DNA from: Candidatus Tectimicrobiota bacterium
Lineage (GTDB): Bacteria > JACPUC01
Assembly: GCA_016192455.1 (NCBI GenBank)
Contig: JACPUC010000002.1
Span: 1-64,000, forward strand
DNA length: 64,000 nt
Direction of reading: 5' to 3'
Under the pieces are notes generated by a model. It saw nothing but the letters and a program-made list of their open reading frames with translations. It ran no database searches and was not told where the DNA came from. Within the stretch, counting starts at the first letter, position 1. The number at the start of each line of letters is the position of its first letter. Position numbers and translations under genes: made by a program. Of the stretch, positions 1 through 64,000 are shown one piece after another.

Positions 1-259
1 AGGGTTGGTCGTGCGGAACTTGCGTGGCATAACACCCCCACCAGCAAACAGCGGAACAGGGCCGGCACCCCGCCGGTTGCGAACACCTCACAGTCTACCA
101 AAAACCAGACGCCTGCGGGGGTTTCTCCGACAGGCTCCTAGGGCGGGATGCCGGGGGAGCGAGCTGCCATGGCTTGCCGGCTTGCGCCCCGCTCGTGTGC
201 CGCATGCCCTGGCGTTGCGGCGGCGGGCAGGGCGGGCTGGAGAACATAGAGGAGAGCCC
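1..259. other. Leader region without a recognisable gene
   Basis: The frame of the downstream methyltransferase stays open through this stretch, but the translation is Arg/Pro/Gly-rich and resembles no protein. I read it as upstream non-coding DNA or the tail of an unseen unit. I see no convincing promoter, tRNA or terminator in it. Confidence 0.4.
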
Positions 260-904
260 GTGCTTGATATCGCCCGCAAGGAGTTTGCGAGGTACGTCTA
301 TCAGTTGCGTCCCTCACTCGATCCTGTCCTTGTCGATATGGAGGCCCTCGCGAAAGAGAAACGCTTTCCCATCGTCGGGCCGCTTGTTGGCCAGCTCATC
401 GAGGTGCTCACCTACCTGCAACAGCCGCGACGCGTCTTTGAGATGGGCTCGGGGTATGGCTACTCCGCTTACTGGTTCGCCCGCGCCATGCCGGCCGACG
501 GGGAGGTGATCTGCACGGGGAGCGCCAGGAGCGCCGAACGCGCCCGCCAGTTCTTCACGCGCGGCCGGCTTGCCCATAAGCTGCGCTACGAGGTAGGCGA
601 CGCCCTGGAGGTGATCGACCGCATTCCCGGCGACTTCGATGCGATCCTCATCGACATCGACAAGCACCAGTACCCCGAAGCCTGGCGGAAGGCCTCGAAG
701 CGCGTCCGCGTCGGCGGCCTCATCATCACCGACAACCTGCTGCGCTTCGGTTTCGAGAAAGATCACACGCCCTTGAACGATGATCCCGACCCAGGCGTTC
801 AGGGGTTGAAAGAGTTCGCCCGCCTCGCCTACGCCGACCCTAACTTCTCCACCACCATCGTCACGGTCCGCGACGGGGTTGGACTCAGCGTGCGGATCGC
901 CTGA
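260..904 (+). CDS. Class I SAM-dependent O-methyltransferase (COG4122-like)
   Basis: Probably transfers a methyl group from S-adenosylmethionine to a hydroxyl of a small molecule in the cytoplasm; the substrate is unknown. The 214-residue protein shows the SAM-binding glycine motif VFEMGSGYGYSAYWFA near residue 58, then the metal-ligand region DAILIDIDKHQYPEAW and the IITDN strand of the catechol/caffeoyl-CoA O-methyltransferase family. Length is normal for the family. I chose the GTG at 260 because GGAGAG precedes it by a few bases and the protein looks real only from there; the open frame runs upstream to base 5. Twenty-three bases separate it from the nitrile-hydratase-like gene, so the two are probably co-transcribed. 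Confidence 0.8.
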   Translation: MLDIARKEFARYVYQLRPSLDPVLVDMEALAKEKRFPIVGPLVGQLIEVLTYLQQPRRVFEMGSGYGYSAYWFARAMPADGEVICTGSARSAERARQFFTRGRLAHKLRYEVGDALEVIDRIPGDFDAILIDIDKHQYPEAWRKASKRVRVGGLIITDNLLRFGFEKDHTPLNDDPDPGVQGLKEFARLAYADPNFSTTIVTVRDGVGLSVRIA

Positions 905-927
905 CGCGGCGGAGTCAGGAGCCTTCC

Positions 928-1215
928 ATGGCGCAACGCTTTACGATTGGTGACGCGGTGACGGTCAAGTTCATCTTCCCCGTCGGGCATGTGCGGACGC
1001 CGCCGTACGTCCGCGGCAAGACCGGCGTCATCCTCGGCTGCCACGGCGACTTTCGGAACCCCGAGACGCTCGCCTACGGAGGTGACGGCCTGCCGCGCCT
1101 GCCGCTCTATGCCGTCGGTTTCGAGGCCCGGCACGTAGCGGGGAACGACAGCCTGTCGCCGCGCGATCGGGTCGTCGTGGACATCTTCGAGCATTGGCTC
1201 GAGCCGGCCGCGTAG
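928..1215 (+). CDS. Nitrile hydratase beta-subunit-like protein, C-terminal half only
   Basis: This 95-residue protein matches only the SH3-like C-terminal half of the nitrile hydratase beta subunit: RFTIGDAV, then GHVRTPPYVRGKTGVI, a PLYAVGF strand and a terminal VDIFEHWLEPA. In the family the Arg residues of the GHxRxPxYxRG segment contact the modified cysteines of the alpha-subunit metal centre, and they are kept here. The helical N-terminal half of a normal beta subunit (about 220 residues in total) is absent from the flanking DNA. Thiocyanate hydrolase also divides the beta fold into separate small subunits, so this could be part of such an enzyme. AGGAG at 917 sits 6 bases before the ATG. 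The alpha-like gene follows after 226 bases. Confidence 0.8.
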   Translation: MAQRFTIGDAVTVKFIFPVGHVRTPPYVRGKTGVILGCHGDFRNPETLAYGGDGLPRLPLYAVGFEARHVAGNDSLSPRDRVVVDIFEHWLEPAA

Positions 1216-1243
1216 GTCCGCCCGCCCGGCATCCCCTCGGAGC

Positions 1244-1262
1244 TGCCGGCGCGGCGCCGGCA
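1244..1262. repeat. Perfect 9-bp inverted repeat between the nitrile-hydratase-like genes
   Basis: TGCCGGCGC and its exact complement are separated by one base. This is the only clear structure in the 226-base spacer between the beta-like and alpha-like genes. It could form a very stable hairpin that adjusts the ratio of the two products or protects one mRNA end. There is no T-run, so it is not a classical terminator. Confidence 0.45.
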
Positions 1263-1441
1263 GGAGAGCCTGTCGGGCGTTGCGCCGGCACGGTGAGAGG
1301 AGCTGTGGGAGCACCCAAGCCGCCCCGTGCCCGCAGTGGGCTGCGACATATGGCGCGCGGCCCGCGTTCCAGATTGACCCGCCAGCGGCGCCCGCACTCG
1401 GCAGCGGCGCGAGCGGCGAGCATATAGAAGGGAAGGAACTC

Positions 1442-2107
1442 ATGGCAGAGAGCGCGCACGATCATGACCAGGATCACCGGCAGCTCCCCCCCATCGTTAT
1501 GGAGGATCACGAGCTGACCTACTTTGAGAAGCAACTCACGGCCATCCTCAACCTGCTCGTCGAGAAGAAGATCATCACCCTCGACGAGCTGCGCCGGACC
1601 ATCGAGGAGAACAACGCCGCCACGCCCGCGGTGGGGGCCCGCATCGTGGCCAAGGCCTGGACCGATGGGGAATTCCTCGCGGCGCTGCGGCAGAATGCCA
1701 ACGCCGCTATCGCCGGCATCGGCATCCGGCCCGACCGCCTCACCGAAGCCAAAATTGTCACCCCGGTCAACACCGAGAGCCTGCACCACGTCGTGGTCTG
1801 CACGCTTTGTTCCTGCTACCCGCGGCTGCTTCTCGGCCAGCCACCCGACTGGTACAAGAGCGAGGCCTACCGGCGACGGGTGGTCCTCGATCCGCGGGGC
1901 ACGTTGCTGGAGATGGGGCTGGAACTGCCGGCGAGCATGGAGGTGCGCGTTGTCGACAGCACGGCCGAGGTCCGCTACCTCGTCATCCCGCGCCGACCCG
2001 CCGGCGCCGAGGGCTGGGGCGAGGCTGAGCTGGCGCGCCTGGTGACGAAGGAGAGCATGGTCGGCGTCGCCGAGGCGCTCAGCCCGACGGCCGTGCTGAA
2101 CGGCTAG
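1442..2107 (+). CDS. Nitrile hydratase alpha / thiocyanate hydrolase gamma-like subunit, cobalt type
   Basis: Metal-binding catalytic subunit of a nitrile-hydratase-fold enzyme, which hydrates nitriles to amides or, in the thiocyanate hydrolase branch, hydrolyses thiocyanate. The 221-residue product holds the claw motif VCTLCSCY with Cys120, Cys123, Ser124 and Cys125. Thr after the first Cys and Tyr after the last are typical of cobalt (not iron) enzymes. In the family Cys123 and Cys125 are oxidised to sulfinate and sulfenate. PPDWYKSEAYRRRVV and the LVIPRRPAG segment also fit. The ATG at 1442 has GGAAGGAA just upstream. I see no activator (P14K/P47K) gene nearby, so metal loading depends on genes elsewhere or on the partner at 928. 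Confidence 0.88.
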   Translation: MAESAHDHDQDHRQLPPIVMEDHELTYFEKQLTAILNLLVEKKIITLDELRRTIEENNAATPAVGARIVAKAWTDGEFLAALRQNANAAIAGIGIRPDRLTEAKIVTPVNTESLHHVVVCTLCSCYPRLLLGQPPDWYKSEAYRRRVVLDPRGTLLEMGLELPASMEVRVVDSTAEVRYLVIPRRPAGAEGWGEAELARLVTKESMVGVAEALSPTAVLNG

Positions 2108-2262
2108 AGGCGCCCCGCATCGCTTCCCGCCACCCCCGCCTGCCCATCCGCTGGCACGGCTGCGGGGGAGCCTCATGCCTCCGCACCCAGGTTATTACGG
2201 GCCGCCTCCGCGTCTGGGCTCGGGGGCAAGGGGATCAGCGCTCTTGCAGCGCGCCGCCTGCC

Positions 2263-4584
2263 TCAGCCTCCTTTTCCGAGCCGCTGCCGCAGCGCCACCT
2301 CGAGCTCACGTGCCGCCGCCACCGCGGGGTCGAGCCAGCGCGCCACCGCGAGCTCCGCGGCGGCCTTGCTCAGGTGGTTCAGATTCAGGTAGGCGAGACC
2401 GAGGTTGGTATGCGCCACGGGATTCCCCGGGTTCTGCCGCGCCACGGTGCGAAACTCCGCCAGCGCCGCCTCGAATGCGCCTAGTCGCAGGTAGGCAACG
2501 CCGAGATTGGCGCGCGCGTCGAGCGACGACGGATCGGCGCGCAGGGCGATCTGAAAATCGTTCACCGCCTTCTCGACGAGCCCCCGCGTCAGGTAGGCAA
2601 CGCCGCGGTAGGTGCGGGCCGGCGCGAAGGTCGGACGCAGCCGCAGGGCGCGAAGTGTTTCCAGGATCGCCCTGTCGATCTCCCTGCGCGGCAGCCTGGT
2701 TTTTGCCAGATTGGTGTAGGCCACGGCATTGCTTTCATGGAGAGACAAGGACCGGAGACTCGCCGCCGCCGATTTGTCCCCTCGGCCAAGGCCCAGATAG
2801 GCTGCCGCAAGGTACGTGTGCCCGTTGGCGTTTCCCGGTTGGTCGTGCAGCCCCTTCCGCAGCTCCGGCAGCGCCCGCGCGAGTTCTCCCTGCCGCACCA
2901 GGGCGACGCCGAGGTTCACTTGCGCCGCCGGGTAGAGGGGCCTGGCGCGCAGCGCGGCGCGCAGGTGCGGCTCGGCCTTCTTCGGAAGGTTGAGCTGCAG
3001 GTAGGCCACGGCGAGGTTGTTGGAGGCTCCTCGCGTCTGAGGGTTGATCTGCAGTGCCGTGAGGATCTCGGCGGCAGCCTTGGTGGAGAGGTGGGTCTGC
3101 AGGTACGCCGTGGCGAGGGTAATGTGGGCTCCGGTGTTCTGAGGCTGCGTGGCGAGGAAGCGCCGCAAGGCGGCAACTGCCTTCTCCGGCTGCCGCCGTT
3201 TCAGGTACGCCATGGCAAGGTTGGTCACCGCCTGTTCGAGCTGGACGGGGGATGAAAGGGCAAGCTTGTTTTCGGCGACGGCGCGATCGACCAACCCGGC
3301 ATCCCGATAGGCGCGCCCCATGTTGATATGGGGGATCGGCGTCCGGGGTGATTTCCGGGTCGTGTCCCGCCAGAGGGTGGCGCTGTCGTGCCAGATGCCG
3401 ATGCGGCTGATCGTCAGGACAGCCAGCAGGGCAAGGCCGAGGCAGCCAAGGAGAGCGACGCGCCTCTCGAGCTTCGCGGCGCGCTGCCGCCACGCCGCCG
3501 CCAGGTGAGAGGCCACGGATGCTCCGAGGATCGCCACCCCCACCGCCGGCAGGTAGACGAAGCGCTCCGCCAGGAGGATCGGAATCGGCACCAGGTTTAG
3601 CACCGGCAGCAGCGCGAGGAAAAACCACGCCAGACCGAAGACCGCCGTGCGGTTCGCCCGCAGCAGCGCTCTGATGAGGAGGAGGATTGCGGCCAGCCCG
3701 AGGAGCGCGATGAGGAACCGCACCTGCAGGACGCTGCCGAGGGCGCGGGCATCGTAGTAGGCGTTGAGCTGCACCGGCAGGAGGAGCTTGGCGGGGTAGG
3801 TGACGAGGAGCACCGGCACGGTGATGAGGGTGGCGCCCAGGCTGCCGCCGTAGTAGGAGGGGAGCACTGCCCCCGCCGCCGAGTGCGACAGCATCGTGGT
3901 GACCGAGGCCGCCCCCGCCAGCACGAAGAACGGGGCGGTCAAGCCGACCCGGGGCCGCTTCAGCAGCAGATGGTACGCCACCAGGATGAGCGGCAGGGGG
4001 ACGGCGGTCGATTTTGACAGCAAGGCAAGCGTCGCGAGGAGAAGGGCGGCGGCGTAGCACCCACGCCGCAGCGGCGGCTGCCGCGTCGCGCTCTCATAGG
4101 CGAGGAACGCTGCGAGCAGGAACGCCTGGGAGAGGACGGTCTTGCGCTCGGCGATCCAGGCCACCGATTCCACCTGCATGGGGTGGAGACCGAACCAGAG
4201 CGCCCCGAGCAGGGCGATGCCCCCGGCGCCGACGAGCCGCGCCAGCAGGACGTAGACCAACGCGGCATCGAAACTGTGCAGGAGCACGCTGGTGAGGTGG
4301 TAGCCGAACGGGGCGAACCCCCAGAGCAGCCGATCGGGAAAGAATGAGAGGAGATGGACGGGGAGGTACTCGGTGAAGTAGAACGAGGTGAAGACCGCCT
4401 TCAGGCTGGCGAGGCTGGGGACTCCCAGGAAGGGGTTCTCGGTGACGTAGACCTCGTCATCCCAGTTGGTGAACCCGTTGCCCAGGCTGCGCAGGTAGAC
4501 CAGGAGCGTCAGGGCGAAGACCAGCCCGGCGAGGAGCCACAGCCCTCGTGCATCCCGTCGCCAGCCAGGCTCAACGTTCTCCAT
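2263..4584 (-). CDS. Polytopic membrane protein with TPR tail (TMTC/GT-C-like)
   Basis: Large integral membrane protein of 773 residues. Residues 1 to about 410 contain some ten hydrophobic segments and, after the first, a lumenal-type loop with the acidic motif NWDDEVYV that marks dolichol/undecaprenyl-phosphate-sugar-dependent GT-C glycosyltransferases. From about 420 to 760 come roughly ten tetratricopeptide repeats (recurrent A-x-x-NLAxAYL). The arrangement is that of TMTC-type O-mannosyltransferases and many uncharacterised bacterial homologues. A role in glycosylating envelope proteins or lipids is an inference. A GAGGGG site precedes the ATG. It is divergent from the transketolase gene and convergent with the nitrile-hydratase-like genes. 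Confidence 0.75.
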   Translation of the reverse strand: MENVEPGWRRDARGLWLLAGLVFALTLLVYLRSLGNGFTNWDDEVYVTENPFLGVPSLASLKAVFTSFYFTEYLPVHLLSFFPDRLLWGFAPFGYHLTSVLLHSFDAALVYVLLARLVGAGGIALLGALWFGLHPMQVESVAWIAERKTVLSQAFLLAAFLAYESATRQPPLRRGCYAAALLLATLALLSKSTAVPLPLILVAYHLLLKRPRVGLTAPFFVLAGAASVTTMLSHSAAGAVLPSYYGGSLGATLITVPVLLVTYPAKLLLPVQLNAYYDARALGSVLQVRFLIALLGLAAILLLIRALLRANRTAVFGLAWFFLALLPVLNLVPIPILLAERFVYLPAVGVAILGASVASHLAAAWRQRAAKLERRVALLGCLGLALLAVLTISRIGIWHDSATLWRDTTRKSPRTPIPHINMGRAYRDAGLVDRAVAENKLALSSPVQLEQAVTNLAMAYLKRRQPEKAVAALRRFLATQPQNTGAHITLATAYLQTHLSTKAAAEILTALQINPQTRGASNNLAVAYLQLNLPKKAEPHLRAALRARPLYPAAQVNLGVALVRQGELARALPELRKGLHDQPGNANGHTYLAAAYLGLGRGDKSAAASLRSLSLHESNAVAYTNLAKTRLPRREIDRAILETLRALRLRPTFAPARTYRGVAYLTRGLVEKAVNDFQIALRADPSSLDARANLGVAYLRLGAFEAALAEFRTVARQNPGNPVAHTNLGLAYLNLNHLSKAAAELAVARWLDPAVAAARELEVALRQRLGKGG

Positions 4585-5124
4585 GACTTGCCCCTCGCCA
4601 GCTTGCCCGATGCGCCGGCAGAGCGGTTCCCGCGGCTGGCGCGATGCAGCGCCGGGCGAGAGCCGCCGCCTCGTCCCGCGCTCGGTCAGCTCTCAGCATA
4701 CCGAGAGGGCGCCCTCTCGAGCAATCCCCTTCCTGGTGTTTGGAAAGGAGCTGATGCGGGAGAGTTCCTTGGCGGTCCATCTTCCCGCAGCGCGACGGGC
4801 GTCGGCAGCGCCGGAAGCAGCTTTACAGGGACGCTTTGACGAAGGCGCCTCGGTTGTCCATTCTTGGGAAGAGAAGGGGGGCGGGATTCGTTTCCCAGGT
4901 GGCGCCTGCGCCGGCGGAGGCCAGCCGACGAACGCGCGCGCTCCACGAGAAGGCCGAGGCGGGGATCGGGGGAGTTCCCCATTCTCGGAAGTGCGTTGCC
5001 TCGATCTGAGTCACTCTGCTAGAGTGCGAAAAGGTGTCGCCGCGGAGAAGTGGGGGGCCGCGGCCTCCGGATGTGCCATGGACGGCTGATGAGGTGGGCG
5101 CCGGGTTGTGATCGGAGAGGCGGC
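4585..5124. other. Divergent intergenic region
   Basis: About 540 bases separate the TPR membrane protein and transketolase genes. Reading frames here look like chance GC-rich frames. Apart from the candidate promoter at 4996 I see nothing supportable. Confidence 0.4.
4996..5025 (+). promoter_or_regulatory. Candidate sigma-70-type promoter for the sugar-phosphate cluster
   Basis: TTGCCT, an 18-base spacer and TAGAGT preceded by TGC (extended -10). Each hexamer matches the consensus at 4 of 6 positions. It lies 100 bases upstream of the transketolase start. Confidence 0.35.
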
Positions 5125-7143
5125 GTGGCGATAGCAAAGCAACTGGACATCGATGAGCTGTGCGTGACGACGATCCGCATGTTGGCGGTGGATTGCGTGC
5201 AGCAGGCGAGGTCGGGGCACCCCGGTGCGCCGCTCGGGCTGGCGCCGGCGGCCTACGTCCTCTGGGACCGCTTCCTCAAGCACCATCCGGCCAACCCCCG
5301 CTGGTGTGACCGCGACCGTTTCGTCCTCTCCGCCGGGCACGCGTCGGCCCTGCTCTACGCCCTCCTGCACCTCTACGGCTACGACATCTCTCTCGACGAC
5401 CTGCGCGCCTTCCGCCAATGGGGCAGCCCCTGCGCCGGCCATCCCGAGTATGACCTGGCCCGCGGCATCGAGACCACCACGGGGCCGCTCGGCCAGGGCT
5501 TCGGCAACGCCGTCGGCTTCGCCCTCGCCGAGGCGCACCTAGCCGCCCACTTCAATCGCCCCGGCCATGCCATCGTGGATCACTTCACCTACTGCCTGTG
5601 CAGCGACGGCGACATGATGGAGGGGGTCGCCTCCGAGACCGCCTCGCTGGCCGGGCATCTCGGCCTCGGCAAACTCATCGCCCTCTACGACGATAACCAT
5701 ATCTCCATCGAAGGCCGCACCGAGCTGGCGTTCAGCGAGGACGTAGGTGGCCGCTTCTCGGCCTATGGCTGGCACGTGCAGAAAGCGGACGGGCATGACC
5801 GCGGCGCCATCGCGGCGGCGATCGAGGCGGCGCGCGCGGCGACGGACCGTCCCTCCCTCGTCATCCTCGCCACCAACATCGGCTACGGCAGCCCCGTGCA
5901 GGATACCGCCAAGGCCCACGGCGAGCCGATGAGCGAAGCGGACCACTTGGAGACCAAGCGCTTTTACGGCTGGCCCCTCGATCAACCCTTCTTTCGCCCG
6001 GCGGAGGCTCTGGCCCACATGCGCCGGGCCGATCAGCGCGGCGCGGCCGCCGAGGCGGACTGGCAGCGGCGCTTCGACGCTTACCAGCGCTGGCACCCCG
6101 AGCTCGCCGCCGACTTCCTCCGGGGCATGGCGCACGAGCTGCCCGACGGCTGGGACGACGACCTCCCCATTTTCTCGCCGACGGAGAAGCCCCTGGCGAC
6201 GCGGGTCTCGGCGGGCGCCGCCCTGAACAGCTTCGGCGCCAGGCTCTCTGGGTACCTCATCGGCGGCTCGGCGGACCTGGCGCCCTCCACGAAGACGCTC
6301 CTCGACGGCCAGCCGGGCATCCGGCGCCATGAGTACGGCGGCGCAAACCTCCACTTCGGCGTGCGCGAGCACGGCATGGGGACGATTTGCAACGGCCTGG
6401 CGCTGCACGGCGGGGTGCGCCCGTACTGCTCGACCTTCCTGGTCTTCTCCGACTACATGCGGCCGTCGATCCGCCTGGCGGCGCTCATGCGGGCGCCGGT
6501 CATCTACGTCTTCACCCATGACAGCATCGGCCTGGGCGAGGATGGGCCGACCCACCAGCCGGTGGAGCACCTGGCCGCCTTGCGCGCCATTCCCCGCCTC
6601 GTCGTGCTGCGTCCGGCCGACGCCAACGAGGCGGCGTGGGCCTGGCATACGGCGCTCCAGCACCGCGCCGGTCCGGTCGCCCTCGTCCTTTCCCGGCAAA
6701 ACCTGCCGACCCTGGACCGCACGCGCCTCGCCGCCGCGCCGAATGTCGCCCGGGGCGCCTACGTCCTGGCCGAGGCGGAGGGGGGCGCGCCGAAGCTGCT
6801 GCTGCTCGCCAGCGGCTCGGAGGTGATCCTGGCCTTGCAAGCCCGGGAGAAGCTGCAGGCCGACGGCGTGCCGACGCGCGTCATCAGCATGCCGAGCTGG
6901 GAGCTCTTCGAGGCGCAGCCGCGGGCCTACCGCGACGAGGTGCTGCCGCCGCGCGTCTCCGCCCGCATCGCCATCGAGGCCGGCGTGTCGCTGGGCTGGG
7001 AGCGCTACGTCGGCGCGCGCGGCGCCACCATCACGCACGATGAGTTCGGCGCCTCGGCGCCCGCCGCCGTGGCGTTCGAGAAGTTCGGCTTCAGCGTGGC
7101 GCGGCTGCTGTCCGAAGCGCAGAGATTGCTGCGGCAGGCTTGA
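5125..7143 (+). CDS. tkt: Transketolase
   Basis: Thiamine-diphosphate enzyme that moves two-carbon units between ketose and aldose phosphates in the pentose phosphate pathway. The 672-residue length is normal. It has the N-terminal HPGAPLG motif, the substrate loop ending GHPE, the TPP/Mg signature [12 protein letters not shown] followed by a DDN metal ligand, and the pyrimidine domain with FGVREHGMG and [19 protein letters not shown] take the GTG at 5125 (GGAGAGG just upstream); the open frame extends 25 poorly coding codons further. It is the first gene of a co-directional run of sugar-phosphate genes to 14351, so it probably supplies the non-oxidative branch together with the fused transaldolase. 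Confidence 0.95.
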
Positions 7144-7256
7144 AACGGTAGGCGTTGTACCACCTCGCAGGCAGGGAATGAAAGAGGCCGGGTTCGCCGT
7201 CATGCGAAGAGCCCCCTCGCCCCTTGCGTGGCGGAAAGAGTGTTGGAGCGTTGACC

Positions 7257-10200
7257 GTGCGCGTCGCCGTGGGTTCCGATCATGCCGGGTTTGCCCTGAA
7301 AGGCACGGTGGTCGCCGCCATCAAGGCGCTCGCGCATGAGGTCCTCGATCTTGGCGCCTCCAGCAGCGACGCCGTCGACTACCCCGACTACGCGGCGCGG
7401 GTCTGCGAGGCCATCCTGCGCGGCGACGCCGAGCGCGGCGTGCTCCTCTGCGGCAGCGGCATTGGCGTGGCCGTGGTGGCGAACAAGTTCCCCGGCATTC
7501 GCGCCGGCCTCTGCCACGACGTCTACTCGGCGCACCAGGGGGTGGAGCACGAGGACATGAACGTGCTGGCCCTCGGCGGCCGGATCATCGGCGCCGCCCT
7601 GGCGCGGGAGATCGTGACCTCCTTTTTGAACGCCTCGTTCCAGGCGGAGGAGCGTCACCTGCGCCGGGTTGCGAAGATTACCCAGATCGAGGAGCGCTGG
7701 CTCGGCGCGGGCGCGCGCCAGCCCTTGGGAGGTGCGGGGCGTATGGACAGGATCGCCAAAGTCCGCGAGCTTGGACAGAGCGTCTGGCTCGACTCCATCA
7801 GCCGCGATCTCGTCACCTCGGGCACGTTGCGGCGCCTCATCGAAGCGGACGGCCTGCTGGGTATGACGAGCAACCCCGCCATCTTCGAGAAGGCCATCAA
7901 CGGCAGCCCGGCGTATGACCAGGCGATTACCAGCCTAGCGCGGCAGGGCCTGGATGCCGCCGGCATCTACCAGGAGCTTGCCGTGGAGGACGTGCGGCTG
8001 GCGGCGGACCTCCTGGCGCCGGTGTACGCGCGCACCCAGGGGCTGGATGGCTACGTCAGCCTCGAGGTGTCACCCCTCCTGGCGCGCGACACGGAGGGGA
8101 CGATCCGCGAGGCGCGCCAGCTCTTCGCCGCGGTGGACCGGCCCAACATCTTCATCAAGGTGCCGGCCACCACGGAGGGGCTTCCCGCCATCCGCTCCCT
8201 CCTGGCGCAAGGCATCAACATCAACGTAACGCTCCTCTTCGCGGTGGAGCGCTACGTCGAGGTGGCGCAGACCTACCTCGACGGCATCGAGGAGCTGTTG
8301 GCGCGCGGCGGCGATGCCGGCACCGTGCGCTCCGTGGCGAGCTTCTTCGTCAGCCGCATCGACACCCTGGCGGATAGCTGGATCAACCAGCGCCTCGAGG
8401 GAGTCACCGACGCCGCGCAGCGCGGCCGCCTGGAGGCCCTGAAGGGCGTCCTGGCGATCGCCAACGCCAAGATCGCCTACCAGCGCTTCATGGAAATCTT
8501 CGGAAGCGAGCGCTTCGCCGCCTTGCGGGCCCAGGGCGCCCACGCGCAGCGGCTCCTGTGGGGAAGCACGAGCACGAAGAACCCGGCTTACGCCGATACC
8601 CTCTACGTCGACACCCTCATCGGGCCGGAGACCGTGAACACCATGCCGGAGGAGACCTTTCGCGCCTTCCAGGAGCACGGCGAGCCGGCGCTGACGCTCG
8701 AAGAAGGGCTGGAGGAGGCGCGCGCCCGTCTGCGGGATTTCGAGGCCTGCGGCTTCAGCATGCCGCAGCTTACGCAGCAGCTTCTTGATGAAGGCGTGGC
8801 GAAGTTCGCCGAGCCCTTCGAGAAGCTCCTGCGCGCCATCGAGGCGAAGCGGCTCCAGGCCGGCCCCGATCTCCTCGCCCAGGAGACGCGCTCCTGGGTG
8901 GCGATGCCGGGGGTGCAGAGCGAGATTCTCCAGCGCACCCTCAGCGGCATGCAGCAGCAAGGCTTCCAGCGACGGCTCTGGGAGAAAGACGCCAGCCTGT
9001 GGACGACTGACCCCACGCACCAGGAGCGCATCCGCAGCCGCCTCGGCTGGCTCACCGTCTGCCGGAGGCAGCGCCGCTTCCTCCCCGAGCTGCGCGCCTT
9101 TGCCGACGAGATCAGAGCTGCCGGCATGCGTCACGTCGTGCTCCTCGGCATGGGCGGGAGCAGCCTCGGCCCCGAGGTGCTGCGCCGCACCTTCGGTCCC
9201 CAGCCGGGCTACCCGCAGCTCTGCCTGCTGGACAGCACGGTGCCGGCCCAGGTGGCAAGCACCGCTGGGAAGCTGGACCTCGCGGCGACGCTCTTCGTGG
9301 TCTCGAGCAAATCCGGCGGCACCACCGAGTCGCTGTCGCTCTGCGCCTACTTCTACGATCAGCTCCGCAGCCGGCGCGGCGCCGGCGCCCACTTCGTCGC
9401 CATCACCGATCCCGGCTCGCCCCTGGAGGAGCTGGCGCGCCAGCGGCGGTTCCGGCGGGTCATCTCCGGCGAGCCGGAGGTCGGCGGGCGTTTCTCGGTG
9501 CTGTCGAACTTCGGCATGGCGCCGGCGGCGCTTGTGGGGCTCGATGTGGAGACGCTCCTCGAGCGCGCCGAGGGGATGATGCATCGCTGCGGCGCCAACG
9601 TCTCCTGCCGCGACAACCCCGGCATCGTGCTGGGGACGGTGCTCGGCATGCTCCAGAAAGCCGGCCGCGACAAGCTCACCCTGGTTCCCTCTCCCGGCAT
9701 CGCGGCCTTCGGCGCCTGGCTGGAGCAGCTCATCGCCGAGAGCACCGGCAAGATGGGGACGGGGCTGGTGCCCCTGGGCGATGAACCGGTGGGGCCGCCG
9801 GAGGTCTACGGACAAGACCGGGTGTTCATTTACCTCCGCCTCAGCGAATCCCCGGATGCCGCGCAGGAGGCGGCCCTTGAGGCGCTGCGGGAGGCGGGGC
9901 ACCCGGTGCTCCGCGTCACCGTGCCGGAACGCCTCGACCTCGGCGCGGCCTTCTACCTCTGGGAGATCGCCACCGCCACCGCCGGGGCGTTCCTGAAGAT
10001 CAATGCCTTCGACGAACCGAACGTGCAGGAGAGCAAGGACAACACGAAGGCGCTGCTGCGGGAGTTCGAGGCGAAGGGGCGGCTGCCGGAGCAGGAGCCG
10101 CTGCTGCGGGTTGACGGCATCAGCCTCTCGACCGATGCGGAGAACCACGCCGAGCTGAGCCGCGCCATCACCAGCCGGGGCCAGGACGCCGGCGCGCTCG

Positions 10201-10646
10201 AGGCGTGGCTGGCCGCCCACGTCGCCCGCCTCGCGGAGGGCGATTACCTCGCCATCAACGCCTACCTCGAGCAACGGCCGGCGCACCACGAGCTTCTCCA
10301 GGAGATGCGCCTCCGCCTCCGCGCCGCCTACCGCGTGGCGACGATGCTGGGCTACGGCCCGCGCTTCCTGCACTCGACCGGCCAACTCCACAAGGGGGGG
10401 CCGAATACGGCGCTGGTGCTGCAACTCACCTGTGACAATGTGCCCGATGTGGCCATCCCCGGCGAACGGTACTCGTTCGGCATCCTCAAGGACGCCCAGG
10501 CGCTGGGGGATTTTCACTCCCTCGCCGCCCGCCGGCGGCGCGCCTTGCGCCTCCACCTGGGAAGCGACGTCGAGGGCGGCCTGAAGCGACTCCTCGCGGC
10601 GGTGGAGGCCGTCACCGGAACCGCGGGGAGTTCGGCCCAGGGGTGA
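7257..10646 (+). CDS. RpiB-transaldolase-glucose-6-phosphate isomerase fusion
   Basis: One uninterrupted 1129-residue frame encodes three enzymes. Residues 1 to about 150 are ribose-5-phosphate isomerase B (GSDHAGF, DYPDYA, LLCGSGIG with the catalytic Cys, GGRIIG). Residues about 163-535 are transaldolase, with SNPAIFEKAI and the Schiff-base lysine motif IFIKVPATTEG. The rest is phosphoglucose isomerase (GMGGSSLGPEVLRR, SSKSGGTTESLS, then a C-terminal lobe). Tal-Pgi fusions are known; the in-frame RpiB addition is unusual. The GTG at 7257 has GGAG 8 bases upstream. An ATG at 7743 with GGGAGG 10 bases upstream could start a separate Tal-Pgi protein from the same frame. The order of activities would carry ribulose 5-phosphate back towards glucose 6-phosphate. 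Confidence 0.9.
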   Translation: MRVAVGSDHAGFALKGTVVAAIKALAHEVLDLGASSSDAVDYPDYAARVCEAILRGDAERGVLLCGSGIGVAVVANKFPGIRAGLCHDVYSAHQGVEHEDMNVLALGGRIIGAALAREIVTSFLNASFQAEERHLRRVAKITQIEERWLGAGARQPLGGAGRMDRIAKVRELGQSVWLDSISRDLVTSGTLRRLIEADGLLGMTSNPAIFEKAINGSPAYDQAITSLARQGLDAAGIYQELAVEDVRLAADLLAPVYARTQGLDGYVSLEVSPLLARDTEGTIREARQLFAAVDRPNIFIKVPATTEGLPAIRSLLAQGININVTLLFAVERYVEVAQTYLDGIEELLARGGDAGTVRSVASFFVSRIDTLADSWINQRLEGVTDAAQRGRLEALKGVLAIANAKIAYQRFMEIFGSERFAALRAQGAHAQRLLWGSTSTKNPAYADTLYVDTLIGPETVNTMPEETFRAFQEHGEPALTLEEGLEEARARLRDFEACGFSMPQLTQQLLDEGVAKFAEPFEKLLRAIEAKRLQAGPDLLAQETRSWVAMPGVQSEILQRTLSGMQQQGFQRRLWEKDASLWTTDPTHQERIRSRLGWLTVCRRQRRFLPELRAFADEIRAAGMRHVVLLGMGGSSLGPEVLRRTFGPQPGYPQLCLLDSTVPAQVASTAGKLDLAATLFVVSSKSGGTTESLSLCAYFYDQLRSRRGAGAHFVAITDPGSPLEELARQRRFRRVISGEPEVGGRFSVLSNFGMAPAALVGLDVETLLERAEGMMHRCGANVSCRDNPGIVLGTVLGMLQKAGRDKLTLVPSPGIAAFGAWLEQLIAESTGKMGTGLVPLGDEPVGPPEVYGQDRVFIYLRLSESPDAAQEAALEALREAGHPVLRVTVPERLDLGAAFYLWEIATATAGAFLKINAFDEPNVQESKDNTKALLREFEAKGRLPEQEPLLRVDGISLSTDAENHAELSRAITSRGQDAGALEAWLAAHVARLAEGDYLAINAYLEQRPAHHELLQEMRLRLRAAYRVATMLGYGPRFLHSTGQLHKGGPNTALVLQLTCDNVPDVAIPGERYSFGILKDAQALGDFHSLAARRRRALRLHLGSDVEGGLKRLLAAVEAVTGTAGSSAQG

Positions 10647-10725
10647 TGCCGGAGGCCCAGCCGCGCCCGCGTCCCTGGGGGCGTCGCGGGTTGCGCCACC
10701 CAGCACTCAGATCGGGAGGGGTTCG

Positions 10726-11634
10726 ATGCAGCTCGGCATGGTGGGTCTGGGCAGGATGGGTGGGAACATGGCGCGCCGCCTCCTCCAGGCGGGGCACGAA
10801 GTTGCCGTCTCAGACCGTTCCAGCGAAGCGGTGCAGGCCATGGCGGCGGCCGGCGCGCAAGGGACCAGCAGCCTCGCGGAGCTGACGGAGAGGCTGACGC
10901 CACCGCGCGCCGTCTGGGTGATGGTGCCCTCCGGCGCCCCCACCGAGGAGACGATCCGCGCCCTGCGCGAGGTGCTGGCGGCGGGCGACATCATCATTGA
11001 CGGCGGCAACACCTACTACAAGGATGATCTGCGCCGGGCGGAGGAGCTGCGCGGGGCGGAGCTGCACTACGTGGATGTCGGCACGAGCGGCGGCATCTGG
11101 GGCCTCGAGGCGGGGTACTGCTTGATGGTCGGCGGCGAGCGGCGGATCGTCGCGCACCTGGAGCCGATCTTCCACGCCCTGGCGCCGGAGAACGGCTACC
11201 TCTACACCGGGCCGTGCGGCTCCGGCCACTTCACGAAAATGATCCACAACGGCATCGAGTATGCCATGATGCAGGCCTACGGGGAGGGGTTCGAGCTGCT
11301 GCGGCAGGCGCCGTTCGATCTCGATCTGCATGCCATCGCCGCGGTGTGGAACCATGGCAGCGTGGTGCGCTCATGGTTGCTGGAGCTGCTCGAGGCGGCC
11401 TTCAAGCGCGATCCCGACCTGGGGGAGCTGAGTGGCTATGTGGAGGACTCGGGAGAAGGCCGCTGGACCATTCTCCAGGCGATCGAGGAAGAGGTGCCCG
11501 CGCCCGGCCTGGCTCTCGCCCTGTTCACGCGTTTCCGCTCGCGCCAGGATCGCTCCTTTGCCGAGCGCGTGCTGGCGGCGCTGCGGCGCGAGTTCGGCGG
11601 GCACGCGGTGCGCCGCGCCGCGCCGCCGTCGTAG
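10726..11634 (+). CDS. gnd: 6-phosphogluconate dehydrogenase, decarboxylating (short form)
   Basis: Oxidises 6-phosphogluconate to ribulose 5-phosphate and CO2 with reduction of NAD(P)+. The 302-residue length is that of the short (GndA-like, usually NAD-dependent) group, not the roughly 470-residue form. It shows the Rossmann motif GLGRMGGNMARRLL, the substrate motif DVGTSGGIWGLEAGYCLMVGG and the catalytic Lys segment GHFTKMIHNGIEY. GGGAGGGG lies just before the ATG. It sits between the Pgi fusion and zwf, consistent with an oxidative pentose phosphate operon. Confidence 0.93.
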   Translation: MQLGMVGLGRMGGNMARRLLQAGHEVAVSDRSSEAVQAMAAAGAQGTSSLAELTERLTPPRAVWVMVPSGAPTEETIRALREVLAAGDIIIDGGNTYYKDDLRRAEELRGAELHYVDVGTSGGIWGLEAGYCLMVGGERRIVAHLEPIFHALAPENGYLYTGPCGSGHFTKMIHNGIEYAMMQAYGEGFELLRQAPFDLDLHAIAAVWNHGSVVRSWLLELLEAAFKRDPDLGELSGYVEDSGEGRWTILQAIEEEVPAPGLALALFTRFRSRQDRSFAERVLAALRREFGGHAVRRAAPPS

Positions 11635-11781
11635 CCGCAGGGGTGGGGAGGCGGCACGGGCCGCCCGTCGCCCTGAGGAGAGGCGTGGCCTGCGCCGGGG
11701 CGCGACCTTCCTCCGCACCCCCTCCTGCGCCACCTTCTAGGCTGAAGGCGGGAAGGCCGGCGGAAGATCGTGAGGGACGCC

Positions 11782-13317
11782 ATGCCCGAGCCAATCGCAC
11801 CCTTCATCACCCTTCCGTCCCTTCCTGATGATGTCCCCGGCGCGCCCTGCGCCATGGTCGTCTTCGGCGCCTCGGGCGACCTCACGAAGCGCAAGCTGGT
11901 GCCCGCCCTCTTCAACCTCGCGTGCGAGGGGCTGTTGCCGGATGGGTTCGCCCTCCTCGGCTTCGCGCGCACGCCGTTGAACGAGGAAAAGTTCCGCGGC
12001 GCCATGACGGAGAGCATCAAGCGCTACGGCACGCGGCAGTTCAATGCCGCGGTGTGGGAGAAGTTCGTCCAGCGCCTCTTCTACCAGCAGCACGAGTACG
12101 ACGACCCTGCCTCCTACACCGCCCTGAAAGCGCAGCTCCAGAAGCTGGACCGCGACTGCGGCACCCAGGGGAACCACATCTTCTACCTCTCGACGCCTCC
12201 CGGCTTCTTCCCCACCATCATCGAGAACCTGGGGGCCGCCGGGCTGAACCTCGAGGAGCGGGGCAAGTTCAGCCGCGTGGTCATCGAGAAGCCGTTCGGC
12301 CGCGACCTCGCCAGCGCCGTCAAGCTCAACGAGATCGTCTACCAGCAGTTCCAGGAACACCAGGTGTTCCGCATCGACCACTACCTCGGCAAAGAGACGG
12401 TGCAGAACATCTTGGTGTTCCGCTTCGCCAACGGCATCTTCGAGCCGATCTGGAACCGGCGCTACGTCGATCACGTGCAGATCACCGTGGCGGAAACCAT
12501 CGGCATTGAAGGCCGCGGCAGCTACTACGAGACGGCGGGCGTGCTGCGCGACATGATCCAGAACCACATCTTCCACCTCTTGGCGTACATCGCCATGGAG
12601 CCGCCGATCGACATCAACGCCACCAAGGTGCGCGACGAGGAGGTGAAACTCCTCGACGCCGTGCAGCGCATGCGCCCGGAGCAGGTGCCGGTGCGCGCCG
12701 TGCGCGGCCAGTACGGCGAGGCCACCGTCGACGACCGCTGGCTGCCCTCCTACCGTGAGGAGAAAGGAGTAGCCGCGGATTCGCAGGTGGAGACCTTCGC
12801 GGCCCTGAAGCTCTACATTGACAACTGGCGCTGGGCGGGCGTGCCCTTCTACCTGCGCTCCGGGAAATGCCTCCCCGAGCGCCGGGCGGAGATCGCCATC
12901 CAGTTCAACCGCGCCCCGCTGCAGCTCTTCCGGCACCAAGAGGTGAAGCAGCTCTCCCCCAACCTCCTGGAGATGCGGCTGCAGCCCGACGAGGGTATCT
13001 CCCTGCGCTTCGAGACCAAGAAGCCGGGGACGAAAATCCGCATGCAGACGGTGGACATGCAGTTCGACTACACGCGCAGCTTTGACACCAACTATTCAAC
13101 GGGCTACGAGACGCTCCTGCATGACTGCATGACCGGAGACTCCACCCTCTTCGCGCGGGCAGACATGGTCGAGACCGCCTGGAAGGTGATCCAGCCGATC
13201 CAGGAAGTGTGGCAGAACACCGCCGCCGAGTTCCCCAACTATCCGGGGGGGACCTGGGGTCCTATCGAAGCGAACCACCTGCTCCAGCGGGACGGACGCG
13301 GCTGGCTGCAGGGGTGA
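11782..13317 (+). CDS. zwf: Glucose-6-phosphate 1-dehydrogenase
   Basis: First oxidative step of the pentose phosphate pathway: glucose 6-phosphate to 6-phosphogluconolactone with NADP+ reduction. The 511-residue product has the coenzyme motif VFGASGDLTKRKL, the EKPFGRDL segment and the substrate-binding signature RIDHYLGKETVQN with the catalytic His further on. The ATG at 11782 has GAGGG 5 bases upstream; an in-frame GTG at 11770 is the alternative start. No 6-phosphogluconolactonase gene is visible next to it, although zwf and pgl are often paired. Confidence 0.95.
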   Translation: MPEPIAPFITLPSLPDDVPGAPCAMVVFGASGDLTKRKLVPALFNLACEGLLPDGFALLGFARTPLNEEKFRGAMTESIKRYGTRQFNAAVWEKFVQRLFYQQHEYDDPASYTALKAQLQKLDRDCGTQGNHIFYLSTPPGFFPTIIENLGAAGLNLEERGKFSRVVIEKPFGRDLASAVKLNEIVYQQFQEHQVFRIDHYLGKETVQNILVFRFANGIFEPIWNRRYVDHVQITVAETIGIEGRGSYYETAGVLRDMIQNHIFHLLAYIAMEPPIDINATKVRDEEVKLLDAVQRMRPEQVPVRAVRGQYGEATVDDRWLPSYREEKGVAADSQVETFAALKLYIDNWRWAGVPFYLRSGKCLPERRAEIAIQFNRAPLQLFRHQEVKQLSPNLLEMRLQPDEGISLRFETKKPGTKIRMQTVDMQFDYTRSFDTNYSTGYETLLHDCMTGDSTLFARADMVETAWKVIQPIQEVWQNTAAEFPNYPGGTWGPIEANHLLQRDGRGWLQG

Positions 13318-13379
13318 CCAGCAGGCGCCGCCCGCTGCGCTGCTCCCTCCTTCCTCTTGGCGCGACAGCAGAGACGGTG

Positions 13380-14351
13380 ATGATCCTGGCTGGCGACATC
13401 GGCGGCACGAAGACTCTGCTCGCCTCCTGCGAGCCGGCAGCCCCGCGACCCCTCGTGGTCCACCGGGAGAGTTACGCCAGCCGCGAGGCCGCCGGGTTGG
13501 CGGAGCTGGTGCGCCGGTTCCGCGGCAAGCACCCGGGCGCAATTGAAGCAGCCTGCTTCGGCATCGCCGGTCCCATCCAGGGCGGGCGCAGCGAGACGCC
13601 GAACCTCCCCTGGGTGGTCGAGGCCGGCGAGCTTGCTCGGCTGCTGGGGCTGCCGCAGGTTTCGCTCATCAACGACCTGGAAGCCACCGCATATGGAATT
13701 GCCGCGTTGGACGAGGGGGAGCTGGTGACGCTGAACCCGGAGGGGGAGGCGCGGCCGGGGAACGCCGCGGTGATCGCCGCCGGCACGGGGCTGGGCGAGG
13801 CGGTGTTGTACTGGGACGGCCAGCGCCACCAGCCCTTCGCCACCGAATCGGGGCATGCGGATTTCGCGCCCCGTACCTGTCGCGAGATGGAGCTGCTTCG
13901 TTTCCTTGGGAAGGAGTTTCCCCGGGTGAGCTATGAGCGCGTCATCTCCGGTCCGGGGCTCTTCCGCACTTACAGGTTCCTGCGGGCGTGGCGCGGCGAC
14001 GCCGAGCCCGCCTGGCTGACGGCGGAGCTGCAGGAAGGCGACCCGAGCGCCGTGGTGACCGAGGTCGCCTTGGCGCGGCGCGACGTGGTGTGCGAGGACG
14101 CGCTGCGCATGTTCGTCGCCTGCTACGGCGCCGAGGCCGGCAACTTGGCCCTGCGCTGCATGGCGGTGGGCGGGGTGTACCTCGGCGGCGGGATCGCCCC
14201 GAAAATCCTGCCGGCGTTGCGTGAGGCAGGCTTCATGGCCGCCTTCACGGCCAAGGGACGGTTTACGGATTTCCTGCGCAGGGTCCCCGTGCGGGTGATC
14301 TGCAACGAGGAGACAGCCTTGCTCGGGGCGGCGCGGCGAGCCAGCCTCTAG
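13380..14351 (+). CDS. glk: Glucokinase
   Basis: ATP-dependent phosphorylation of glucose to glucose 6-phosphate, feeding zwf and Pgi. The 323-residue protein belongs to the bacterial glucokinase family (not ROK). It shows the phosphate-binding motif LAGDIGGTKTLL at the N-terminus, GIAGPIQGG, LINDLEATAYG with the catalytic Asp, AAGTGLGEA and the SGPGLFRTYRFL segment. The ATG follows a weak ribosome site; a GTG one codon earlier is equally possible. It is the last gene of the sugar-phosphate cluster, 62 bases after zwf. Confidence 0.93.
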   Translation: MILAGDIGGTKTLLASCEPAAPRPLVVHRESYASREAAGLAELVRRFRGKHPGAIEAACFGIAGPIQGGRSETPNLPWVVEAGELARLLGLPQVSLINDLEATAYGIAALDEGELVTLNPEGEARPGNAAVIAAGTGLGEAVLYWDGQRHQPFATESGHADFAPRTCREMELLRFLGKEFPRVSYERVISGPGLFRTYRFLRAWRGDAEPAWLTAELQEGDPSAVVTEVALARRDVVCEDALRMFVACYGAEAGNLALRCMAVGGVYLGGGIAPKILPALREAGFMAAFTAKGRFTDFLRRVPVRVICNEETALLGAARRASL

Positions 14352-14388
14352 AGGGTGGCAGGCCCGGCCGGCGGCCTGGAGAATATGC

Positions 14389-14416
14389 TTGACATGCCCC
14401 CAAGAGCTGCTAAGCT
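14389..14416 (+). promoter_or_regulatory. Strong candidate sigma-70 promoter for the M23 peptidase gene
   Basis: Perfect TTGACA, a 16-base spacer and TAAGCT with an upstream TGC (extended -10). It lies 175 bases before the peptidase start, right after the glk stop. Confidence 0.55.
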
Positions 14417-14590
14417 GAGGCACTTCCTGGTGTCAGAAACCGGTTTCCCACGTATTCCCCCGGCACCTCCGCAAATCGATGAATAAAGTAAGGAGCGGCG
14501 GCGGCAGAGGATCGTTCCAGCGGCTGCGCTAGCCTGCTTTGAAAGGGAGAAGGAAAGACTGCCCATCCTCGTCTAACTGGAGTTCCGCGC

Positions 14591-15541
14591 ATGCCACAGA
14601 ACAAGTACTACACGATGATGATCATGCCGGCGTCATCGAGCCGGTTCTACCGGTACTCGGTGCCGAAGTGGCTGCTGGTCACCGCCGCCGTCCTCGGCGG
14701 CTGCGCTTTCTTCATCTTCCTCGCCCTCATCATCAACGCAGCTCGCCATGAAGACACAACGGAGCGGGTTGCAATCCTGCAGAGAGCCAACACCCAGCAG
14801 AAGGAACGCCTGCACCAGTTCTCCAATACGATCAACGAGCTGAAGATGCAGATGCTGCAGTTGCAGGCGTTCGACAAGAAGCTGCGGGTGATCACGGCGT
14901 TCGGCAAGCCTGATCACCGCCTCCCCTTCATCGGCATCGGCGGCCCGACCAGTGAGATCACCCTGGAGGAGATCAAGAACGATCCCTCGAAGCAGAAACG
15001 CTTGATGGCGGCGATTCAGAAAGAGATCGAGCAGCTCTCCCTGGCGGCGGAGCGGCAGGCGGACAGCTTCAAGGAGCTTGAAAAGTTCTTCTCCGAGAAG
15101 CGCACGCTGCTTGTTTCCACCCCTTCCATCTGGCCCACCCGCGGCTGGTTGACGTCAACCTTCGGCTATCGCACCTCGCCCTTTACCGGCTTGCGCGAGA
15201 TGCATGAAGGGATCGATGTGGCTGGTTCGTTCGGCGCCCCCGTGGTGGCGCCGGGCAATGGCGTGATCACCAAGATCGGCAACGAGAGCGGCTACGGGAA
15301 AGTCCTTGAGATCGATCACGGCTACGGCGTCGCGACCCGTTACGGCCACCTGGCAAAGATTCTCGTCAAGGAGGGGGAGCGGGTCGAACGCGGCGACGAG
15401 ATCGCCCAGCTCGGCAACTCCGGTCGCAGCACCGGCCCGCACCTGCACTACGAGGTGTGGGTGAACAAGATTCCCATCAATCCAGTCAAGTATATCCTGG
15501 AGGATGACGTCCACACCCTTATCTCCGGCTTGGCGAACTAG
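14591..15541 (+). CDS. M23-family (LytM) peptidase, membrane anchored
   Basis: Predicted zinc endopeptidase or division activator acting on periplasmic peptidoglycan cross-links. Of 316 residues, about 27-49 form one transmembrane anchor, 55-110 and 140-165 are probable coiled coil, and 180-300 form the LytM domain. Zinc ligands are visible in MHEGIDVAG (HxxxD) and HLHYEVW (HxH), so the domain looks catalytic rather than EnvC-like degenerate. PTRGWLTSTFGYRTSPF is the usual domain entry. It has its own promoter at 14389 and precedes secA. Confidence 0.9.
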   Translation: MPQNKYYTMMIMPASSSRFYRYSVPKWLLVTAAVLGGCAFFIFLALIINAARHEDTTERVAILQRANTQQKERLHQFSNTINELKMQMLQLQAFDKKLRVITAFGKPDHRLPFIGIGGPTSEITLEEIKNDPSKQKRLMAAIQKEIEQLSLAAERQADSFKELEKFFSEKRTLLVSTPSIWPTRGWLTSTFGYRTSPFTGLREMHEGIDVAGSFGAPVVAPGNGVITKIGNESGYGKVLEIDHGYGVATRYGHLAKILVKEGERVERGDEIAQLGNSGRSTGPHLHYEVWVNKIPINPVKYILEDDVHTLISGLAN

Positions 15542-16196
15542 GTTCTCACGAGACACGCCGGCGTGCTCCTCCGCCGGTGGGTCCGCTGGCGAGCGGGCTT
15601 GAGCTGCGGCCGGAAAGTCGAACGGGACTGCCTCCTGGATCGGAGGCAAAGCCTGTCCGTGCCGCCCGGCTGCGAGTCTCCCGCAAAGCTCCCCTCCTTC
15701 CCTGGCCCCGTTGGGGCGTGTCGCTGCTGCCGTTGGGCGGGGGCGGTCATTTCCTTCCTTCGCGTCCTCGGGTCTTCCCCTCCGCCGTCGCCCCGGGCCA
15801 GTCGCCTTGGCCGGCTCTTCCGAGTGCCATTGTGGCCGCGCGGCGAGGCAACCAGCCTCATCCGCCAGGTAACCTCTGCACGTCGCACCCGGTGCCTCGC
15901 GGCTTCCCGCCGCGGGCGGCCGAGGCCGTCCCGGCCCCGCCCCGTACATGAGTGTTGGTGTATGGTTTGCGGGGTGCGTATAATAATCAAGCAGGTGGGT
16001 GCGCTGGCGGGGCGCCGAGGTGGTCGCCTGATCCGCCCGCGCCTCGACGTGCAAGGAGAGGAAGCGACGCGCCGCCAAGGCGGGTTTGGCGCCGGCGCGG
16101 ATGATGTGGTTGGCCAGGGCGGGGAGATCGAAGCTGCCGCGTCGGGGGGCGTTCTCATCTCCTTCGCTGCGTGAAATTGCTAAAGGATGACCTGGT
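15542..16196. other. Long non-coding leader before secA
   Basis: About 655 bases with no gene I can support. It contains a hairpin-capable GCCTCC/GGAGGC pair near 15630, the candidate promoter at 15955 and about 200 bases of presumed 5' leader. A minus-strand frame crosses it but gives no recognisable protein. Confidence 0.45.
15955..15984 (+). promoter_or_regulatory. Candidate secA promoter with perfect -10
   Basis: TTGGTG (3 of 6), an 18-base spacer and a perfect TATAAT in otherwise GC-rich DNA. It would give a leader of about 205 bases on secA, long enough for translational control. Confidence 0.5.
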
Positions 16197-18797
<2,601 letters not shown>

Positions 18798-18885
18798 GGA
18801 GGCCACAGGAAAGCCGGCGTGGAACCACCTCGCGGCTGCGGCAAAAGGTGGGGAAGCGGAGGTGAGTCTTTCTTCCGAGGACCGC

Positions 18886-19758
18886 ATGTTGAGGCTTGCC
18901 GGAATCCAGCTTGCCTGCGCGCCTGACAAGAAGCGGAACCTGCTCCGGGCGGTCGAGCTCATCCGCCTGGCGGCGGCGGAGGGGGCGCAGCTCGCCTGTC
19001 TGCAGGAGCTCTGCGTCACCCCGTGGTTCCCGAGCGGCAAGGACGCCGCAGCCTTCAGCCTGGCGGAGCCCGTCGACGGGGAGACAGTCCAGACGCTGGC
19101 GGAGGTTGCGGCCGCGACGCGCCTCGCCCTCGTCTGCCCCATCTTCGAGCGGGATGGCGAGCGCCATTTCAACTCCGCGGTAGTGCTCGATGCGAACGGC
19201 GCGGTGCTGGGGGTCTATCGCAAGGTGCACGTGCCGGCCATCCCCTTGTGGGAGGAGCGCTACTACTTCCAGCTCGGCGACGGCGGATTCCCGGTTTTCC
19301 ACGTCGGCGGGGTCTGCATCGGCGTGCAACTGAGCTGGGATAACTTCTTCCCGGAAGGGGCGCGGGCGCTGGCGCTGCAAGGGGCGCAGGTGATCTTCGC
19401 GCCGACCGCCGCCGCCTACGACTCGCAGCACCGCTGGGCCACGGTGATCAGCGCCAACGCCATTGCGAACGGGTGCTTCGCGTTTCGCGTCAACCGGGTG
19501 GGGACGGAGGGGGCGCAGAACTTCTACGGCAAGAGCTTCTGCGTGGACCCGAACGGCGAGATGATCATCGAGCCGAGCGGCGCCTACGATGCCGTCGTCC
19601 TCGCCGACCTTGATCTCGCGCTCATCGACATCGTGCGCGCGGAGTGGACGCTCTTCCAGGATCGCCGCATCGACGAGTACGGGCTTTTGACGAAGATTCC
19701 CACGCCCGCCGGCCTCAACGCTCCCGAGCTGGAACGCCCCGCTGGCGCCCAGCCGTAG
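18886..19758 (+). CDS. Carbon-nitrogen hydrolase-fold protein with Ser in place of catalytic Cys
   Basis: Nitrilase-superfamily fold, closest in pattern to N-carbamoylputrescine/beta-ureidopropionase-type amidases. The catalytic Glu41 (CLQELCVTPWF) and Lys113 (YRKVHVP) are present, but the nucleophile motif reads GVQLSWDNFFPE with Ser150 (codon AGC) where active members have Cys. The protein may therefore be inactive on the usual amides, act as a binding protein or use Ser. The 290-residue length is normal. The ATG at 18886 has GAGG 5 bases upstream; a GTG at 18862 is an alternative. It follows secA by about 90 bases. Confidence 0.85.
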   Translation: MLRLAGIQLACAPDKKRNLLRAVELIRLAAAEGAQLACLQELCVTPWFPSGKDAAAFSLAEPVDGETVQTLAEVAAATRLALVCPIFERDGERHFNSAVVLDANGAVLGVYRKVHVPAIPLWEERYYFQLGDGGFPVFHVGGVCIGVQLSWDNFFPEGARALALQGAQVIFAPTAAAYDSQHRWATVISANAIANGCFAFRVNRVGTEGAQNFYGKSFCVDPNGEMIIEPSGAYDAVVLADLDLALIDIVRAEWTLFQDRRIDEYGLLTKIPTPAGLNAPELERPAGAQP

Positions 19759-20082
19759 CGGAGTCGAAGTACCTTCCCCCCACAGAAGAGACGTCCCCTT
19801 CCCGACCTTGCGGGTAAACCAGCCCCCTTGCAGAAATTCTTGACAGGGGTGAGCTCTGCGAGGAGCATCGCCCCTCGCCTGCCAGGCTCTGCCTGCCTTC
19901 GCCGCCACCGCGGACAGGCCGGACTGGGCGGTAGGTAGGCGCACTCTCTGCCGCGAGTGCGCACGGCGCCGTCGCGCCGAGAGTGGGTGTGCAGGATCAA
20001 GGTCCCCCCGGAGACAACATCCCGACTCGCGCGCTCGCGATCAGGCGCGGACGGACATGTGCGCGGGGCTTCGGGAGAGAGG
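19759..20082. other. Convergent spacer
   Basis: About 320 bases between converging genes. It holds a TTGACA at 19840 with no matching -10, and no hairpin followed by a T-run. I see no gene in it. Confidence 0.4.
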
Positions 20083-21045
<963 letters not shown>

Positions 21046-21221
21046 GGTTCATCACGCTCCAGAATCCTCGCCGCGCCACGCTGCACGATTGGGAACGACG
21101 AACGCCGCAGGCTGGGGGAGAGGTGGGATCAAAAGCGGTGAGGCGACGGGGAGGGCAGCCGGCGCCTGCGGCAAGACGACGCGGGGAGCAGCGCGACCAC
21201 GCGCCTCCCGCCCTGTTTGGG

Positions 21222-21788
21222 TTAGGTCTGCTTCGGCGCCCGCACGAAGTAGACGTCCGCGACGTTGAACTTCGAGTTGCGCCGGAAGCGCGCCTCAACC
21301 TGCATGCCGATCGAGATGTCAGCCGACTCGCAGCCGACGAGGCGGCTGAGGAAGAGCGTCGCCACGTTCTCCCATTCCACGAGTATAAGATGAAACGGCG
21401 TCTCGTCCAGGTAGGCTTCGCCGCTGAAGTAGCAGGTGGTCCAGGTATGCACGCGGCCGCGGCGCGGCAGCTCGAACCAGTCGCACTCGCCGCCGCAGCC
21501 CATGCAGCGCAGCCGCGGCGTGCCGTAGGCGGTGCCGCAGCGCGAGCAGCGCGTGCCGAGCAGCTTCTTATTCGCCAGCCCGGCGAAGAAGGGCGAATCC
21601 TGGCCGTAGCTGTGGATGTAATTGATCTGGTACGGCCATTTTGCAATGATCGGCGACATCCCCTTGAGCTGCGAGAGGTCGCTGGGGAAGGGGACGTTGA
21701 AGAGCACCGCGCCCTCTTCGGTCTCCTCGAGGCGCGGCGGATGCCGCCGCTCGGGGCTTTGCTCTGACGCCGGCTGGGGATCGACCAT
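21222..21788 (-). CDS. Zn-ribbon/OB-fold DUF35 protein, thiolase partner
   Basis: Small acyl-CoA-binding partner of a thiolase-like protein. In known complexes DUF35 proteins bridge to the thiolase active site and shuttle the CoA thioester. The 188-residue protein has a rubredoxin-like zinc ribbon (Cys81, Cys84, Cys95, Cys98) followed by an OB fold with FHLILVEWENVATLFLSRLVG. The ATG at 21788 has AGAGG 7 bases upstream; the frame stays open to 21839. It lies 87 bases after the thiolase-like gene, matching the usual thiolase-DUF35 pairing. Confidence 0.88.
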   Translation of the reverse strand: MVDPQPASEQSPERRHPPRLEETEEGAVLFNVPFPSDLSQLKGMSPIIAKWPYQINYIHSYGQDSPFFAGLANKKLLGTRCSRCGTAYGTPRLRCMGCGGECDWFELPRRGRVHTWTTCYFSGEAYLDETPFHLILVEWENVATLFLSRLVGCESADISIGMQVEARFRRNSKFNVADVYFVRAPKQT

Positions 21789-21875
21789 CGATTGCCTCTG
21801 CGCGCCCGCCTGGACGGGGAAGGCGTCGTCTCCTCCCACGCCATGGGAGCACTGCCTCGTCGGCGAGGGCAGCGC

Positions 21876-23126
21876 CTACACCGCCTCCATGATCGTGACC
21901 GTGATGTAGGTGCCGGTGCCGGCGTGGCTGTGGATAAGGCCGCGCCGTGCCTTCGGCACCTGCAGGGTGCTGTCGCCGAAGTGCGTGCCGATGCGTCCCT
22001 GGAGCTGCCAGAAGGCGAAGACGGCCTGCATGAGGCCCGTGGCGCCCACCGGGTGGCCGCAGGCCAGCAGTCCCCCGGAGGGATTCACCGGCACCAGCCC
22101 ACCCAGGTCGGCCTTGCCGCTCTCCACGAAGGATCCCCCTTCGCCGTAGCGGCAGAGCCCGAGGTCCTCGTAGGTCTGGATTTCCGACGACGTGTAGGCG
22201 TCGTGGAGCTCCACGAAGTCGAGCTCCCGCGGCGGGTTCGTCACCCCTGCCATCTTGTACGCCTGTATGGCGGCGGTGCGGCCGGCGCGGAAGGAGTGCA
22301 CGCCGGGGTACTTCAGCCCCTTGTAGTCTGCGGGCGACTCATGGGGGAGCAACAGGACCTCACCGTGCGGGCGGTCGGCCATGCGCATGGTGTCGGTGCC
22401 GGTCCCCACGCCGGTGATGCGCACCGGCGCGTCGGTGAGCTTCGCCGCCATCTCCTCGCTCGCCAGGATGCAGGCGGCGGCGCCGTCGGACATGACGCAG
22501 ACGTCGAGGAGCGTCAGCGGGTAGGCGACCATGGGGGCGGCGCGCACGTCCTCGATGGTGAGCCGCAGGCGCTTCTGGGCGTAAGGGTTATGGCAGGCGT
22601 TGCGGTGGTTCTTGACGGAGACCCGGGCGAGCTGCTCGACAGTGGTGCCGAACTCGTGCATGTGGCGCACCACCATCATGGCGTAGTAGCCGGTGTAGAA
22701 GCCGCCGAGAGGGAAGTCGAAGCTCACGTCCGAGGCCAGGGCGATGAACTCGTTCCCCTTCCAGGTGTTGACGCGCGACATGGTCTCGAAGCCGTAGGCG
22801 ACGCAGACCTCCATGCGTCCCGAGGCCACGGCCTCCCAGGCGGTCTGGAAGCAGAGTCCGCCGGTGGCGCCGCCGCCTTCGACGCGCTTGCTCGGCTTCG
22901 GGCAGAGACCGAGGTAGTCCTGCACCATGATGCCGGCCATGAGCTGGCGCTGGAAGTGGTCCGAGAAGTAGGAGGCGACGCTGCCGTCGATCTGCTCCGG
23001 CGTCAGAGCGGGAACCTGCGCCAGGGCGGCGTCGAACGCCTCGGCCACCATCTGCTGGAAGGTGACGGTGGGCCGCGCCTTGGCGAACTTGCTGACGCCG
23101 CCGGCAACCATGTAGACCGGGCGCAT
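21876..23126 (-). CDS. SCP2-type thiolase-like protein lacking the nucleophilic Cys
   Basis: Thiolase fold, 416 residues. The position of the acyl-accepting Cys (normally VEaACaTGG) reads VEGGGATGG, with Gly86 at the Cys site. The second-half residues His308 (ELHDAYTSSE) and the CGHPVGATG loop (Cys356, His358) are kept. Without the nucleophile a Claisen thiolase reaction is unlikely. Thiolase-like aldolases such as Ltp2, which also pair with DUF35 proteins and retro-aldolise acyl-CoAs, are a better model; that is an inference. It lies 16 bases after the B12-binding gene and just before the DUF35 gene. Confidence 0.88.
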   Translation of the reverse strand: MRPVYMVAGGVSKFAKARPTVTFQQMVAEAFDAALAQVPALTPEQIDGSVASYFSDHFQRQLMAGIMVQDYLGLCPKPSKRVEGGGATGGLCFQTAWEAVASGRMEVCVAYGFETMSRVNTWKGNEFIALASDVSFDFPLGGFYTGYYAMMVVRHMHEFGTTVEQLARVSVKNHRNACHNPYAQKRLRLTIEDVRAAPMVAYPLTLLDVCVMSDGAAACILASEEMAAKLTDAPVRITGVGTGTDTMRMADRPHGEVLLLPHESPADYKGLKYPGVHSFRAGRTAAIQAYKMAGVTNPPRELDFVELHDAYTSSEIQTYEDLGLCRYGEGGSFVESGKADLGGLVPVNPSGGLLACGHPVGATGLMQAVFAFWQLQGRIGTHFGDSTLQVPKARRGLIHSHAGTGTYITVTIMEAV

Positions 23127-23142
23127 GGCGCCTCCCGTTGCG

Positions 23143-23544
23143 TTACGCGACCTTGATCGCCTGGCGCACGAACTTCACCACGTCGTCGGTGTTGGTGCCG
23201 GGGGTGAAGACCTCGCGGATGCCGATCTTCTTCAGGGCTTCGATGTCGGCGCGGGGGATGATGCCGCCGGCGAACACCACCACGTCATCCATCCCCTTCT
23301 CGCGCAGCAGCTCCATAACACGCGGGAAGATGTAGTTGTGGGCGCCGGAGAGGATGCTCATGCCGATGCCGTCCACGTCCTCCTGCTCCGCCGCGGCGAC
23401 GATCTGCTCCGGCGTCTGGTGCAGCCCGGTGTAGATGACCTCGAAGCCCGCGTCGCGCAGCGCGCGGGCGATGATCTTGGCGCCGCGGTCGTGTCCGTCC
23501 AGGCCCGGTTTGGCGATGAGCACCCTGATCTTGCGTTCGGCCAT
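23143..23544 (-). CDS. B12-binding small subunit of an acyl-CoA mutase
   Basis: Cobalamin-binding domain of a methylmalonyl-CoA-type mutase, 133 residues and a stand-alone subunit. The cobalt-ligand motif DGHDRG is at 16-21 (His18), followed by [12 protein letters not shown] and FAGGIIP loops that bind the nucleotide tail. The ATG at 23544 has GAGAGGAG upstream. It leads the thiolase-DUF35-MeaB run, but no large catalytic subunit follows or precedes it. Confidence 0.9.
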
Positions 23545-23708
23545 GACGATTCGTCTCCTCTCAGAACGCCCGGCAGGCACCCGAGGAGGGTGCGGTCGCG
23601 GAGATCAGCCGCGCGTCTGCCCCTCTCCAGGCGCGACCAGCATGCGGCAACGAAAGATCGGTTGGCTCGACTCCAGGATGAGGAGGAAGCTTCCACCCCG
23701 CGGCGCCG

Positions 23709-24410
23709 TCAGGTGGCCGCCACGCCGCGAAGATCGGGGAAGCGCAAGCCGCATGATTCAAGAAGACCCCGCACCTCGGCGAAGTAGCGCCCTTGCACCT
23801 CCGCTGCCGAGCAGGACTTCAAGCCGTGGGAGAGGCAGAAGGCGTTATCCTCGGGGTCGGGACGCCCAAAGGCGCGTTTGACGACGATCGGCATCACGGT
23901 GTCGAGGTGCTGCTGAGCCCGCGCAGCCTCGCGGGGGTCGCGGCAGAGGCGCTCCAGTTGCTGGTTGCCAACCGCCTGGTGGACCTCTTCCTCGGCAAGG
24001 ATCTTCACCATCGTTGTGGCCCAGGGAACGTAGCTGGCGTCGCGGTAGGCCTCCAATTGGTAGGTGCCGGCCCTGTCGGCAAGGAAATTAAAGACGACGA
24101 CTTCCGTCCACTCCGTCAATGTCTCGGAGAGCCCGAAGAAGCTCATCCCCGACTTGCGGCTCGCCAGCAGGCCGCCCACGTCCTGACCGAGCTCCTCAAG
24201 GAGCCGGGCGGCGCTCTCGCTGTGCTCGGCTTCTTCGCGGCAGAAGCGGGCCTGCCGCACTTTCTCGCGCCACGTCGGCGCAAGTTCGATGGAGTGGCCG
24301 TAGATTTCCGCGGTGGCAAGCTCGGCCAGGAACTGGCGCGTCATCAGACGCACCACCATGCGACGGTAGTCATCGGTCATCTGGTCACGGCTGTAGATCG
24401 TTTCGGGCAT
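23709..24410 (-). CDS. PaaA-like ferritin-fold diiron protein
   Basis: Resembles the catalytic/structural subunits PaaA and PaaC of phenylacetyl-CoA epoxidase. The 233-residue helical protein has the carboxylate-His pairs expected of a diiron site: REEAEHSESAARLLEELG and later EEEVHQAVGNQQLERL. Other Paa subunits (B, C, D, E) are absent, so a role outside phenylacetate degradation is likely. The substrate is unknown. Confidence 0.7.
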   Translation of the reverse strand: MPETIYSRDQMTDDYRRMVVRLMTRQFLAELATAEIYGHSIELAPTWREKVRQARFCREEAEHSESAARLLEELGQDVGGLLASRKSGMSFFGLSETLTEWTEVVVFNFLADRAGTYQLEAYRDASYVPWATTMVKILAEEEVHQAVGNQQLERLCRDPREAARAQQHLDTVMPIVVKRAFGRPDPEDNAFCLSHGLKSCSAAEVQGRYFAEVRGLLESCGLRFPDLRGVAAT

Positions 24411-24469
24411 CTGCCGCTCCCCCCAAAGCCAAAGGAAGGCAGAATGATCCCTCCTGGTTCGTGCTGCTC

Positions 24470-25306
24470 TCAGACCCGAGCCTCGTCCGGGGGTCCCGGA
24501 ACCGTTGGCACGTTACGAGGTTCCTGTTGCGGATTGCGGGCCCTGCTTTTTTCAGACAATACTAATAGTAAAAAGGAAAGTTGTCTTGCTATCAATCGCG
24601 CTTGTCTGTGATATCCTGCCCAAATTGAAAGAACCAATATTACAAATAAAGCTAAAAGAAGAGTAGTTCTCCAATACGAACTGTAAGAATACGAGATGTA
24701 AGAAGGAACCAAAATCATTATTATTAAAGCGGCAGCCAAATTGTGACAAAGTGCCGCTTCAGCCCTCATTTTAGCCAATACCTGCTTCGCTTGTGGATTT
24801 TCTGTTTTTAAGAAATCGTGCAAGTACCCATCAATTCTCCTATAGTGCGTTTCTTGGGCAGTGGGCTTTTCTTGGTGAGCGCGTCTTTCTTGGTTAGTGC
24901 GTCTTTCTTGGGCAGTGCGAACAATGGGAAATATGTAGGGAATGTTTAATTCCTTGAAGGTATTATTGACCCAAGTCTTTGTCTTGTCTGGGAGGCTGCT
25001 ATACTTGCTGCAATTAAATATCCAATATATGCGGTGTAGCAGATCCCCAATAGGTGTCAAAATGATTCCGATTACATAACCCAACCCTATCAATAGCGAA
25101 AACAGAATTACAAGAGGAGCAAATTTAATTGCAATGAATTTATCAACTGAAAATACCCCCCCCATCTTAAACATGTCGAGCATCCACATTACAAACAAAG
25201 CTAACGCAGTTCCAGGTGGAACACGGCAAATTAGATCGTAAAAAATTTCTGGAACTAGATTGGCAATGGGTGAGGCAATGGATGAAAGCTTTTCTTCATC
25301 TGCCAT
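24470..25306 (-). CDS. AT-rich membrane protein of unknown function, probably acquired
   Basis: I do not recognise this 278-residue protein. Residues about 30-50 and 65-90 are hydrophobic helices, as are about 190-235. A central hydrophilic loop carries an imperfect repeat built on QERR/QEKP units with tandem AQE/NQE/HQE starts. Base composition is about 42% G+C against about 68% around it, and codons are A/T-ending, so it probably arrived by transfer. AAGGGAAG lies 6 bases before the ATG. The candidate promoter at 25416 would make it an independent unit. Confidence 0.7.
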   Translation of the reverse strand: MADEEKLSSIASPIANLVPEIFYDLICRVPPGTALALFVMWMLDMFKMGGVFSVDKFIAIKFAPLVILFSLLIGLGYVIGIILTPIGDLLHRIYWIFNCSKYSSLPDKTKTWVNNTFKELNIPYIFPIVRTAQERRTNQERRAHQEKPTAQETHYRRIDGYLHDFLKTENPQAKQVLAKMRAEAALCHNLAAALIIMILVPSYISYSYSSYWRTTLLLALFVILVLSIWAGYHRQARLIARQLSFLLLVLSEKSRARNPQQEPRNVPTVPGPPDEARV

Positions 25307-25415
25307 TGCTACTTCCCTTTGACATTAAACAGTCACAAGTGAAGATAAAAAAGAGCTGCACCGCTCCTGCGATGGAGCCGATGGTTGAGAAGACGGCGGA
25401 GGTGACAACGGCGGT

Positions 25416-25444
25416 AGGGTACAGTGATTTTACCTCGTTGTCAA
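25416..25444 (-). promoter_or_regulatory. Candidate promoter of the AT-rich gene
   Basis: Perfect TTGACA on the minus strand (25444-25439), a 17-base spacer and a weak TACCCT. It lies about 110 bases before the start of the AT-rich membrane gene, inside the same low-GC island. Confidence 0.35.
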
Positions 25445-25604
25445 TCTGCCCCCGAAGTGCGAGGCAAGCATATCCTCTCCTTCCAGGTAGGCCCCGCAAA
25501 AGGTCCGACGCCCTGTCCGAACTGGTGCCAGCAGCCGATCTCGGGCAGCAACTTGAGTGGGGATGAGGGAGAACGGCGCGGCCGGCTTGATTCTGAGCGT
25601 GCCC

Positions 25605-26600
<996 letters not shown>

Positions 26601-26652
26601 CGTTCCGATACTCCGTTCCTGGTGGGGCAGCTTCGAGGGAGAGCCAGGGGGG

Positions 26653-27444
26653 CTAGACGACCTTTGCTTCTTCGCGCAGCAAGCGCACCAGCTCCTTGGC
26701 GGCGTGCGCGGGGTCACCCTCGATCTTCCGCCCGGCGCTGCGGGGAGGGGGCGGGAAGAACTGCCTGATCTGCACCGCGGCGGCGCCGGCGCCGACGCTG
26801 GCCGGATCGATGCCGAGTTCGCCGGCCCGCCACTCGTCGAGGGGTTTCTTCTTGGCGCCCATGATGCCTTTCAGCGACGGGTAGCGCGGCTCGTTCAGCC
26901 CTTTCTGGCAGGTGATCACGGCGGGGAAGGTGACGGAGACGACCTCGCTGCCGCCCTCGATCTGGCGGTGGGCCACGGCGCTCGTGCCGTCCTCGGCGAC
27001 GCTCAGCTTGTTCACCACGCACACCTGCGGCAGGTCGAGGAGTTCCGCGAGCTGCGGGCCGACGTGCATGCAGTCGTCGTCGATAGCCTGCTTGCCGCAG
27101 AGGATGAGGTCGTACTCCAGCTTGCGCAGGGCGGCGGCCAGCACGCCGGCGGTGCCGAGGGAGTCGCAGCCCGCAAAGGCGGGATCATTGAGGTGGACGC
27201 CCCTGTCGGCGCCCATGGCGAGGCAGGTGCGCAGGGCCTCCTTGGCTTTGTCACCTCCCATGGTGACGACGGTCACCTCGCCGCCGAAGCGCTCCTTCAG
27301 CCGCAGCGCCTCCTCCAGCGCGAATTCGTCGTAGGGGTTGACGACGAACTGGGCGTCGTGCAGATCGACGCCTCCGCCGTCCGGCGCGAGCTTGATCTGC
27401 GTCTCGCTGTCGGGCACCTGCTTCATGCAGACAACGATCTTCAT
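26653..27444 (-). CDS. etfB: Electron transfer flavoprotein beta subunit
   Basis: AMP-binding partner of EtfA. The 263-residue length is normal. MKIVVCMKQVPD at the start, NPYDEFALEEALRL, the ADRGVHL segment and the CGKQAIDDDCMHVGPQLAELL motif are typical. GAAGGAAGG lies just before the ATG at 27444. It is downstream of leuA, separated by an inverted repeat at 27463. Confidence 0.96.
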   Translation of the reverse strand: MKIVVCMKQVPDSETQIKLAPDGGGVDLHDAQFVVNPYDEFALEEALRLKERFGGEVTVVTMGGDKAKEALRTCLAMGADRGVHLNDPAFAGCDSLGTAGVLAAALRKLEYDLILCGKQAIDDDCMHVGPQLAELLDLPQVCVVNKLSVAEDGTSAVAHRQIEGGSEVVSVTFPAVITCQKGLNEPRYPSLKGIMGAKKKPLDEWRAGELGIDPASVGAGAAAVQIRQFFPPPPRSAGRKIEGDPAHAAKELVRLLREEAKVV

Positions 27445-27462
27445 GGTGCCTTCCTTCGCAAA

Positions 27463-27503
27463 ATAGCCCCGATAGCGACGCACCGTCTGGCGATCGGGGC
27501 TAT
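27463..27503 (-). repeat. Perfect 11-bp inverted repeat in the leuA-etfB spacer
   Basis: ATAGCCCCGAT at 27463-27473 is complemented exactly at 27493-27503 across a 19-base loop. It sits 19 bases upstream of etfB. No T-run follows, so it may be an operator or an mRNA stability element rather than a terminator. Confidence 0.5.
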
Positions 27504-27612
27504 GAGGAGGGGAGAAATCCCGCCGGGCGCCGCCGCGGCACGACGCCGCGCCGGGGCGGCGCCATGCCACGGCAGGCTCGGCGTCTCCACGAGGAACCGG
27601 GGAGGGCAGCCG

Positions 27613-29142
<1,530 letters not shown>

Positions 29143-29318
29143 GGTGCGGAAATCCTTTCGCATGCGCTGGAGGCCGCTCCGGCGGCGTCAGCGTGCAGAG
29201 CGCCAAGGCCCAGGAGGCGTTGCGACCGGAAGCCGAGGCAACGGAGCGCGGCGACAGGGGCGGCGGGAACACCCGCTGGGGCGCGCGGCTCGTTGCGCAG
29301 GCGCCAAACGACGGCTGG

Positions 29319-29348
29319 ACCTTAGCATAGAACTTGGCAGTCGGGCAA
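29319..29348 (-). promoter_or_regulatory. Candidate leuA promoter
   Basis: Minus-strand TTGCCC, an 18-base spacer and TAAGGT with an upstream TGC. The TGCTAAG core recalls the promoter at 14389. It gives a leader of about 170 bases, in which I see no Leu-rich peptide. Confidence 0.35.
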
Positions 29349-29774
29349 GGGAGGTTCATCCCCCTAGACGGCGACTGCGGATGCGGAGAACGATGAGATC
29401 AGAACACCGTCACGCGGCGTTACTGGGGGGGCAGAAGTCGTAGGGGGAGGAGGGGCAGGGCGAGGGTGGAGAAGGGAGAGAGCGTCTGAGAACATGCCCA
29501 CGGCATGCCAGCTTCGCCACGAGCTCGTCTCCTGGGTGAACCCCAGGAGCACCGTGCCGGGCTTGCACCCTGGCGCTCAGGTTGGGGTGGTACGCTCCAC
29601 ATCGTGCATTCCTCCTTCTGTCGGCGCATGCTTTGCTTGCGCCTTACCACTCGAACGGCCTGCTCCCGGCGCGGCTTCATCCTTTCGCGGGCGCCGAGGA
29701 TGGTCCCTTGCGGAACCACAGCCTCACGGCCAACCCCGGGATCGGTCGCCGCCGCCGCAGCCCGCCGCTCCTCA
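29349..29774. other. Intergenic stretch without a supported gene
   Basis: About 425 bases between the nuclease-family gene stop and the leuA promoter. A plus-strand GGGGTGGTACGC at 29584 recalls a T-box core, but no plus-strand gene follows. Nothing else is supportable. Confidence 0.4.
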
Positions 29775-30269
29775 CTACAGGCTGCCAAAATCTTCCGGCC
29801 TGAGGTTTTCAAGCCAGCTCTTCAGGTTCTCGGGCTCCTCAGGCGTCTCCTCACTCTGCTGCTGTTCGGGAATCTCGATGCTGCGCGCTTCCTCAATAAC
29901 CTTTTCGGCAACGAAGATGGGCGCCTCCATCCGCAACGCCAGGGCGATGGCGTCGCTGGGGCGTGAATCAATGCTCAGGGAAGCCCCATTCATCACCAGT
30001 TCAATGCTAGCATAGAAGGTGTTGTTCTTCAAGTCGCTGACGATGACGCGCTCTACCCGAGCCTTAGCCCCCTCGATGATGTTCTTGATGAGATCATGCG
30101 TCATCGGCCGGGGCGTGGGCACGTTCTCCATCTTCATCGCAATGGCGTTGGCTTCGAAGATGCCCACCCAGATCGGCAGCGCCTTTTGCCCACCGAGGTC
30201 CTTCAAGATAACGATCGGCATGTTGGTCAACGGATCCAGGGTAAGCCCCTTCACTTTCATTTCAATCAC
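29775..30269 (-). CDS. Bifunctional nuclease family (DUF151) protein
   Basis: Small protein of the DUF151/BFN fold, whose plant member degrades RNA and DNA. The bacterial role is not established. The 164-residue sequence shows [30 protein letters not shown] and [15 protein letters not shown], the typical conserved blocks, plus an acidic Gln/Glu-rich tail. A GTG start at 30269 is chosen because AGGAGG lies 8 bases upstream; the ATG at 30260 is too far from it. It follows miaB after 13 bases, so the two share a transcript. Confidence 0.9.
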
Positions 30270-30282
30270 CGACGTTACCTCC

Positions 30283-31608
30283 TCATGAGGAGTGAGCAGC
30301 AAGGCGGCCTTCGAAGCTGTACAGGCCTGCCCGCACAATTTCGACCGGCACGAGCTTGCCCTTCAGGGAGAGATCACCCACAAAGTTCACCACCTTGTTC
30401 GACGCCGTGCGGCTGGTCAGTTTGGCGGCATCCTTCTTGCTAGGGCCCTCCACGAGGACGGTCTCGATGCGTCCCTCGTACCGCGCATTGCGCTTCACTT
30501 GGATGCCTTGCTGAAGTCGCTGCAGGGTGTCGAAGCGCTCCTTCTTCTTGGTCTCGGAGACCTGATCCGGCATCGACGCCGCCGGAGTGAGGGGACGCGG
30601 GGAGTACTTGAAGAGGAAGAAACTGTCGTACTCGACCTCCTCAACGAGCGCCACGGTGCGCTGGAAGTCGTCGTCCGTCTCGCCGGGGAAGCCCACGATC
30701 AGGTCGGTGGAGAACGCCATCTCGGCAACGAGCGCGCGCATGCGGCGCACCTTCGCAAGGTACTCCGCAGCGGTGTAGCCGCGATCCATGCGGCGGAGGA
30801 TGCGGTCCGACCCCGACTGCACCGGCAGGTGGAGCTGCTTGCAGAGGGTCTCGCTGCGGGCGATGGTCTCCATGAGCGCCTCGGAGAAGTCTGCCGGATG
30901 CGAGGTCACGAACCGCACCCGCGCCATCCCCGACACCGCCGCAACCTGTTCGAGCAGCGCCGGAAAGCTGCGCTCGCCGGGGAGGTCGTGCCCGTACGAG
31001 TTCACGTTCTGCCCGATGAGGGTCACTTCCTTGTAGCCATTCGCGGCGAGCTGCTTGACCTCCTCGATGATGAGGCGGCTGGGACGACTGCGCTCGGCCC
31101 CGCGCGTCAACGGCACAATGCAGTACGTGCAGCGATGGTTGCAGCCCTTAATGATGCTGACAAAGGCCGCGTACTCGGTCTGCCGCTGGATGACCGAGGG
31201 CTCGTCGAAGCTCGCATCGACGCTCACGTCGACGACGCTGCGTTGCTCCTCGCCCGCCTGCCGAAGGAGGTCTGGTAACTTTTCAATATTGTCCGTCCCA
31301 CAGACCACGTCAACGATCGGCATCCTCTCGGAAATGCCGCTCCCCGCCCGCTGGGCGACACAGCCGCACACAGCAATCTGCGTGCCAGGGTTTTTCTCCT
31401 TCAGCTCGCGCAGCCGCCCCAGGTGGCTGAAGACCTTCTGCTCCGATTTCTCCCGGATGGCGCAGGTGTTGAGGACGATGAGGTCCGCATCGCGGGCGTT
31501 CTCGGTGAGGTCGTAGTCTTCCCGCGCCATCAACCCGACGATGCGCTCGGCATCGTATTTATTCATCTGGCAGCCGAAATTCACCACGGCGAGCCGCTTC
31601 CTGGCCAC
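30283..31608 (-). CDS. miaB: tRNA-2-methylthio-N6-dimethylallyladenosine synthase MiaB
   Basis: Radical SAM methylthiotransferase that modifies A37 of tRNAs reading UNN codons. The 441-residue length is normal. The N-terminal domain holds the auxiliary cluster cysteines (Cys13 in NFGCQMN, Cys49 in LNTCAIRE, one in CGCVAQ), then the radical SAM motif CNHRCTYC and a C-terminal TRAM domain. GTG at 31608 is preceded by GGAGAGGAG; the frame remains open upstream but would pass over the promoter. Confidence 0.96.
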
Positions 31609-31636
31609 TTCGAGCTCCTCTCCTAAGTGCTGTCCA

Positions 31637-31664
31637 AATATAGTGTTATTGAGTGCGCTGTCAA
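31637..31664 (-). promoter_or_regulatory. Strong sigma-70 promoter for miaB
   Basis: Minus-strand perfect TTGACA (31664-31659), a 16-base spacer and TATATT (31642-31637). The predicted start lies about 20 bases before the miaB GTG. This is the best promoter match in the window. Confidence 0.7.
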
Positions 31665-31998
31665 GAAGCCAGGAGCTGGGGAGAGGCTGCGTGGCAGGCG
31701 TGGGGTGCTGCCGCGGCGCTTCCCTCGCGCAGGGCATCGGCGCGCACCGCAGCAGCAACGGCGCCTGGCGCCATCCCAAGGACGGCCGCTCTTGCCAGTG
31801 CGCTGTTTCTCACCTGAGATCGCAGAGATGTGCCAGAGCGCCGCGCCCCCTTGCGCACCCCGCCTTGTAGGGGCGGTTCGCGAACCGCCCCTACGGGAGT
31901 AAGGGTTTGGAAGAGCAAGGGACCCCTCCAAGAACTTCCCCCCGTACATCGCACGAAGATGGCGTCGAATTTAAGGCTGGAACTTGTGCGACGCAACC
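31665..31998. other. Intergenic region carrying a palindromic repeat
   Basis: About 330 bases between the miaB promoter and the kinase stop. The only structure I see is the 28-bp palindrome at 31867. Confidence 0.4.
31867..31894. repeat. Perfect 28-bp palindrome
   Basis: GTAGGGGCGGTTCG followed directly by its exact complement. Near-identical palindromes occur scattered between genes in many environmental bacteria, so this is probably a dispersed repeat of a small mobile or REP-like family rather than a gene-specific operator. Only one copy is present here. Confidence 0.65.
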
Positions 31999-33075
31999 CT
32001 AAGCGGCGGATTCCCCCGGAGAGACCGTGGCGGCCATGTCGCTCCGCCGGCAGCGCACGCCGCGCCGCGCCAGGCGGATATCGAGGAGCCGCCCGCCCGC
32101 CGCGGTGATGGCCTGCCGCACGGCAAGGCGTTTTGCCGGCGGCGTCACGAAGAAGACGCAGCCGCCGCCGCCGGCGCCGCACACCTTCATGGCCTCGGCG
32201 CCGGCGCGGTGCGCGGCCCGCCCCAGGCACTCGATGCCGGGCGTGCTGGTGCCGCGGCTGAGGCGCCGGCGGTAGGACCACTCCGCGGCGATAGGCGCCG
32301 CCAGCCGATCCAGCCGGCCCGCGCTCAGCTCCTCGTAGAGGCGCAGCGAACTTGCCGCGATGCCGCCGAGCAGACGCCGCAGCGCCTGGCTGCCGTCGAA
32401 GAAGCCGCGAAACACCTCCCAGTTGTTCAGCGCCGAGCGCCGCGGCACGCCGGTGTAGCAAAGGAGGAGACGCTCGCCCAGGGCCTCCAGGTCGACGTGG
32501 AGGGCCTCGCGTCGCACTCCTGCGGGCGTTCCCCAGAGCGCCTGCACCCCGCCGTAGGCCGCCGGGTAGTAGTCCTGCCAGCCGGTGGGGGCTTGGATGA
32601 TGGTCGTCTCCAGGTTCTGCGCCTGCTGAATGAGCCCCGGCAGGTTGAGTCGCCCTCCCAGGAAGCGTCGCAACGCCGCGAGCAGCGCGACGAGGAGCGC
32701 CGAGGAGCCGCCAAGCCCGGAGCCGGCGGGCGCCTGGCAGTCGGTCTCGAGGGTGAGCCCGGCGCGCGGCGGGGCGGCATGCGGGGCGGTCGCCTGGCGC
32801 AGCTCGTGCAGGAGCGCCGCGCGCAGCATGGGGAGGCTGCGGCAGCGCTGCAGCGCCTCGACATCAGCCCCTCTCCACCGCCGCCCCTGATCGAGCGAAC
32901 GCAGCAGGATGGCGCCGTCCTGGCGAGGAGAAAGTCGCACCGTGGCGTAGCAATCGATCGCCACGTTCAGGGTCACGGCATCCTTGCAAAAGAGATAAAG
33001 AGGCCAGAGATCGAGCGTCCCGCCGGCGAGGTCGATGCGGCTGGGGGCGCTAGCTTCGAGAGGGTGGCGCGTCAC
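31999..33075 (-). CDS. GHMP-family sugar kinase (heptose-phosphate kinase-like)
   Basis: ATP-dependent small-molecule kinase of the galactokinase-homoserine-mevalonate-phosphomevalonate superfamily. The pattern, with SRIDLAGGTLD at the N-terminus, PAGSGLGGSSA at 116-126 (phosphate loop) and MKVCGAGGGGCVFF near the C-terminus, is closest to D-glycero-D-manno-heptose 7-phosphate kinase (HddA) and related sugar kinases. The 358-residue length fits. It begins at a GTG with only a distant AAGGGA. No other heptose genes are adjacent, so the substrate is uncertain. Confidence 0.8.
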   Translation of the reverse strand: MTRHPLEASAPSRIDLAGGTLDLWPLYLFCKDAVTLNVAIDCYATVRLSPRQDGAILLRSLDQGRRWRGADVEALQRCRSLPMLRAALLHELRQATAPHAAPPRAGLTLETDCQAPAGSGLGGSSALLVALLAALRRFLGGRLNLPGLIQQAQNLETTIIQAPTGWQDYYPAAYGGVQALWGTPAGVRREALHVDLEALGERLLLCYTGVPRRSALNNWEVFRGFFDGSQALRRLLGGIAASSLRLYEELSAGRLDRLAAPIAAEWSYRRRLSRGTSTPGIECLGRAAHRAGAEAMKVCGAGGGGCVFFVTPPAKRLAVRQAITAAGGRLLDIRLARRGVRCRRSDMAATVSPGESAA

Positions 33076-33317
33076 CGGTTGGCGGTCCCTTGCGGAGAGG
33101 CGGCGAGCCGCGCCGGCGCTTGAGGACGCCTGGCAGGTTCGCGCAGCATGGGTTGGCTCACGGGGTCGGCGGACGGATCACCTGCCGTCGGTTCGTTGCC
33201 ACCACACTCTAATCAGGAGGGGGAGCCTTGTCCACCTGCCGGTGCCGCGGGCCGGCGCGATGAAACCCTGTCGGCGAGACCCCGCGTCAGCGACCGGCCG
33301 AGGTACGAGCGGCGGCG

Positions 33318-33346
33318 TGGACAGCGGCGCCTGCCTCTCCTAGAAT
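33318..33346 (+). promoter_or_regulatory. Promoter of the acpS-uvrB-uvrC unit
   Basis: TGGACA (5 of 6), a 17-base spacer and TAGAAT (5 of 6). It lies about 150 bases before the acpS ATG, and no better start lies upstream. Confidence 0.55.
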
Positions 33347-33494
33347 AAAAGTGAAGCTGTTCCCGGGCCGCGTTGCTGGAGCAGGCGCGGTCCTGAGTGA
33401 GCATGGCTTGCCGGCTGAGCCGTTTCGCTCTGGGGAGAAACGGCCGCGGCATGGCGCCGGCGGGAAGGCCACAGCCTGCGGCGGTTTGTTCGGC

Positions 33495-33878
33495 ATGATT
33501 GTCGGGGTGGGGGTCGATACGATCGAGATCGCGCGGGTCGCGGCGCTGCTGGAGCGCTACGGGGCGCGTTTCCGCCGCCGGGTCTTCACGGAGGGGGAGC
33601 AGCGTTACTGCGATCGGCGGCGGCGCTTCGCGCAGCACTACGCGGCCCGCTTCGCCGCCAAGGAGGCTCTCCTGAAAGCCCTGGGGATCGGCCTGCGCAT
33701 GGGGGTGCGCTGGCGCGACATCGAGGTCGTCAATCTGCCGGACGGCAAGCCAACGCTGCGCCTGCACGGCCGCACCGCCGAGCGGGCTGCAAAGCTGGGC
33801 ACCCATCGCCTCGAACTGAGCCTGACCCACGCCCAGGAGGTCGCGTCGGCCTTCCTGATCCTTGAAACCCTCGGCTGA
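33495..33878 (+). CDS. acpS: Holo-[acyl-carrier-protein] synthase
   Basis: Transfers the 4'-phosphopantetheine arm from CoA to acyl carrier protein. The 127-residue length is normal. [12 protein letters not shown] holds the Mg-binding Asp, and [13 protein letters not shown] is the second signature. The ATG at 33495 has no clear ribosome site, but the family match starts exactly there. It probably shares the promoter at 33318 with uvrB and uvrC. Confidence 0.92.
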
Positions 33879-33911
33879 GGTCGCGCCGCAAGAACACGAA
33901 AATGAAATAGC

Positions 33912-33966
33912 AACCACTGATGGACGCGGATCGACACGGCTAATTTATCAGTGTTCATCCGTGGTT
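33912..33966. repeat. Imperfect inverted repeat between acpS and uvrB
   Basis: Two 20-base arms (33912-33931 and 33947-33966) are complementary at about 16 positions; the right arm reads ATCAGTGTTCATCCGTGGTT. It is AT-richer than its surroundings. The GTTCATCCGTGGTT word recurs between genes in many environmental genomes, so I take it for a dispersed repeat, possibly a relic of a small transposable element. Confidence 0.45.
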
Positions 33967-33999
33967 CCTCGTGGTTCTTTTTCGATGGGAAGGATCGGC

Positions 34000-35993
<1,994 letters not shown>

Positions 35994-35997
<4 letters not shown>

Positions 35998-37949
35998 CTT
36001 CCGGCGCGACGGCGGAGCTGAAGGAGAAAATCGATCGCCTGCCGATGACGCCGGGGGTCTACTTCATGCTCGACCACGCCGGCAAAGTGCTCTACGTCGG
36101 CAAGGCGGTGAACCTGCGCAGCCGCGTGCGCTCCTACTTCCGCAACGGCGGGGATGGCCGCGTCCACATCCGCTTCCTGGTGCCGAAGGTGGTGGATGTC
36201 CGGGTCATCGCTACGGATACCGAGACGGAGGCGCTCATCCTTGAGAACAACCTCATCAAGGAGCACCGGCCGCGCTACAACGTCATGTTCCGCGACGACA
36301 AGACGTACGTCAGCCTGAAGCTCAACGTGCGCGACCGCTGGCCGCGGCTGACGGTGGTGCGGCGCCATGGCCGCGACGAGCACCTCTACTTCGGCCCCTA
36401 CGCCTCGGCCCAGGCGGTGCGGCAGACGCTGCACGCCATCCAGCGCATCTTCCCCATCCGCTCCTGCACCGACAGCGTCTTCAAGAACCGCACCCGCCCC
36501 TGTCTCTACCACCAGATCGGCCAGTGCGTGGCGCCCTGCGTCGAGGGCTACACGACGGAGGCGGCGTACCGCGAGCTCGTCGAGCAGGTCATCCTCTTCC
36601 TGCGCGGGCGCAGCGAGGATCTCATCGAGGTGCTGCGCCGCCGCATGCAGGACGAGTCCGAGGCGCTGCGCTTCGAGGAGGCGGGGCGAATCCACCGTCG
36701 CATCCAGGCCATCGCGCACACCGTCGAGCGCCAGAAGATCACCTCGCAGGTGCGCGATGATCAGGACATCTACGGCCTCTACCGCGAAGGCGAGGTCATC
36801 GAGTTGCAGTGCCTGACGGTGCGCGGCGGCAAGCTTTTGGGCGGCAGGAACCGCAGCTTCAGTGGCCAGCTCCTGCCGAGCGAGGAGCTGCTGAGCTCCT
36901 ACCTGAACCAGAGCTACGCCGCCGAAGGGGTCATCCCTCCCGAAATCCTCGTGCCGCTGGAGCTGGAGGACGCGGCGACGTTGGGGGCACTCTTGAGCGA
37001 GCGCAGCGGCCGGCGCGTCGTCATCCTGCGACCGCAGCGCGGCGAGAAGCGGCAGCTCGTCGACATGGCCTGCCGCAACGCCCGGGTGGCCTTCGAGCAG
37101 CGCCAGGTGAAGGCGGGGGACGATGCGGCCACCCTCGCCCAGGTGCAGAGCAAGCTCCACCTCCGCGCCCTCCCCCGCAAGATCGAGTGCTTCGACATCT
37201 CGAACATCCAGGGGACGAACGCGGTCGGCTCGATGGTGCGCTTCGTCAACGGCGCGCCGGACAAGAAGGGCTACCGCACCTACCGCGTACGCACCGTCGA
37301 GGGGGCGAACGATTTCGCCATGATGGCGGAGGTGCTGGGAAGGCGCTACCGGCGGGCGCTCGAGGAGGACGATCTGCCCGATCTCCTCCTCGTCGACGGC
37401 GGCAAGGGGCAGCTCGGCATGGCCGTCGAGGTGATGCGTCAGCTCGGGATCAGCAGCGTCGATCTCGCTGGTATCGCCAAGAGCCGCCTGCGGGAGGGGG
37501 TGATCGCCGGCCGGCGCGAACGCTCCGAGGAGCGCATTTTCTTGGTCGGGCGCGTCAACCCCGTCACCTTCAACCCCAACTCCTCGGCGCTCTTCCTGCT
37601 GCAGCGCGTGCGCGACGAGGCGCACCGCTTCGCCATCACCGCCCACCGCAAGCTGCGCCGGCGCCAGTCCCTCACCTCGGCTCTCGAGGAGATTCCCGGC
37701 ATCGGCGCGAAGCGCAAGCAGGCGCTGCTGCGCGCCTTCGGCAGCCTGCGCGGCGTGACGGCGGCGACGATCGAGCAGCTCGCCGCCGTTCCCGGCATGA
37801 CGAGCGCCCTGTCCGAGGAGGTGCACCGCTCCCTGGCGCCCCTCAGCCCTGCCGCCGCGGCGGCGCCTCTCCCTGCCGCGGCGACTCCTCCCGCCGAGAC
37901 GCCGTCGGCTGAGCGCCTTCCTGCCGCGGCGCCTGGGGCGACAGGCTGA
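35994..37949 (+). CDS. uvrC: UvrABC system protein C with Ala/Pro-rich tail
   Basis: Makes both incisions in nucleotide excision repair. The 651-residue protein begins at a GTG overlapping the uvrB stop (GTGA). It has the GIY-YIG domain ([26 protein letters not shown]), cysteines of the Fe-S site ([23 protein letters not shown]), a UVR motif, the RNase H-like domain ([26 protein letters not shown]) and tandem helix-hairpin-helix motifs. About 35 low-complexity Ala/Pro residues follow. They lie in the stretch antisense to the end of the next gene. Confidence 0.97.
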
Positions 37950-40530
37950 TCGTGCCCCGCTCGCCGTCCACCTCGAGGGGATCGCCGTTGCGCAGCAGTT
38001 CCGTTGCGCGCCGCACGCCGACGACCATCGGCAGGCCTAGCTCGCGCGCCATGATCGCCCCGTGGCTCAGCAGGCCGCCGGCCTCGGCAACCACGGCGGC
38101 CACGTGGGCAAAGTAGGGTGTCCAGCTTGGGTCGATGTGCGGTGCCACCAGCACGTCTCCGGGCCGCACCTCCTCGAGCTCGTCCCAGCGCCGGACCACC
38201 CGCGCCACGCCGCCGCGCCGCCCGCGGCTGACGCCGATGCCGGAGAGACGGGCGCCGGCCGCGGAATTCAGCAGGCTCGTCCGCGGCTCGGCGCCGCTTT
38301 CGCCCGCGCCTGGTGTGGCTGCGGCCGCGCCCTCGGGACGGATGAAGTAGGGCGGTCGGCGGGCGCTCGCCGTGGCGAAGGCCACGCGTCGGGCGGCGAT
38401 GGTCGCCGCGAGCTCCGGCGCCGCCTGGCTGGCGAGTCCGGATGCGGCGTGCAGCGCCTCGGCTTCGTCGAGGTGCAGGAAGAAGACGTCGTCAGGCTGC
38501 CGCAGGGCACCGCGGGCGACGAGTCCGCGCCCCAGATCGAGGAGGTCCTGCCGCAGGAGGTCGAGGCGCCGGTCGAGGGCGGCGCGCAGGTCTTCACGCA
38601 GGGCGAGGTAGCGCCGCGTCCACCCCAAGAGGCGGCGGAACAGCCAGGCGAGCAGGGCGCGTTTCGGCCAGGGGGCCTGCTCGCAGAGGCGCCGCTCGAC
38701 GAGCCGCGCGACGGGCGCGCCGCCGCCCGCCGTCTGACCCGCGGGCGTCTTCCTCTCGCCCCGCAGCGCCCGCAGGGAATTGACGGTCTCCCAGAGGAGG
38801 GCCGGCTGCTCGTGCCAGCGAGGTTGCGCCAAGTCGCGGTGGGGGGAGCGGCTCCCGTGGCGGGCCAGGTAGTCCTCCACGGCCGTTGCGAGCACAGGCT
38901 TTGACTCCGGCGGCGGTGCGCTGGGCGACCCCGGCGTCGCGCCAAGCGCAGGCAAGGTTCGTCCGGCGCTGTCGGCGACGAGATCAAGGAGGCCGGCGAG
39001 GTCGCGGTTGGCGCGCAGGGTGGCGTGCTCCGGCAGGCGTTCGATGAGGGCCAGGACGAGGGCGGCATCGCCGAGGCGGCTGGTGAGCGCCTTCAGGACC
39101 CAGGTGGCGAGCATGGCATGGAGGTACGCCCATTGGCTTACCTCTTGCAGCGTTGCGATGGTTTCGATGCGCGCCTCGATTCCCGCCGCGCCGCGACGCG
39201 CCTCGCGGACCGCCCGTTGCAGCCGGCGCGTGCGCTCGGTGTCGGCGCTCAGCCAGCTTCGGATGCGGCGATGGGCGGTAAGGAAGCGGGCGTAGGGCTG
39301 GAGGAGCTGCAGGAGCGCGAGGCCGAGGCCGGCCCGCAGCAGGCTCCCCCACGGCGGCCTTGGCGGGTGCGGCCTCGCTGGGCCGGTTGTCGTGGCGGCG
39401 GCGGCCTGGGGGGATGGCATGATGCCCCGCACCTCGTCCAGTTCGAGCAGCGGGAAGAAGCCGCGGCGCACCTCGGCGATGAGGCGGCAGTCGAGGTAGA
39501 GGTAGTGGTCGAAGACGCGCAGCGCCGGGCGGCGCGACAGACGCCGCAGGCCGAGGAGGCGCAGCGCCGTGGGGAAGGTGAAGCGCGGCGCCAGGCGGTC
39601 GACGATGATCGAGGCGGTCAGCGGCGTCATCGGCTCGTCCCATAATTCCTCGCAGAGGGCGCGCGACCAGACGCCGCGCAGCGCGGCAGGCGGGGGGGGC
39701 GCCGGCCGCGGTGACCCCGCCGCGGCGGCCTGCAGCGCCAGGGGGGAGAGGTCAGCCGTGATGGGACGCGCCTGCAGGAACCAGAAGAGGCGGCTGTCGA
39801 AGGCCCACTCGATATCCTGTGGGCGGCCGAAGGAGGCTTCCACGTCGAGGCAGCGGCGCAGGAAGGTCCGGAAGCGGGCTGCGGAGCCGGGCGGGCGGGA
39901 GGCGGCGAGCAGGCGCGCGAGGCGCCGCGCCCCTGGCGCGTGCAGCGCCTGGTGCGCGACGGCGGTGCGCTGGGGAAGACCGCGCCCGGAGGTCACGCTG
40001 CTCTCGCTCTCCGCCGACCACTCGGCCAGGAGCAGGGAGCCGGCGCTGACCACCGCCTCTGGCGTCGTTCGCGTGAAGACCACCCCGGCGGCGATGGCGG
40101 CGATCATTGGCTGCACGAGGACGGCGCCGGGCGCGGCGTCATGCCATGGCGGCGGCGCGGCGGGCTGCTGCATGGCGGTGAGGCAGGCGATGATCGCCCG
40201 CGGCACCTCGGCGGCGGAGACATGGAGGTAGGTCTGGAACTCGCCCGCGTGGCTGGCATGGGGAGCGTCCTCGAGGCGGGACGACGAGCGCACCGCGAAG
40301 GTCCCGTCGCCATGCCGCGCCAGGAACCGCTGCAGCATGGGAAGCGCAGCGCAGGCCGCCTCGATCTCCTCCGGCGTGAACTTGGCCTGCTCCGCTCCGG
40401 ACTGCATGACTACCAGCGTCGGCGGCACCAAGAATCCCGCCGCGGCGAGGCGCGCCAAGGCCGCCGCCTTGTTCCCGGCGCTGCGGCGCTGCTCCGAGCC
40501 GAGCGCTCTCAGCGGGATAACGTGCCACAT
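37843..40530 (-). CDS. PEP synthase/rifampin-phosphotransferase-like dikinase
   Basis: Multi-domain phosphotransferase of 895 residues. An N-terminal ATP-grasp domain (about 1-320; GNKAAALARL, FAVRSSSRLEDAPHASHAGEF) is followed by a long Arg/Leu-rich helical substrate domain and a C-terminal mobile His domain with GGLLSHGAIMARELGLP, His823 being the phosphate carrier. There is no PEP-binding TIM barrel. Rifampin phosphotransferases have this same three-part order, a similar size and a His near 825, so antibiotic or other small-molecule phosphorylation is possible; the substrate is unproven. The ATG at 40530 is the first start consistent with the family. The last 36 codons overlap the end of uvrC. 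Confidence 0.8.
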   Translation of the reverse strand: MWHVIPLRALGSEQRRSAGNKAAALARLAAAGFLVPPTLVVMQSGAEQAKFTPEEIEAACAALPMLQRFLARHGDGTFAVRSSSRLEDAPHASHAGEFQTYLHVSAAEVPRAIIACLTAMQQPAAPPPWHDAAPGAVLVQPMIAAIAAGVVFTRTTPEAVVSAGSLLLAEWSAESESSVTSGRGLPQRTAVAHQALHAPGARRLARLLAASRPPGSAARFRTFLRRCLDVEASFGRPQDIEWAFDSRLFWFLQARPITADLSPLALQAAAAGSPRPAPPPPAALRGVWSRALCEELWDEPMTPLTASIIVDRLAPRFTFPTALRLLGLRRLSRRPALRVFDHYLYLDCRLIAEVRRGFFPLLELDEVRGIMPSPQAAAATTTGPARPHPPRPPWGSLLRAGLGLALLQLLQPYARFLTAHRRIRSWLSADTERTRRLQRAVREARRGAAGIEARIETIATLQEVSQWAYLHAMLATWVLKALTSRLGDAALVLALIERLPEHATLRANRDLAGLLDLVADSAGRTLPALGATPGSPSAPPPESKPVLATAVEDYLARHGSRSPHRDLAQPRWHEQPALLWETVNSLRALRGERKTPAGQTAGGGAPVARLVERRLCEQAPWPKRALLAWLFRRLLGWTRRYLALREDLRAALDRRLDLLRQDLLDLGRGLVARGALRQPDDVFFLHLDEAEALHAASGLASQAAPELAATIAARRVAFATASARRPPYFIRPEGAAAATPGAGESGAEPRTSLLNSAAGARLSGIGVSRGRRGGVARVVRRWDELEEVRPGDVLVAPHIDPSWTPYFAHVAAVVAEAGGLLSHGAIMARELGLPMVVGVRRATELLRNGDPLEVDGERGTISLSPQAPRQEGAQPTASRREESPRQGEAPPRRQG

Positions 40531-40735
40531 GACGACACCGAGTGGGGAAAGCAGGCGCTCCCCTGGAGCACCCCGGCGTGGAGCGCAAGGGTGCGCCTCA
40601 CATCGCGGCGCTGCGTCCTCCATGGTACACCAACCGCCGAGCCAGAGGCAGCCCGTGGGCTCGGCTGCAACGACAAAAGCTCCAGGCCGCACCCGACCTG
40701 GAGCTCTTGGAGGAAGACCTGCTGTTGGAGGCCCG

Positions 40736-41200
40736 TTAGAGCTTCTTGATCTCCGCGATCAGCTCGTTGTTCTCGGGGATTCCCTTCTCCCAAACCTTGC
40801 TGAAGCGGATCGTGCCCGCCTTGTCGATAAGGAAGCAGGCTCGCTTCGAGAAGCCCTTCTCGTTGAAGACGCCGAAGGTCTGCGCGGCCTTGCCGTGCGG
40901 GTAGAAGTCCGACAGCATGGGGAAGGAGATGCCTCCCAGCTTCTCGGCGAACACCTTGTTGCTGAAGACGCTGTCACAACTGATACTCACGACCTGAGTA
41001 TTGAGCTCTTCGAAGCGCTTGCGGTCGGCCTCGAAGTTCTTCAGCTCATTCTCTCACCCAGGTGTGAAGGCGAGGGGGTAGAAAGCGACGAGGACATTCT
41101 TCTTGCCGCGGTACTCAGCCAGCGAGTGGTTCTTGCCGAACTCGATCGCAAGCTCGACCGAGGGGGCTTTGGTACCGGGCTGTAAGGGTTGATCAGCCAT
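40736..41200 (-). CDS. Selenocysteine peroxiredoxin (in-frame TGA at 41054-41056)
   Basis: Thiol/selenol peroxidase of the AhpC/TSA-BCP-AhpE type, 154 residues. The frame from the ATG at 41200 (AAGGAGG 7 bases upstream) gives PGTKAPSVELAIEFG, then FYPLAFTPG, an in-frame TGA at codon 49, then ENELKNFEADR. The TGA falls exactly on the peroxidatic cysteine of the FTPxC motif, so it is read as Sec49. Downstream, SISCDSVFSNKVFAEKLGG, FPMLSDFYPHG and ACFLIDKAGTIRF are normal, and the Cys of SISCDS or ACFLID may resolve. A 9-bp hairpin follows the TGA. Cytoplasmic peroxide detoxification is the expected role. A naive call yields only residues after GTG 40990. Confidence 0.9.
41008..41036 (-). promoter_or_regulatory. 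Candidate bacterial SECIS hairpin of the selenoperoxiredoxin
   Basis: On the minus strand, starting 17 bases after the TGA, CTTCGAGGC pairs with GCTTCGAAG (nine pairs, one G-U) around an 11-base loop beginning CG. Its distance from the UGA and a G among the first two loop bases fit the bacterial SECIS pattern recognised by SelB. Confidence 0.6.
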
Positions 41201-41535
41201 AGCGAGCCTCCTTTACAGCGGATCATCGGACGGGCGCGCGGAATGCGCCCTGCTTCGACTGGAGAGGTAATGCGTCATCAGTATGGTGCAAGGGAGCGGG
41301 ACGCGCAACGCCTCTTTGTGGAGCATCCCGTGCAGAGTGGCGGGGCTGCGCGGCGGGCTTCCGCGCGGACGGGCTCGGCATGGGGGGCGCGCGGAGGCAG
41401 ACTGGAGCGCACCGCAAGAAGGGCTCCCAGAACCCCTCGCCGCGCGCTATAACCCTCGTGAGGGGGTCAGGAAGACGCTACCTACGGCGGTGGAGCGAGC
41501 TGCTCGTCGCGCAAGCCACTGCCCTGGATGTCTCG

Positions 41536-42309
41536 ATGGAACGTTCTGCTGAGTGCCCGGAGACCTTGCTCGAGGAGGAGCCGGCGGGGCTGCTCGATCG
41601 GGCTGCCATCGCGCGCCAGGTAGGCCAGCCGTGGGAGCGCGAGAGCGGCGTCGGCCGCGCCCTCGAGGAGGCCATGGAGGCGGTGGCGCGCAGCCTGGCG
41701 CCGCGCAGCTTAAGCGCCTGCTTCCCGCTGGCCGTGGGCGCGCCTCCCCAACCGGGAGGGCCCGCCGGCATCTGGATCGGCTCTCGGTGGTTCGAGGCGC
41801 CGTACCTTGCCCGCCGCCTGGCGCCGTTGGCGCCGCCGCGCGTCGCGCTCTTCTGCGTCACCCTGGGGTCGGCCTGCGACGCGCTCATCAGCGGCCTCGG
41901 CCGGCGCGGCGCCGTCGCCGAGGCGTACTTCGCCGATTGCGTGGCCTCGGCGGCGATCTCCACCTTGACGAACCGCGTGCATGAACGGCTGCAGGGAGCG
42001 GCGGGGGCGCGCCGCACCTTCCGGTTGAGTCCCGGCATCATGGCGCGCAGCGGCTCCGGGGTGGCCTACGACCGTGAGCACTGGCCGCTCGCGGCGCAGG
42101 CGATGTTCGCGCAGCTCCTCTCCCTGGACCGTCTCGGCGTGCGGCTGGACCAGACGTACTGGACCCTGCAGCCGAGCAAGACGACGACCGCCCTGGTGCC
42201 GCTCTGCCCGCTGCCCTCCGCCGCGTCCGGCGGCTCGTCGGGGCGCGGCCGTTCTCGACGCGGCCCTTCGAGACGTGCCGAGTCGCCTCCGGACGACTCT
42301 AGGGCATGA
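41536..42309 (+). CDS. Stand-alone methionine-synthase activation-domain-like protein
   Basis: Resembles the SAM-binding reactivation domain of cobalamin-dependent methionine synthase, here as a separate protein of about 257 residues. FCVTLGSACDALISGL, AYFADCVASAAISTLTNRVHERL, then RLSPGI with HWPLAAQAMFAQLLSLDRLGVRLDQTYWTLQPSKTTTALVPL match that domain's helices and the SAM-contacting RxSPG. The last 35 residues are low-complexity. Stand-alone copies are thought to reactivate corrinoid enzymes or methionine synthases lacking the domain; that role is an inference. The start is uncertain because the frame is open to 41380. Confidence 0.7.
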   Translation: MERSAECPETLLEEEPAGLLDRAAIARQVGQPWERESGVGRALEEAMEAVARSLAPRSLSACFPLAVGAPPQPGGPAGIWIGSRWFEAPYLARRLAPLAPPRVALFCVTLGSACDALISGLGRRGAVAEAYFADCVASAAISTLTNRVHERLQGAAGARRTFRLSPGIMARSGSGVAYDREHWPLAAQAMFAQLLSLDRLGVRLDQTYWTLQPSKTTTALVPLCPLPSAASGGSSGRGRSRRGPSRRAESPPDDSRA

Positions 42310-42545
42310 GTGGGGGTTCGCGTCGAAGCGCCGGCCGGGGGCGAGGCAGGGTCCGGGTTCAGGGCATCAGCGGCGACGGTGAGTCGGCGTAGGGCGGTGT
42401 GGAGGGTGGCGGCGGCGCGCTGGGGTACCAGGACATTCCCTGTGTCAAGGGGGGAGGGGGTGGAATAGCGGCCAGGGCGCCGTGCTGGCGGTGCGGCGCG
42501 GAGGAAGGCGGACGACGGGGGGCGGCCGGCCCGTGCGGCGGGTAC
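42310..42545. other. Convergent spacer
   Basis: 236 GC-rich bases between converging genes. I see no gene, no hairpin with a T-run and no repeat. Confidence 0.4.
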
Positions 42546-43400
42546 CTACATCTCCAGCGCCAGTCGGTTCAGCGAGCGCGCCACGTTCTGGAAGCAGCGC
42601 GAGGCGGCGCTCTGCGGGAACAGCTCGGTGACCGGGCGCTGCGCGCAGACGGCCTGCACGACGCGCTCATCCAGCACGACATGACCTGCGTAGGTGAGCT
42701 TCACATCGAGGAAGCGATTGGTGACGGCCTGCAGGCGCTTGAAGATTTCCGCCGCCTCGGCGGCGCTCTTGACGCAATTGATGACGAGGATGAAGCTGTG
42801 CCTGGCGTGACGCAGGGAGAGCACCTTGATCACCGCATAGGCATCGGTCATCGAGGTCGGCTCCGGCGTCAGCACCACCAGGACATCATCGGCCATGAGG
42901 TTGAAGAAGACCACGTTGGAGGAAATGCCCGCGGAGGTATCGAGGAGGAGGAGGTCGTAGGTGCTGGCGAAGGACGAGATCTCTTCGAGCACGGTGGTGC
43001 GATCTTCGGGGCTGAGGCGCGTCAGCTCCTCGATCCCCGAGGCCGCCGGAATAATGGAGGAGCCTCCCGGTCCCGGGACGATGATCTCCCCCATCTCGCG
43101 CTCGCCCTCCAGCACGTGCTGCAGCGTGTAGCGCGGCGCCAGGCCGAGCAACACGTCGAGGTTGGCGAGGCCCAGGTCGGCGTCGAGCACGAGCACCTTC
43201 CGACCCGCCTTGGCGTAGAGGGCAGCCAGGTTGATGACGAGGTTGGATTTCCCCACGCCCCCCTTGCCGCTCGTGACGGAGATCACCCGAACCTGGGTCT
43301 TCGGCACGCCGGGGCGGTGTGCCTCCTCTCTGGTGAGGAGCGTCCGCTCCGGCGTGCCGATCGCCGTTAGTTGTTGCTCGTCGCCATCCCATGCGCCCAT
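42546..43400 (-). CDS. MinD/FlhG-family ATPase
   Basis: Deviant-Walker ParA/MinD ATPase of 284 residues. SVTSGKGGVGKSNLVINLA is the P-loop, LVLDADLGLANLDVLLGL the switch I region and LLLLDTSAGISSNVVFF the switch II region. The pattern is that of FlhG/YlxH, which sets flagellar number and place, but no flagellar genes are nearby. No C-terminal amphipathic membrane helix is obvious, unlike true MinD. AGAAGGGA precedes the ATG. The GGDEF gene lies 44 bases upstream on the same strand, so a surface or motility switch unit is possible. Confidence 0.85.
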   Translation of the reverse strand: MGAWDGDEQQLTAIGTPERTLLTREEAHRPGVPKTQVRVISVTSGKGGVGKSNLVINLAALYAKAGRKVLVLDADLGLANLDVLLGLAPRYTLQHVLEGEREMGEIIVPGPGGSSIIPAASGIEELTRLSPEDRTTVLEEISSFASTYDLLLLDTSAGISSNVVFFNLMADDVLVVLTPEPTSMTDAYAVIKVLSLRHARHSFILVINCVKSAAEAAEIFKRLQAVTNRFLDVKLTYAGHVVLDERVVQAVCAQRPVTELFPQSAASRCFQNVARSLNRLALEM

Positions 43401-43444
43401 CTTGCATCCCTTCTCTATGGCTGGTCGTTCACGCGCTTTTGTCG

Positions 43445-44353
43445 TTACTGCGAGACCAAGAGCTCCTTTTCGTGAGACGTGATCTGCATCCGCCCCGCCT
43501 TGGCGCCATCCGCGAAGCAGCTCACCCGATTGCGCCCTGCGCGCTTGGCGGCGTAGAGGGCGACATCGGCACGCTCGATGAGCTCCTGCTCGCCGAGCCC
43601 GTCGTCGAAGCGATGGGTGGAGACGCCGAAGCTCGCCGTCACGTTCAGGCGCAGGTCGCGGAACGTGAACACGCTGCTGCTGATGCAGCGTCGCATGCGT
43701 TCAGCAAGGACCCGCGCCTGCGCCGAGTTGGCGTCGGGAAGGATGAGCCCGAACTCCTCCCCGCCGTAACGGGTGAGGGTGTCGGTCTCGCGCATGGTGG
43801 CCAGCATCAGCCGCGCCACGTGGCGCAGCACGGCGTCGCCGGTGAGATGCCCGTAGGTGTCATTCACCTGCTTGAAATGGTCGAGGTCGATGATGGCGAC
43901 GGAGCAGGGCTCCTTCACCCGACGGACGCGCTTGAACTCCCGACCCAGCACGTCGAGGAAGTAGGTGCGATTGCGCAGACCGGTGAGGCCATCGGTCATG
44001 GAGAACTCGCACAGCCGGTTGATGAGGTGCTGGAGATCCTCCGCGCTGCGTGGCAGCGACGGGCGCCCTACCCCCGGCGTGCCGGCGCCGTGCAGGTTCT
44101 GCTCGAGCTGGGCGACAATGCGGATGGCCTCGTGGAGGTCGAGGCCAGCCGCGTCGATGAGGCCGGCGCGCTGGTCCTCGATCTCCTCGCCGCGCGGGCT
44201 CGCCAGGGGACGCAGTGGCGCCTCGAGGGGATGATCCTCCGCACCTCTCCCCCGACGCTCGCCGCTGACGATCGTCATCCTCCTGCGGGCGTCTCGGGGT
44301 AGCCTGACGGCGCGCGTGCGTTTTTGATCCTCGAGTTTCTTCACCGGCAGCAT
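43445..44353 (-). CDS. Diguanylate cyclase (GGDEF domain)
   Basis: Synthesises cyclic di-GMP from two GTP. The 302-residue protein has an N-terminal region of about 125 residues without a recognised sensor, then a GGDEF domain: DGLTGLRNRTYF, IDLDHFKQVNDTYGHLTGDAVL, the active-site loop YGGEEFGLILP (GGEEF, functional) and an upstream RETD matching the RxxD inhibitory site, so product feedback is likely. No EAL domain or signal peptide. I chose the ATG at 44353 because GAGGG lies 5 bases before it. Confidence 0.9.
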   Translation of the reverse strand: MLPVKKLEDQKRTRAVRLPRDARRRMTIVSGERRGRGAEDHPLEAPLRPLASPRGEEIEDQRAGLIDAAGLDLHEAIRIVAQLEQNLHGAGTPGVGRPSLPRSAEDLQHLINRLCEFSMTDGLTGLRNRTYFLDVLGREFKRVRRVKEPCSVAIIDLDHFKQVNDTYGHLTGDAVLRHVARLMLATMRETDTLTRYGGEEFGLILPDANSAQARVLAERMRRCISSSVFTFRDLRLNVTASFGVSTHRFDDGLGEQELIERADVALYAAKRAGRNRVSCFADGAKAGRMQITSHEKELLVSQ

Positions 44354-44365
44354 CCTTGCCCTCAT

Positions 44366-44811
44366 GCGTCGCGGCAGCGCTGGTGGCTCGACCAGCCGCT
44401 GATTGAAGAGGTGTTCCGCATCCCCCGCTCCTTGGGGTCCCGGAAGTGCACTCTTCTTATCGACAGATGCGGCGGAATCTTAAGATTGAGATGCGCCGGC
44501 GCGGCCGGGGCCGGGGAAAAAACAGCGGCAAGCAGGGCGGGATGTATATTGAGTGGGTGGGCCGTCCCCCGCCCGGCGCGTCCGAGGCGGTGCGAGGCTT
44601 CGGGACGCGGGTTCTGCGCCCGGCCCCGGGGGAGGGCTGGCCGCTGGGCGCTCCTCCCTGCCTCTGCCGGCGCGGTAGACGGCTGCTCCCCAGTGGAGAC
44701 CGCCCCCGGAAGAGCGGCAGCGCCCGGCGCGAGGCGCGGGGGATCGCCACCCTACGACGTTCGCCGTTGGCGTTGATCCGCAGTGTAGCCAAGGAAGACA
44801 GGAGGAAACGT
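44366..44811. other. Divergent intergenic region
   Basis: About 445 bases between the GGDEF and SDR genes. A frame contiguous with the SDR passes through but is Arg/Gly/Pro-rich and unconvincing. A TATATT at 44545 has no good -35. Nothing else is supportable. Confidence 0.35.
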
Positions 44812-45576
44812 ATGGGGTTGGAGATGTTTTCCCTGCAGGGGAAGATTGCCGTGGTCACCGGCGGCGGCCGTGGGCTGGGGAGAGCGATTGCCGAGGGTTT
44901 TGCCGAAGCCGGGGCCGATGTGGTGCTGGTGGCGCGCACGCAGGCGCAGCTCGACGCGGCGGCGCGGCACATCGAGGGGCTGGGCCGCCGGGCGCACCCG
45001 GTGGCCGCCGATGTGACGAAGCGCCGGGACGTGGAGCACGTCGTCGCCGAGGCCGTGCAGCGCTTCGGGCAGATCGACATCCTCGCCAACGTGGCCGGCA
45101 TGAACATCGAGGGACCGAGCGCCGAGCAGACGGAAGAGGACTGGGATGCGGTGCTGGCGGTCAACCTGAAGGGCTGCTACCTCGGCTGCCAGACGGTGGG
45201 ACGCCACATGATCGAACGGGGCGGCGGGCGCATCATCAACATGTCCTCGATCGGCGGCCTCATCGGCATTGCGCGCAACTCCGCCTACACCGCCGCGAAG
45301 GCGGGGATCATCATGCTCAGCCGCTCCCTCGCCGTGGAGTGGGCGCGCTATCGCATCAACGTCAACGCGCTCTGCCCCGGCTACTTCATCACCGATATCA
45401 ATCGCGACTACTTCGCCAGCGAGTCCGGTCAAGCCTTCATCAAACGCTTCATCCCCCTTCGTCGCACCGGCCAGATCGAGGAGATCAAGGGGGCGGCGAT
45501 CTTCCTGGCCTCGCCGGCCTCGAACTTCATGACCGGCTCCGCCCTCGTCATCGACGGCGGCCAGACCGCCTGGTAG
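44812..45576 (+). CDS. Short-chain dehydrogenase/reductase (FabG-like)
   Basis: NAD(P)-dependent oxidoreductase of the classical SDR family, 254 residues. TGGGRGLGRAIAEGF binds the cofactor, NVAGMNIEG follows, and the catalytic Ser-Tyr-Lys lies in INMSSIGG and SAYTAAKAG. The C-terminal SNFMTGSALVIDGGQTAW is typical. A substrate cannot be assigned; 3-oxoacyl or polyol/gluconate reductases look alike. AGGAGG precedes the ATG. Confidence 0.9.
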   Translation: MGLEMFSLQGKIAVVTGGGRGLGRAIAEGFAEAGADVVLVARTQAQLDAAARHIEGLGRRAHPVAADVTKRRDVEHVVAEAVQRFGQIDILANVAGMNIEGPSAEQTEEDWDAVLAVNLKGCYLGCQTVGRHMIERGGGRIINMSSIGGLIGIARNSAYTAAKAGIIMLSRSLAVEWARYRINVNALCPGYFITDINRDYFASESGQAFIKRFIPLRRTGQIEEIKGAAIFLASPASNFMTGSALVIDGGQTAW

Positions 45577-45649
45577 CGGGGGAGGGCGGGTGCGGGGGGG
45601 CAAGGAGTCCCCCCCAAGAGTCTTGTGCGGCGACGTGCTGCGAGGAACC

Positions 45650-47071
45650 CTAGCCGCCGCGAAGGGCCGCCGCGATCGCCTGGCGCGGCAGGCTGCGCTG
45701 CTCGCCGCTGCGCAGGTCCTTCACCTGCACCTCGCCGCGGGTTACCTCCTCCGGTCCCAGGATGGCCACGTAGGGGATACCGCGCTTACTCGCAAACCTG
45801 AGCTGCTTGGCGAGCTTCTCGGCGCCGACGTACAGCTCGCTGCGAATGCCGGCGCGGCGCAGCTCGCCGACGAGCCGCAGGGACTCCCCGATGAGCTCCT
45901 CGCCGAAGATCGTGACGAGGACCTGCGTGGTGGTCGTCGGCACCCTTCCGGCGGCCAGTCCCAGTTCCTCCATGACGTCGACGATGCGCTCCAGGCCGAT
46001 GGTCGAGCCGGTGGCCGGCACCTGGCGGCCGGAGAAGATGCCGACGAGGTTGTCGTAGCGCCCGCCGCCGGTGATGCTGCCGATGCGCGGCTCCTCGACG
46101 ACGGTCTCGAAGATGGGGCCGGTGTAGTAGTCAAGGCCGCGCACCATGGTGAAATCGACCGCGTAGGCGGCGGGATCGACGCCGAGGTCGCGCAGGTGGC
46201 TGAGCAGGCGCATCAGATCATCAATCGCTTTGTTTGCCTCTCTCGATGCATCCTGAGACTCTGAAAGGATTTCGAATACCTCTTTAAGTAGGTTCTCGTG
46301 ATCTTGCTTTTCTGCTTCAAGCAGGTTGCTTGAGAACCGTGGATTGTTGGTTAGGTAGAGAAGTGGTTCGAGCTTCCGAACAGCATTCTGGGCTATTCCT
46401 GCGCTCAACATTTCTTCATGCACACCTGTGGTCCCGATCTTCTCCAGCTTGTCGATGGCGCGATACATGGCGCCGAGCTGCTCGCCCTCGATGCCGGCGT
46501 AGTGGCCAATGCCCGCCAGCAGCTTGCGGTGGTTGATCTTCGTCGTGAAGCGCTGGAAGCCCAACCGGGAAAGCGCCGTATAGAGCACCGCGATGATCTC
46601 GGCATCGGCGAGCATGCTGGAGCTGCCGAGGATGTCCACGTCGCACTGCCAGAACTCGCGGTAGCGCCCCTTCTGCGGCTTGTCGGCCCGCCACACCGGC
46701 TGCATCTGGTAGCGCTTGAACGGCTTCGGCAGCTCGGGGTACATGGCGACGACGCGGCAGAGCGGCACCGTCAGGTCGTAGCGCAGGGCCACCTCGCGTC
46801 GGCCGTGGTCCTCGAAGCGGTAGATGAGCTTCTCCCCCTCCTCGCCGTACTTCCCCTCCAGCGTCGCCGCGTATTCCAGGGCGGGCGTCTCCAGCGGCTC
46901 GAAGCCGAAGCTCTCGAAGGTGTCGGCGATGGTGCGGATGACGTGCTGGCGCAGCAGCATCGTCCGCGGCAGGAAGTCGCGCGTCCCCTTGAGGATCTGT
47001 GGCTTCACCTTCGCTGTCGCCTGGCCGGGGGAAGTCGGCACGGGAGGATTCGGGGAGGTCTGCTCAGCCAT
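45650..47071 (-). CDS. hisS: Histidyl-tRNA synthetase with an AT-rich internal patch
   Basis: Charges tRNA-His. The 473-residue class II synthetase has ILKGTRDFLPRTMLLRQ, motif 2 PVWRADKPQKGRYREFWQCDVDILG, the histidine-specific VRGLDYYTGPIFETV, ITGGGRYDNL and motif 3 STIGLERI, then an anticodon-binding domain. A patch at about 46213-46435 (about residues 213-286, the catalytic-domain insertion) is near 40-45% G+C while the rest is near 67%, suggesting a recombined segment. It lies 135 bases downstream of hisG. Confidence 0.95.
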   Translation of the reverse strand: MAEQTSPNPPVPTSPGQATAKVKPQILKGTRDFLPRTMLLRQHVIRTIADTFESFGFEPLETPALEYAATLEGKYGEEGEKLIYRFEDHGRREVALRYDLTVPLCRVVAMYPELPKPFKRYQMQPVWRADKPQKGRYREFWQCDVDILGSSSMLADAEIIAVLYTALSRLGFQRFTTKINHRKLLAGIGHYAGIEGEQLGAMYRAIDKLEKIGTTGVHEEMLSAGIAQNAVRKLEPLLYLTNNPRFSSNLLEAEKQDHENLLKEVFEILSESQDASREANKAIDDLMRLLSHLRDLGVDPAAYAVDFTMVRGLDYYTGPIFETVVEEPRIGSITGGGRYDNLVGIFSGRQVPATGSTIGLERIVDVMEELGLAAGRVPTTTTQVLVTIFGEELIGESLRLVGELRRAGIRSELYVGAEKLAKQLRFASKRGIPYVAILGPEEVTRGEVQVKDLRSGEQRSLPRQAIAAALRGG

Positions 47072-47206
47072 GGCTCTCCTGGTTTCCAACGGTTGTGGTG
47101 GGCCTCGCCGGCGCGGGGAAGGGAGGGGAATCGGCAGGGCGCCAGGGCTGCGCCGCGGCTCGTGCTGTACGGCCCGCGCGCGGCCCTCCGGGCGGGCGAG
47201 GGTCGG

Positions 47207-48238
47207 TCAGGCTTCCTTCCAGTGCTTCAGCAGGCCGGTCAGGCGCTCGTAGCTCGTACACGTATCCGCGAAGACGAACTCGCCCTTCGATACCGTGATG
47301 CCGCTGCCGCCGGCAGCCCGCAGGTGGGCGATGGCGCGGTCGACAAGCGCCCTCTTCACCACCACGCTGACGGCGTACCAATCGCGCTCGTGGCGCTCCT
47401 TGGCGTAGACCTTGGCGATGGTGGGCCCCTTCATGCCGGCGAGCTCGAGGTCGCCGATGAGGTGGTCGGCCACCGCTTCCTCGGAGGCGCCCCGCAGGTT
47501 CGCCGTGATGCTGTAGTACTCCTGGGCGCGGCGCCGGCTCTCGAACGCCTCCAAGAGGTAGCGCGTCTGACGCAGCTTGGCGCGGCTGGCGTGCAGGGCG
47601 TGGAGGTTGCCGATCAGGCACGCCTCGGAGCGCAGGATGGTGCCGTTCTGGATGGTCTTCAGGCGGTTGTCGCGCAGGGTGACGCCGGAGGTCGTCAGGT
47701 CGGAGATGATGTCGGCGAACCCCATCGCCGGCGCCAGCTCAATGGCGCCGTGCGACTCGACGAGCGAGAAGTAGTGGATGCCATGATCGTGCAGGAATTG
47801 CCAGGTGAGGCTGGGGAACTTCGTGGCGACGCGCAGCTCGCCGCCGCGCTCCTTGAAGAGGGTGGCCAGGTCGGCGAGGTCGCCGAGGCTCTGCGCGTCC
47901 ACCCAGCTCTCCGGCACCGCCAGCACCAGCGCGCAGCGCCCATAGCCGAGGTTCTCCATGAGCACCGCCAGGCGATCGGTCTCGCGCTTGTACTCCATGA
48001 GCAGGTCGTAGCCGGCGATGCCGAGGTCGGCGATCTCCTCCTCAACCTTGGAGGGGATGTCATCGGTGCGCTGGAAGATGACCTTCATGTCAGGCTGACC
48101 CGCCACCCCCGCCTCGTACTCGCGCGGGTTCAGCCGCTCGACCCGCAGGTTGCACTCCGCCATGAAGGCAAGGGTGGGATCCTCGAGGTTCCCCTTGCTC
48201 GGGAGCGCGATGGTCAAACGTTGCCCGTTGTCGCGCAT
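47207..48238 (-). CDS. hisG: ATP phosphoribosyltransferase, long form
   Basis: First step of histidine synthesis, condensing ATP with PRPP. The 343-residue product is the long form: a catalytic bilobal part (TIALPSKGNLEDPTLAF, IAGYDLLME, GFADIISDLTTSGVTLRDN with the PRPP loop) and a C-terminal ACT-like histidine-binding domain from about residue 255. It is longer than usual (about 290-300). A HisRS-like gene ends 10 bases upstream, although long-form HisG normally needs no HisZ partner. Confidence 0.92.
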   Translation of the reverse strand: MRDNGQRLTIALPSKGNLEDPTLAFMAECNLRVERLNPREYEAGVAGQPDMKVIFQRTDDIPSKVEEEIADLGIAGYDLLMEYKRETDRLAVLMENLGYGRCALVLAVPESWVDAQSLGDLADLATLFKERGGELRVATKFPSLTWQFLHDHGIHYFSLVESHGAIELAPAMGFADIISDLTTSGVTLRDNRLKTIQNGTILRSEACLIGNLHALHASRAKLRQTRYLLEAFESRRRAQEYYSITANLRGASEEAVADHLIGDLELAGMKGPTIAKVYAKERHERDWYAVSVVVKRALVDRAIAHLRAAGGSGITVSKGEFVFADTCTSYERLTGLLKHWKEA

Positions 48239-48248
48239 GGCCCAGCCC

Positions 48249-49793
48249 TCACCCTGCTTGCCGCGCGGCGAGAATGGTTGCGGCGAGGCGCCCCAGCTCG
48301 GCCAGCGGCTCGCTGCGCTCCTCGCGCGTGCGCATGTTGCGCAGCCGCACCGTCGCGGCGCGCAGCTCATCCTCGCCGACGATGCAGGCGAACGGCACGC
48401 CGCTCTTGTTGGCGTAGCTGAGGCTCGATTTCAACGTGCGCTCCTTGATCTCCAGCTCCACCCGCAGGCCCGACCCCCGCAGCAGCTCGGCGAGGCGCGC
48501 GGCTTCCCCGCCGACGGCGCGGCCGATGGGGATGACGAGGAGATCGGGGCCCTCGCTGCGCGCCAGCGGCAGCTCCTCCGCTTCCAGCGCCAGGAGGAGA
48601 CGCTCCAGCCCAAAGGAGAAGCCGCACGCGGGCACCGCCTCATCGCCGCCCAGCACCGCCACCAGGTCGTCGTAGCGCCCGCCGCCGCAGAGCTCATCCT
48701 CGCGCCCCAGGGCTTCGTGCTGAATTTCAAAGATGACCCCCGTGTAGTACTGGATGCCGCGGCCGAAGCTCAGGTCGATGCTGAGCTGCTCCTCCGGCAC
48801 CTCATAGGCCCGCAGGGTTTCGACGAGACGCTGCAGGTCCTCCAACGGCTGCTGCGGCAGGGCGAACTTCTCCAGCAGCTTGCCGATGTCGGTGAAGACC
48901 TCCGGCGGTTGTCCTTTGATGAGGGCGAGCTCGGCCAGGAAATCCACCGCCCGCTGCACCTGCGCCTGGTGCTCCTCGTGGCGCATCTTGCCGAGGAGTC
49001 GGGCCGCCACCTGGCGGGCGTCGCGCGACTGCCGCGGCTGCACGTTCATCATCGCCAGCAGGCGCTCGATGAGCGCCGCCGCCTCCTCCGGCCGCGCCTC
49101 GAGGAGGGGGCGGAGGATGTCGTTGTGGGGTTCGGCGGGCGCCGCGCCGGCGGGGATGATCTCCAGGTCGTGCAGCGCCTGCTTGATCGACTCGATCCCC
49201 AGGTGCGGCTTGCCGAGGTTCTCCATGCTCTCGATGAAGAAACTGCGGGCCCGCTCGCTCAAACGCAGGTTGGTGAGCAGGGCCAGCATGACGCCGACGT
49301 GCCCCAGACGCACCGTCAGCCGCCGCAGCCCGAGGGCCTGCAACCCCTTGCAGGCCAGGGCGATGATCTCCGCATCAGCGGCGGGTCCGGCAGCGCCGAG
49401 GAGCTCCACGCCGATGTGGGTGAACTGGCGGTGGCGGCCCCGCTGCGGCTGTTCGTAACGGAAGGCCGGGCCACAGTACTGCAGGCGGACCGGGAGCGGC
49501 GCGTGGCGCAGGGCGTTGACGTAGACCCGCACCACCGACGCCGTCAGCTCCGGCCGCAGGCAGAGGCGCCGCCGGGCGAAGTCCTGGAAGGTGTAGAGCT
49601 TCGAGATGATGCCGCCGCCGGACTTGCGCAGGTGCAGCTCGGCGTGCTCGAGGATCGGCGGCTCCACGCCGCGGTAACCGTACGACGCAAAGAGGCGGCT
49701 GAGCTGCTCGCGCACCGCGACGTGCTGGGCGTAGCTCTCCGGCAGCAGGTCCAGAGTTCCCTTCACGCGTTCGATGGGACGTTGTCGGTCCAT
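48249..49793 (-). CDS. Second HisRS-like protein (HisZ-like position, anticodon domain kept)
   Basis: Class II histidyl-tRNA-synthetase-like protein of 514 residues beside hisG. RVKGTLDLLPE, RPELTASVVRVYVN, motif 2 FRYEQPQRGRHRQFTHIGVELLG, GRGIQYYTGVIFEI and GGGRYDDLVAV are present, and a C-terminal anticodon-binding domain (LLVIPIGRAVGGEAARLAELLRGSG) is retained, unlike in typical HisZ. The substitution of GLDYY by GIQYY changes the histidine pocket. It could be a HisG regulator, a second synthetase or a specialised paralogue. The 10-base gap to hisG suggests a histidine-linked role. Confidence 0.85.
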   Translation of the reverse strand: MDRQRPIERVKGTLDLLPESYAQHVAVREQLSRLFASYGYRGVEPPILEHAELHLRKSGGGIISKLYTFQDFARRRLCLRPELTASVVRVYVNALRHAPLPVRLQYCGPAFRYEQPQRGRHRQFTHIGVELLGAAGPAADAEIIALACKGLQALGLRRLTVRLGHVGVMLALLTNLRLSERARSFFIESMENLGKPHLGIESIKQALHDLEIIPAGAAPAEPHNDILRPLLEARPEEAAALIERLLAMMNVQPRQSRDARQVAARLLGKMRHEEHQAQVQRAVDFLAELALIKGQPPEVFTDIGKLLEKFALPQQPLEDLQRLVETLRAYEVPEEQLSIDLSFGRGIQYYTGVIFEIQHEALGREDELCGGGRYDDLVAVLGGDEAVPACGFSFGLERLLLALEAEELPLARSEGPDLLVIPIGRAVGGEAARLAELLRGSGLRVELEIKERTLKSSLSYANKSGVPFACIVGEDELRAATVRLRNMRTREERSEPLAELGRLAATILAARQAG

Positions 49794-49851
49794 GCAGAGC
49801 GGCTCCGCGGTGTCTGCGTCGGCGTCTGAGGAAGGGCGTCGGCGAGGGGTG

Positions 49852-50361
49852 TCACGACTCCTCCGGCGGCGCCTCCTCAGCGAAACGGCGCGGCCCCAGC
49901 TTCAACACCAGCAAGGCGAGGCAGAGCGCCATGCCCAGCCCCGACTCGGGAAGTTGCAGGCGGGTCTTCAGGAGGGGGATGAGCTCTAGCAGGAGCTGCC
50001 GTTCAGCCGCCTCGCCGCCATCGAAAGGGTGCCGCGCCAGCAGGCTGCGCACGGCGCCCTGGACGGTGCCCCGCACGCGCGACCAGTAGTCCAGCCCAGT
50101 TTCCTGAAAATCGTCCTCATCCAGGTAGAGGTGCGCCGCCGTCTCGATGTTCCAGTGCCACTGGTAGCCGAGGGAGATGACCAGCCCAAGCTCGCGCGTG
50201 ATCCCGGCGCGAATCTCTTCGAACGCCCCGCCGTAGGGCGTCTCCGCCAGCCAGTCAGCGAAGCGCCGCAGTTCCTCCGGCCGCACCTGGGTGGTGGCGT
50301 AGGTCAGCCCGTAGCTCCTCGCCAGGTACTCCTCGTACTGCGCGCGCAGGGCCGGGTCCAC
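49852..50361 (-). CDS. Hypothetical protein upstream of the second HisRS-like gene
   Basis: I do not recognise this 169-residue protein. It is mainly helical, acidic in the middle (HLYLDEDDFQETGLDYW) and Leu-rich at the end, with no signal peptide or clear motif. The GTG start has GGGAGAG about 8 bases upstream. It is 58 bases upstream of the HisRS-like gene on the same strand and may head the his transcript. Confidence 0.6.
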   Translation of the reverse strand: MDPALRAQYEEYLARSYGLTYATTQVRPEELRRFADWLAETPYGGAFEEIRAGITRELGLVISLGYQWHWNIETAAHLYLDEDDFQETGLDYWSRVRGTVQGAVRSLLARHPFDGGEAAERQLLLELIPLLKTRLQLPESGLGMALCLALLVLKLGPRRFAEEAPPEES

Positions 50362-50581
50362 AAGTGCCGCTCTCCCTCCCTCGTCTTCCGCGCCGCCGGT
50401 TGCAATTACCTTACGATTATGATTCGTACCGTCGCAGAGGACAAGTCCCCGCCCGTCGGCGGAGGGCGCGCGGCGCTGGGGGGCAGCATTGCGGACAGCA
50501 CCGTCAGACGCTCAACCCCGGTCGTCCACGACCCGTGGGGCAGCCGAGGGCCTTGCGCCAGACCCGCTTCGGAGGCAGGAC

Positions 50582-51883
50582 GTGCGGTTCGAGCGTTTCA
50601 TCCTCGCCGGGCTGGTCTTCCTGTTGCCGGTCATGGCGCGCTGGCCGTTCAACCTCGTCCTCAACGCCACCCTGGCGCAGAAGATCGAACCGGTCGATCT
50701 CTTCTTCGCCCTCACGTTCCCAATCTGGCTGCTGCGGGCCTGCCGGTCGGACCGGCGCGCCGTCAGGTTGCCTCCGGGCTCGATCGTCCTGGCGGCATTC
50801 CTCTGCGGGGCCGCCCTCTCCGCGCTCCTGGCGCCCGACGTGGGCGCCGCGCTCCTCGAGGTGGCCGGCTTCCTCTACGTCGCGTTCTTCTACCTCTTCC
50901 TCTTCAACCTGCTGCGGCGGGAGGAGGAGCGACGCTTCGCCGTCGATGCGTTCCTCCTCAGCGCCTGCGCCGTGCTCCTCATCGGGGCGGCGGGGATCAT
51001 CGCCTATCGCGTCGCCGGGGTCGAGTCCTTCGCCATTGCGCGCGCCGCCACCTACGCGCAGCCCGTCGGCGAGGTCGTCACCCGGGCCCGCGCCACGTTC
51101 TCGGGGGAGAACCTCTTCTTCGTCTACGGCCTGCTGGCGGCGGCGCTGTCGCTGCCGCGCCTCGCCGGCGCCGGCGGTTGGGTGCGCGCGGCGGCCCGGG
51201 CGAACGTGGCGCTCATGGCGATCATCGCCGTCAGCGCACCCTATCGCGGCGCCTTCATCTTTTGGGGGCTTTGCACCATAGCCCTCTGGGACGCCGGGCG
51301 ACGGTGGTGGCGGAAGGCGCTCCTCGGCCTAACGGCGCTCCTCTTCCTCGCAACCCTCGGTCTCAGCATCGTGCAGGCGCGCGTCCAGCTCTTCCCCGCG
51401 CGGCTGGCAGCGGACCGCGACAGCGGGCAGATCAGTCTCACCCTTTCGAGACGCGACGCTTTCTACTACCTCCTGCACCGTGGGGCGGTGCGCATGTTCC
51501 TCGAGGCGCCGCTCCTGGGCGTCGGCCCTGGGAGGTTCAACGCGATGATCCGTCAGGAGCGCTACGGCGCCGCAGCCGGCCTGGGCGGCCTCGACCCGCA
51601 CAGCACCTACTTCGGCGCCCTGGCGGAGAGCGGCCTTGTGGGGGCGCTGCCGCTCTTCCTCTTCTACGCCGCGATCCTCGTCCTGCTCTTGCGGCTGGCT
51701 CGCCGCGCAGCCGCGCCGGGCGCCCCCTGGAGGATGCTGCTCGCCTGCTACGTCCTCCTCCTCGTCTATGCCGTCTACATTGACCTCACCACCATGCGCG
51801 TCCTCTGGTTCATCTATGCCCTCATCGCGGCGGCGGCACGGTTCGAGGGCGAGCCGTCTGGAGTGGAGCAGCCACCGGACTAA
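50582..51883 (+). CDS. O-antigen ligase/Wzy-like membrane protein
   Basis: Polytopic inner-membrane protein of 433 residues with about ten hydrophobic segments. The large periplasmic loop (about 285-350) holds SRRDAFYYLLHRGAVRMFLEAPLLGVGPGRF and then HSTYFGALAESGLVGALPLFLFY, the Wzy_C pattern of O-antigen ligases and polymerases. Joining polysaccharide to lipid A core or another lipid is the likely role; WaaL and Wzy cannot be told apart. The GTG at 50582 has GGAGG 6 bases upstream. Confidence 0.82.
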   Translation: MRFERFILAGLVFLLPVMARWPFNLVLNATLAQKIEPVDLFFALTFPIWLLRACRSDRRAVRLPPGSIVLAAFLCGAALSALLAPDVGAALLEVAGFLYVAFFYLFLFNLLRREEERRFAVDAFLLSACAVLLIGAAGIIAYRVAGVESFAIARAATYAQPVGEVVTRARATFSGENLFFVYGLLAAALSLPRLAGAGGWVRAAARANVALMAIIAVSAPYRGAFIFWGLCTIALWDAGRRWWRKALLGLTALLFLATLGLSIVQARVQLFPARLAADRDSGQISLTLSRRDAFYYLLHRGAVRMFLEAPLLGVGPGRFNAMIRQERYGAAAGLGGLDPHSTYFGALAESGLVGALPLFLFYAAILVLLLRLARRAAAPGAPWRMLLACYVLLLVYAVYIDLTTMRVLWFIYALIAAAARFEGEPSGVEQPPD

Positions 51884-51915
51884 GGACGCCGGAGGACCTG
51901 GAGCGCTTTCTTGGG

Positions 51916-54216
51916 CTAGTCGGACGCCCGCCCCTCCGCCACGAGGCGGGCCACCTTGGGGGGATGCAGGGGGATCTCGCGGATGCGAACGCCGAAGGGG
52001 CCCAGGGCGTCCTCGACGGCCGCGGCAAGCACTCCCAGCGCGGCGATCGTCCCCGCCTCGCCGGCGCCCTTGGTGCCGAGGGGGTTCCAGGGTGACGGCG
52101 TCTCCTGGTGCAGGGTCTCGACGCGGGGCACCTCCAGCGCCGCCGGCATGGGGTAGTCCATGAACGAGCCGACCAGCGCCTGGCCGTTTTCGTCGAAGTA
52201 CATCTCCTCGAAGAGCGCCTCGCCGATGCCGTGCGCCACGCCGCCCTGCACCTGCCCCTCGACGATGAGCGGGTTGAGCACCGTGCCGCAGTCGTGCACG
52301 GTGGCGTAGCGCAGCACCCGCACGTGCCCCGTCTGCGGGTCCACCTCGACGATCGCGGCGGTCGAGCTGCTTGCCCAGGACTCGGCGGCCCCCTCGAAGC
52401 GCTCCGTTGCCTCGAGGCGACGATCAGCCCGGCGGGCGATGGCGGCGAGGTCTTGCAGGCTGACGCCGCGGGCGCTGCTGCCGCGCACCGAGACGCCGCC
52501 GCCACCCACTTCGAGGTCCGCCGCGTCCACCTCCAGGTGCTCCGCCGCCAGCTCCTTGAGGCGCCGCAGGAGCGTCTGGGCGGCCATGAAGGTGGCGTTG
52601 GCGCCAAGGATGGCGACGCGGCTGCCGAAGGTGCCGACGCCGTCCGGCACCCCATCGGTGTCCCCCAGACCGACGCGGATGCCTTCGGGAGGCACGCCGA
52701 AGACATCCGCGACCACCTGCGCCAAGCTGGTGCCGATCCCCTGCCCCTGGGAGGGTGAGCCGCAGTGCAGACGCAGGCCGCCGGCGTCGTCGAGCTCGAC
52801 GCGGGAGGTCTCCGACAGGCCGGCGCCCGTCGGCTCGACGCACATCGTCATGCCGAGGCCGCGGTAAACGGCGCCCTGCCGCAGGCGCGCCTGCTCGGCG
52901 CGGAACGCCGGCACGTCGAGGTGGCGGCGCAGCGTGTCGAGGAGCGCCGGGTAGTTGCCGCTGTCGTAGCGGATGGGGGCGCCGGCGACCGTCTTCAGGC
53001 CGGTGTCGTAGGGGAACTCGTGGGGTTGGATAAGGTTGCGCGCGCGCACCTCGAGCGGGTCGAGACCGAGCTCGGCGGCCGCGAAGTCGAGGAGGCGCTC
53101 GATGACGAAGTTCGCCTGCGGACGGCCCGCGCCGCGCACCGGACAGAGCGGCACCCGCGTGGTGTAGACGTGCGTGCCCTGAATGTCATAGGCCGGGATG
53201 TGGTAGCTGTTGAGGAGCGACATGGCGACGCGGTTCGGCGTCACCACGCTCATGGCGGCATAGGCCCCGGCTTCACTGAGGTAGTGGTCGCGCAAGCCGA
53301 GGAGAGTGCCGTCGCGGCGCACCGCAAGCTCCGCGTCGTGAAGCTGCAAGGTCTCCTGGAAGGTGCCGACGAAGTGCTCGTGGCGGTCCTCGACGAACTT
53401 CACGGCTCGCCGCAGGCGACGCGCCAGGTAGGGGACAAGGACATCCTCGGGGTAGAATCCCCCCTTGACGCCGAAGCCGCCCCCCACATCCGGGGCGATG
53501 ACGTGGATCTGCTCGACAGGCAGATCGAGCATGACGGCGAGCTTGGCGCGAAAACCGTGGGGCATCTGGGCGGAGGGCCAGACGGTGAGGCGCTGGCTGT
53601 CGGCATCGAAGGAGGCGACGAGGCCGCGCGTCTCCATCGGCATGCCGGAGGAGCACTTGATCCTGAAACGCTCGCGGATGACGAGGTCCGCCGCCGCGGC
53701 CGCCGCCGCGAAGTCCCCCCGCCGCTGCACCACGCGGGTGCAGAGGTTGGAGGGGTGGCGCTCATGGATGCGCGGCGTTGTCGGATCGAGCGCCTGCTCG
53801 AGGTCGATGACCGCCGGGAGCGGCTCGTACTCCACAACGATCTGCTCGACCGCGTCCTCGGCGAGGTAGCGCGACTCCGCCGCCACGCAGGCGATCGGTT
53901 CGCCGACGTAGCGCACCTTCTCTCGCGCCAGCGGCAGCAAGTTGGCGGGCTGCTCGACCGGGAAAGGAGTGAACATCGGCAGCTCGCGCGTGATCTCGGG
54001 GATGTCCTTGGCGCAGAGCGCCGCCGCCACGCCGGTGACGCGCCGCGCCGCCGCGACATCGACGCGCCGCAAGAGGGCGTGCGCGTGCGTGCTGCGCAGC
54101 ACCGCCAGGTGCAGCATGCCGTCGAAGGACAGGTCGGCCGCGTAGCAGCCCTGACCGGTGAGGAGCCGCGGGTCTTCCAGGCGTTTCAGGGCGGCGCCGA
54201 CGTAGCGCTGGGTCAT
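51916..54216 (-). CDS. Molybdenum hydroxylase large subunit (xanthine dehydrogenase/CoxL family)
   Basis: Molybdopterin-binding catalytic subunit, 766 residues. It starts YVGAALKRLEDPRLLTGQGCYAADL, then has PDVGGGFGVKGGFYPEDVLVPYLA, PVRGAGRPQANFVIERLLD, GQGIGTSLAQVVADVFGV and the catalytic Glu segment GTKGAGEAGTI. The active loop reads VRGAGR, as in form-II CoxL-like enzymes, without the Cys of true CO dehydrogenase (CSFR), so CO is not the substrate. No FAD or 2Fe-2S subunit gene is adjacent. AAAGGAG lies 7 bases before the ATG. It is divergent from the GrdE-like gene. Confidence 0.9.
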   Translation of the reverse strand: MTQRYVGAALKRLEDPRLLTGQGCYAADLSFDGMLHLAVLRSTHAHALLRRVDVAAARRVTGVAAALCAKDIPEITRELPMFTPFPVEQPANLLPLAREKVRYVGEPIACVAAESRYLAEDAVEQIVVEYEPLPAVIDLEQALDPTTPRIHERHPSNLCTRVVQRRGDFAAAAAAADLVIRERFRIKCSSGMPMETRGLVASFDADSQRLTVWPSAQMPHGFRAKLAVMLDLPVEQIHVIAPDVGGGFGVKGGFYPEDVLVPYLARRLRRAVKFVEDRHEHFVGTFQETLQLHDAELAVRRDGTLLGLRDHYLSEAGAYAAMSVVTPNRVAMSLLNSYHIPAYDIQGTHVYTTRVPLCPVRGAGRPQANFVIERLLDFAAAELGLDPLEVRARNLIQPHEFPYDTGLKTVAGAPIRYDSGNYPALLDTLRRHLDVPAFRAEQARLRQGAVYRGLGMTMCVEPTGAGLSETSRVELDDAGGLRLHCGSPSQGQGIGTSLAQVVADVFGVPPEGIRVGLGDTDGVPDGVGTFGSRVAILGANATFMAAQTLLRRLKELAAEHLEVDAADLEVGGGGVSVRGSSARGVSLQDLAAIARRADRRLEATERFEGAAESWASSSTAAIVEVDPQTGHVRVLRYATVHDCGTVLNPLIVEGQVQGGVAHGIGEALFEEMYFDENGQALVGSFMDYPMPAALEVPRVETLHQETPSPWNPLGTKGAGEAGTIAALGVLAAAVEDALGPFGVRIREIPLHPPKVARLVAEGRASD

Positions 54217-54621
54217 GCAGGTCTCCTTTCCGCGGTGCGTCGCGTGGCGGAGGAGCAGGCGCCGGCTGAGCCCCACGACGGGCTGCGTCGCCTCTCCCGT
54301 TGCTCGCGGGCGCTGCCGAAGGGGCGCGAGACCCCGCGGCAGCGTAGAGACTTGGCTTCCCCGCCGCGGCAGGGTGAGTATAGGGTTCGCGCCAGGGTCA
54401 ATCAACCGCGCGCCTCTGCGCCGCGCCGGGGAGGGGGCGGGAAAGGCGGCCCCGCGGGGGGTGAGGGGGTGATTGACAGCCTCGACGTGCGCGCCGTAAG
54501 ATTGGGCAACTCAACGAGCTGCGGTTCCCGCCGAGCCCGCTGCCGGATGGCCCGTCCCGCCTCCGGGTGACGCGAAGGTTCGCTGCGCCGGCGGTCGCGC
54601 CACCTGCGGGGGTGCCCCTCC
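54217..54621. other. Divergent intergenic region with promoter
   Basis: About 400 bases between the molybdenum hydroxylase and the selenoprotein cluster. It contains the promoter at 54473; I see no gene. Confidence 0.4.
54473..54502 (+). promoter_or_regulatory. Promoter of the GrdE/GrdB-like selenoprotein operon
   Basis: Perfect TTGACA, an 18-base spacer and TAAGAT (4 of 6), 120 bases before the GrdE-like ATG. It is the only clear promoter before the genes to 60102. Confidence 0.6.
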
Positions 54622-55920
54622 ATGAGACTTGAGCTGCTCGTCCACCGCATCCGCGATCTGCGCGCCGGTGCGCCGACGCGCCTGGGGGGGGGCGTGCTCA
54701 CGGTTGACACGGCGGCCTTGGGCGAGGCGCTGCGTGCGGCGGCGGGCATCGAGGTGCGCGTCGAGCTGGCGCGACCAGGCGAGTCGGTGCGCCTGAGCAA
54801 CGTGCTCGACCTGATCGAGCCGCGCTGCAAGGATGACGCCGGCGGCGCCTACTTCGCCGGCTTCCATGCCCCGCTCCAGGTGGCGGGGAGCGGCGGCACG
54901 CACGTGCTGGAGGGGCTTGCCGTCGTCGAGACGGGGGCGCTGCGCGGCCTCATCGGCGGCGTCATCGACCTCTCCGGGGCTGCGGCCAGGCTCACGCCGT
55001 TCGGCAGCCTGCATCACGTTGTCCTGGAGACGGCCCCCAGGGCGGGGATGGACAAGACCTCCTACGCCGCCGCCATCCGCCGCGCCGGCCTCGAAGCGGC
55101 TTGCCTTCTGGCCCGCGCCTGCCGCAGCGCCGCGCCGGACGAGCGGCGGACCTACGATCTCTCCCTCACCGCCGAGGGGTCCGCATCCTCGCTCCCCGCC
55201 GCCGGGGCCGACGGGGCGCCACGCCTGCCGCGCATCGCGTACGTGTGCATGCTCCATGCCCTCGGCGACACGCGGGAATCGTACCTCTACGGCCAGCGGG
55301 TGCGCGACTTCACCCCGACCCTGCTGCATCCCAACGAGGTCCTTGATGGGGCCGTGGTCTCGCACCACTACGATATCTCCCCCGGCATGAAGAACACCAC
55401 TTACACCTTCCAGAACCATCCGGTGATCCGCGACCTCTATGCCCGGCATGGCCGCGACCTCATCTTCGCCGGCGTGGTGGCGGCCAATCAGCCGGTGCGC
55501 CTGGAGGACAAGGAGTGTTCCGCCTTCATGACGGCGCGCCTCTCGGCCCACCTGCTGCGCGCCGACGGCGTCATCATCACCAAGGAGGGGGCAGGCGCGG
55601 GCGACTACGACCTCATGCGGCAGTGCCAGGCGCACGAGGCGATGGGGGTGAGGACGGTCCTCATTGATAACGAGCAGATCAACGCCAGCGGCATCGGCGA
55701 AATGCCGCTCATCGACGTGACCCCGTACGCCGAGGCGATGGTCAGCACCGGCAACGTCGAGGAGCTCGTCCACCTGCCGGAGGTTGCGCGGGTGCTCGGG
55801 GGCGACACGATGGTGAACGTGCCGGGCTCGCTGCGCGGGCCGCTACGCCTGGAGTCGATCGTCATCCCCGGCGCCAACAGCACGCTCGGCCTTACGTCCA
55901 TGGCGACCGCCCACGTCTAG
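54622..55920 (+). CDS. GrdE-like reductase component lacking the pyruvoyl-precursor Cys
   Basis: Homologue of the GrdE/PrdA proprotein of glycine, sarcosine, betaine and proline reductases, 432 residues. Family blocks are LRLSNVLDLIEPRCKDD near residue 60, LPRIAYVCMLHALGDTRESYLYGQRV, PTLLHPNEVLDGAVVSHHYD, NTTYTFQNHPVIRDLYARHGRDLIFAGVV and DGVIITKEGAGAGDYDL. In fermenters the precursor is cleaved at a Cys just before K-N-T-T-Y, giving a pyruvoyl group. Here residues 251-261 read DISPGMKNTTY, with Gly255 at that site, so cleavage and pyruvoyl chemistry are not expected. It starts the selenoprotein operon, 135 bases before the GrdB-like gene. Confidence 0.85.
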   Translation: MRLELLVHRIRDLRAGAPTRLGGGVLTVDTAALGEALRAAAGIEVRVELARPGESVRLSNVLDLIEPRCKDDAGGAYFAGFHAPLQVAGSGGTHVLEGLAVVETGALRGLIGGVIDLSGAAARLTPFGSLHHVVLETAPRAGMDKTSYAAAIRRAGLEAACLLARACRSAAPDERRTYDLSLTAEGSASSLPAAGADGAPRLPRIAYVCMLHALGDTRESYLYGQRVRDFTPTLLHPNEVLDGAVVSHHYDISPGMKNTTYTFQNHPVIRDLYARHGRDLIFAGVVAANQPVRLEDKECSAFMTARLSAHLLRADGVIITKEGAGAGDYDLMRQCQAHEAMGVRTVLIDNEQINASGIGEMPLIDVTPYAEAMVSTGNVEELVHLPEVARVLGGDTMVNVPGSLRGPLRLESIVIPGANSTLGLTSMATAHV

Positions 55921-56055
55921 GCCGCGGAGCGGCCCGACGCAGCCCGGCGGCCGGGGGGGGCCGCGGTGGGCGCGATGGATGGCCGCAACCTCCTCCGCCA
56001 TGCGTCGTGTTTCTCCTCCGCGTGCGAGGGGAGCGAGTGCTCTGAAGGGGCTGGT

Positions 56056-57402
56056 ATGGTCGAGCCATTGCGTGTCGTGCACTACCTCAATCAGTTCTTC
56101 GGGCAGATCGGCGGCGAGGAGAAGGCGGACGCAGCGCCGCGCCTGCACCAGGGCCCGCTCGGACCGGGGCTGCTCCTCCAGGAACGGCTTGGAGAGCGGG
56201 GCAGGGTGGTCGCCACCGTCATCTGCGGCGACAATTACGCGGCGGAGCGTCAGGAGACCGCCGGCGAGGTGCTGGCCCTGCTGCGGGGGCTGGAGTTCGA
56301 CGCCTTTGTGGCGGGTCCCGCGTTCAACGCCGGGCGGTACGGCCTGGCCTGCGGCAGCCTCTGCGCGGCGGTGCGGGAGGCGCGCGGGGTGCCCTGCGTG
56401 ACCGGCATGTTTGCCGAGAACCCAGCGGTGGAGCAGTTCCGCCGCCGCGCCTACATCGTGCGCAGCGGCTCCACGGCGAGGGAGATGGCGCAGGCCATGG
56501 AGGCGGTGACGGCGCTGCTCCTGAAGCTCGCCGCGGCGCCGGACGAGACCGGGGTGCAGGCTGGCGGCCTCGCCGTCTCGCCGGAAGCTGATGGCTACTT
56601 TCCGCAGGGGCGCACGGTGAACGTCGTCGGCGATCGCCTTGCCGCCGCGCGCGCCGTGGAGATGCTCCTCGCCAGAGTGCAGGGGCGGCCGTTCCACACC
56701 GAGATCCCCCTGCCCGCGCCGGGGCGCGTGCCGCCGGCGCCGGCGCTGCGGGAACTGCGCGGCGCCTGTCTGGCGCTGGTGACGGAGGGAGGGCTGGTGC
56801 CGGCGGGCAACCCCGATGGCCTCGTGGGGGCGCGGGCGAGCAGCTATCGCGCTTACAGCATCGCGGGGCTCGGGTCGCTCCGGGCCGGGGCCTACGAGTC
56901 GGTGCACCGCGGCTTCGACACCTCGGCGGTGAACGCCGATCCGAACCGCATCGTGCCGCTCGACGCGGCGCGCCAGCTCGAAGCCGAGGGGGTGTTCGGC
57001 AAGCTCCACGAGACCTACTATGTCACCTCCGGCTGCGCCACCTGGATCGAGAGCAGTCAGGCGATGGCCGCCGGCATTGCCGCGGAGCTGCGCCGAAACG
57101 GCGTGGACGGAGTCATCCTCACCGCGACGTGAGGCACCGGGGTGCGCTGCGGGGCAGCGATGGCACGTGAGCTGGAGCGGCAGGGCATTCCCACGGCGCT
57201 CGTCGCCACCCTCGTCTCCACGGCGCTGACGGTGGGGGCGAACCGCATCGTTGTGGGGACCGGCATCCAGCATCCGCTCGGCAACCCGAAGCTCAGCGCC
57301 GAGGAGGAGCGCCGCCAGCGCCGCAGGCTCCTGGAGTGCGCGCTCCAGAGCCTGACGACGGACCTCCAGGAACAACGGGTCTTCGAGGCCGCGGCGGCCT
57401 GA
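56056..57402 (+). CDS. GrdB-like selenoprotein (in-frame TGA at 57130-57132)
   Basis: Homologue of the substrate-specific selenoprotein B of glycine/sarcosine/betaine reductase. From the ATG at 56056 (AAGGGG 5 bases upstream) the protein begins RVVHYLNQFFGQIGGEEKA and contains VVATVICGDNY. At codon 359 a TGA is followed in the same frame by GTGVRCGAAMARELERQGIP, then ALTVGANRIVVGTGIQHPLGNPKLS and a normal C-terminus. GrdB has STUGTCTRCGATM here, so the TGA is Sec359 and the total is 448 residues (about 436 in the family, Sec near 350). The second Cys of the UGTCTRC motif is Gly; RCG is kept. A SECIS-like hairpin follows. In glycine reductase the selenol forms a link with the substrate; the substrate here is unknown. 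Confidence 0.93.
57145..57159 (+). promoter_or_regulatory. SECIS-like hairpin of the GrdB-like gene
   Basis: Twelve bases after the TGA, CGCTGC and its perfect complement GCAGCG flank the loop GGG. The loop begins 18 bases after the UGA with G at its first positions, as expected for bacterial SECIS elements read by SelB. Confidence 0.65.
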
Positions 57403-57560
57403 GGGGCGGCCGCCCGGCGAAGGCCGGGGTTCGCGGAGTTGCCCCGCGCGGCGCGGCCGGATGCGCTCGGGCGCTGGGGGGCTGGAGCACGTCACGAGAA
57501 CCCTGCGTGAGGCGGCCTCCCCTCCTCGCGCCGTGCAAGGGCAGAAGGAAGCCAGGCGCA

Positions 57561-59132
57561 ATGACTCTCGGAGACCTCCTCCTGGCGAGCGCCCGCAACG
57601 TGCCGCAGAAGACCGCCCTGGTCATGGCAGGGCGCGCGCTCACCTTTGCAAGCTGGAACGAGCGCGCCAACCGCGTGGCCAATGCCCTCCTCGGCCTTGG
57701 GCTGGGGGCGGGCGACCGGGTGTCGATCTACCTGTCGAACTGCCTCGAGTGGGCCGAGGCATACTTCGGCGTGACCAAGAGCGGCGGCATCGTGGCGCCT
57801 GTCAACGCCTGGTTCCGAGAGAAGGAGCTGGGCGTGGTGCTGCGCCATGCGGAGCCCCGCTTTGTCATCACGGAGCGCGCCCTTCTGGGGTATGTGCGCA
57901 AGGTGCGGGAGAACGTCGCCTCCATAGCGCAGGCGGTCATCGTCGACGAGCCGCGCGCCGCCCCACTCACGCGCGGCGAGCTCGACTACCGCGGCCTCCT
58001 CGAGGCCGCCTCGGCCGCCGAGCCCGGGGTGCCGCTCAGCGAGCAGGACGTGCAGGCCATCGTCTACACCTCCGGCACCACGGGGGCGCCGAAGGGTACC
58101 GTCCTGACGCACCTGAACCAGCTCCTAGCCGGCTTCTACATCCTCATGCACGAGTGGGGCCTGCGGCACGAGGACGTCTTCCTGGCCGCCGCCCCCTTCT
58201 GCTTCCGCACCGGCCTGCACCGCCTGCACCTCTGCGCCGGCCTGGGGGGGACGACGCACTACCTCGAGCGCTTCGAAGCGCGGCAGATGCTGAAGGTTGC
58301 CGCCGAGGAGCGGGTGACGGCGCTGGGCGTGGTGCCGACCATGCTCCACAAGCTCCTCGATGTGCTCGAGTCGGAGCCGTACGACCTGCAGGCGCTGCGC
58401 GTCGTCTTCAGCACCTCGGCGCCGCTGCCGCAGGCCGACAAGGAACGCCTGCTGACGCTCTTCCCGCACGTCGAGCTGAACGAGTACTACGCCGCCACCG
58501 AAGGAGGCATCATCAGCAACCTGAAGCCGTGCGATCAACTGCGCAAGCTCAACTGCGTGGGCAAACCGGCCCTGGGCATGCAGGTGCGGCTGCTGGACGA
58601 CATGGGGCGCGACGCGCCGCAGGGCGAGACGGGGGAGATCGCCGTCAGCAGCGGGCCGGGAGGCGGTCCCCTGGTCTTCCGGGAGTACTTCCGCAATCCG
58701 CAGGCCACCGCCGCGGCAATGCGGGGCGACTGGTATTTGTCGGGCGATCTCGGCCGCTTCGACGAGGACGGCTACCTCTATGTCATGGGGCGGAAGAAGG
58801 ACATGATCATCAGCGGCGGGGTGAACATCTTCCCGCGCGACATCGAGGAGCATCTCTGCACGCATCCGAGCGTGCGCGAGGCCGCCGTGGTCGGCGTCCC
58901 CGATGCGCAGTGGGGCGAGATCGTCACGGCGGTGGTGGCCTTGCAGTCCGGGGTGCAGGTGGGCGAGGAGGACCTCATCGCGTACTGCAAGGATGCTCTG
59001 GCCAGCTACAAGAAACCGCGCCGGGTGCTCTTCTGCGAGGAGCTGCCGAAGAACGCCAACGGCAAGATCATGAAGGACGAGCTGCGACAGTCAATCGTCG
59101 GTGCTGCGCGGGCGGAACGCAGGGGCGGGTAG
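57561..59132 (+). CDS. AMP-dependent acyl-CoA synthetase/ligase
   Basis: Activates a carboxylic acid with ATP to an acyl-AMP and then the CoA thioester. The 523-residue protein has the P-loop AIVYTSGTTGAPKGTVLTH, NEYYAATEGG, YLSGDLGRFDEDGYLYVMGRKKDMIISGGVNIFP and the catalytic Lys in PKNANGKIMKDELRQ. The match is to the medium/long-chain or aryl-CoA ligase group; the acid is unknown. It follows the GrdB-like gene by 158 bases and may deliver or trap the product of that reductase. Confidence 0.93.
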   Translation: MTLGDLLLASARNVPQKTALVMAGRALTFASWNERANRVANALLGLGLGAGDRVSIYLSNCLEWAEAYFGVTKSGGIVAPVNAWFREKELGVVLRHAEPRFVITERALLGYVRKVRENVASIAQAVIVDEPRAAPLTRGELDYRGLLEAASAAEPGVPLSEQDVQAIVYTSGTTGAPKGTVLTHLNQLLAGFYILMHEWGLRHEDVFLAAAPFCFRTGLHRLHLCAGLGGTTHYLERFEARQMLKVAAEERVTALGVVPTMLHKLLDVLESEPYDLQALRVVFSTSAPLPQADKERLLTLFPHVELNEYYAATEGGIISNLKPCDQLRKLNCVGKPALGMQVRLLDDMGRDAPQGETGEIAVSSGPGGGPLVFREYFRNPQATAAAMRGDWYLSGDLGRFDEDGYLYVMGRKKDMIISGGVNIFPRDIEEHLCTHPSVREAAVVGVPDAQWGEIVTAVVALQSGVQVGEEDLIAYCKDALASYKKPRRVLFCEELPKNANGKIMKDELRQSIVGAARAERRGG

Positions 59133-59274
59133 GGGGTGCGCTGGAATCCCCGCCGCGCCGCGTCCCCCATGCGCGCCTCTCTCGCAGCGCTGCCTGGGAG
59201 CCGCGCCGGACCTGCAAACTCAGTGGTGGGAACGAAGGGCGCACGTCTGCCTCCGCCCCCATGGAGGTCTGTTC

Positions 59275-59490
59275 ATGAACGATGTAGAACGCGACTATCT
59301 CCGCTATTCCCTTGACCAGACTATCGAGACGCTCCAGGACATTCGAGAGCGCCTCATCACCGAGGATTACAATGAGGACTACGACATCACCGGGATGGTG
59401 GCGACCGTGAACAGTTTCCGCTGGGAGGTGGAGGCCTTCCTCGAAGAATTCAGCGCCAGCGCCGACGATGCGCAGGATGAAGCTGATTGA
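59275..59490 (+). CDS. Small acidic protein of unknown function
   Basis: A 71-residue, acidic, probably all-helical protein (MNDVERDYLRYSLDQTIETL; ending ASADDAQDEAD). No known domain is recognised. GGAGG lies 7 bases before the ATG, and codon use matches its neighbours. It lies between the acyl-CoA ligase and the SRPBCC gene in the same direction and may be a small partner of one of them. Confidence 0.6.
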   Translation: MNDVERDYLRYSLDQTIETLQDIRERLITEDYNEDYDITGMVATVNSFRWEVEAFLEEFSASADDAQDEAD

Positions 59491-59667
59491 GCGTGGGAGG
59501 GGCGCCCTGACGTGGGGGGGGCCCGGCGTCGCGAGCGGCGTGAAGTCCGCGCGGCGGGCCGATGCGCCGCCGGGGATGCCGCCGCCGCGTGATTGTTGGT
59601 GGTGGGGGTGCGGCGAGGAGGATGTTGCCGGTGTTGCCGACGAACGTTCCAGAGGGGGAGAGCGCAG

Positions 59668-60102
59668 ATGGGTGAGATCGAAGTGCGGCAACGCATCACG
59701 GCGCCGGCGCTGGACGTCTTCAACTTCATCGCTGATGTCACCACTCATCCGCGCTACGCGGAGTTCTGCAAGCGCATCGAGATCACCTCGGCGCAGCGCC
59801 ACGGCGTCGGCGTCACCTTCACCCAGCTTACCGACCACGGCGACGGGGGGCTCTACGAGGTGCGCTCCCGCATCGCCCGCTGGGAGCCTGGCACGCATGT
59901 GAGCTGGGTGAACACGGATGCCCACGGCACGCCGCAGGTGGAGGTGATCTACGATCTCGTCCAGCACGGCGGCGAGGTCGAGGTGATCCACCGCGTCATC
60001 GGACCGATGCTCGACGACGAGGCCCTTCGTCAACGCTCGTACGACGACAATGTGGTTGAGCTCGCCAATTTGAAGCGGCTCCTGGAGCGGGGTGATCGCT
60101 AG
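59668..60102 (+). CDS. SRPBCC/START-like lipid-binding protein
   Basis: A 144-residue helix-grip fold protein of the polyketide cyclase/CoQ10-binding (RatA/COQ10-like) type. It begins IEVRQRITAPALDVFNFIADVTTHPRYAEFCKRIEIT and continues with the typical alternating strands and the C-terminal helix. Such proteins bind a hydrophobic ligand or help a cyclase or aromatase. GGGGGAG precedes the ATG at 59668. It ends the first selenoprotein operon. Confidence 0.8.
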   Translation: MGEIEVRQRITAPALDVFNFIADVTTHPRYAEFCKRIEITSAQRHGVGVTFTQLTDHGDGGLYEVRSRIARWEPGTHVSWVNTDAHGTPQVEVIYDLVQHGGEVEVIHRVIGPMLDDEALRQRSYDDNVVELANLKRLLERGDR

Positions 60103-60439
60103 GCGCGTCCTGCCTCCTTCATGGCGCATCGGACCCCTTGCCCCACCATGGTGCGCCCGACGGCGCGAGGGGAGAGAGGTTTAGCCCTCACGCTGTTCTA
60201 ATCATCACGGCGTGGTCCGACGGCCTTGACGTAGGAAGCTTTGCGAGAGTACTATCGAAGCCTGCCCCGGTCGTGCGCACGGGTACTGCCAGTTCTTCCC
60301 CTGCAGTGCCGTGGATGTGGAAACGCCGCCCCTGAAGATTGGTACGACGAGGTCTGCCGCCGTCGGCCCGCAGCGCCGCGAAGCAGCATTCCCGACTCGT
60401 TGCGCCACGGTTGCACCGTTGCCTCGGAAGGTTGGAAGG
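60103..60439. other. Intergenic region with promoter of the second selenoprotein unit
   Basis: 337 bases; apart from the promoter at 60226 I see no gene or terminator. The frame of the next gene is open upstream to 60311 but reads as low-quality sequence. Confidence 0.4.
60226..60255 (+). promoter_or_regulatory. Promoter of the UGSC selenoprotein unit
   Basis: TTGACG (5 of 6), an 18-base spacer and TACTAT (4 of 6). It lies about 185 bases before the first gene of the unit. Confidence 0.55.
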
Positions 60440-61462
60440 ATGAGCCAAGCCAGGGGTGTGGCCGCAATCACCGTTGCTTCCCTCGAGGAGGCGCTTGAGA
60501 CCTGTTACGCGCGGGGTTGGACTGATGGTCTGCCCGTGATCCCGCCGACGGAGGGCCGCGTGCAGGGTATGCTTGCGGCGGCGGGGCGCCGGGGCGGCGA
60601 GCTCGTGGCGCACGTCAGCACGCGGCGCTGCAGCATCACCGCGCAGCAAATCGCCGTCAACGCGGTGATGGCGGGCTGCCTGCCGGAGTACTACCCCGTG
60701 GTCGAGACGGCGGTGCGGGCCATCGCCCAGCCGCAGTTTGGCGTGCATGGACCGATCACCAGCACCGCCGGCGCGGCCATCCTGGTGATCGTGCATGGTC
60801 CCATGGCGCGCCGGCTCGGCGTCCGCAGCGGCGGCAACCTCCTGGGGCCCGGGGCGCGCGCCAACGCCACCATCGGCCGGGCCCTGCGCCTGGTGATCCT
60901 CAATGTCCTTGGGGCGCGGGGCGAGCTCGACCGCTCCACGTTCGGCCAGCCGGGGAAGTACACCTCGTGCATTGCCGAGCACGATTCCTCCGGCCCCTGG
61001 CCACCCCTGCACGCCGCCCGCGGGCTGGACCCTGGGTGCAGCGCCGTGACCGTCTTCGCCTGCGAGGCGCAGCACCAGGTGAACGACCACCTGAGCGCCA
61101 CGCCGCAGGGCATCCTCGACACTGTGGCGCGGGTCATGGCCTTGCGCGGGCAGTGTGAGTACCTCCTCGTCTTCGGCGCCGAGCACCTGGCCACGCTGCG
61201 GGCGGCCGGCTGGTCGCGTCAGGATGTGGTGGACTACCTCTGGCGGCAGGCCCGGGCGCCCCTGGCCTACCTGAAGACGCTCATGAAGGTGCCCGGCTCC
61301 ATCGAGCCGGGCGATGGCGAGCAGCTCGTGCGGGTGGTGGAAGAGCCCGGGGACATCATGGTGATGCACGCGGGCGGCGAGGCGGGGCGCTTCTCACTCT
61401 GCTTCTATGGCTGGGCGACGCGCCGGAACTCCCGCGCCGTCACCCTCCCACTCGAGGGGTAA
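60440..61462 (+). CDS. Conserved protein of unknown function paired with the UGSC selenoprotein
   Basis: A 340-residue soluble protein without a domain I can name. Visible blocks are CYARGWTDGLPVIPPTEGRV, the Cys-containing STRRCSITAQQIAVNAVMAGCLPEYYPVVE, HGPITSTAGAAILVIVHGP, SGGNLLGPGARANATIGRALRLVILN, and FGQPGKYTSCIAEHDSSGPWPPLH. Several Cys (in RRCSI, MAGCLP, YTSCIAE) could take part in redox or metal chemistry. The start has GGAAGG 8 bases upstream. It ends 7 bases before the selenoprotein ATG, so the two are tightly coupled and probably form one enzyme. My impression that such proteins recur beside or fused to UGSC proteins is from memory. Confidence 0.75.
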   Translation: MSQARGVAAITVASLEEALETCYARGWTDGLPVIPPTEGRVQGMLAAAGRRGGELVAHVSTRRCSITAQQIAVNAVMAGCLPEYYPVVETAVRAIAQPQFGVHGPITSTAGAAILVIVHGPMARRLGVRSGGNLLGPGARANATIGRALRLVILNVLGARGELDRSTFGQPGKYTSCIAEHDSSGPWPPLHAARGLDPGCSAVTVFACEAQHQVNDHLSATPQGILDTVARVMALRGQCEYLLVFGAEHLATLRAAGWSRQDVVDYLWRQARAPLAYLKTLMKVPGSIEPGDGEQLVRVVEEPGDIMVMHAGGEAGRFSLCFYGWATRRNSRAVTLPLEG

Positions 61463-61469
61463 TCTGCAC

Positions 61470-62069
61470 ATGGTCCAGCCCTCTGCCGTGGAAGGCGCCT
61501 TTGCGGCGCCGCTCCGCCTCCTGGCGCCGGACGACGTCGGCGAAGCGGAAGCGCTGCCGCTTGCGGCGCGACCGGCGTCGTTCGAGGGGAGGGTGCTTGG
61601 CATCCTCGACAACCGCAAGCACAACTCCGAGCGCCTGCTCCTCGAAGTGGGAGAGCTGCTGCGCCGGCAGTACCGCCTGCGCGATGTCCGCCTGCACAAG
61701 AAGCCGAGCTTCAACGTTGAGGTGAGCCCGGAGCTGCTCCAGGCCATGGTGCAGGAGTGCGACCTGGTGGTCACCGGCATCGGCGACTGAGGGTCGTGCA
61801 GTTCGAGCAGTGTGCTCGACGCCATCCTCTTCGAGCAGGCCGGGGTGCCAAGCGCGGCGATCGTCACCGACGCCTTCGTCCGCACCGGGGCCGCCATTGC
61901 GGCGGCGTGGGGCATGCCCGATTACGGCTTCGCCGTGACCCATCATCCGATCGTGATTCAATCGACTGCGGAACTGGCGCGCTGGGCAACCGAGGTGGTG
62001 CCGCAGGTGCGGGCGATTCTCTCCGGGGAGGCCGCGTCGGGCGGGCGCGAAGGCAACCGAAGGGAGTAG
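61470..62069 (+). CDS. UGSC-motif selenoprotein (in-frame TGA at 61788-61790)
   Basis: A 199-residue protein in which the TGA at codon 107 lies within one continuous frame: VSPELLQAMVQECDLVVTGIGD, Sec107, then GSCSSSVLDAILFEQAGVPSAAIVTDAF. This gives the U-G-S-C motif of the UGSC family of (seleno)proteins, in which Cys or Sec starts the motif. The N-terminal part has ILDNRKHNSERLL and KKPSFNVEVS. Sec and Cys110 form a UxxC redox pair, so a thiol/selenol reductase role is likely; the substrate is unknown. A perfect hairpin follows the TGA. The ATG overlaps no other gene and is 7 bases after the partner gene. Confidence 0.92.
61803..61819 (+). promoter_or_regulatory. SECIS-like hairpin of the UGSC gene
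   Basis: Twelve bases after the TGA, TCGAGCA and its perfect complement TGCTCGA flank the loop GTG. The loop starts 19 bases after the UGA. The geometry is almost the same as in the GrdB-like gene. Confidence 0.7.
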
Positions 62070-62120
62070 GCCGGAGCCGCGGCCGGCCTTGCCAGGCAGG
62101 AGCAGGTCAGGGGAGGGAGC

Positions 62121-63893
62121 ATGCTGCCGAAAGGTGTCGTCGATCAGGAGCTGCGCGTCGATCTCCTCGTCCTCGGCTCTGAGGGGGCCGGCGCCAAGGC
62201 TGCCATTGAAGCGTATGACCTTGGCGTCACCAACAGTGTCATGGTGACGAAGGGGTTCTTCGGCAAGAGCGGCGTGACACTGATGGCGGGCCGTGCCGTG
62301 CAGGCCGCCCTTGGCCATATGGACCCCCATGACAACCCCGAGGTGCACCTGAAAGACACCGTGGAGGTCGGAGGGTACCTGACCAACCAGAAGCTCTCCG
62401 AGCGGCTCGTCACCCTGGCGCTCACCGAGATTCCGAAGCTGGAGACCTGGGGCGCCCGCTTCCAGAAAGAGGGAGACAAGTTCTTCCAGATCCAGTTGCC
62501 CGGCGCCTCCTATCCGCGCTCCTGCACCTCCGCCGTGCAGCAGGGCGGCCTCGAGTGGCGGCGCGCTTACAAGGCGCAGGCGCGCAAACGGCGCCTGCGG
62601 GTGCTGGAGAACGTCTTCGTCACCTCCCTGATGACGAAGGGGGGCCGCGTCTGCGGCGCCACCGCGGTCAACCTCGCCGACGGCCAGTTCTACCTCCTGC
62701 GCGCCAAGGCCGTGGTGCTGGCCTGCGGCGGCGCGACGCAGCTCTTCCCCCATACCGACGCCGCGCTGGAGGCCACCGGCGACGGCATGGCGCTCGCCTA
62801 CCGCGCCGGCTGCGACCTGGTGGACATGGAGTTCCACATGTTCTTCCCGTTCGGCGTGCTCTGGCCGACGGGCTTCCAGGGCCAAATCTGGCCGGCGGAC
62901 TTCCGCTACCGGCTGCGCGCCAAGTTCTACAACAACCTCGGCGAGGAATTCCTCCTGCGCTACCAGCCGGAGTGGGGCAACTGGGGGCTGCGCGACCCGA
63001 CCTCGCAGGCGATCTACCTCGAGAACCTCTACGGGCGCGGCTCGCCGCACGGTGGCGCCTACCTGTCGATCAACCACCTGCCGCGGAACATGATCGACAA
63101 CTTCATCGCCAAGTTCCACCGCAACCGCAAGAAGTGGTACTGGACGAAGCTGCAGCAGCTTGGCGTGGACCTGCGCACTGATGCCATCGAGGTGGGGCCG
63201 GTCTCCCACTACACCATGGGCGGTGTGCGCGTGGATGAGTGCTGCCGCACCACGCTGCAAGGCCTCTTCGCTGCCGGCGAGGTGGCGGGAGGGATGGACG
63301 GTGCCGAGCGCCTCGACGGCGGCCCGGCGATCACCTGGACCCAGACCATGGGACTAATCTGCGCCCAGGAGAGTGCCGCCCACCTGCAAGGCGCCGAGCT
63401 GCCGGAGATTGATGCGCAGCAGGTGCGGGAGGCCCGCGAGCGGGCCTACCAGCCGCTGGCGCGCTCCGAAGGTCCGCGAGGTTACGAGGCGAAGCGGCTC
63501 GTCAAACAGCTCATGGGCGCCGCCTGCACCTTCGTGCGCGACGAGGCGCGCCTGCGGGAGGGCTTGGCGCGGCTGGCGCGCCTGCGGGAAGAGGTGCTGC
63601 CGCGGCTCTCCGCCAATCCGACGCGCCGCTACAACCGGGACTGGGTGCACGCCCTTGAGGCGCAGAACCTTGCCGATGTTGCCGAGCTGGTGCTGCATGC
63701 GGCGCTCACCCGGCGCGAGAGCCGCAAGGCGCATTTCCGCTCGGACTTCCCGAAGGAAGACCCGGCGTGGATCAAGAACGTCATCCTGCGGCGGGGGGGA
63801 GATGGGCGGCTGGAGGTCCAGATCGTCGATCCGGTGATGACGAAAGTGTTTCCCCCGGTGACCACTCCGTCCGGCCGCGATGGTTCAGCATGA
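62121..63893 (+). CDS. Fumarate reductase/succinate dehydrogenase-like flavoprotein
   Basis: FAD-binding subunit of the fumarate-reductase/aspartate-oxidase/AprA superfamily, 590 residues. An N-terminal nucleotide-binding segment (VDLLVLGSEGAGAKAAIEAYDLG), AVVLACGGATQLFPHT, SHYTMGGVRVDE and GLFAAGEVAGGMDGAERLDGG are diagnostic. The usual covalent-FAD His near SGHSxxA is replaced (GKSGVTLMAG), so FAD is probably non-covalent. A GGGAGGG site precedes the ATG. It is followed by an iron-sulfur subunit and probably passes electrons to or from the UGSC pair. The substrate is not assigned. Confidence 0.9.
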   Translation: MLPKGVVDQELRVDLLVLGSEGAGAKAAIEAYDLGVTNSVMVTKGFFGKSGVTLMAGRAVQAALGHMDPHDNPEVHLKDTVEVGGYLTNQKLSERLVTLALTEIPKLETWGARFQKEGDKFFQIQLPGASYPRSCTSAVQQGGLEWRRAYKAQARKRRLRVLENVFVTSLMTKGGRVCGATAVNLADGQFYLLRAKAVVLACGGATQLFPHTDAALEATGDGMALAYRAGCDLVDMEFHMFFPFGVLWPTGFQGQIWPADFRYRLRAKFYNNLGEEFLLRYQPEWGNWGLRDPTSQAIYLENLYGRGSPHGGAYLSINHLPRNMIDNFIAKFHRNRKKWYWTKLQQLGVDLRTDAIEVGPVSHYTMGGVRVDECCRTTLQGLFAAGEVAGGMDGAERLDGGPAITWTQTMGLICAQESAAHLQGAELPEIDAQQVREARERAYQPLARSEGPRGYEAKRLVKQLMGAACTFVRDEARLREGLARLARLREEVLPRLSANPTRRYNRDWVHALEAQNLADVAELVLHAALTRRESRKAHFRSDFPKEDPAWIKNVILRRGGDGRLEVQIVDPVMTKVFPPVTTPSGRDGSA

Positions 63894-63914
63894 GAACCGC
63901 CAGAGGGCGATGAG

Positions 63915-64000
63915 ATGATGGGGAAGATGGGGAAAGAATCAGCTCGCAGCTCCAGTTCTGAAGGCACGGTCGAAGTGTTTCGTTTCGATCCCAAGGTCGA
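63915..64000 (+). CDS. Start of an iron-sulfur (SdhB/FrdB-like) subunit, cut by the window end
   Basis: The first 28 codons are visible. After a Ser-rich start the sequence EGTVEVFRFDPKV matches the first strand of the 2Fe-2S domain of succinate dehydrogenase/fumarate reductase iron-sulfur subunits. It begins 21 bases after the flavoprotein stop in the same frame. The rest lies outside the window. Confidence 0.65.
   Translation, partial: MMGKMGKESARSSSSEGTVEVFRFDPKV

Follow-up and report, generated by a model that had tools for sequence, protein, structure and literature searches.

Peroxiredoxins that carry selenocysteine (Sec, U) in a TxxU motif (Prx, PF00578) are an established selenoprotein family (PMC13188914), with 253 sequences on record (PMC2398784). 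The Sec-Prx family, which takes in marine metagenome Prx and PrxU (NF040737), has Sec at the peroxidatic position of a PxxxTxxU motif. AhpE of M. tuberculosis (Rv2238c) is a one-Cys peroxiredoxin. The Prx-like UxxC selenoproteins, which are thiol:disulfide oxidoreductases, also belong to PF00578 and carry Sec at an N-terminal redox position.

The gene described here lies in a 64,000-nucleotide stretch of a Candidatus Tectimicrobiota genome (the window), and it is a fresh example of the known Sec-peroxiredoxin kind, from a bacterium with heavy selenium use. Its product resembles the Sec-Prx family in motif, Sec position and PF00578 domain, but compared with PrxU it is shorter, one-Sec and AhpE-like, and scores well below the cut-off of the PrxU model. 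With M. tuberculosis AhpE it has in common a similar length, the motif and the catalytic Arg; AhpE has Cys, however, whereas the window protein and its close family have Sec throughout. Prx-like proteins, several of which are encoded in the same genome, are UxxC or UxxU, while the U of the window protein stands alone, without a CxxC partner. Our literature search, which had partial coverage, returned no paper naming a Sec AhpE-like subgroup.

The reading frame and its active site

The features of the locus are as follows.

41207..41213, minus strand: ribosome-binding site AAGGAGG, 6 nt 5' of the ATG (from sequence)
40736..41200, minus strand: AhpE-type selenocysteine peroxiredoxin gene, 154 aa plus TAA stop (from frame, Pfam, homology and fold)
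41054..41056, minus strand: in-frame TGA for the predicted Sec49, which holds the peroxidatic position of PxxxTxxU (from frame and orthologues)
41008..41036, minus strand: conserved hairpin, candidate bacterial SECIS, 20-48 nt beyond the UGA's first base
40736..40990, minus strand: 84-aa open reading frame with a GTG start at 40990, the remnant under the standard code

With TGA translated as U, positions 41200 to 40736 give a single frame from ATG to TAA, beginning MADQPLQPGTKAPSVELAIEFGKNHSLAEYRGKKNVLVAFYPLAFTPGUENELKNF. Its sole in-frame TGA is codon 49, in the context YPLAFTPGUENEL, and coding potential on both sides of it is among the best in the 524 kb scanned. The sequence immediately 5' of the ATG is AAAGGAGG. 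A sequence-only reading of the window had placed the gene at 40736-41200, which is correct, although it left out the strand (minus); its claims that a TGA at 41054 replaces the Cys of FTPxC, that a strong AAGGAGG site lies upstream and that ordinary annotation would keep only the open reading frame from the GTG at 40990 all hold. Upstream of the gene, a search for sigma-70 promoter-like sites gave none. The downstream neighbour on the same strand (37846-40692, minus) is PPDK/PEP-synthase-like (PF01326, PF00391), with no evident connection in function to the peroxiredoxin.

The Pfam AhpC-TSA domain (PF00578) spans the TGA, covering residues 8-133 with an E-value of 3.3e-31 and 108 bits against a cut-off of 26. 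M. tuberculosis AhpE is both the closest solved relative by sequence (E 3.5e-26) and the top match for the predicted fold; the structure prediction (pLDDT 74.6, weak around residues 45-47) served for fold only. Among NCBIfam models none scored at or above its cut-off against the window protein, PrxU NF040737 giving 68.2 bits against 270. Judged by these sequence comparisons, the protein is assignable to a shorter, one-Sec, AhpE-like subgroup within PF00578. Because ordinary annotation would shorten the gene to the 84-aa fragment and no NCBIfam model matches at its cut-off, many environmental genomes probably carry members of this AhpE-like Sec clade under faulty annotation.

The active site, PxxxTxxU plus a catalytic Arg, is complete (P42, T46, U49 and R120). 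An alignment had been proposed as a check, and in the one made here these four residues are invariant across the window protein and six orthologues with 51-55% identity to it; Arg120 aligns with an Arg in M. tuberculosis AhpE. Cys75 and Cys122 of the window protein are absent from the orthologues, leaving no conserved resolving Cys, which suggests a one-Sec type that would need an outside thiol.

We are highly confident that this is a functional selenoprotein gene in which the UGA at codon 49 would be read as Sec to yield an AhpE-type one-Sec peroxiredoxin; insertion, activity and reductant we infer from sequence. SelB and Sec-tRNA(Sec) would decode the UGA, aided by the hairpin just 3' of it, giving a 154-aa product. 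Sec49, positioned by Pro42, Thr46 and Arg120, would attack hydroperoxides and so become a selenenic acid; reduction by an outside thiol may follow. The best-surviving alternative is that Sec insertion yields a thiol-disulphide or signalling protein for which peroxidase activity is not the main role. The lack of a conserved resolving Cys would fit such a protein, but the full peroxiredoxin active site is retained and the closest solved relatives are one-Cys peroxiredoxins, and we consider a non-peroxidase role improbable.

Conservation of the TGA, the downstream hairpin and the Sec machinery

A scan of genome contigs found TGA at the matching codon in all six orthologues, whose hosts are environmental genomes labelled 'Deltaproteobacteria' and 'Proteobacteria'. 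Within the order of one of these hosts (G062), 28 of 35 genomes gave a strong match. Each of the best 24 of those matches has exactly one TGA, and FTGGU could be read directly in 23, the last (L101) lying at a contig end. The 23 close orthologues that were read through come from separate metagenome-assembled genomes, and all have TGA and none Cys. The residue aligned to U49 is U in the orthologues and Cys in more distant homologues, and the same order also has a further Sec group, WTPTU, at greater distance. By tree, the window gene falls with the all-Sec set at only fair support (94/64), and across the wider family at least four switches between Sec and Cys are required. As judged from sequence, the AhpE-like subgroup appears to be Sec in every close member seen.

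These orthologues bear directly on the idea that the TGA arose through faulty sequencing or assembly, or through a nonsense mutation of recent date, in an ordinary Cys peroxiredoxin whose codon was TGC or TGT. The assembly is fragmented, at 88% completeness and 2.3% contamination, which lends this idea some footing. However, that codon is TGA in every close orthologue read, and these come from separate assemblies; 8 of the 13 AhpC-TSA genes in the genome carry a TGA, each at an active-site position, and the genome encodes Sec machinery. A sequencing error at 41054, which had been named as a finding that would overturn the Sec reading, is excluded because independent assemblies carry the same TGA, and the orthologues refute the wider explanation.

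Bacterial SECIS elements are expected where the conserved hairpin lies. The search for such an element, another check proposed beforehand, found this SECIS-like hairpin at +20 to +48 after the UGA, retained across the orthologue family. In the predicted fold its outer stem extends to 41047-41003. Family statistics, in which related rows are not independent, give a mean z of -1.54 against synonymous-codon resampling that keeps the protein, compared with -0.73 to +0.41 at five offsets elsewhere in these genes, and pair 21/47 is CG in 9, TA in 8 and TG in 7 sequences and never CA. The window copy taken alone is a moderate hairpin (z -2.0, with 8 of 200 shuffles as good), some orthologues have weak values near -0.2, and the stem follows in part from the Phe/Leu-Glu ... 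Phe-Glu codons. An Rfam scan of the window returned nothing at gathering score, since the diversity of bacterial SECIS elements exceeds what Rfam captures. We regard the hairpin, a stem-loop just 3' of the UGA, as a candidate SECIS with predicted SelB binding.

The genome contains the machinery whose absence would also have spoken against Sec. A tRNA-Sec with anticodon TCA scores 75.5 bits on contig C8 and is also called as tRNA-SeC by ARAGORN. SelB (366 bits) and SelA (596 bits) adjoin on contig C23, and SelD (389 bits, contig C3) has an in-frame TGA of its own within VAGUAAK.

Paralogues and other peroxide defence

Read singly, the TGA-bearing AhpC-TSA genes have U at a redox or active-site position in each case: FTPGU in the window gene, and FUGDC, WUKSC, WUPYC (twice), WUPKU, WUQSC and TUPPYR in the others. 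The WUPKU protein, an AhpC-TSA member with two in-frame TGAs, is a double-Sec UxxU form (L026, G000:C9:76107-76466). The TUPPYR protein is deiodinase-like (L028, 1192-1998, plus strand; PF00837, E 2.8e-14). Of the members with Cys, those inspected resemble ResA/TlpA (WCxxC) or SCO, a small match at C31:275262 lying outside this reading.

With the window protein as query, its own genome gave only two further matches, both with TGA. The sequence-only reading had also suggested looking for a Cys paralogue, and no Cys version of the window peroxiredoxin was found in the 88% complete assembly. A search limited to catalase, KatG and glutathione peroxidase found neither of the first two, and no glutathione peroxidase above its cut-off. 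At this completeness, the absence of catalase, KatG and a Cys peroxiredoxin is provisional. Each peroxiredoxin-like gene found is Sec, and it is a tentative possibility, which we would not favour, that peroxide defence here is wholly selenium-dependent, without catalase, KatG or glutathione peroxidase above cut-off, in a bacterium whose selenoproteome is among the larger bacterial ones. The finding suggests a lineage rich in Sec and poor in, or devoid of, Cys peroxiredoxins, in which the reason for using selenium in peroxide reduction and the response to selenium scarcity become open to test.

The wider selenoproteome

Family searches together with 800 kb of sampled stretches gave a direct count of at least 18 selenoprotein genes in the genome. 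The stretches were picked regardless of TGA and scanned for in-frame TGAs using codon usage and coding sequence on both sides. Seven of its hits were convincing, four of them in genes for CMD/AhpD-like proteins and the others in genes for GrdA, UGSC and a sulphur-transport protein. About a dozen other cases with high scores were set aside, since a new start follows the TGA and consecutive genes share the frame (for example L032 minus 4894, L110 minus 4320 and L149 minus 3977). Extrapolation gives perhaps about 40 selenoprotein genes per genome, with a Poisson range of roughly 16 to 80. Published upper marks for selenoproteome size are 57 and 63 genes (PMC13188914), and a sequenced species has 46 (PMC12013277); by these marks the genome is Sec-rich, and a record is not established.

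The window itself holds two further selenoprotein genes.

56056-57399, plus strand: GrdB-family selenoprotein (glycine/betaine/sarcosine/D-proline reductase selenoprotein B), TGA at 57130
61464-62066, plus strand: UGSC-family selenoprotein, TGA at 61788 (PF24696, E 8.2e-54; NF041046 above cut-off)

The GrdB-family gene matches PF07355 (E 2.2e-126) and TIGR01918 (464 bits), with U in ILTATUGTGVRC. General reassignment of UGA in this organism, for instance to Trp or Gly, without Sec recoding would put in-frame TGAs in several genes, as is seen, but these TGAs fall at catalytic Cys/Sec positions and none at Trp or Gly positions, interrupted genes are few in the 900 kb scanned, and tRNA-Sec (anticodon TCA), SelA, SelB and SelD are all present, so that reassignment has next to no probability beside Sec insertion.

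The relatives compared with this genome share with it only the domain. On the minus strand of L146, positions 4014-6986 hold a single frame with a pair of CMD/AhpD-like stretches; the first has CTFU, and the second has CPSL and lacks Sec at the corresponding place. L119 carries another UGSC gene, at 2328 on the minus strand.

Follow-up and report, generated by a model that had tools for sequence, protein, structure and literature searches.

The window analysed here, the first 64,000 nucleotides of contig JACPUC010000002.1 from a Candidatus Tectimicrobiota bacterium, ends in a run of nine genes, two of which carry in-frame UGA codons, and raises the question of whether these genes form one reductive system or two. 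The original prediction treated them as a single system driven by two promoters. All of the genes that it listed were confirmed on the forward strand, and a sigma-70-like site precedes each of two groups of genes: TTGACA-18-TAAGAT at 54473-54502 for unit 1 (54473-60102) and TTGACG-18-TACTAT at 60226-60255 for unit 2 (60226-64298). The region contains four such sites where 0.4 would be expected, and the genes of the two units are separated by 338 bp. The genome is 88% complete, and the source bacterium was the sole representative of its phylum among the genomes searched, with no close relative in the comparison.

Both UGA codons very probably specify selenocysteine (Sec), because the genome encodes tRNA-Sec (75 bits) and SelB (366 bits), and hairpins lie at a fixed distance behind each UGA. 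The loop of a SECIS-like hairpin (CGCTGC-GGG-GCAGCG, 57145-57159, forward strand) starts 19 nt behind the UGA of the grdB-like gene (57130-57132), and that of a second (TCGAGCA-GTG-TGCTCGA, 61803-61819, forward strand) starts 20 nt behind the UGA of the UGSC gene (61788-61790). A Sec-type hairpin occupied the fixed position in 51 of 51 grdB genes (null mean 21, maximum 32, 500 draws) and in all 23 UGSC genes (null mean 9.7, maximum 17). We regard as extremely improbable the alternative that the codons are true stops followed by decayed sequence: we found no evidence that supports it, both reading frames run on past the UGA with family-level similarity, and the downstream frames are intact in all relatives.

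Unit 1 begins with a GrdE-like subunit (54622-55920) and a GrdB-like selenoprotein (56056-57402; motif ATUGTGVRC). Both matched the protein B families at the Pfam level (PF09338, 365 bits, and PF07355, 422 bits, against gathering thresholds of about 22), and the Sec of GrdB aligned to the conserved Sec position. As predicted, the GrdE-like protein lacks the pyruvoyl-forming cysteine; in the alignment SHHYDISPGMKN replaces the canonical GNCVSACDKN. The first cysteine of the GrdB UxxCxxC motif is also lost (UGTGVRC), so that UxxC becomes UxxG. The pair therefore could not be classed as glycine reductase GrdBE proper, and the published GrdB motif (PMC9751293) did not match the window GrdB, although some Cys-type rows likewise escape the motifs published for glycine and sarcosine reductases. 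The sarcosine models NF040793 and NF040794 scored 274 and 449 bits against cut-offs of 780 and 800, and the GrdF motif was absent; the betaine GrdH model scored 433 against 775, and GrdE is not of the Tyr type seen in GrdI (SGNYVWPAFKVPTY). A structure model of GrdB (pLDDT 87, pTM 0.56) gave weak Foldseek matches, the best being to the periplasmic-binding-protein-like LsrB (probability 0.95), and fold assignment from this match was dropped because a TM score of about 0.2 was too weak. A PDB profile search with GrdB returned nothing significant.

The two losses go together in other bacteria. UxxC was retained in 30 of 31 pairs with a Cys- or betaine-type GrdE, but in only 3 of 20 in which GrdE was of the other Cys-less type; p is about 1e-9 if relatedness is not corrected for. 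A Cys-less GrdE thus accompanies loss of the UxxC cysteine, a new observation, and often also an absent GrdD; this correlated loss is seen in Entotheonella, in sulfate reducers and in further bacteria from the environment. In Entotheonella, genes for pyruvoyl-less GrdE share operons with GrdC and GrdA, as they do in Desulfofundulus, D. piger, Geobacteraceae and at other loci; this GrdE type therefore goes with GrdA and GrdC. Across 145 genomes, GrdA and GrdE were present in the same four.

GrdA, GrdC and GrdD had been described as not visible. This holds for the window but not for the genome, where GrdA (NF040748, 198 bits, cut-off 130) and GrdC (NF040746, 634 bits, cut-off 450) lie together on another contig, C1, and GrdD alone is missing (no NF040747 match in the 88% complete assembly). 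A complete canonical set elsewhere, which the original prediction had named as contrary evidence, is thus present in part. The genome has a single GrdA but three GrdEB pairs that differ from one another, which fits, by analogy, the pattern of many proteins B sharing a single A/C reported for Synergistota (PMC10838667). Neither GrdA nor GrdC lies near unit 1, which would nevertheless be expected to use them.

The idea that a module derived from glycine reductase works here without a pyruvoyl group was supported, and we propose that GrdE and GrdB of unit 1 act as a substrate-specific, glycine-reductase-type protein B. Since there is no pyruvoyl group, Schiff-base action on a primary or secondary amine would not take place. 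Instead, the Sec of GrdB may attack the carbon adjacent to a carboxylate, displacing a leaving group for which no Schiff base is required; the selenoether so formed would be handed to the single GrdA, itself a Sec protein, and GrdC would convert it to an acyl thioester. Because no GrdD was found, the acyl group is probably released as a product other than acyl phosphate. Three further genes appear to be locus-specific accessories: an AMP-forming acyl-CoA ligase (57561-59132; PF00501/PF13193), not assigned at the subfamily level; a 71-residue protein of no family (59275-59490), without a relative at any of the loci compared; and an SRPBCC, polyketide cyclase-like protein (59668-60102; PF10604, 27.4 bits, exactly at the cut-off).

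Unit 1 could alternatively encode a normal protein B of glycine or sarcosine reductase in which another carbonyl replaces the pyruvoyl group, for example on a modified residue near Sec, as has been speculated for FarB (PMC10838667). Sarcosine GrdG was indeed the best NCBIfam model for the window GrdE, but its score of 274 bits is far under the cut-off and GrdB departs from the published motifs, which makes this reading unlikely. Gene calling gave no radical-SAM maturase next to unit 1, and a radical-SAM or formylglycine route to such a carbonyl was set aside for want of any such gene there. Still less probable is a reductive dehalogenase of haloacetate of the FarEB type. Both motif losses are common to FarEB and the window pair, and the FarE model (NF053623) matched the window GrdE with 194 bits; this lies under the cut-off of 675, however, GrdE scores nearer to sarcosine GrdG, and the locus is without the haloacid transporter and radical-SAM gene seen in farACEB.

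Unit 2 encodes a 340-residue protein (U340, 60440-61462), a UGSC selenoprotein (61470-62069; GIGDUGSC), a fumarate-reductase/SdhA-like (FrdA-like) flavoprotein (62121-63893; PF00890, PF02910; PDB 7d6v, E 8e-71) and a 2Fe-2S protein of 127 residues (63915 to about 64298, beyond the window end at 64000; PF13085), followed by a gene for a solute-binding protein. The UGSC protein scored well above threshold with PF24696 (183 against 25 bits) and above it with NF041046 (133 against 125 bits). In pairwise HHalign comparisons of shallow alignments, UGSC matched the Sec domain of GrdB with a probability of 96.4% (E 1e-9) over 90 columns, Sec aligned on Sec, and unrelated controls gave 0.1-1.2%. At the level of sequence profiles, UGSC is thus a homologue, as a distant cousin, of the GrdB Sec domain, a new finding that places it in the GrdB/PrdB superfamily. 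The authors of the 2008 GOS study had suggested a thioredoxin-fold role for UGSC (PMC2398784). A thioredoxin-fold thiol oxidoreductase would agree with the UxxC motif, but we consider it improbable given the profile match to GrdB, and profile searches of Pfam, NCBIfam and PDB gave no thioredoxin match. PDB profile searches with UGSC and U340 gave nothing significant, and the best PDB match of UGSC, a designed protein (E 0.014), was dismissed.

UGSC and U340 were found in the same 10 genomes, with the exception of one UGSC fragment at a contig edge. They lay within 6 kb of each other at 23 of 24 loci and formed one continuous frame at six. U340 had no match in Pfam, NCBIfam or PDB, and no relatives were found in viral contigs; profile comparison ruled out that it is a GrdE or a GrdB, and a fold predicted from the single sequence was set aside (pLDDT 33). 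A fusion of UGSC with a second domain, Unknown_1, is described in the GOS study (PMC2398784), and U340 is likely to be this domain. We did not find the homology of UGSC to GrdB, or its obligate partner U340, in the earlier UGSC literature examined. Besides these two, UGSC loci shared no widely recurring family (SDR in four genomes, enoyl-CoA hydratase in three). We propose that unit 2 encodes a selenoenzyme of two parts that acts independently of unit 1: UGSC would supply the Sec domain and U340, as obligate partner, probably binds the substrate. The flavoprotein and the 2Fe-2S protein may serve as a local redox partner; the latter consists of the Fer2_3 domain alone and not a whole FrdB, and without a complete three-cluster FrdB or membrane anchor the pair was not classed as fumarate reductase or succinate dehydrogenase.

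Could the nine genes nevertheless act together, the ligase forming a CoA ester that GrdEB and UGSC/U340 cleave or reduce in two steps with electrons from the flavoprotein pair? Comparison with other genomes spoke against this. Genes for UGSC, U340, FrdA, FrdB, SRPBCC and the 71-residue protein were absent from all of 47 other GrdEB loci in named genomes (up to 10 kb of DNA on each side), and no close ligase neighbour was present at any of them. Eight of the 10 genomes with UGSC and U340 have no GrdE, and the nearest GrdE-UGSC distances in two closed Entotheonella genomes were 82 and 236 kb. Nothing ties the flavoprotein pair, which the original prediction saw as the electron source, to GrdEB; the promoter-like sites are separate, and GrdA and GrdC exist elsewhere in the genome. 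Physical closeness is what still speaks for one system: the locus brings together, on a common strand with short gaps, two Sec proteins that belong to one superfamily, and random placement of three GrdEB and three UGSC loci gave a chance of about 2.6% for such proximity. One integrated system is therefore unlikely, and we favour, as reasonably probable, two adjacent units, each with its own promoter-like site: a pyruvoyl-less protein B and an independent UGSC-U340 selenoenzyme.

That the GrdE pyruvoyl cysteine is lost together with the GrdB UxxC cysteine, and often with GrdD, points to a broad glycine-reductase-like class that acts on non-amine substrates and would include fluoroacetate reductase as an example. 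UGSC is among the commonest selenoprotein families of surface waters (PMC2398784) and has had no function assigned since 2008; its placement in the GrdB superfamily and its constant partner give testable chemistry. More tentatively, UGSC-U340 could be a third class of the glycine/proline-reductase superfamily, two-part, cleaving reductively without GrdA or GrdC and carried by respiratory bacteria in several copies each, while the adjacent pyruvoyl-less, GrdD-less GrdEB-A-C releases an acyl product that is not an acyl phosphate. If so, reductive cleavage by Sec would be a respiratory strategy and not a fermentative one alone.

Among known systems, FarE/FarB of Cloacibacillus (PMC10838667, NF053623) resembles the window pair in consisting of GrdE/GrdB homologues, FarE without the pyruvoyl cysteines and FarB without CxxC, and in that its protein B is predicted to feed a shared GrdA/GrdC, as proposed for unit 1. 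The window differs in its GrdE score (194 against 675), in having other accessory genes in place of the FarA antiporter and the FarC radical-SAM gene, and in that GrdD was not found in the genome. Betaine GrdI, also without the cysteines (PMC10838667), is pyruvoyl-independent, as proposed for the window GrdE. GrdBE, GrdFG and GrdHI share with the window pair PF09338 and PF07355, the Sec position, and GrdA and GrdC in the genome, whereas the window pair lacks the pyruvoyl cysteine, has UxxG for UxxC, scores under all equivalog cut-offs, and belongs to a genome in which GrdD was not found and GrdA/GrdC are unlinked. D-proline reductase PrdAB shares the GrdE/PrdA and GrdB/PrdB superfamily with the window pair, but the latter is of GrdB length and only weakly PrdA- and PrdB-like (28 bits against a cut-off of 700, and 70 against 300). 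In unit 2, the selenoprotein is a full match to the UGSC family (NF041046, PF24696; PMC2398784), with UGA in the UGSC motif.

The source assembly (4.46 Mb in 31 contigs, 88% complete; the window lies on contig 5) was the sole member of its phylum among the genomes searched. Nine genes of the region share one direction. The first five, encoding a GrdE-like protein, a GrdB selenoprotein, an acyl-CoA ligase, a 71-residue protein and an SRPBCC protein (54473-60102), are separated by 136-178 bp, while the last four, encoding a 340-residue protein (U340), a UGSC selenoprotein, an FrdA-like flavoprotein and a 2Fe-2S protein (60226 to about 64298), are separated by 8, 52 and 22 bp; the gap between the SRPBCC and U340 genes is 338 bp. 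A sigma-70-like site precedes each block, at 54473 and 60226, with four such sites across the region against 0.4 expected. This gap pattern and the separate promoter-like sequences suggest two transcription units. The final gene, whose product is a 2Fe-2S domain alone, crosses the window end and is followed by a solute-binding protein gene. Divergent from unit 1 lies a molybdenum hydroxylase-like large subunit gene (51916-54228, minus strand; XDH/CO-dehydrogenase type, assigned by sequence without a family scan), with a promoter-like site at 54405.

The original prediction placed all nine genes in one glycine-reductase-derived system. Gene neighbourhoods did not bear this out, since UGSC, U340, FrdA, FrdB, the SRPBCC protein and the 71-residue protein were found at none of 47 GrdEB loci of named genomes, searched over up to 10 kb of flanking DNA in both directions (less where the contig was short), and in G094 and G146, two closed genomes of Entotheonella, the nearest GrdE and UGSC genes were 82 and 236 kb apart. 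In the source genome, the other two UGSC loci (L011, L012) lack GrdEB and the other two GrdEB loci lack UGSC. UGSC was enriched in GrdE-bearing genomes, as expected of Sec-rich genomes. Because one GrdEB-UGSC neighbourhood would arise under random placement with a chance of 2.6%, a local functional link between the units is possible, but it is not our default reading. We favour two units with moderate confidence; our confidence is high in the gene identities, the Sec coding, the missing cysteine and the presence of GrdA and GrdC in the genome.

The source genome encodes a tRNA-Sec that passes the Rfam threshold, and its SelB scores over the NCBIfam cut-off. In 51/51 grdB genes the UGA was followed by a hairpin of 5 bp or more (loop start at +19 in 48), as it was in 23/23 UGSC genes (loop start at +20 in 21); in 500 draws of synonymous reshuffling the mean was 21 and the maximum 32 for grdB, against 9.7 and 17 for UGSC. 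UGA occupied the motif in all 24 UGSC copies, and we take both recodings as real with high confidence. GrdA genes did not show this pattern under the same criterion (7/20 against a null of 6.4). The window holds a third selenoprotein gene, for a peroxiredoxin (40736-41200, minus strand), with an in-frame UGA at the TPGU position and no strong hairpin within 42 nt behind it. On contig 25 (L008), genes for a PrdB-like selenoprotein (CCFPLUPAC; 8599-9486, minus strand) and a rhodanese-like selenoprotein (11378-12202, plus strand) lie less than 3 kb apart, each with a SECIS-like hairpin.

In unit 2, UGSC is firmly paired with U340. Of 145 genomes, the same 10 carried both, and another had only a contig-edge UGSC fragment; U340 lay within 6 kb of UGSC at 23 of 24 UGSC loci, was adjacent at about 20, and shared a single continuous frame with it at six. 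A 2008 report (PMC2398784) describes UGSC fused to a domain named Unknown_1, which is likely U340. No match to U340 was found in Pfam, NCBIfam or PDB; its most conserved stretches are WTDGLPVxPPT, NAVMAGC, GPGxRANATxGR and CIAENExxSPW. When UGSC was profile-aligned to the Sec domain at the GrdB C terminus, the match covered 90 columns (probability 96.4%, E 1e-9), Sec on Sec, while unrelated pairs from the same alignments scored 0.1-1.2%; this argues with moderate strength for homology. The GrdB model (pLDDT 87) places Sec at a helix start following a strand within this domain. On this evidence UGSC-U340 probably belongs to the glycine/proline reductase superfamily, as a distant member, and is not thioredoxin-like. 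The flavoprotein and 2Fe-2S genes were found at no other UGSC locus examined; the pair is a plausible electron donor, and our confidence in its function, and in that of U340, is low. Elsewhere, three U340 paralogues stand in tandem (L017, 903-4434) with no adjoining UGSC, the nearest being 5.4 kb off on the other strand. Several UbiD-type decarboxylase genes, assigned by sequence without a family scan, occur around the UGSC-U340 loci L011 and L012 (contigs 7 and 9) and downstream of the window (L005, 8590-9996).

In unit 1, the predicted absence of the pyruvoyl-forming Cys from GrdE was borne out by alignment, which shows SHHYDISPGMKN where canonical rows have GNCVSACDKN. All three GrdE proteins of the source genome are Cys-less, and so are the three that Entotheonella G094 carries. 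A tree of 53 GrdE sequences was used for coarse grouping alone, given several long branches; Cys-bearing rows formed one group, and the window GrdE joined its contig 30 paralogue inside a ten-member Cys-less group that takes in Syntrophaceae, Geobacteraceae, Myxococcota, Planctomycetota and Bacillota. The UxxC Cys is also gone from the window GrdB; counted without regard to relatedness, it is kept in 30/31 pairs with Cys- or betaine-type GrdE and in just 3/20 with the other Cys-less type. We conclude with moderate confidence that unit 1 would act without a Schiff base. The window GrdB did not match the published glycine or sarcosine motifs (PMC9751293); as some Cys-type rows fail likewise, this is weak evidence when taken by itself.

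The original prediction also noted no visible GrdA, GrdC or GrdD. At genome level this stood for GrdD, which was not found in the 88% complete source genome, but not for the others: GrdA (Sec, CFVU) and GrdC lie side by side on contig 1, both above curated cut-offs. GrdA and GrdE are borne by the identical 4 of 145 genomes. GrdD scored above cut-off in 3/15 genomes with Cys-less GrdE versus 9/11 with the Cys- or betaine-type; many of these genomes are incomplete MAGs, and in one of the second group GrdD is cut at contig ends. Entotheonella carries the run GrdB-GrdE-GrdC-GrdA, its GrdE being Cys-less, and Desulfofundulus the order DASS anion symporter-GrdE-GrdB-GrdC-thioredoxin-GrdA, then an oxidoreductase that is thioredoxin reductase-like, judged by its sequence start alone.

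In glycine reductase chemistry, Sec attacks the alpha carbon, with hand-over to GrdA and a thioester on GrdC. By analogy, the Sec of GrdB in unit 1 would attack the substrate alpha carbon, the product would pass to GrdA, and a thioester would form on GrdC; confidence in the later fate of the acyl group, and in any substrate, is low. In Desulfofundulus and in a deltaproteobacterium from groundwater, genes for DASS sodium-coupled anion symporters adjoin pyruvoyl-less GrdEB (L042, 2847-4362; L044, 3731-5233), a hint that those two relatives might use anionic substrates. On contig 30 (L007, 8609-15191) a caprolactamase/hydantoinase-like pair directly precedes pyruvoyl-less GrdE and GrdB, perhaps a sign that the substrate there is lactam-derived or an N-acyl compound. 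On contig 31 (L006, 7837-11309) an isochorismatase-like hydrolase (biuret amidohydrolase/RutB-like) is immediately upstream of GrdE-GrdB.

By model score the window pair is not the fluoroacetate reductase FarEB (194 against a cut-off of 675). Companions vary across the three GrdEB loci of the genome, from the ligase, 71-residue and SRPBCC proteins to the caprolactamase-like pair and the isochorismatase-like hydrolase, a variation to be expected if each protein B set is specific for its substrate. According to PMC10838667, many protein B complexes supply one common A/C system. FarE and betaine GrdI likewise lack the pyruvoyl cysteines (PMC10838667), so that a pyruvoyl-less GrdE has precedent and is not new in itself.
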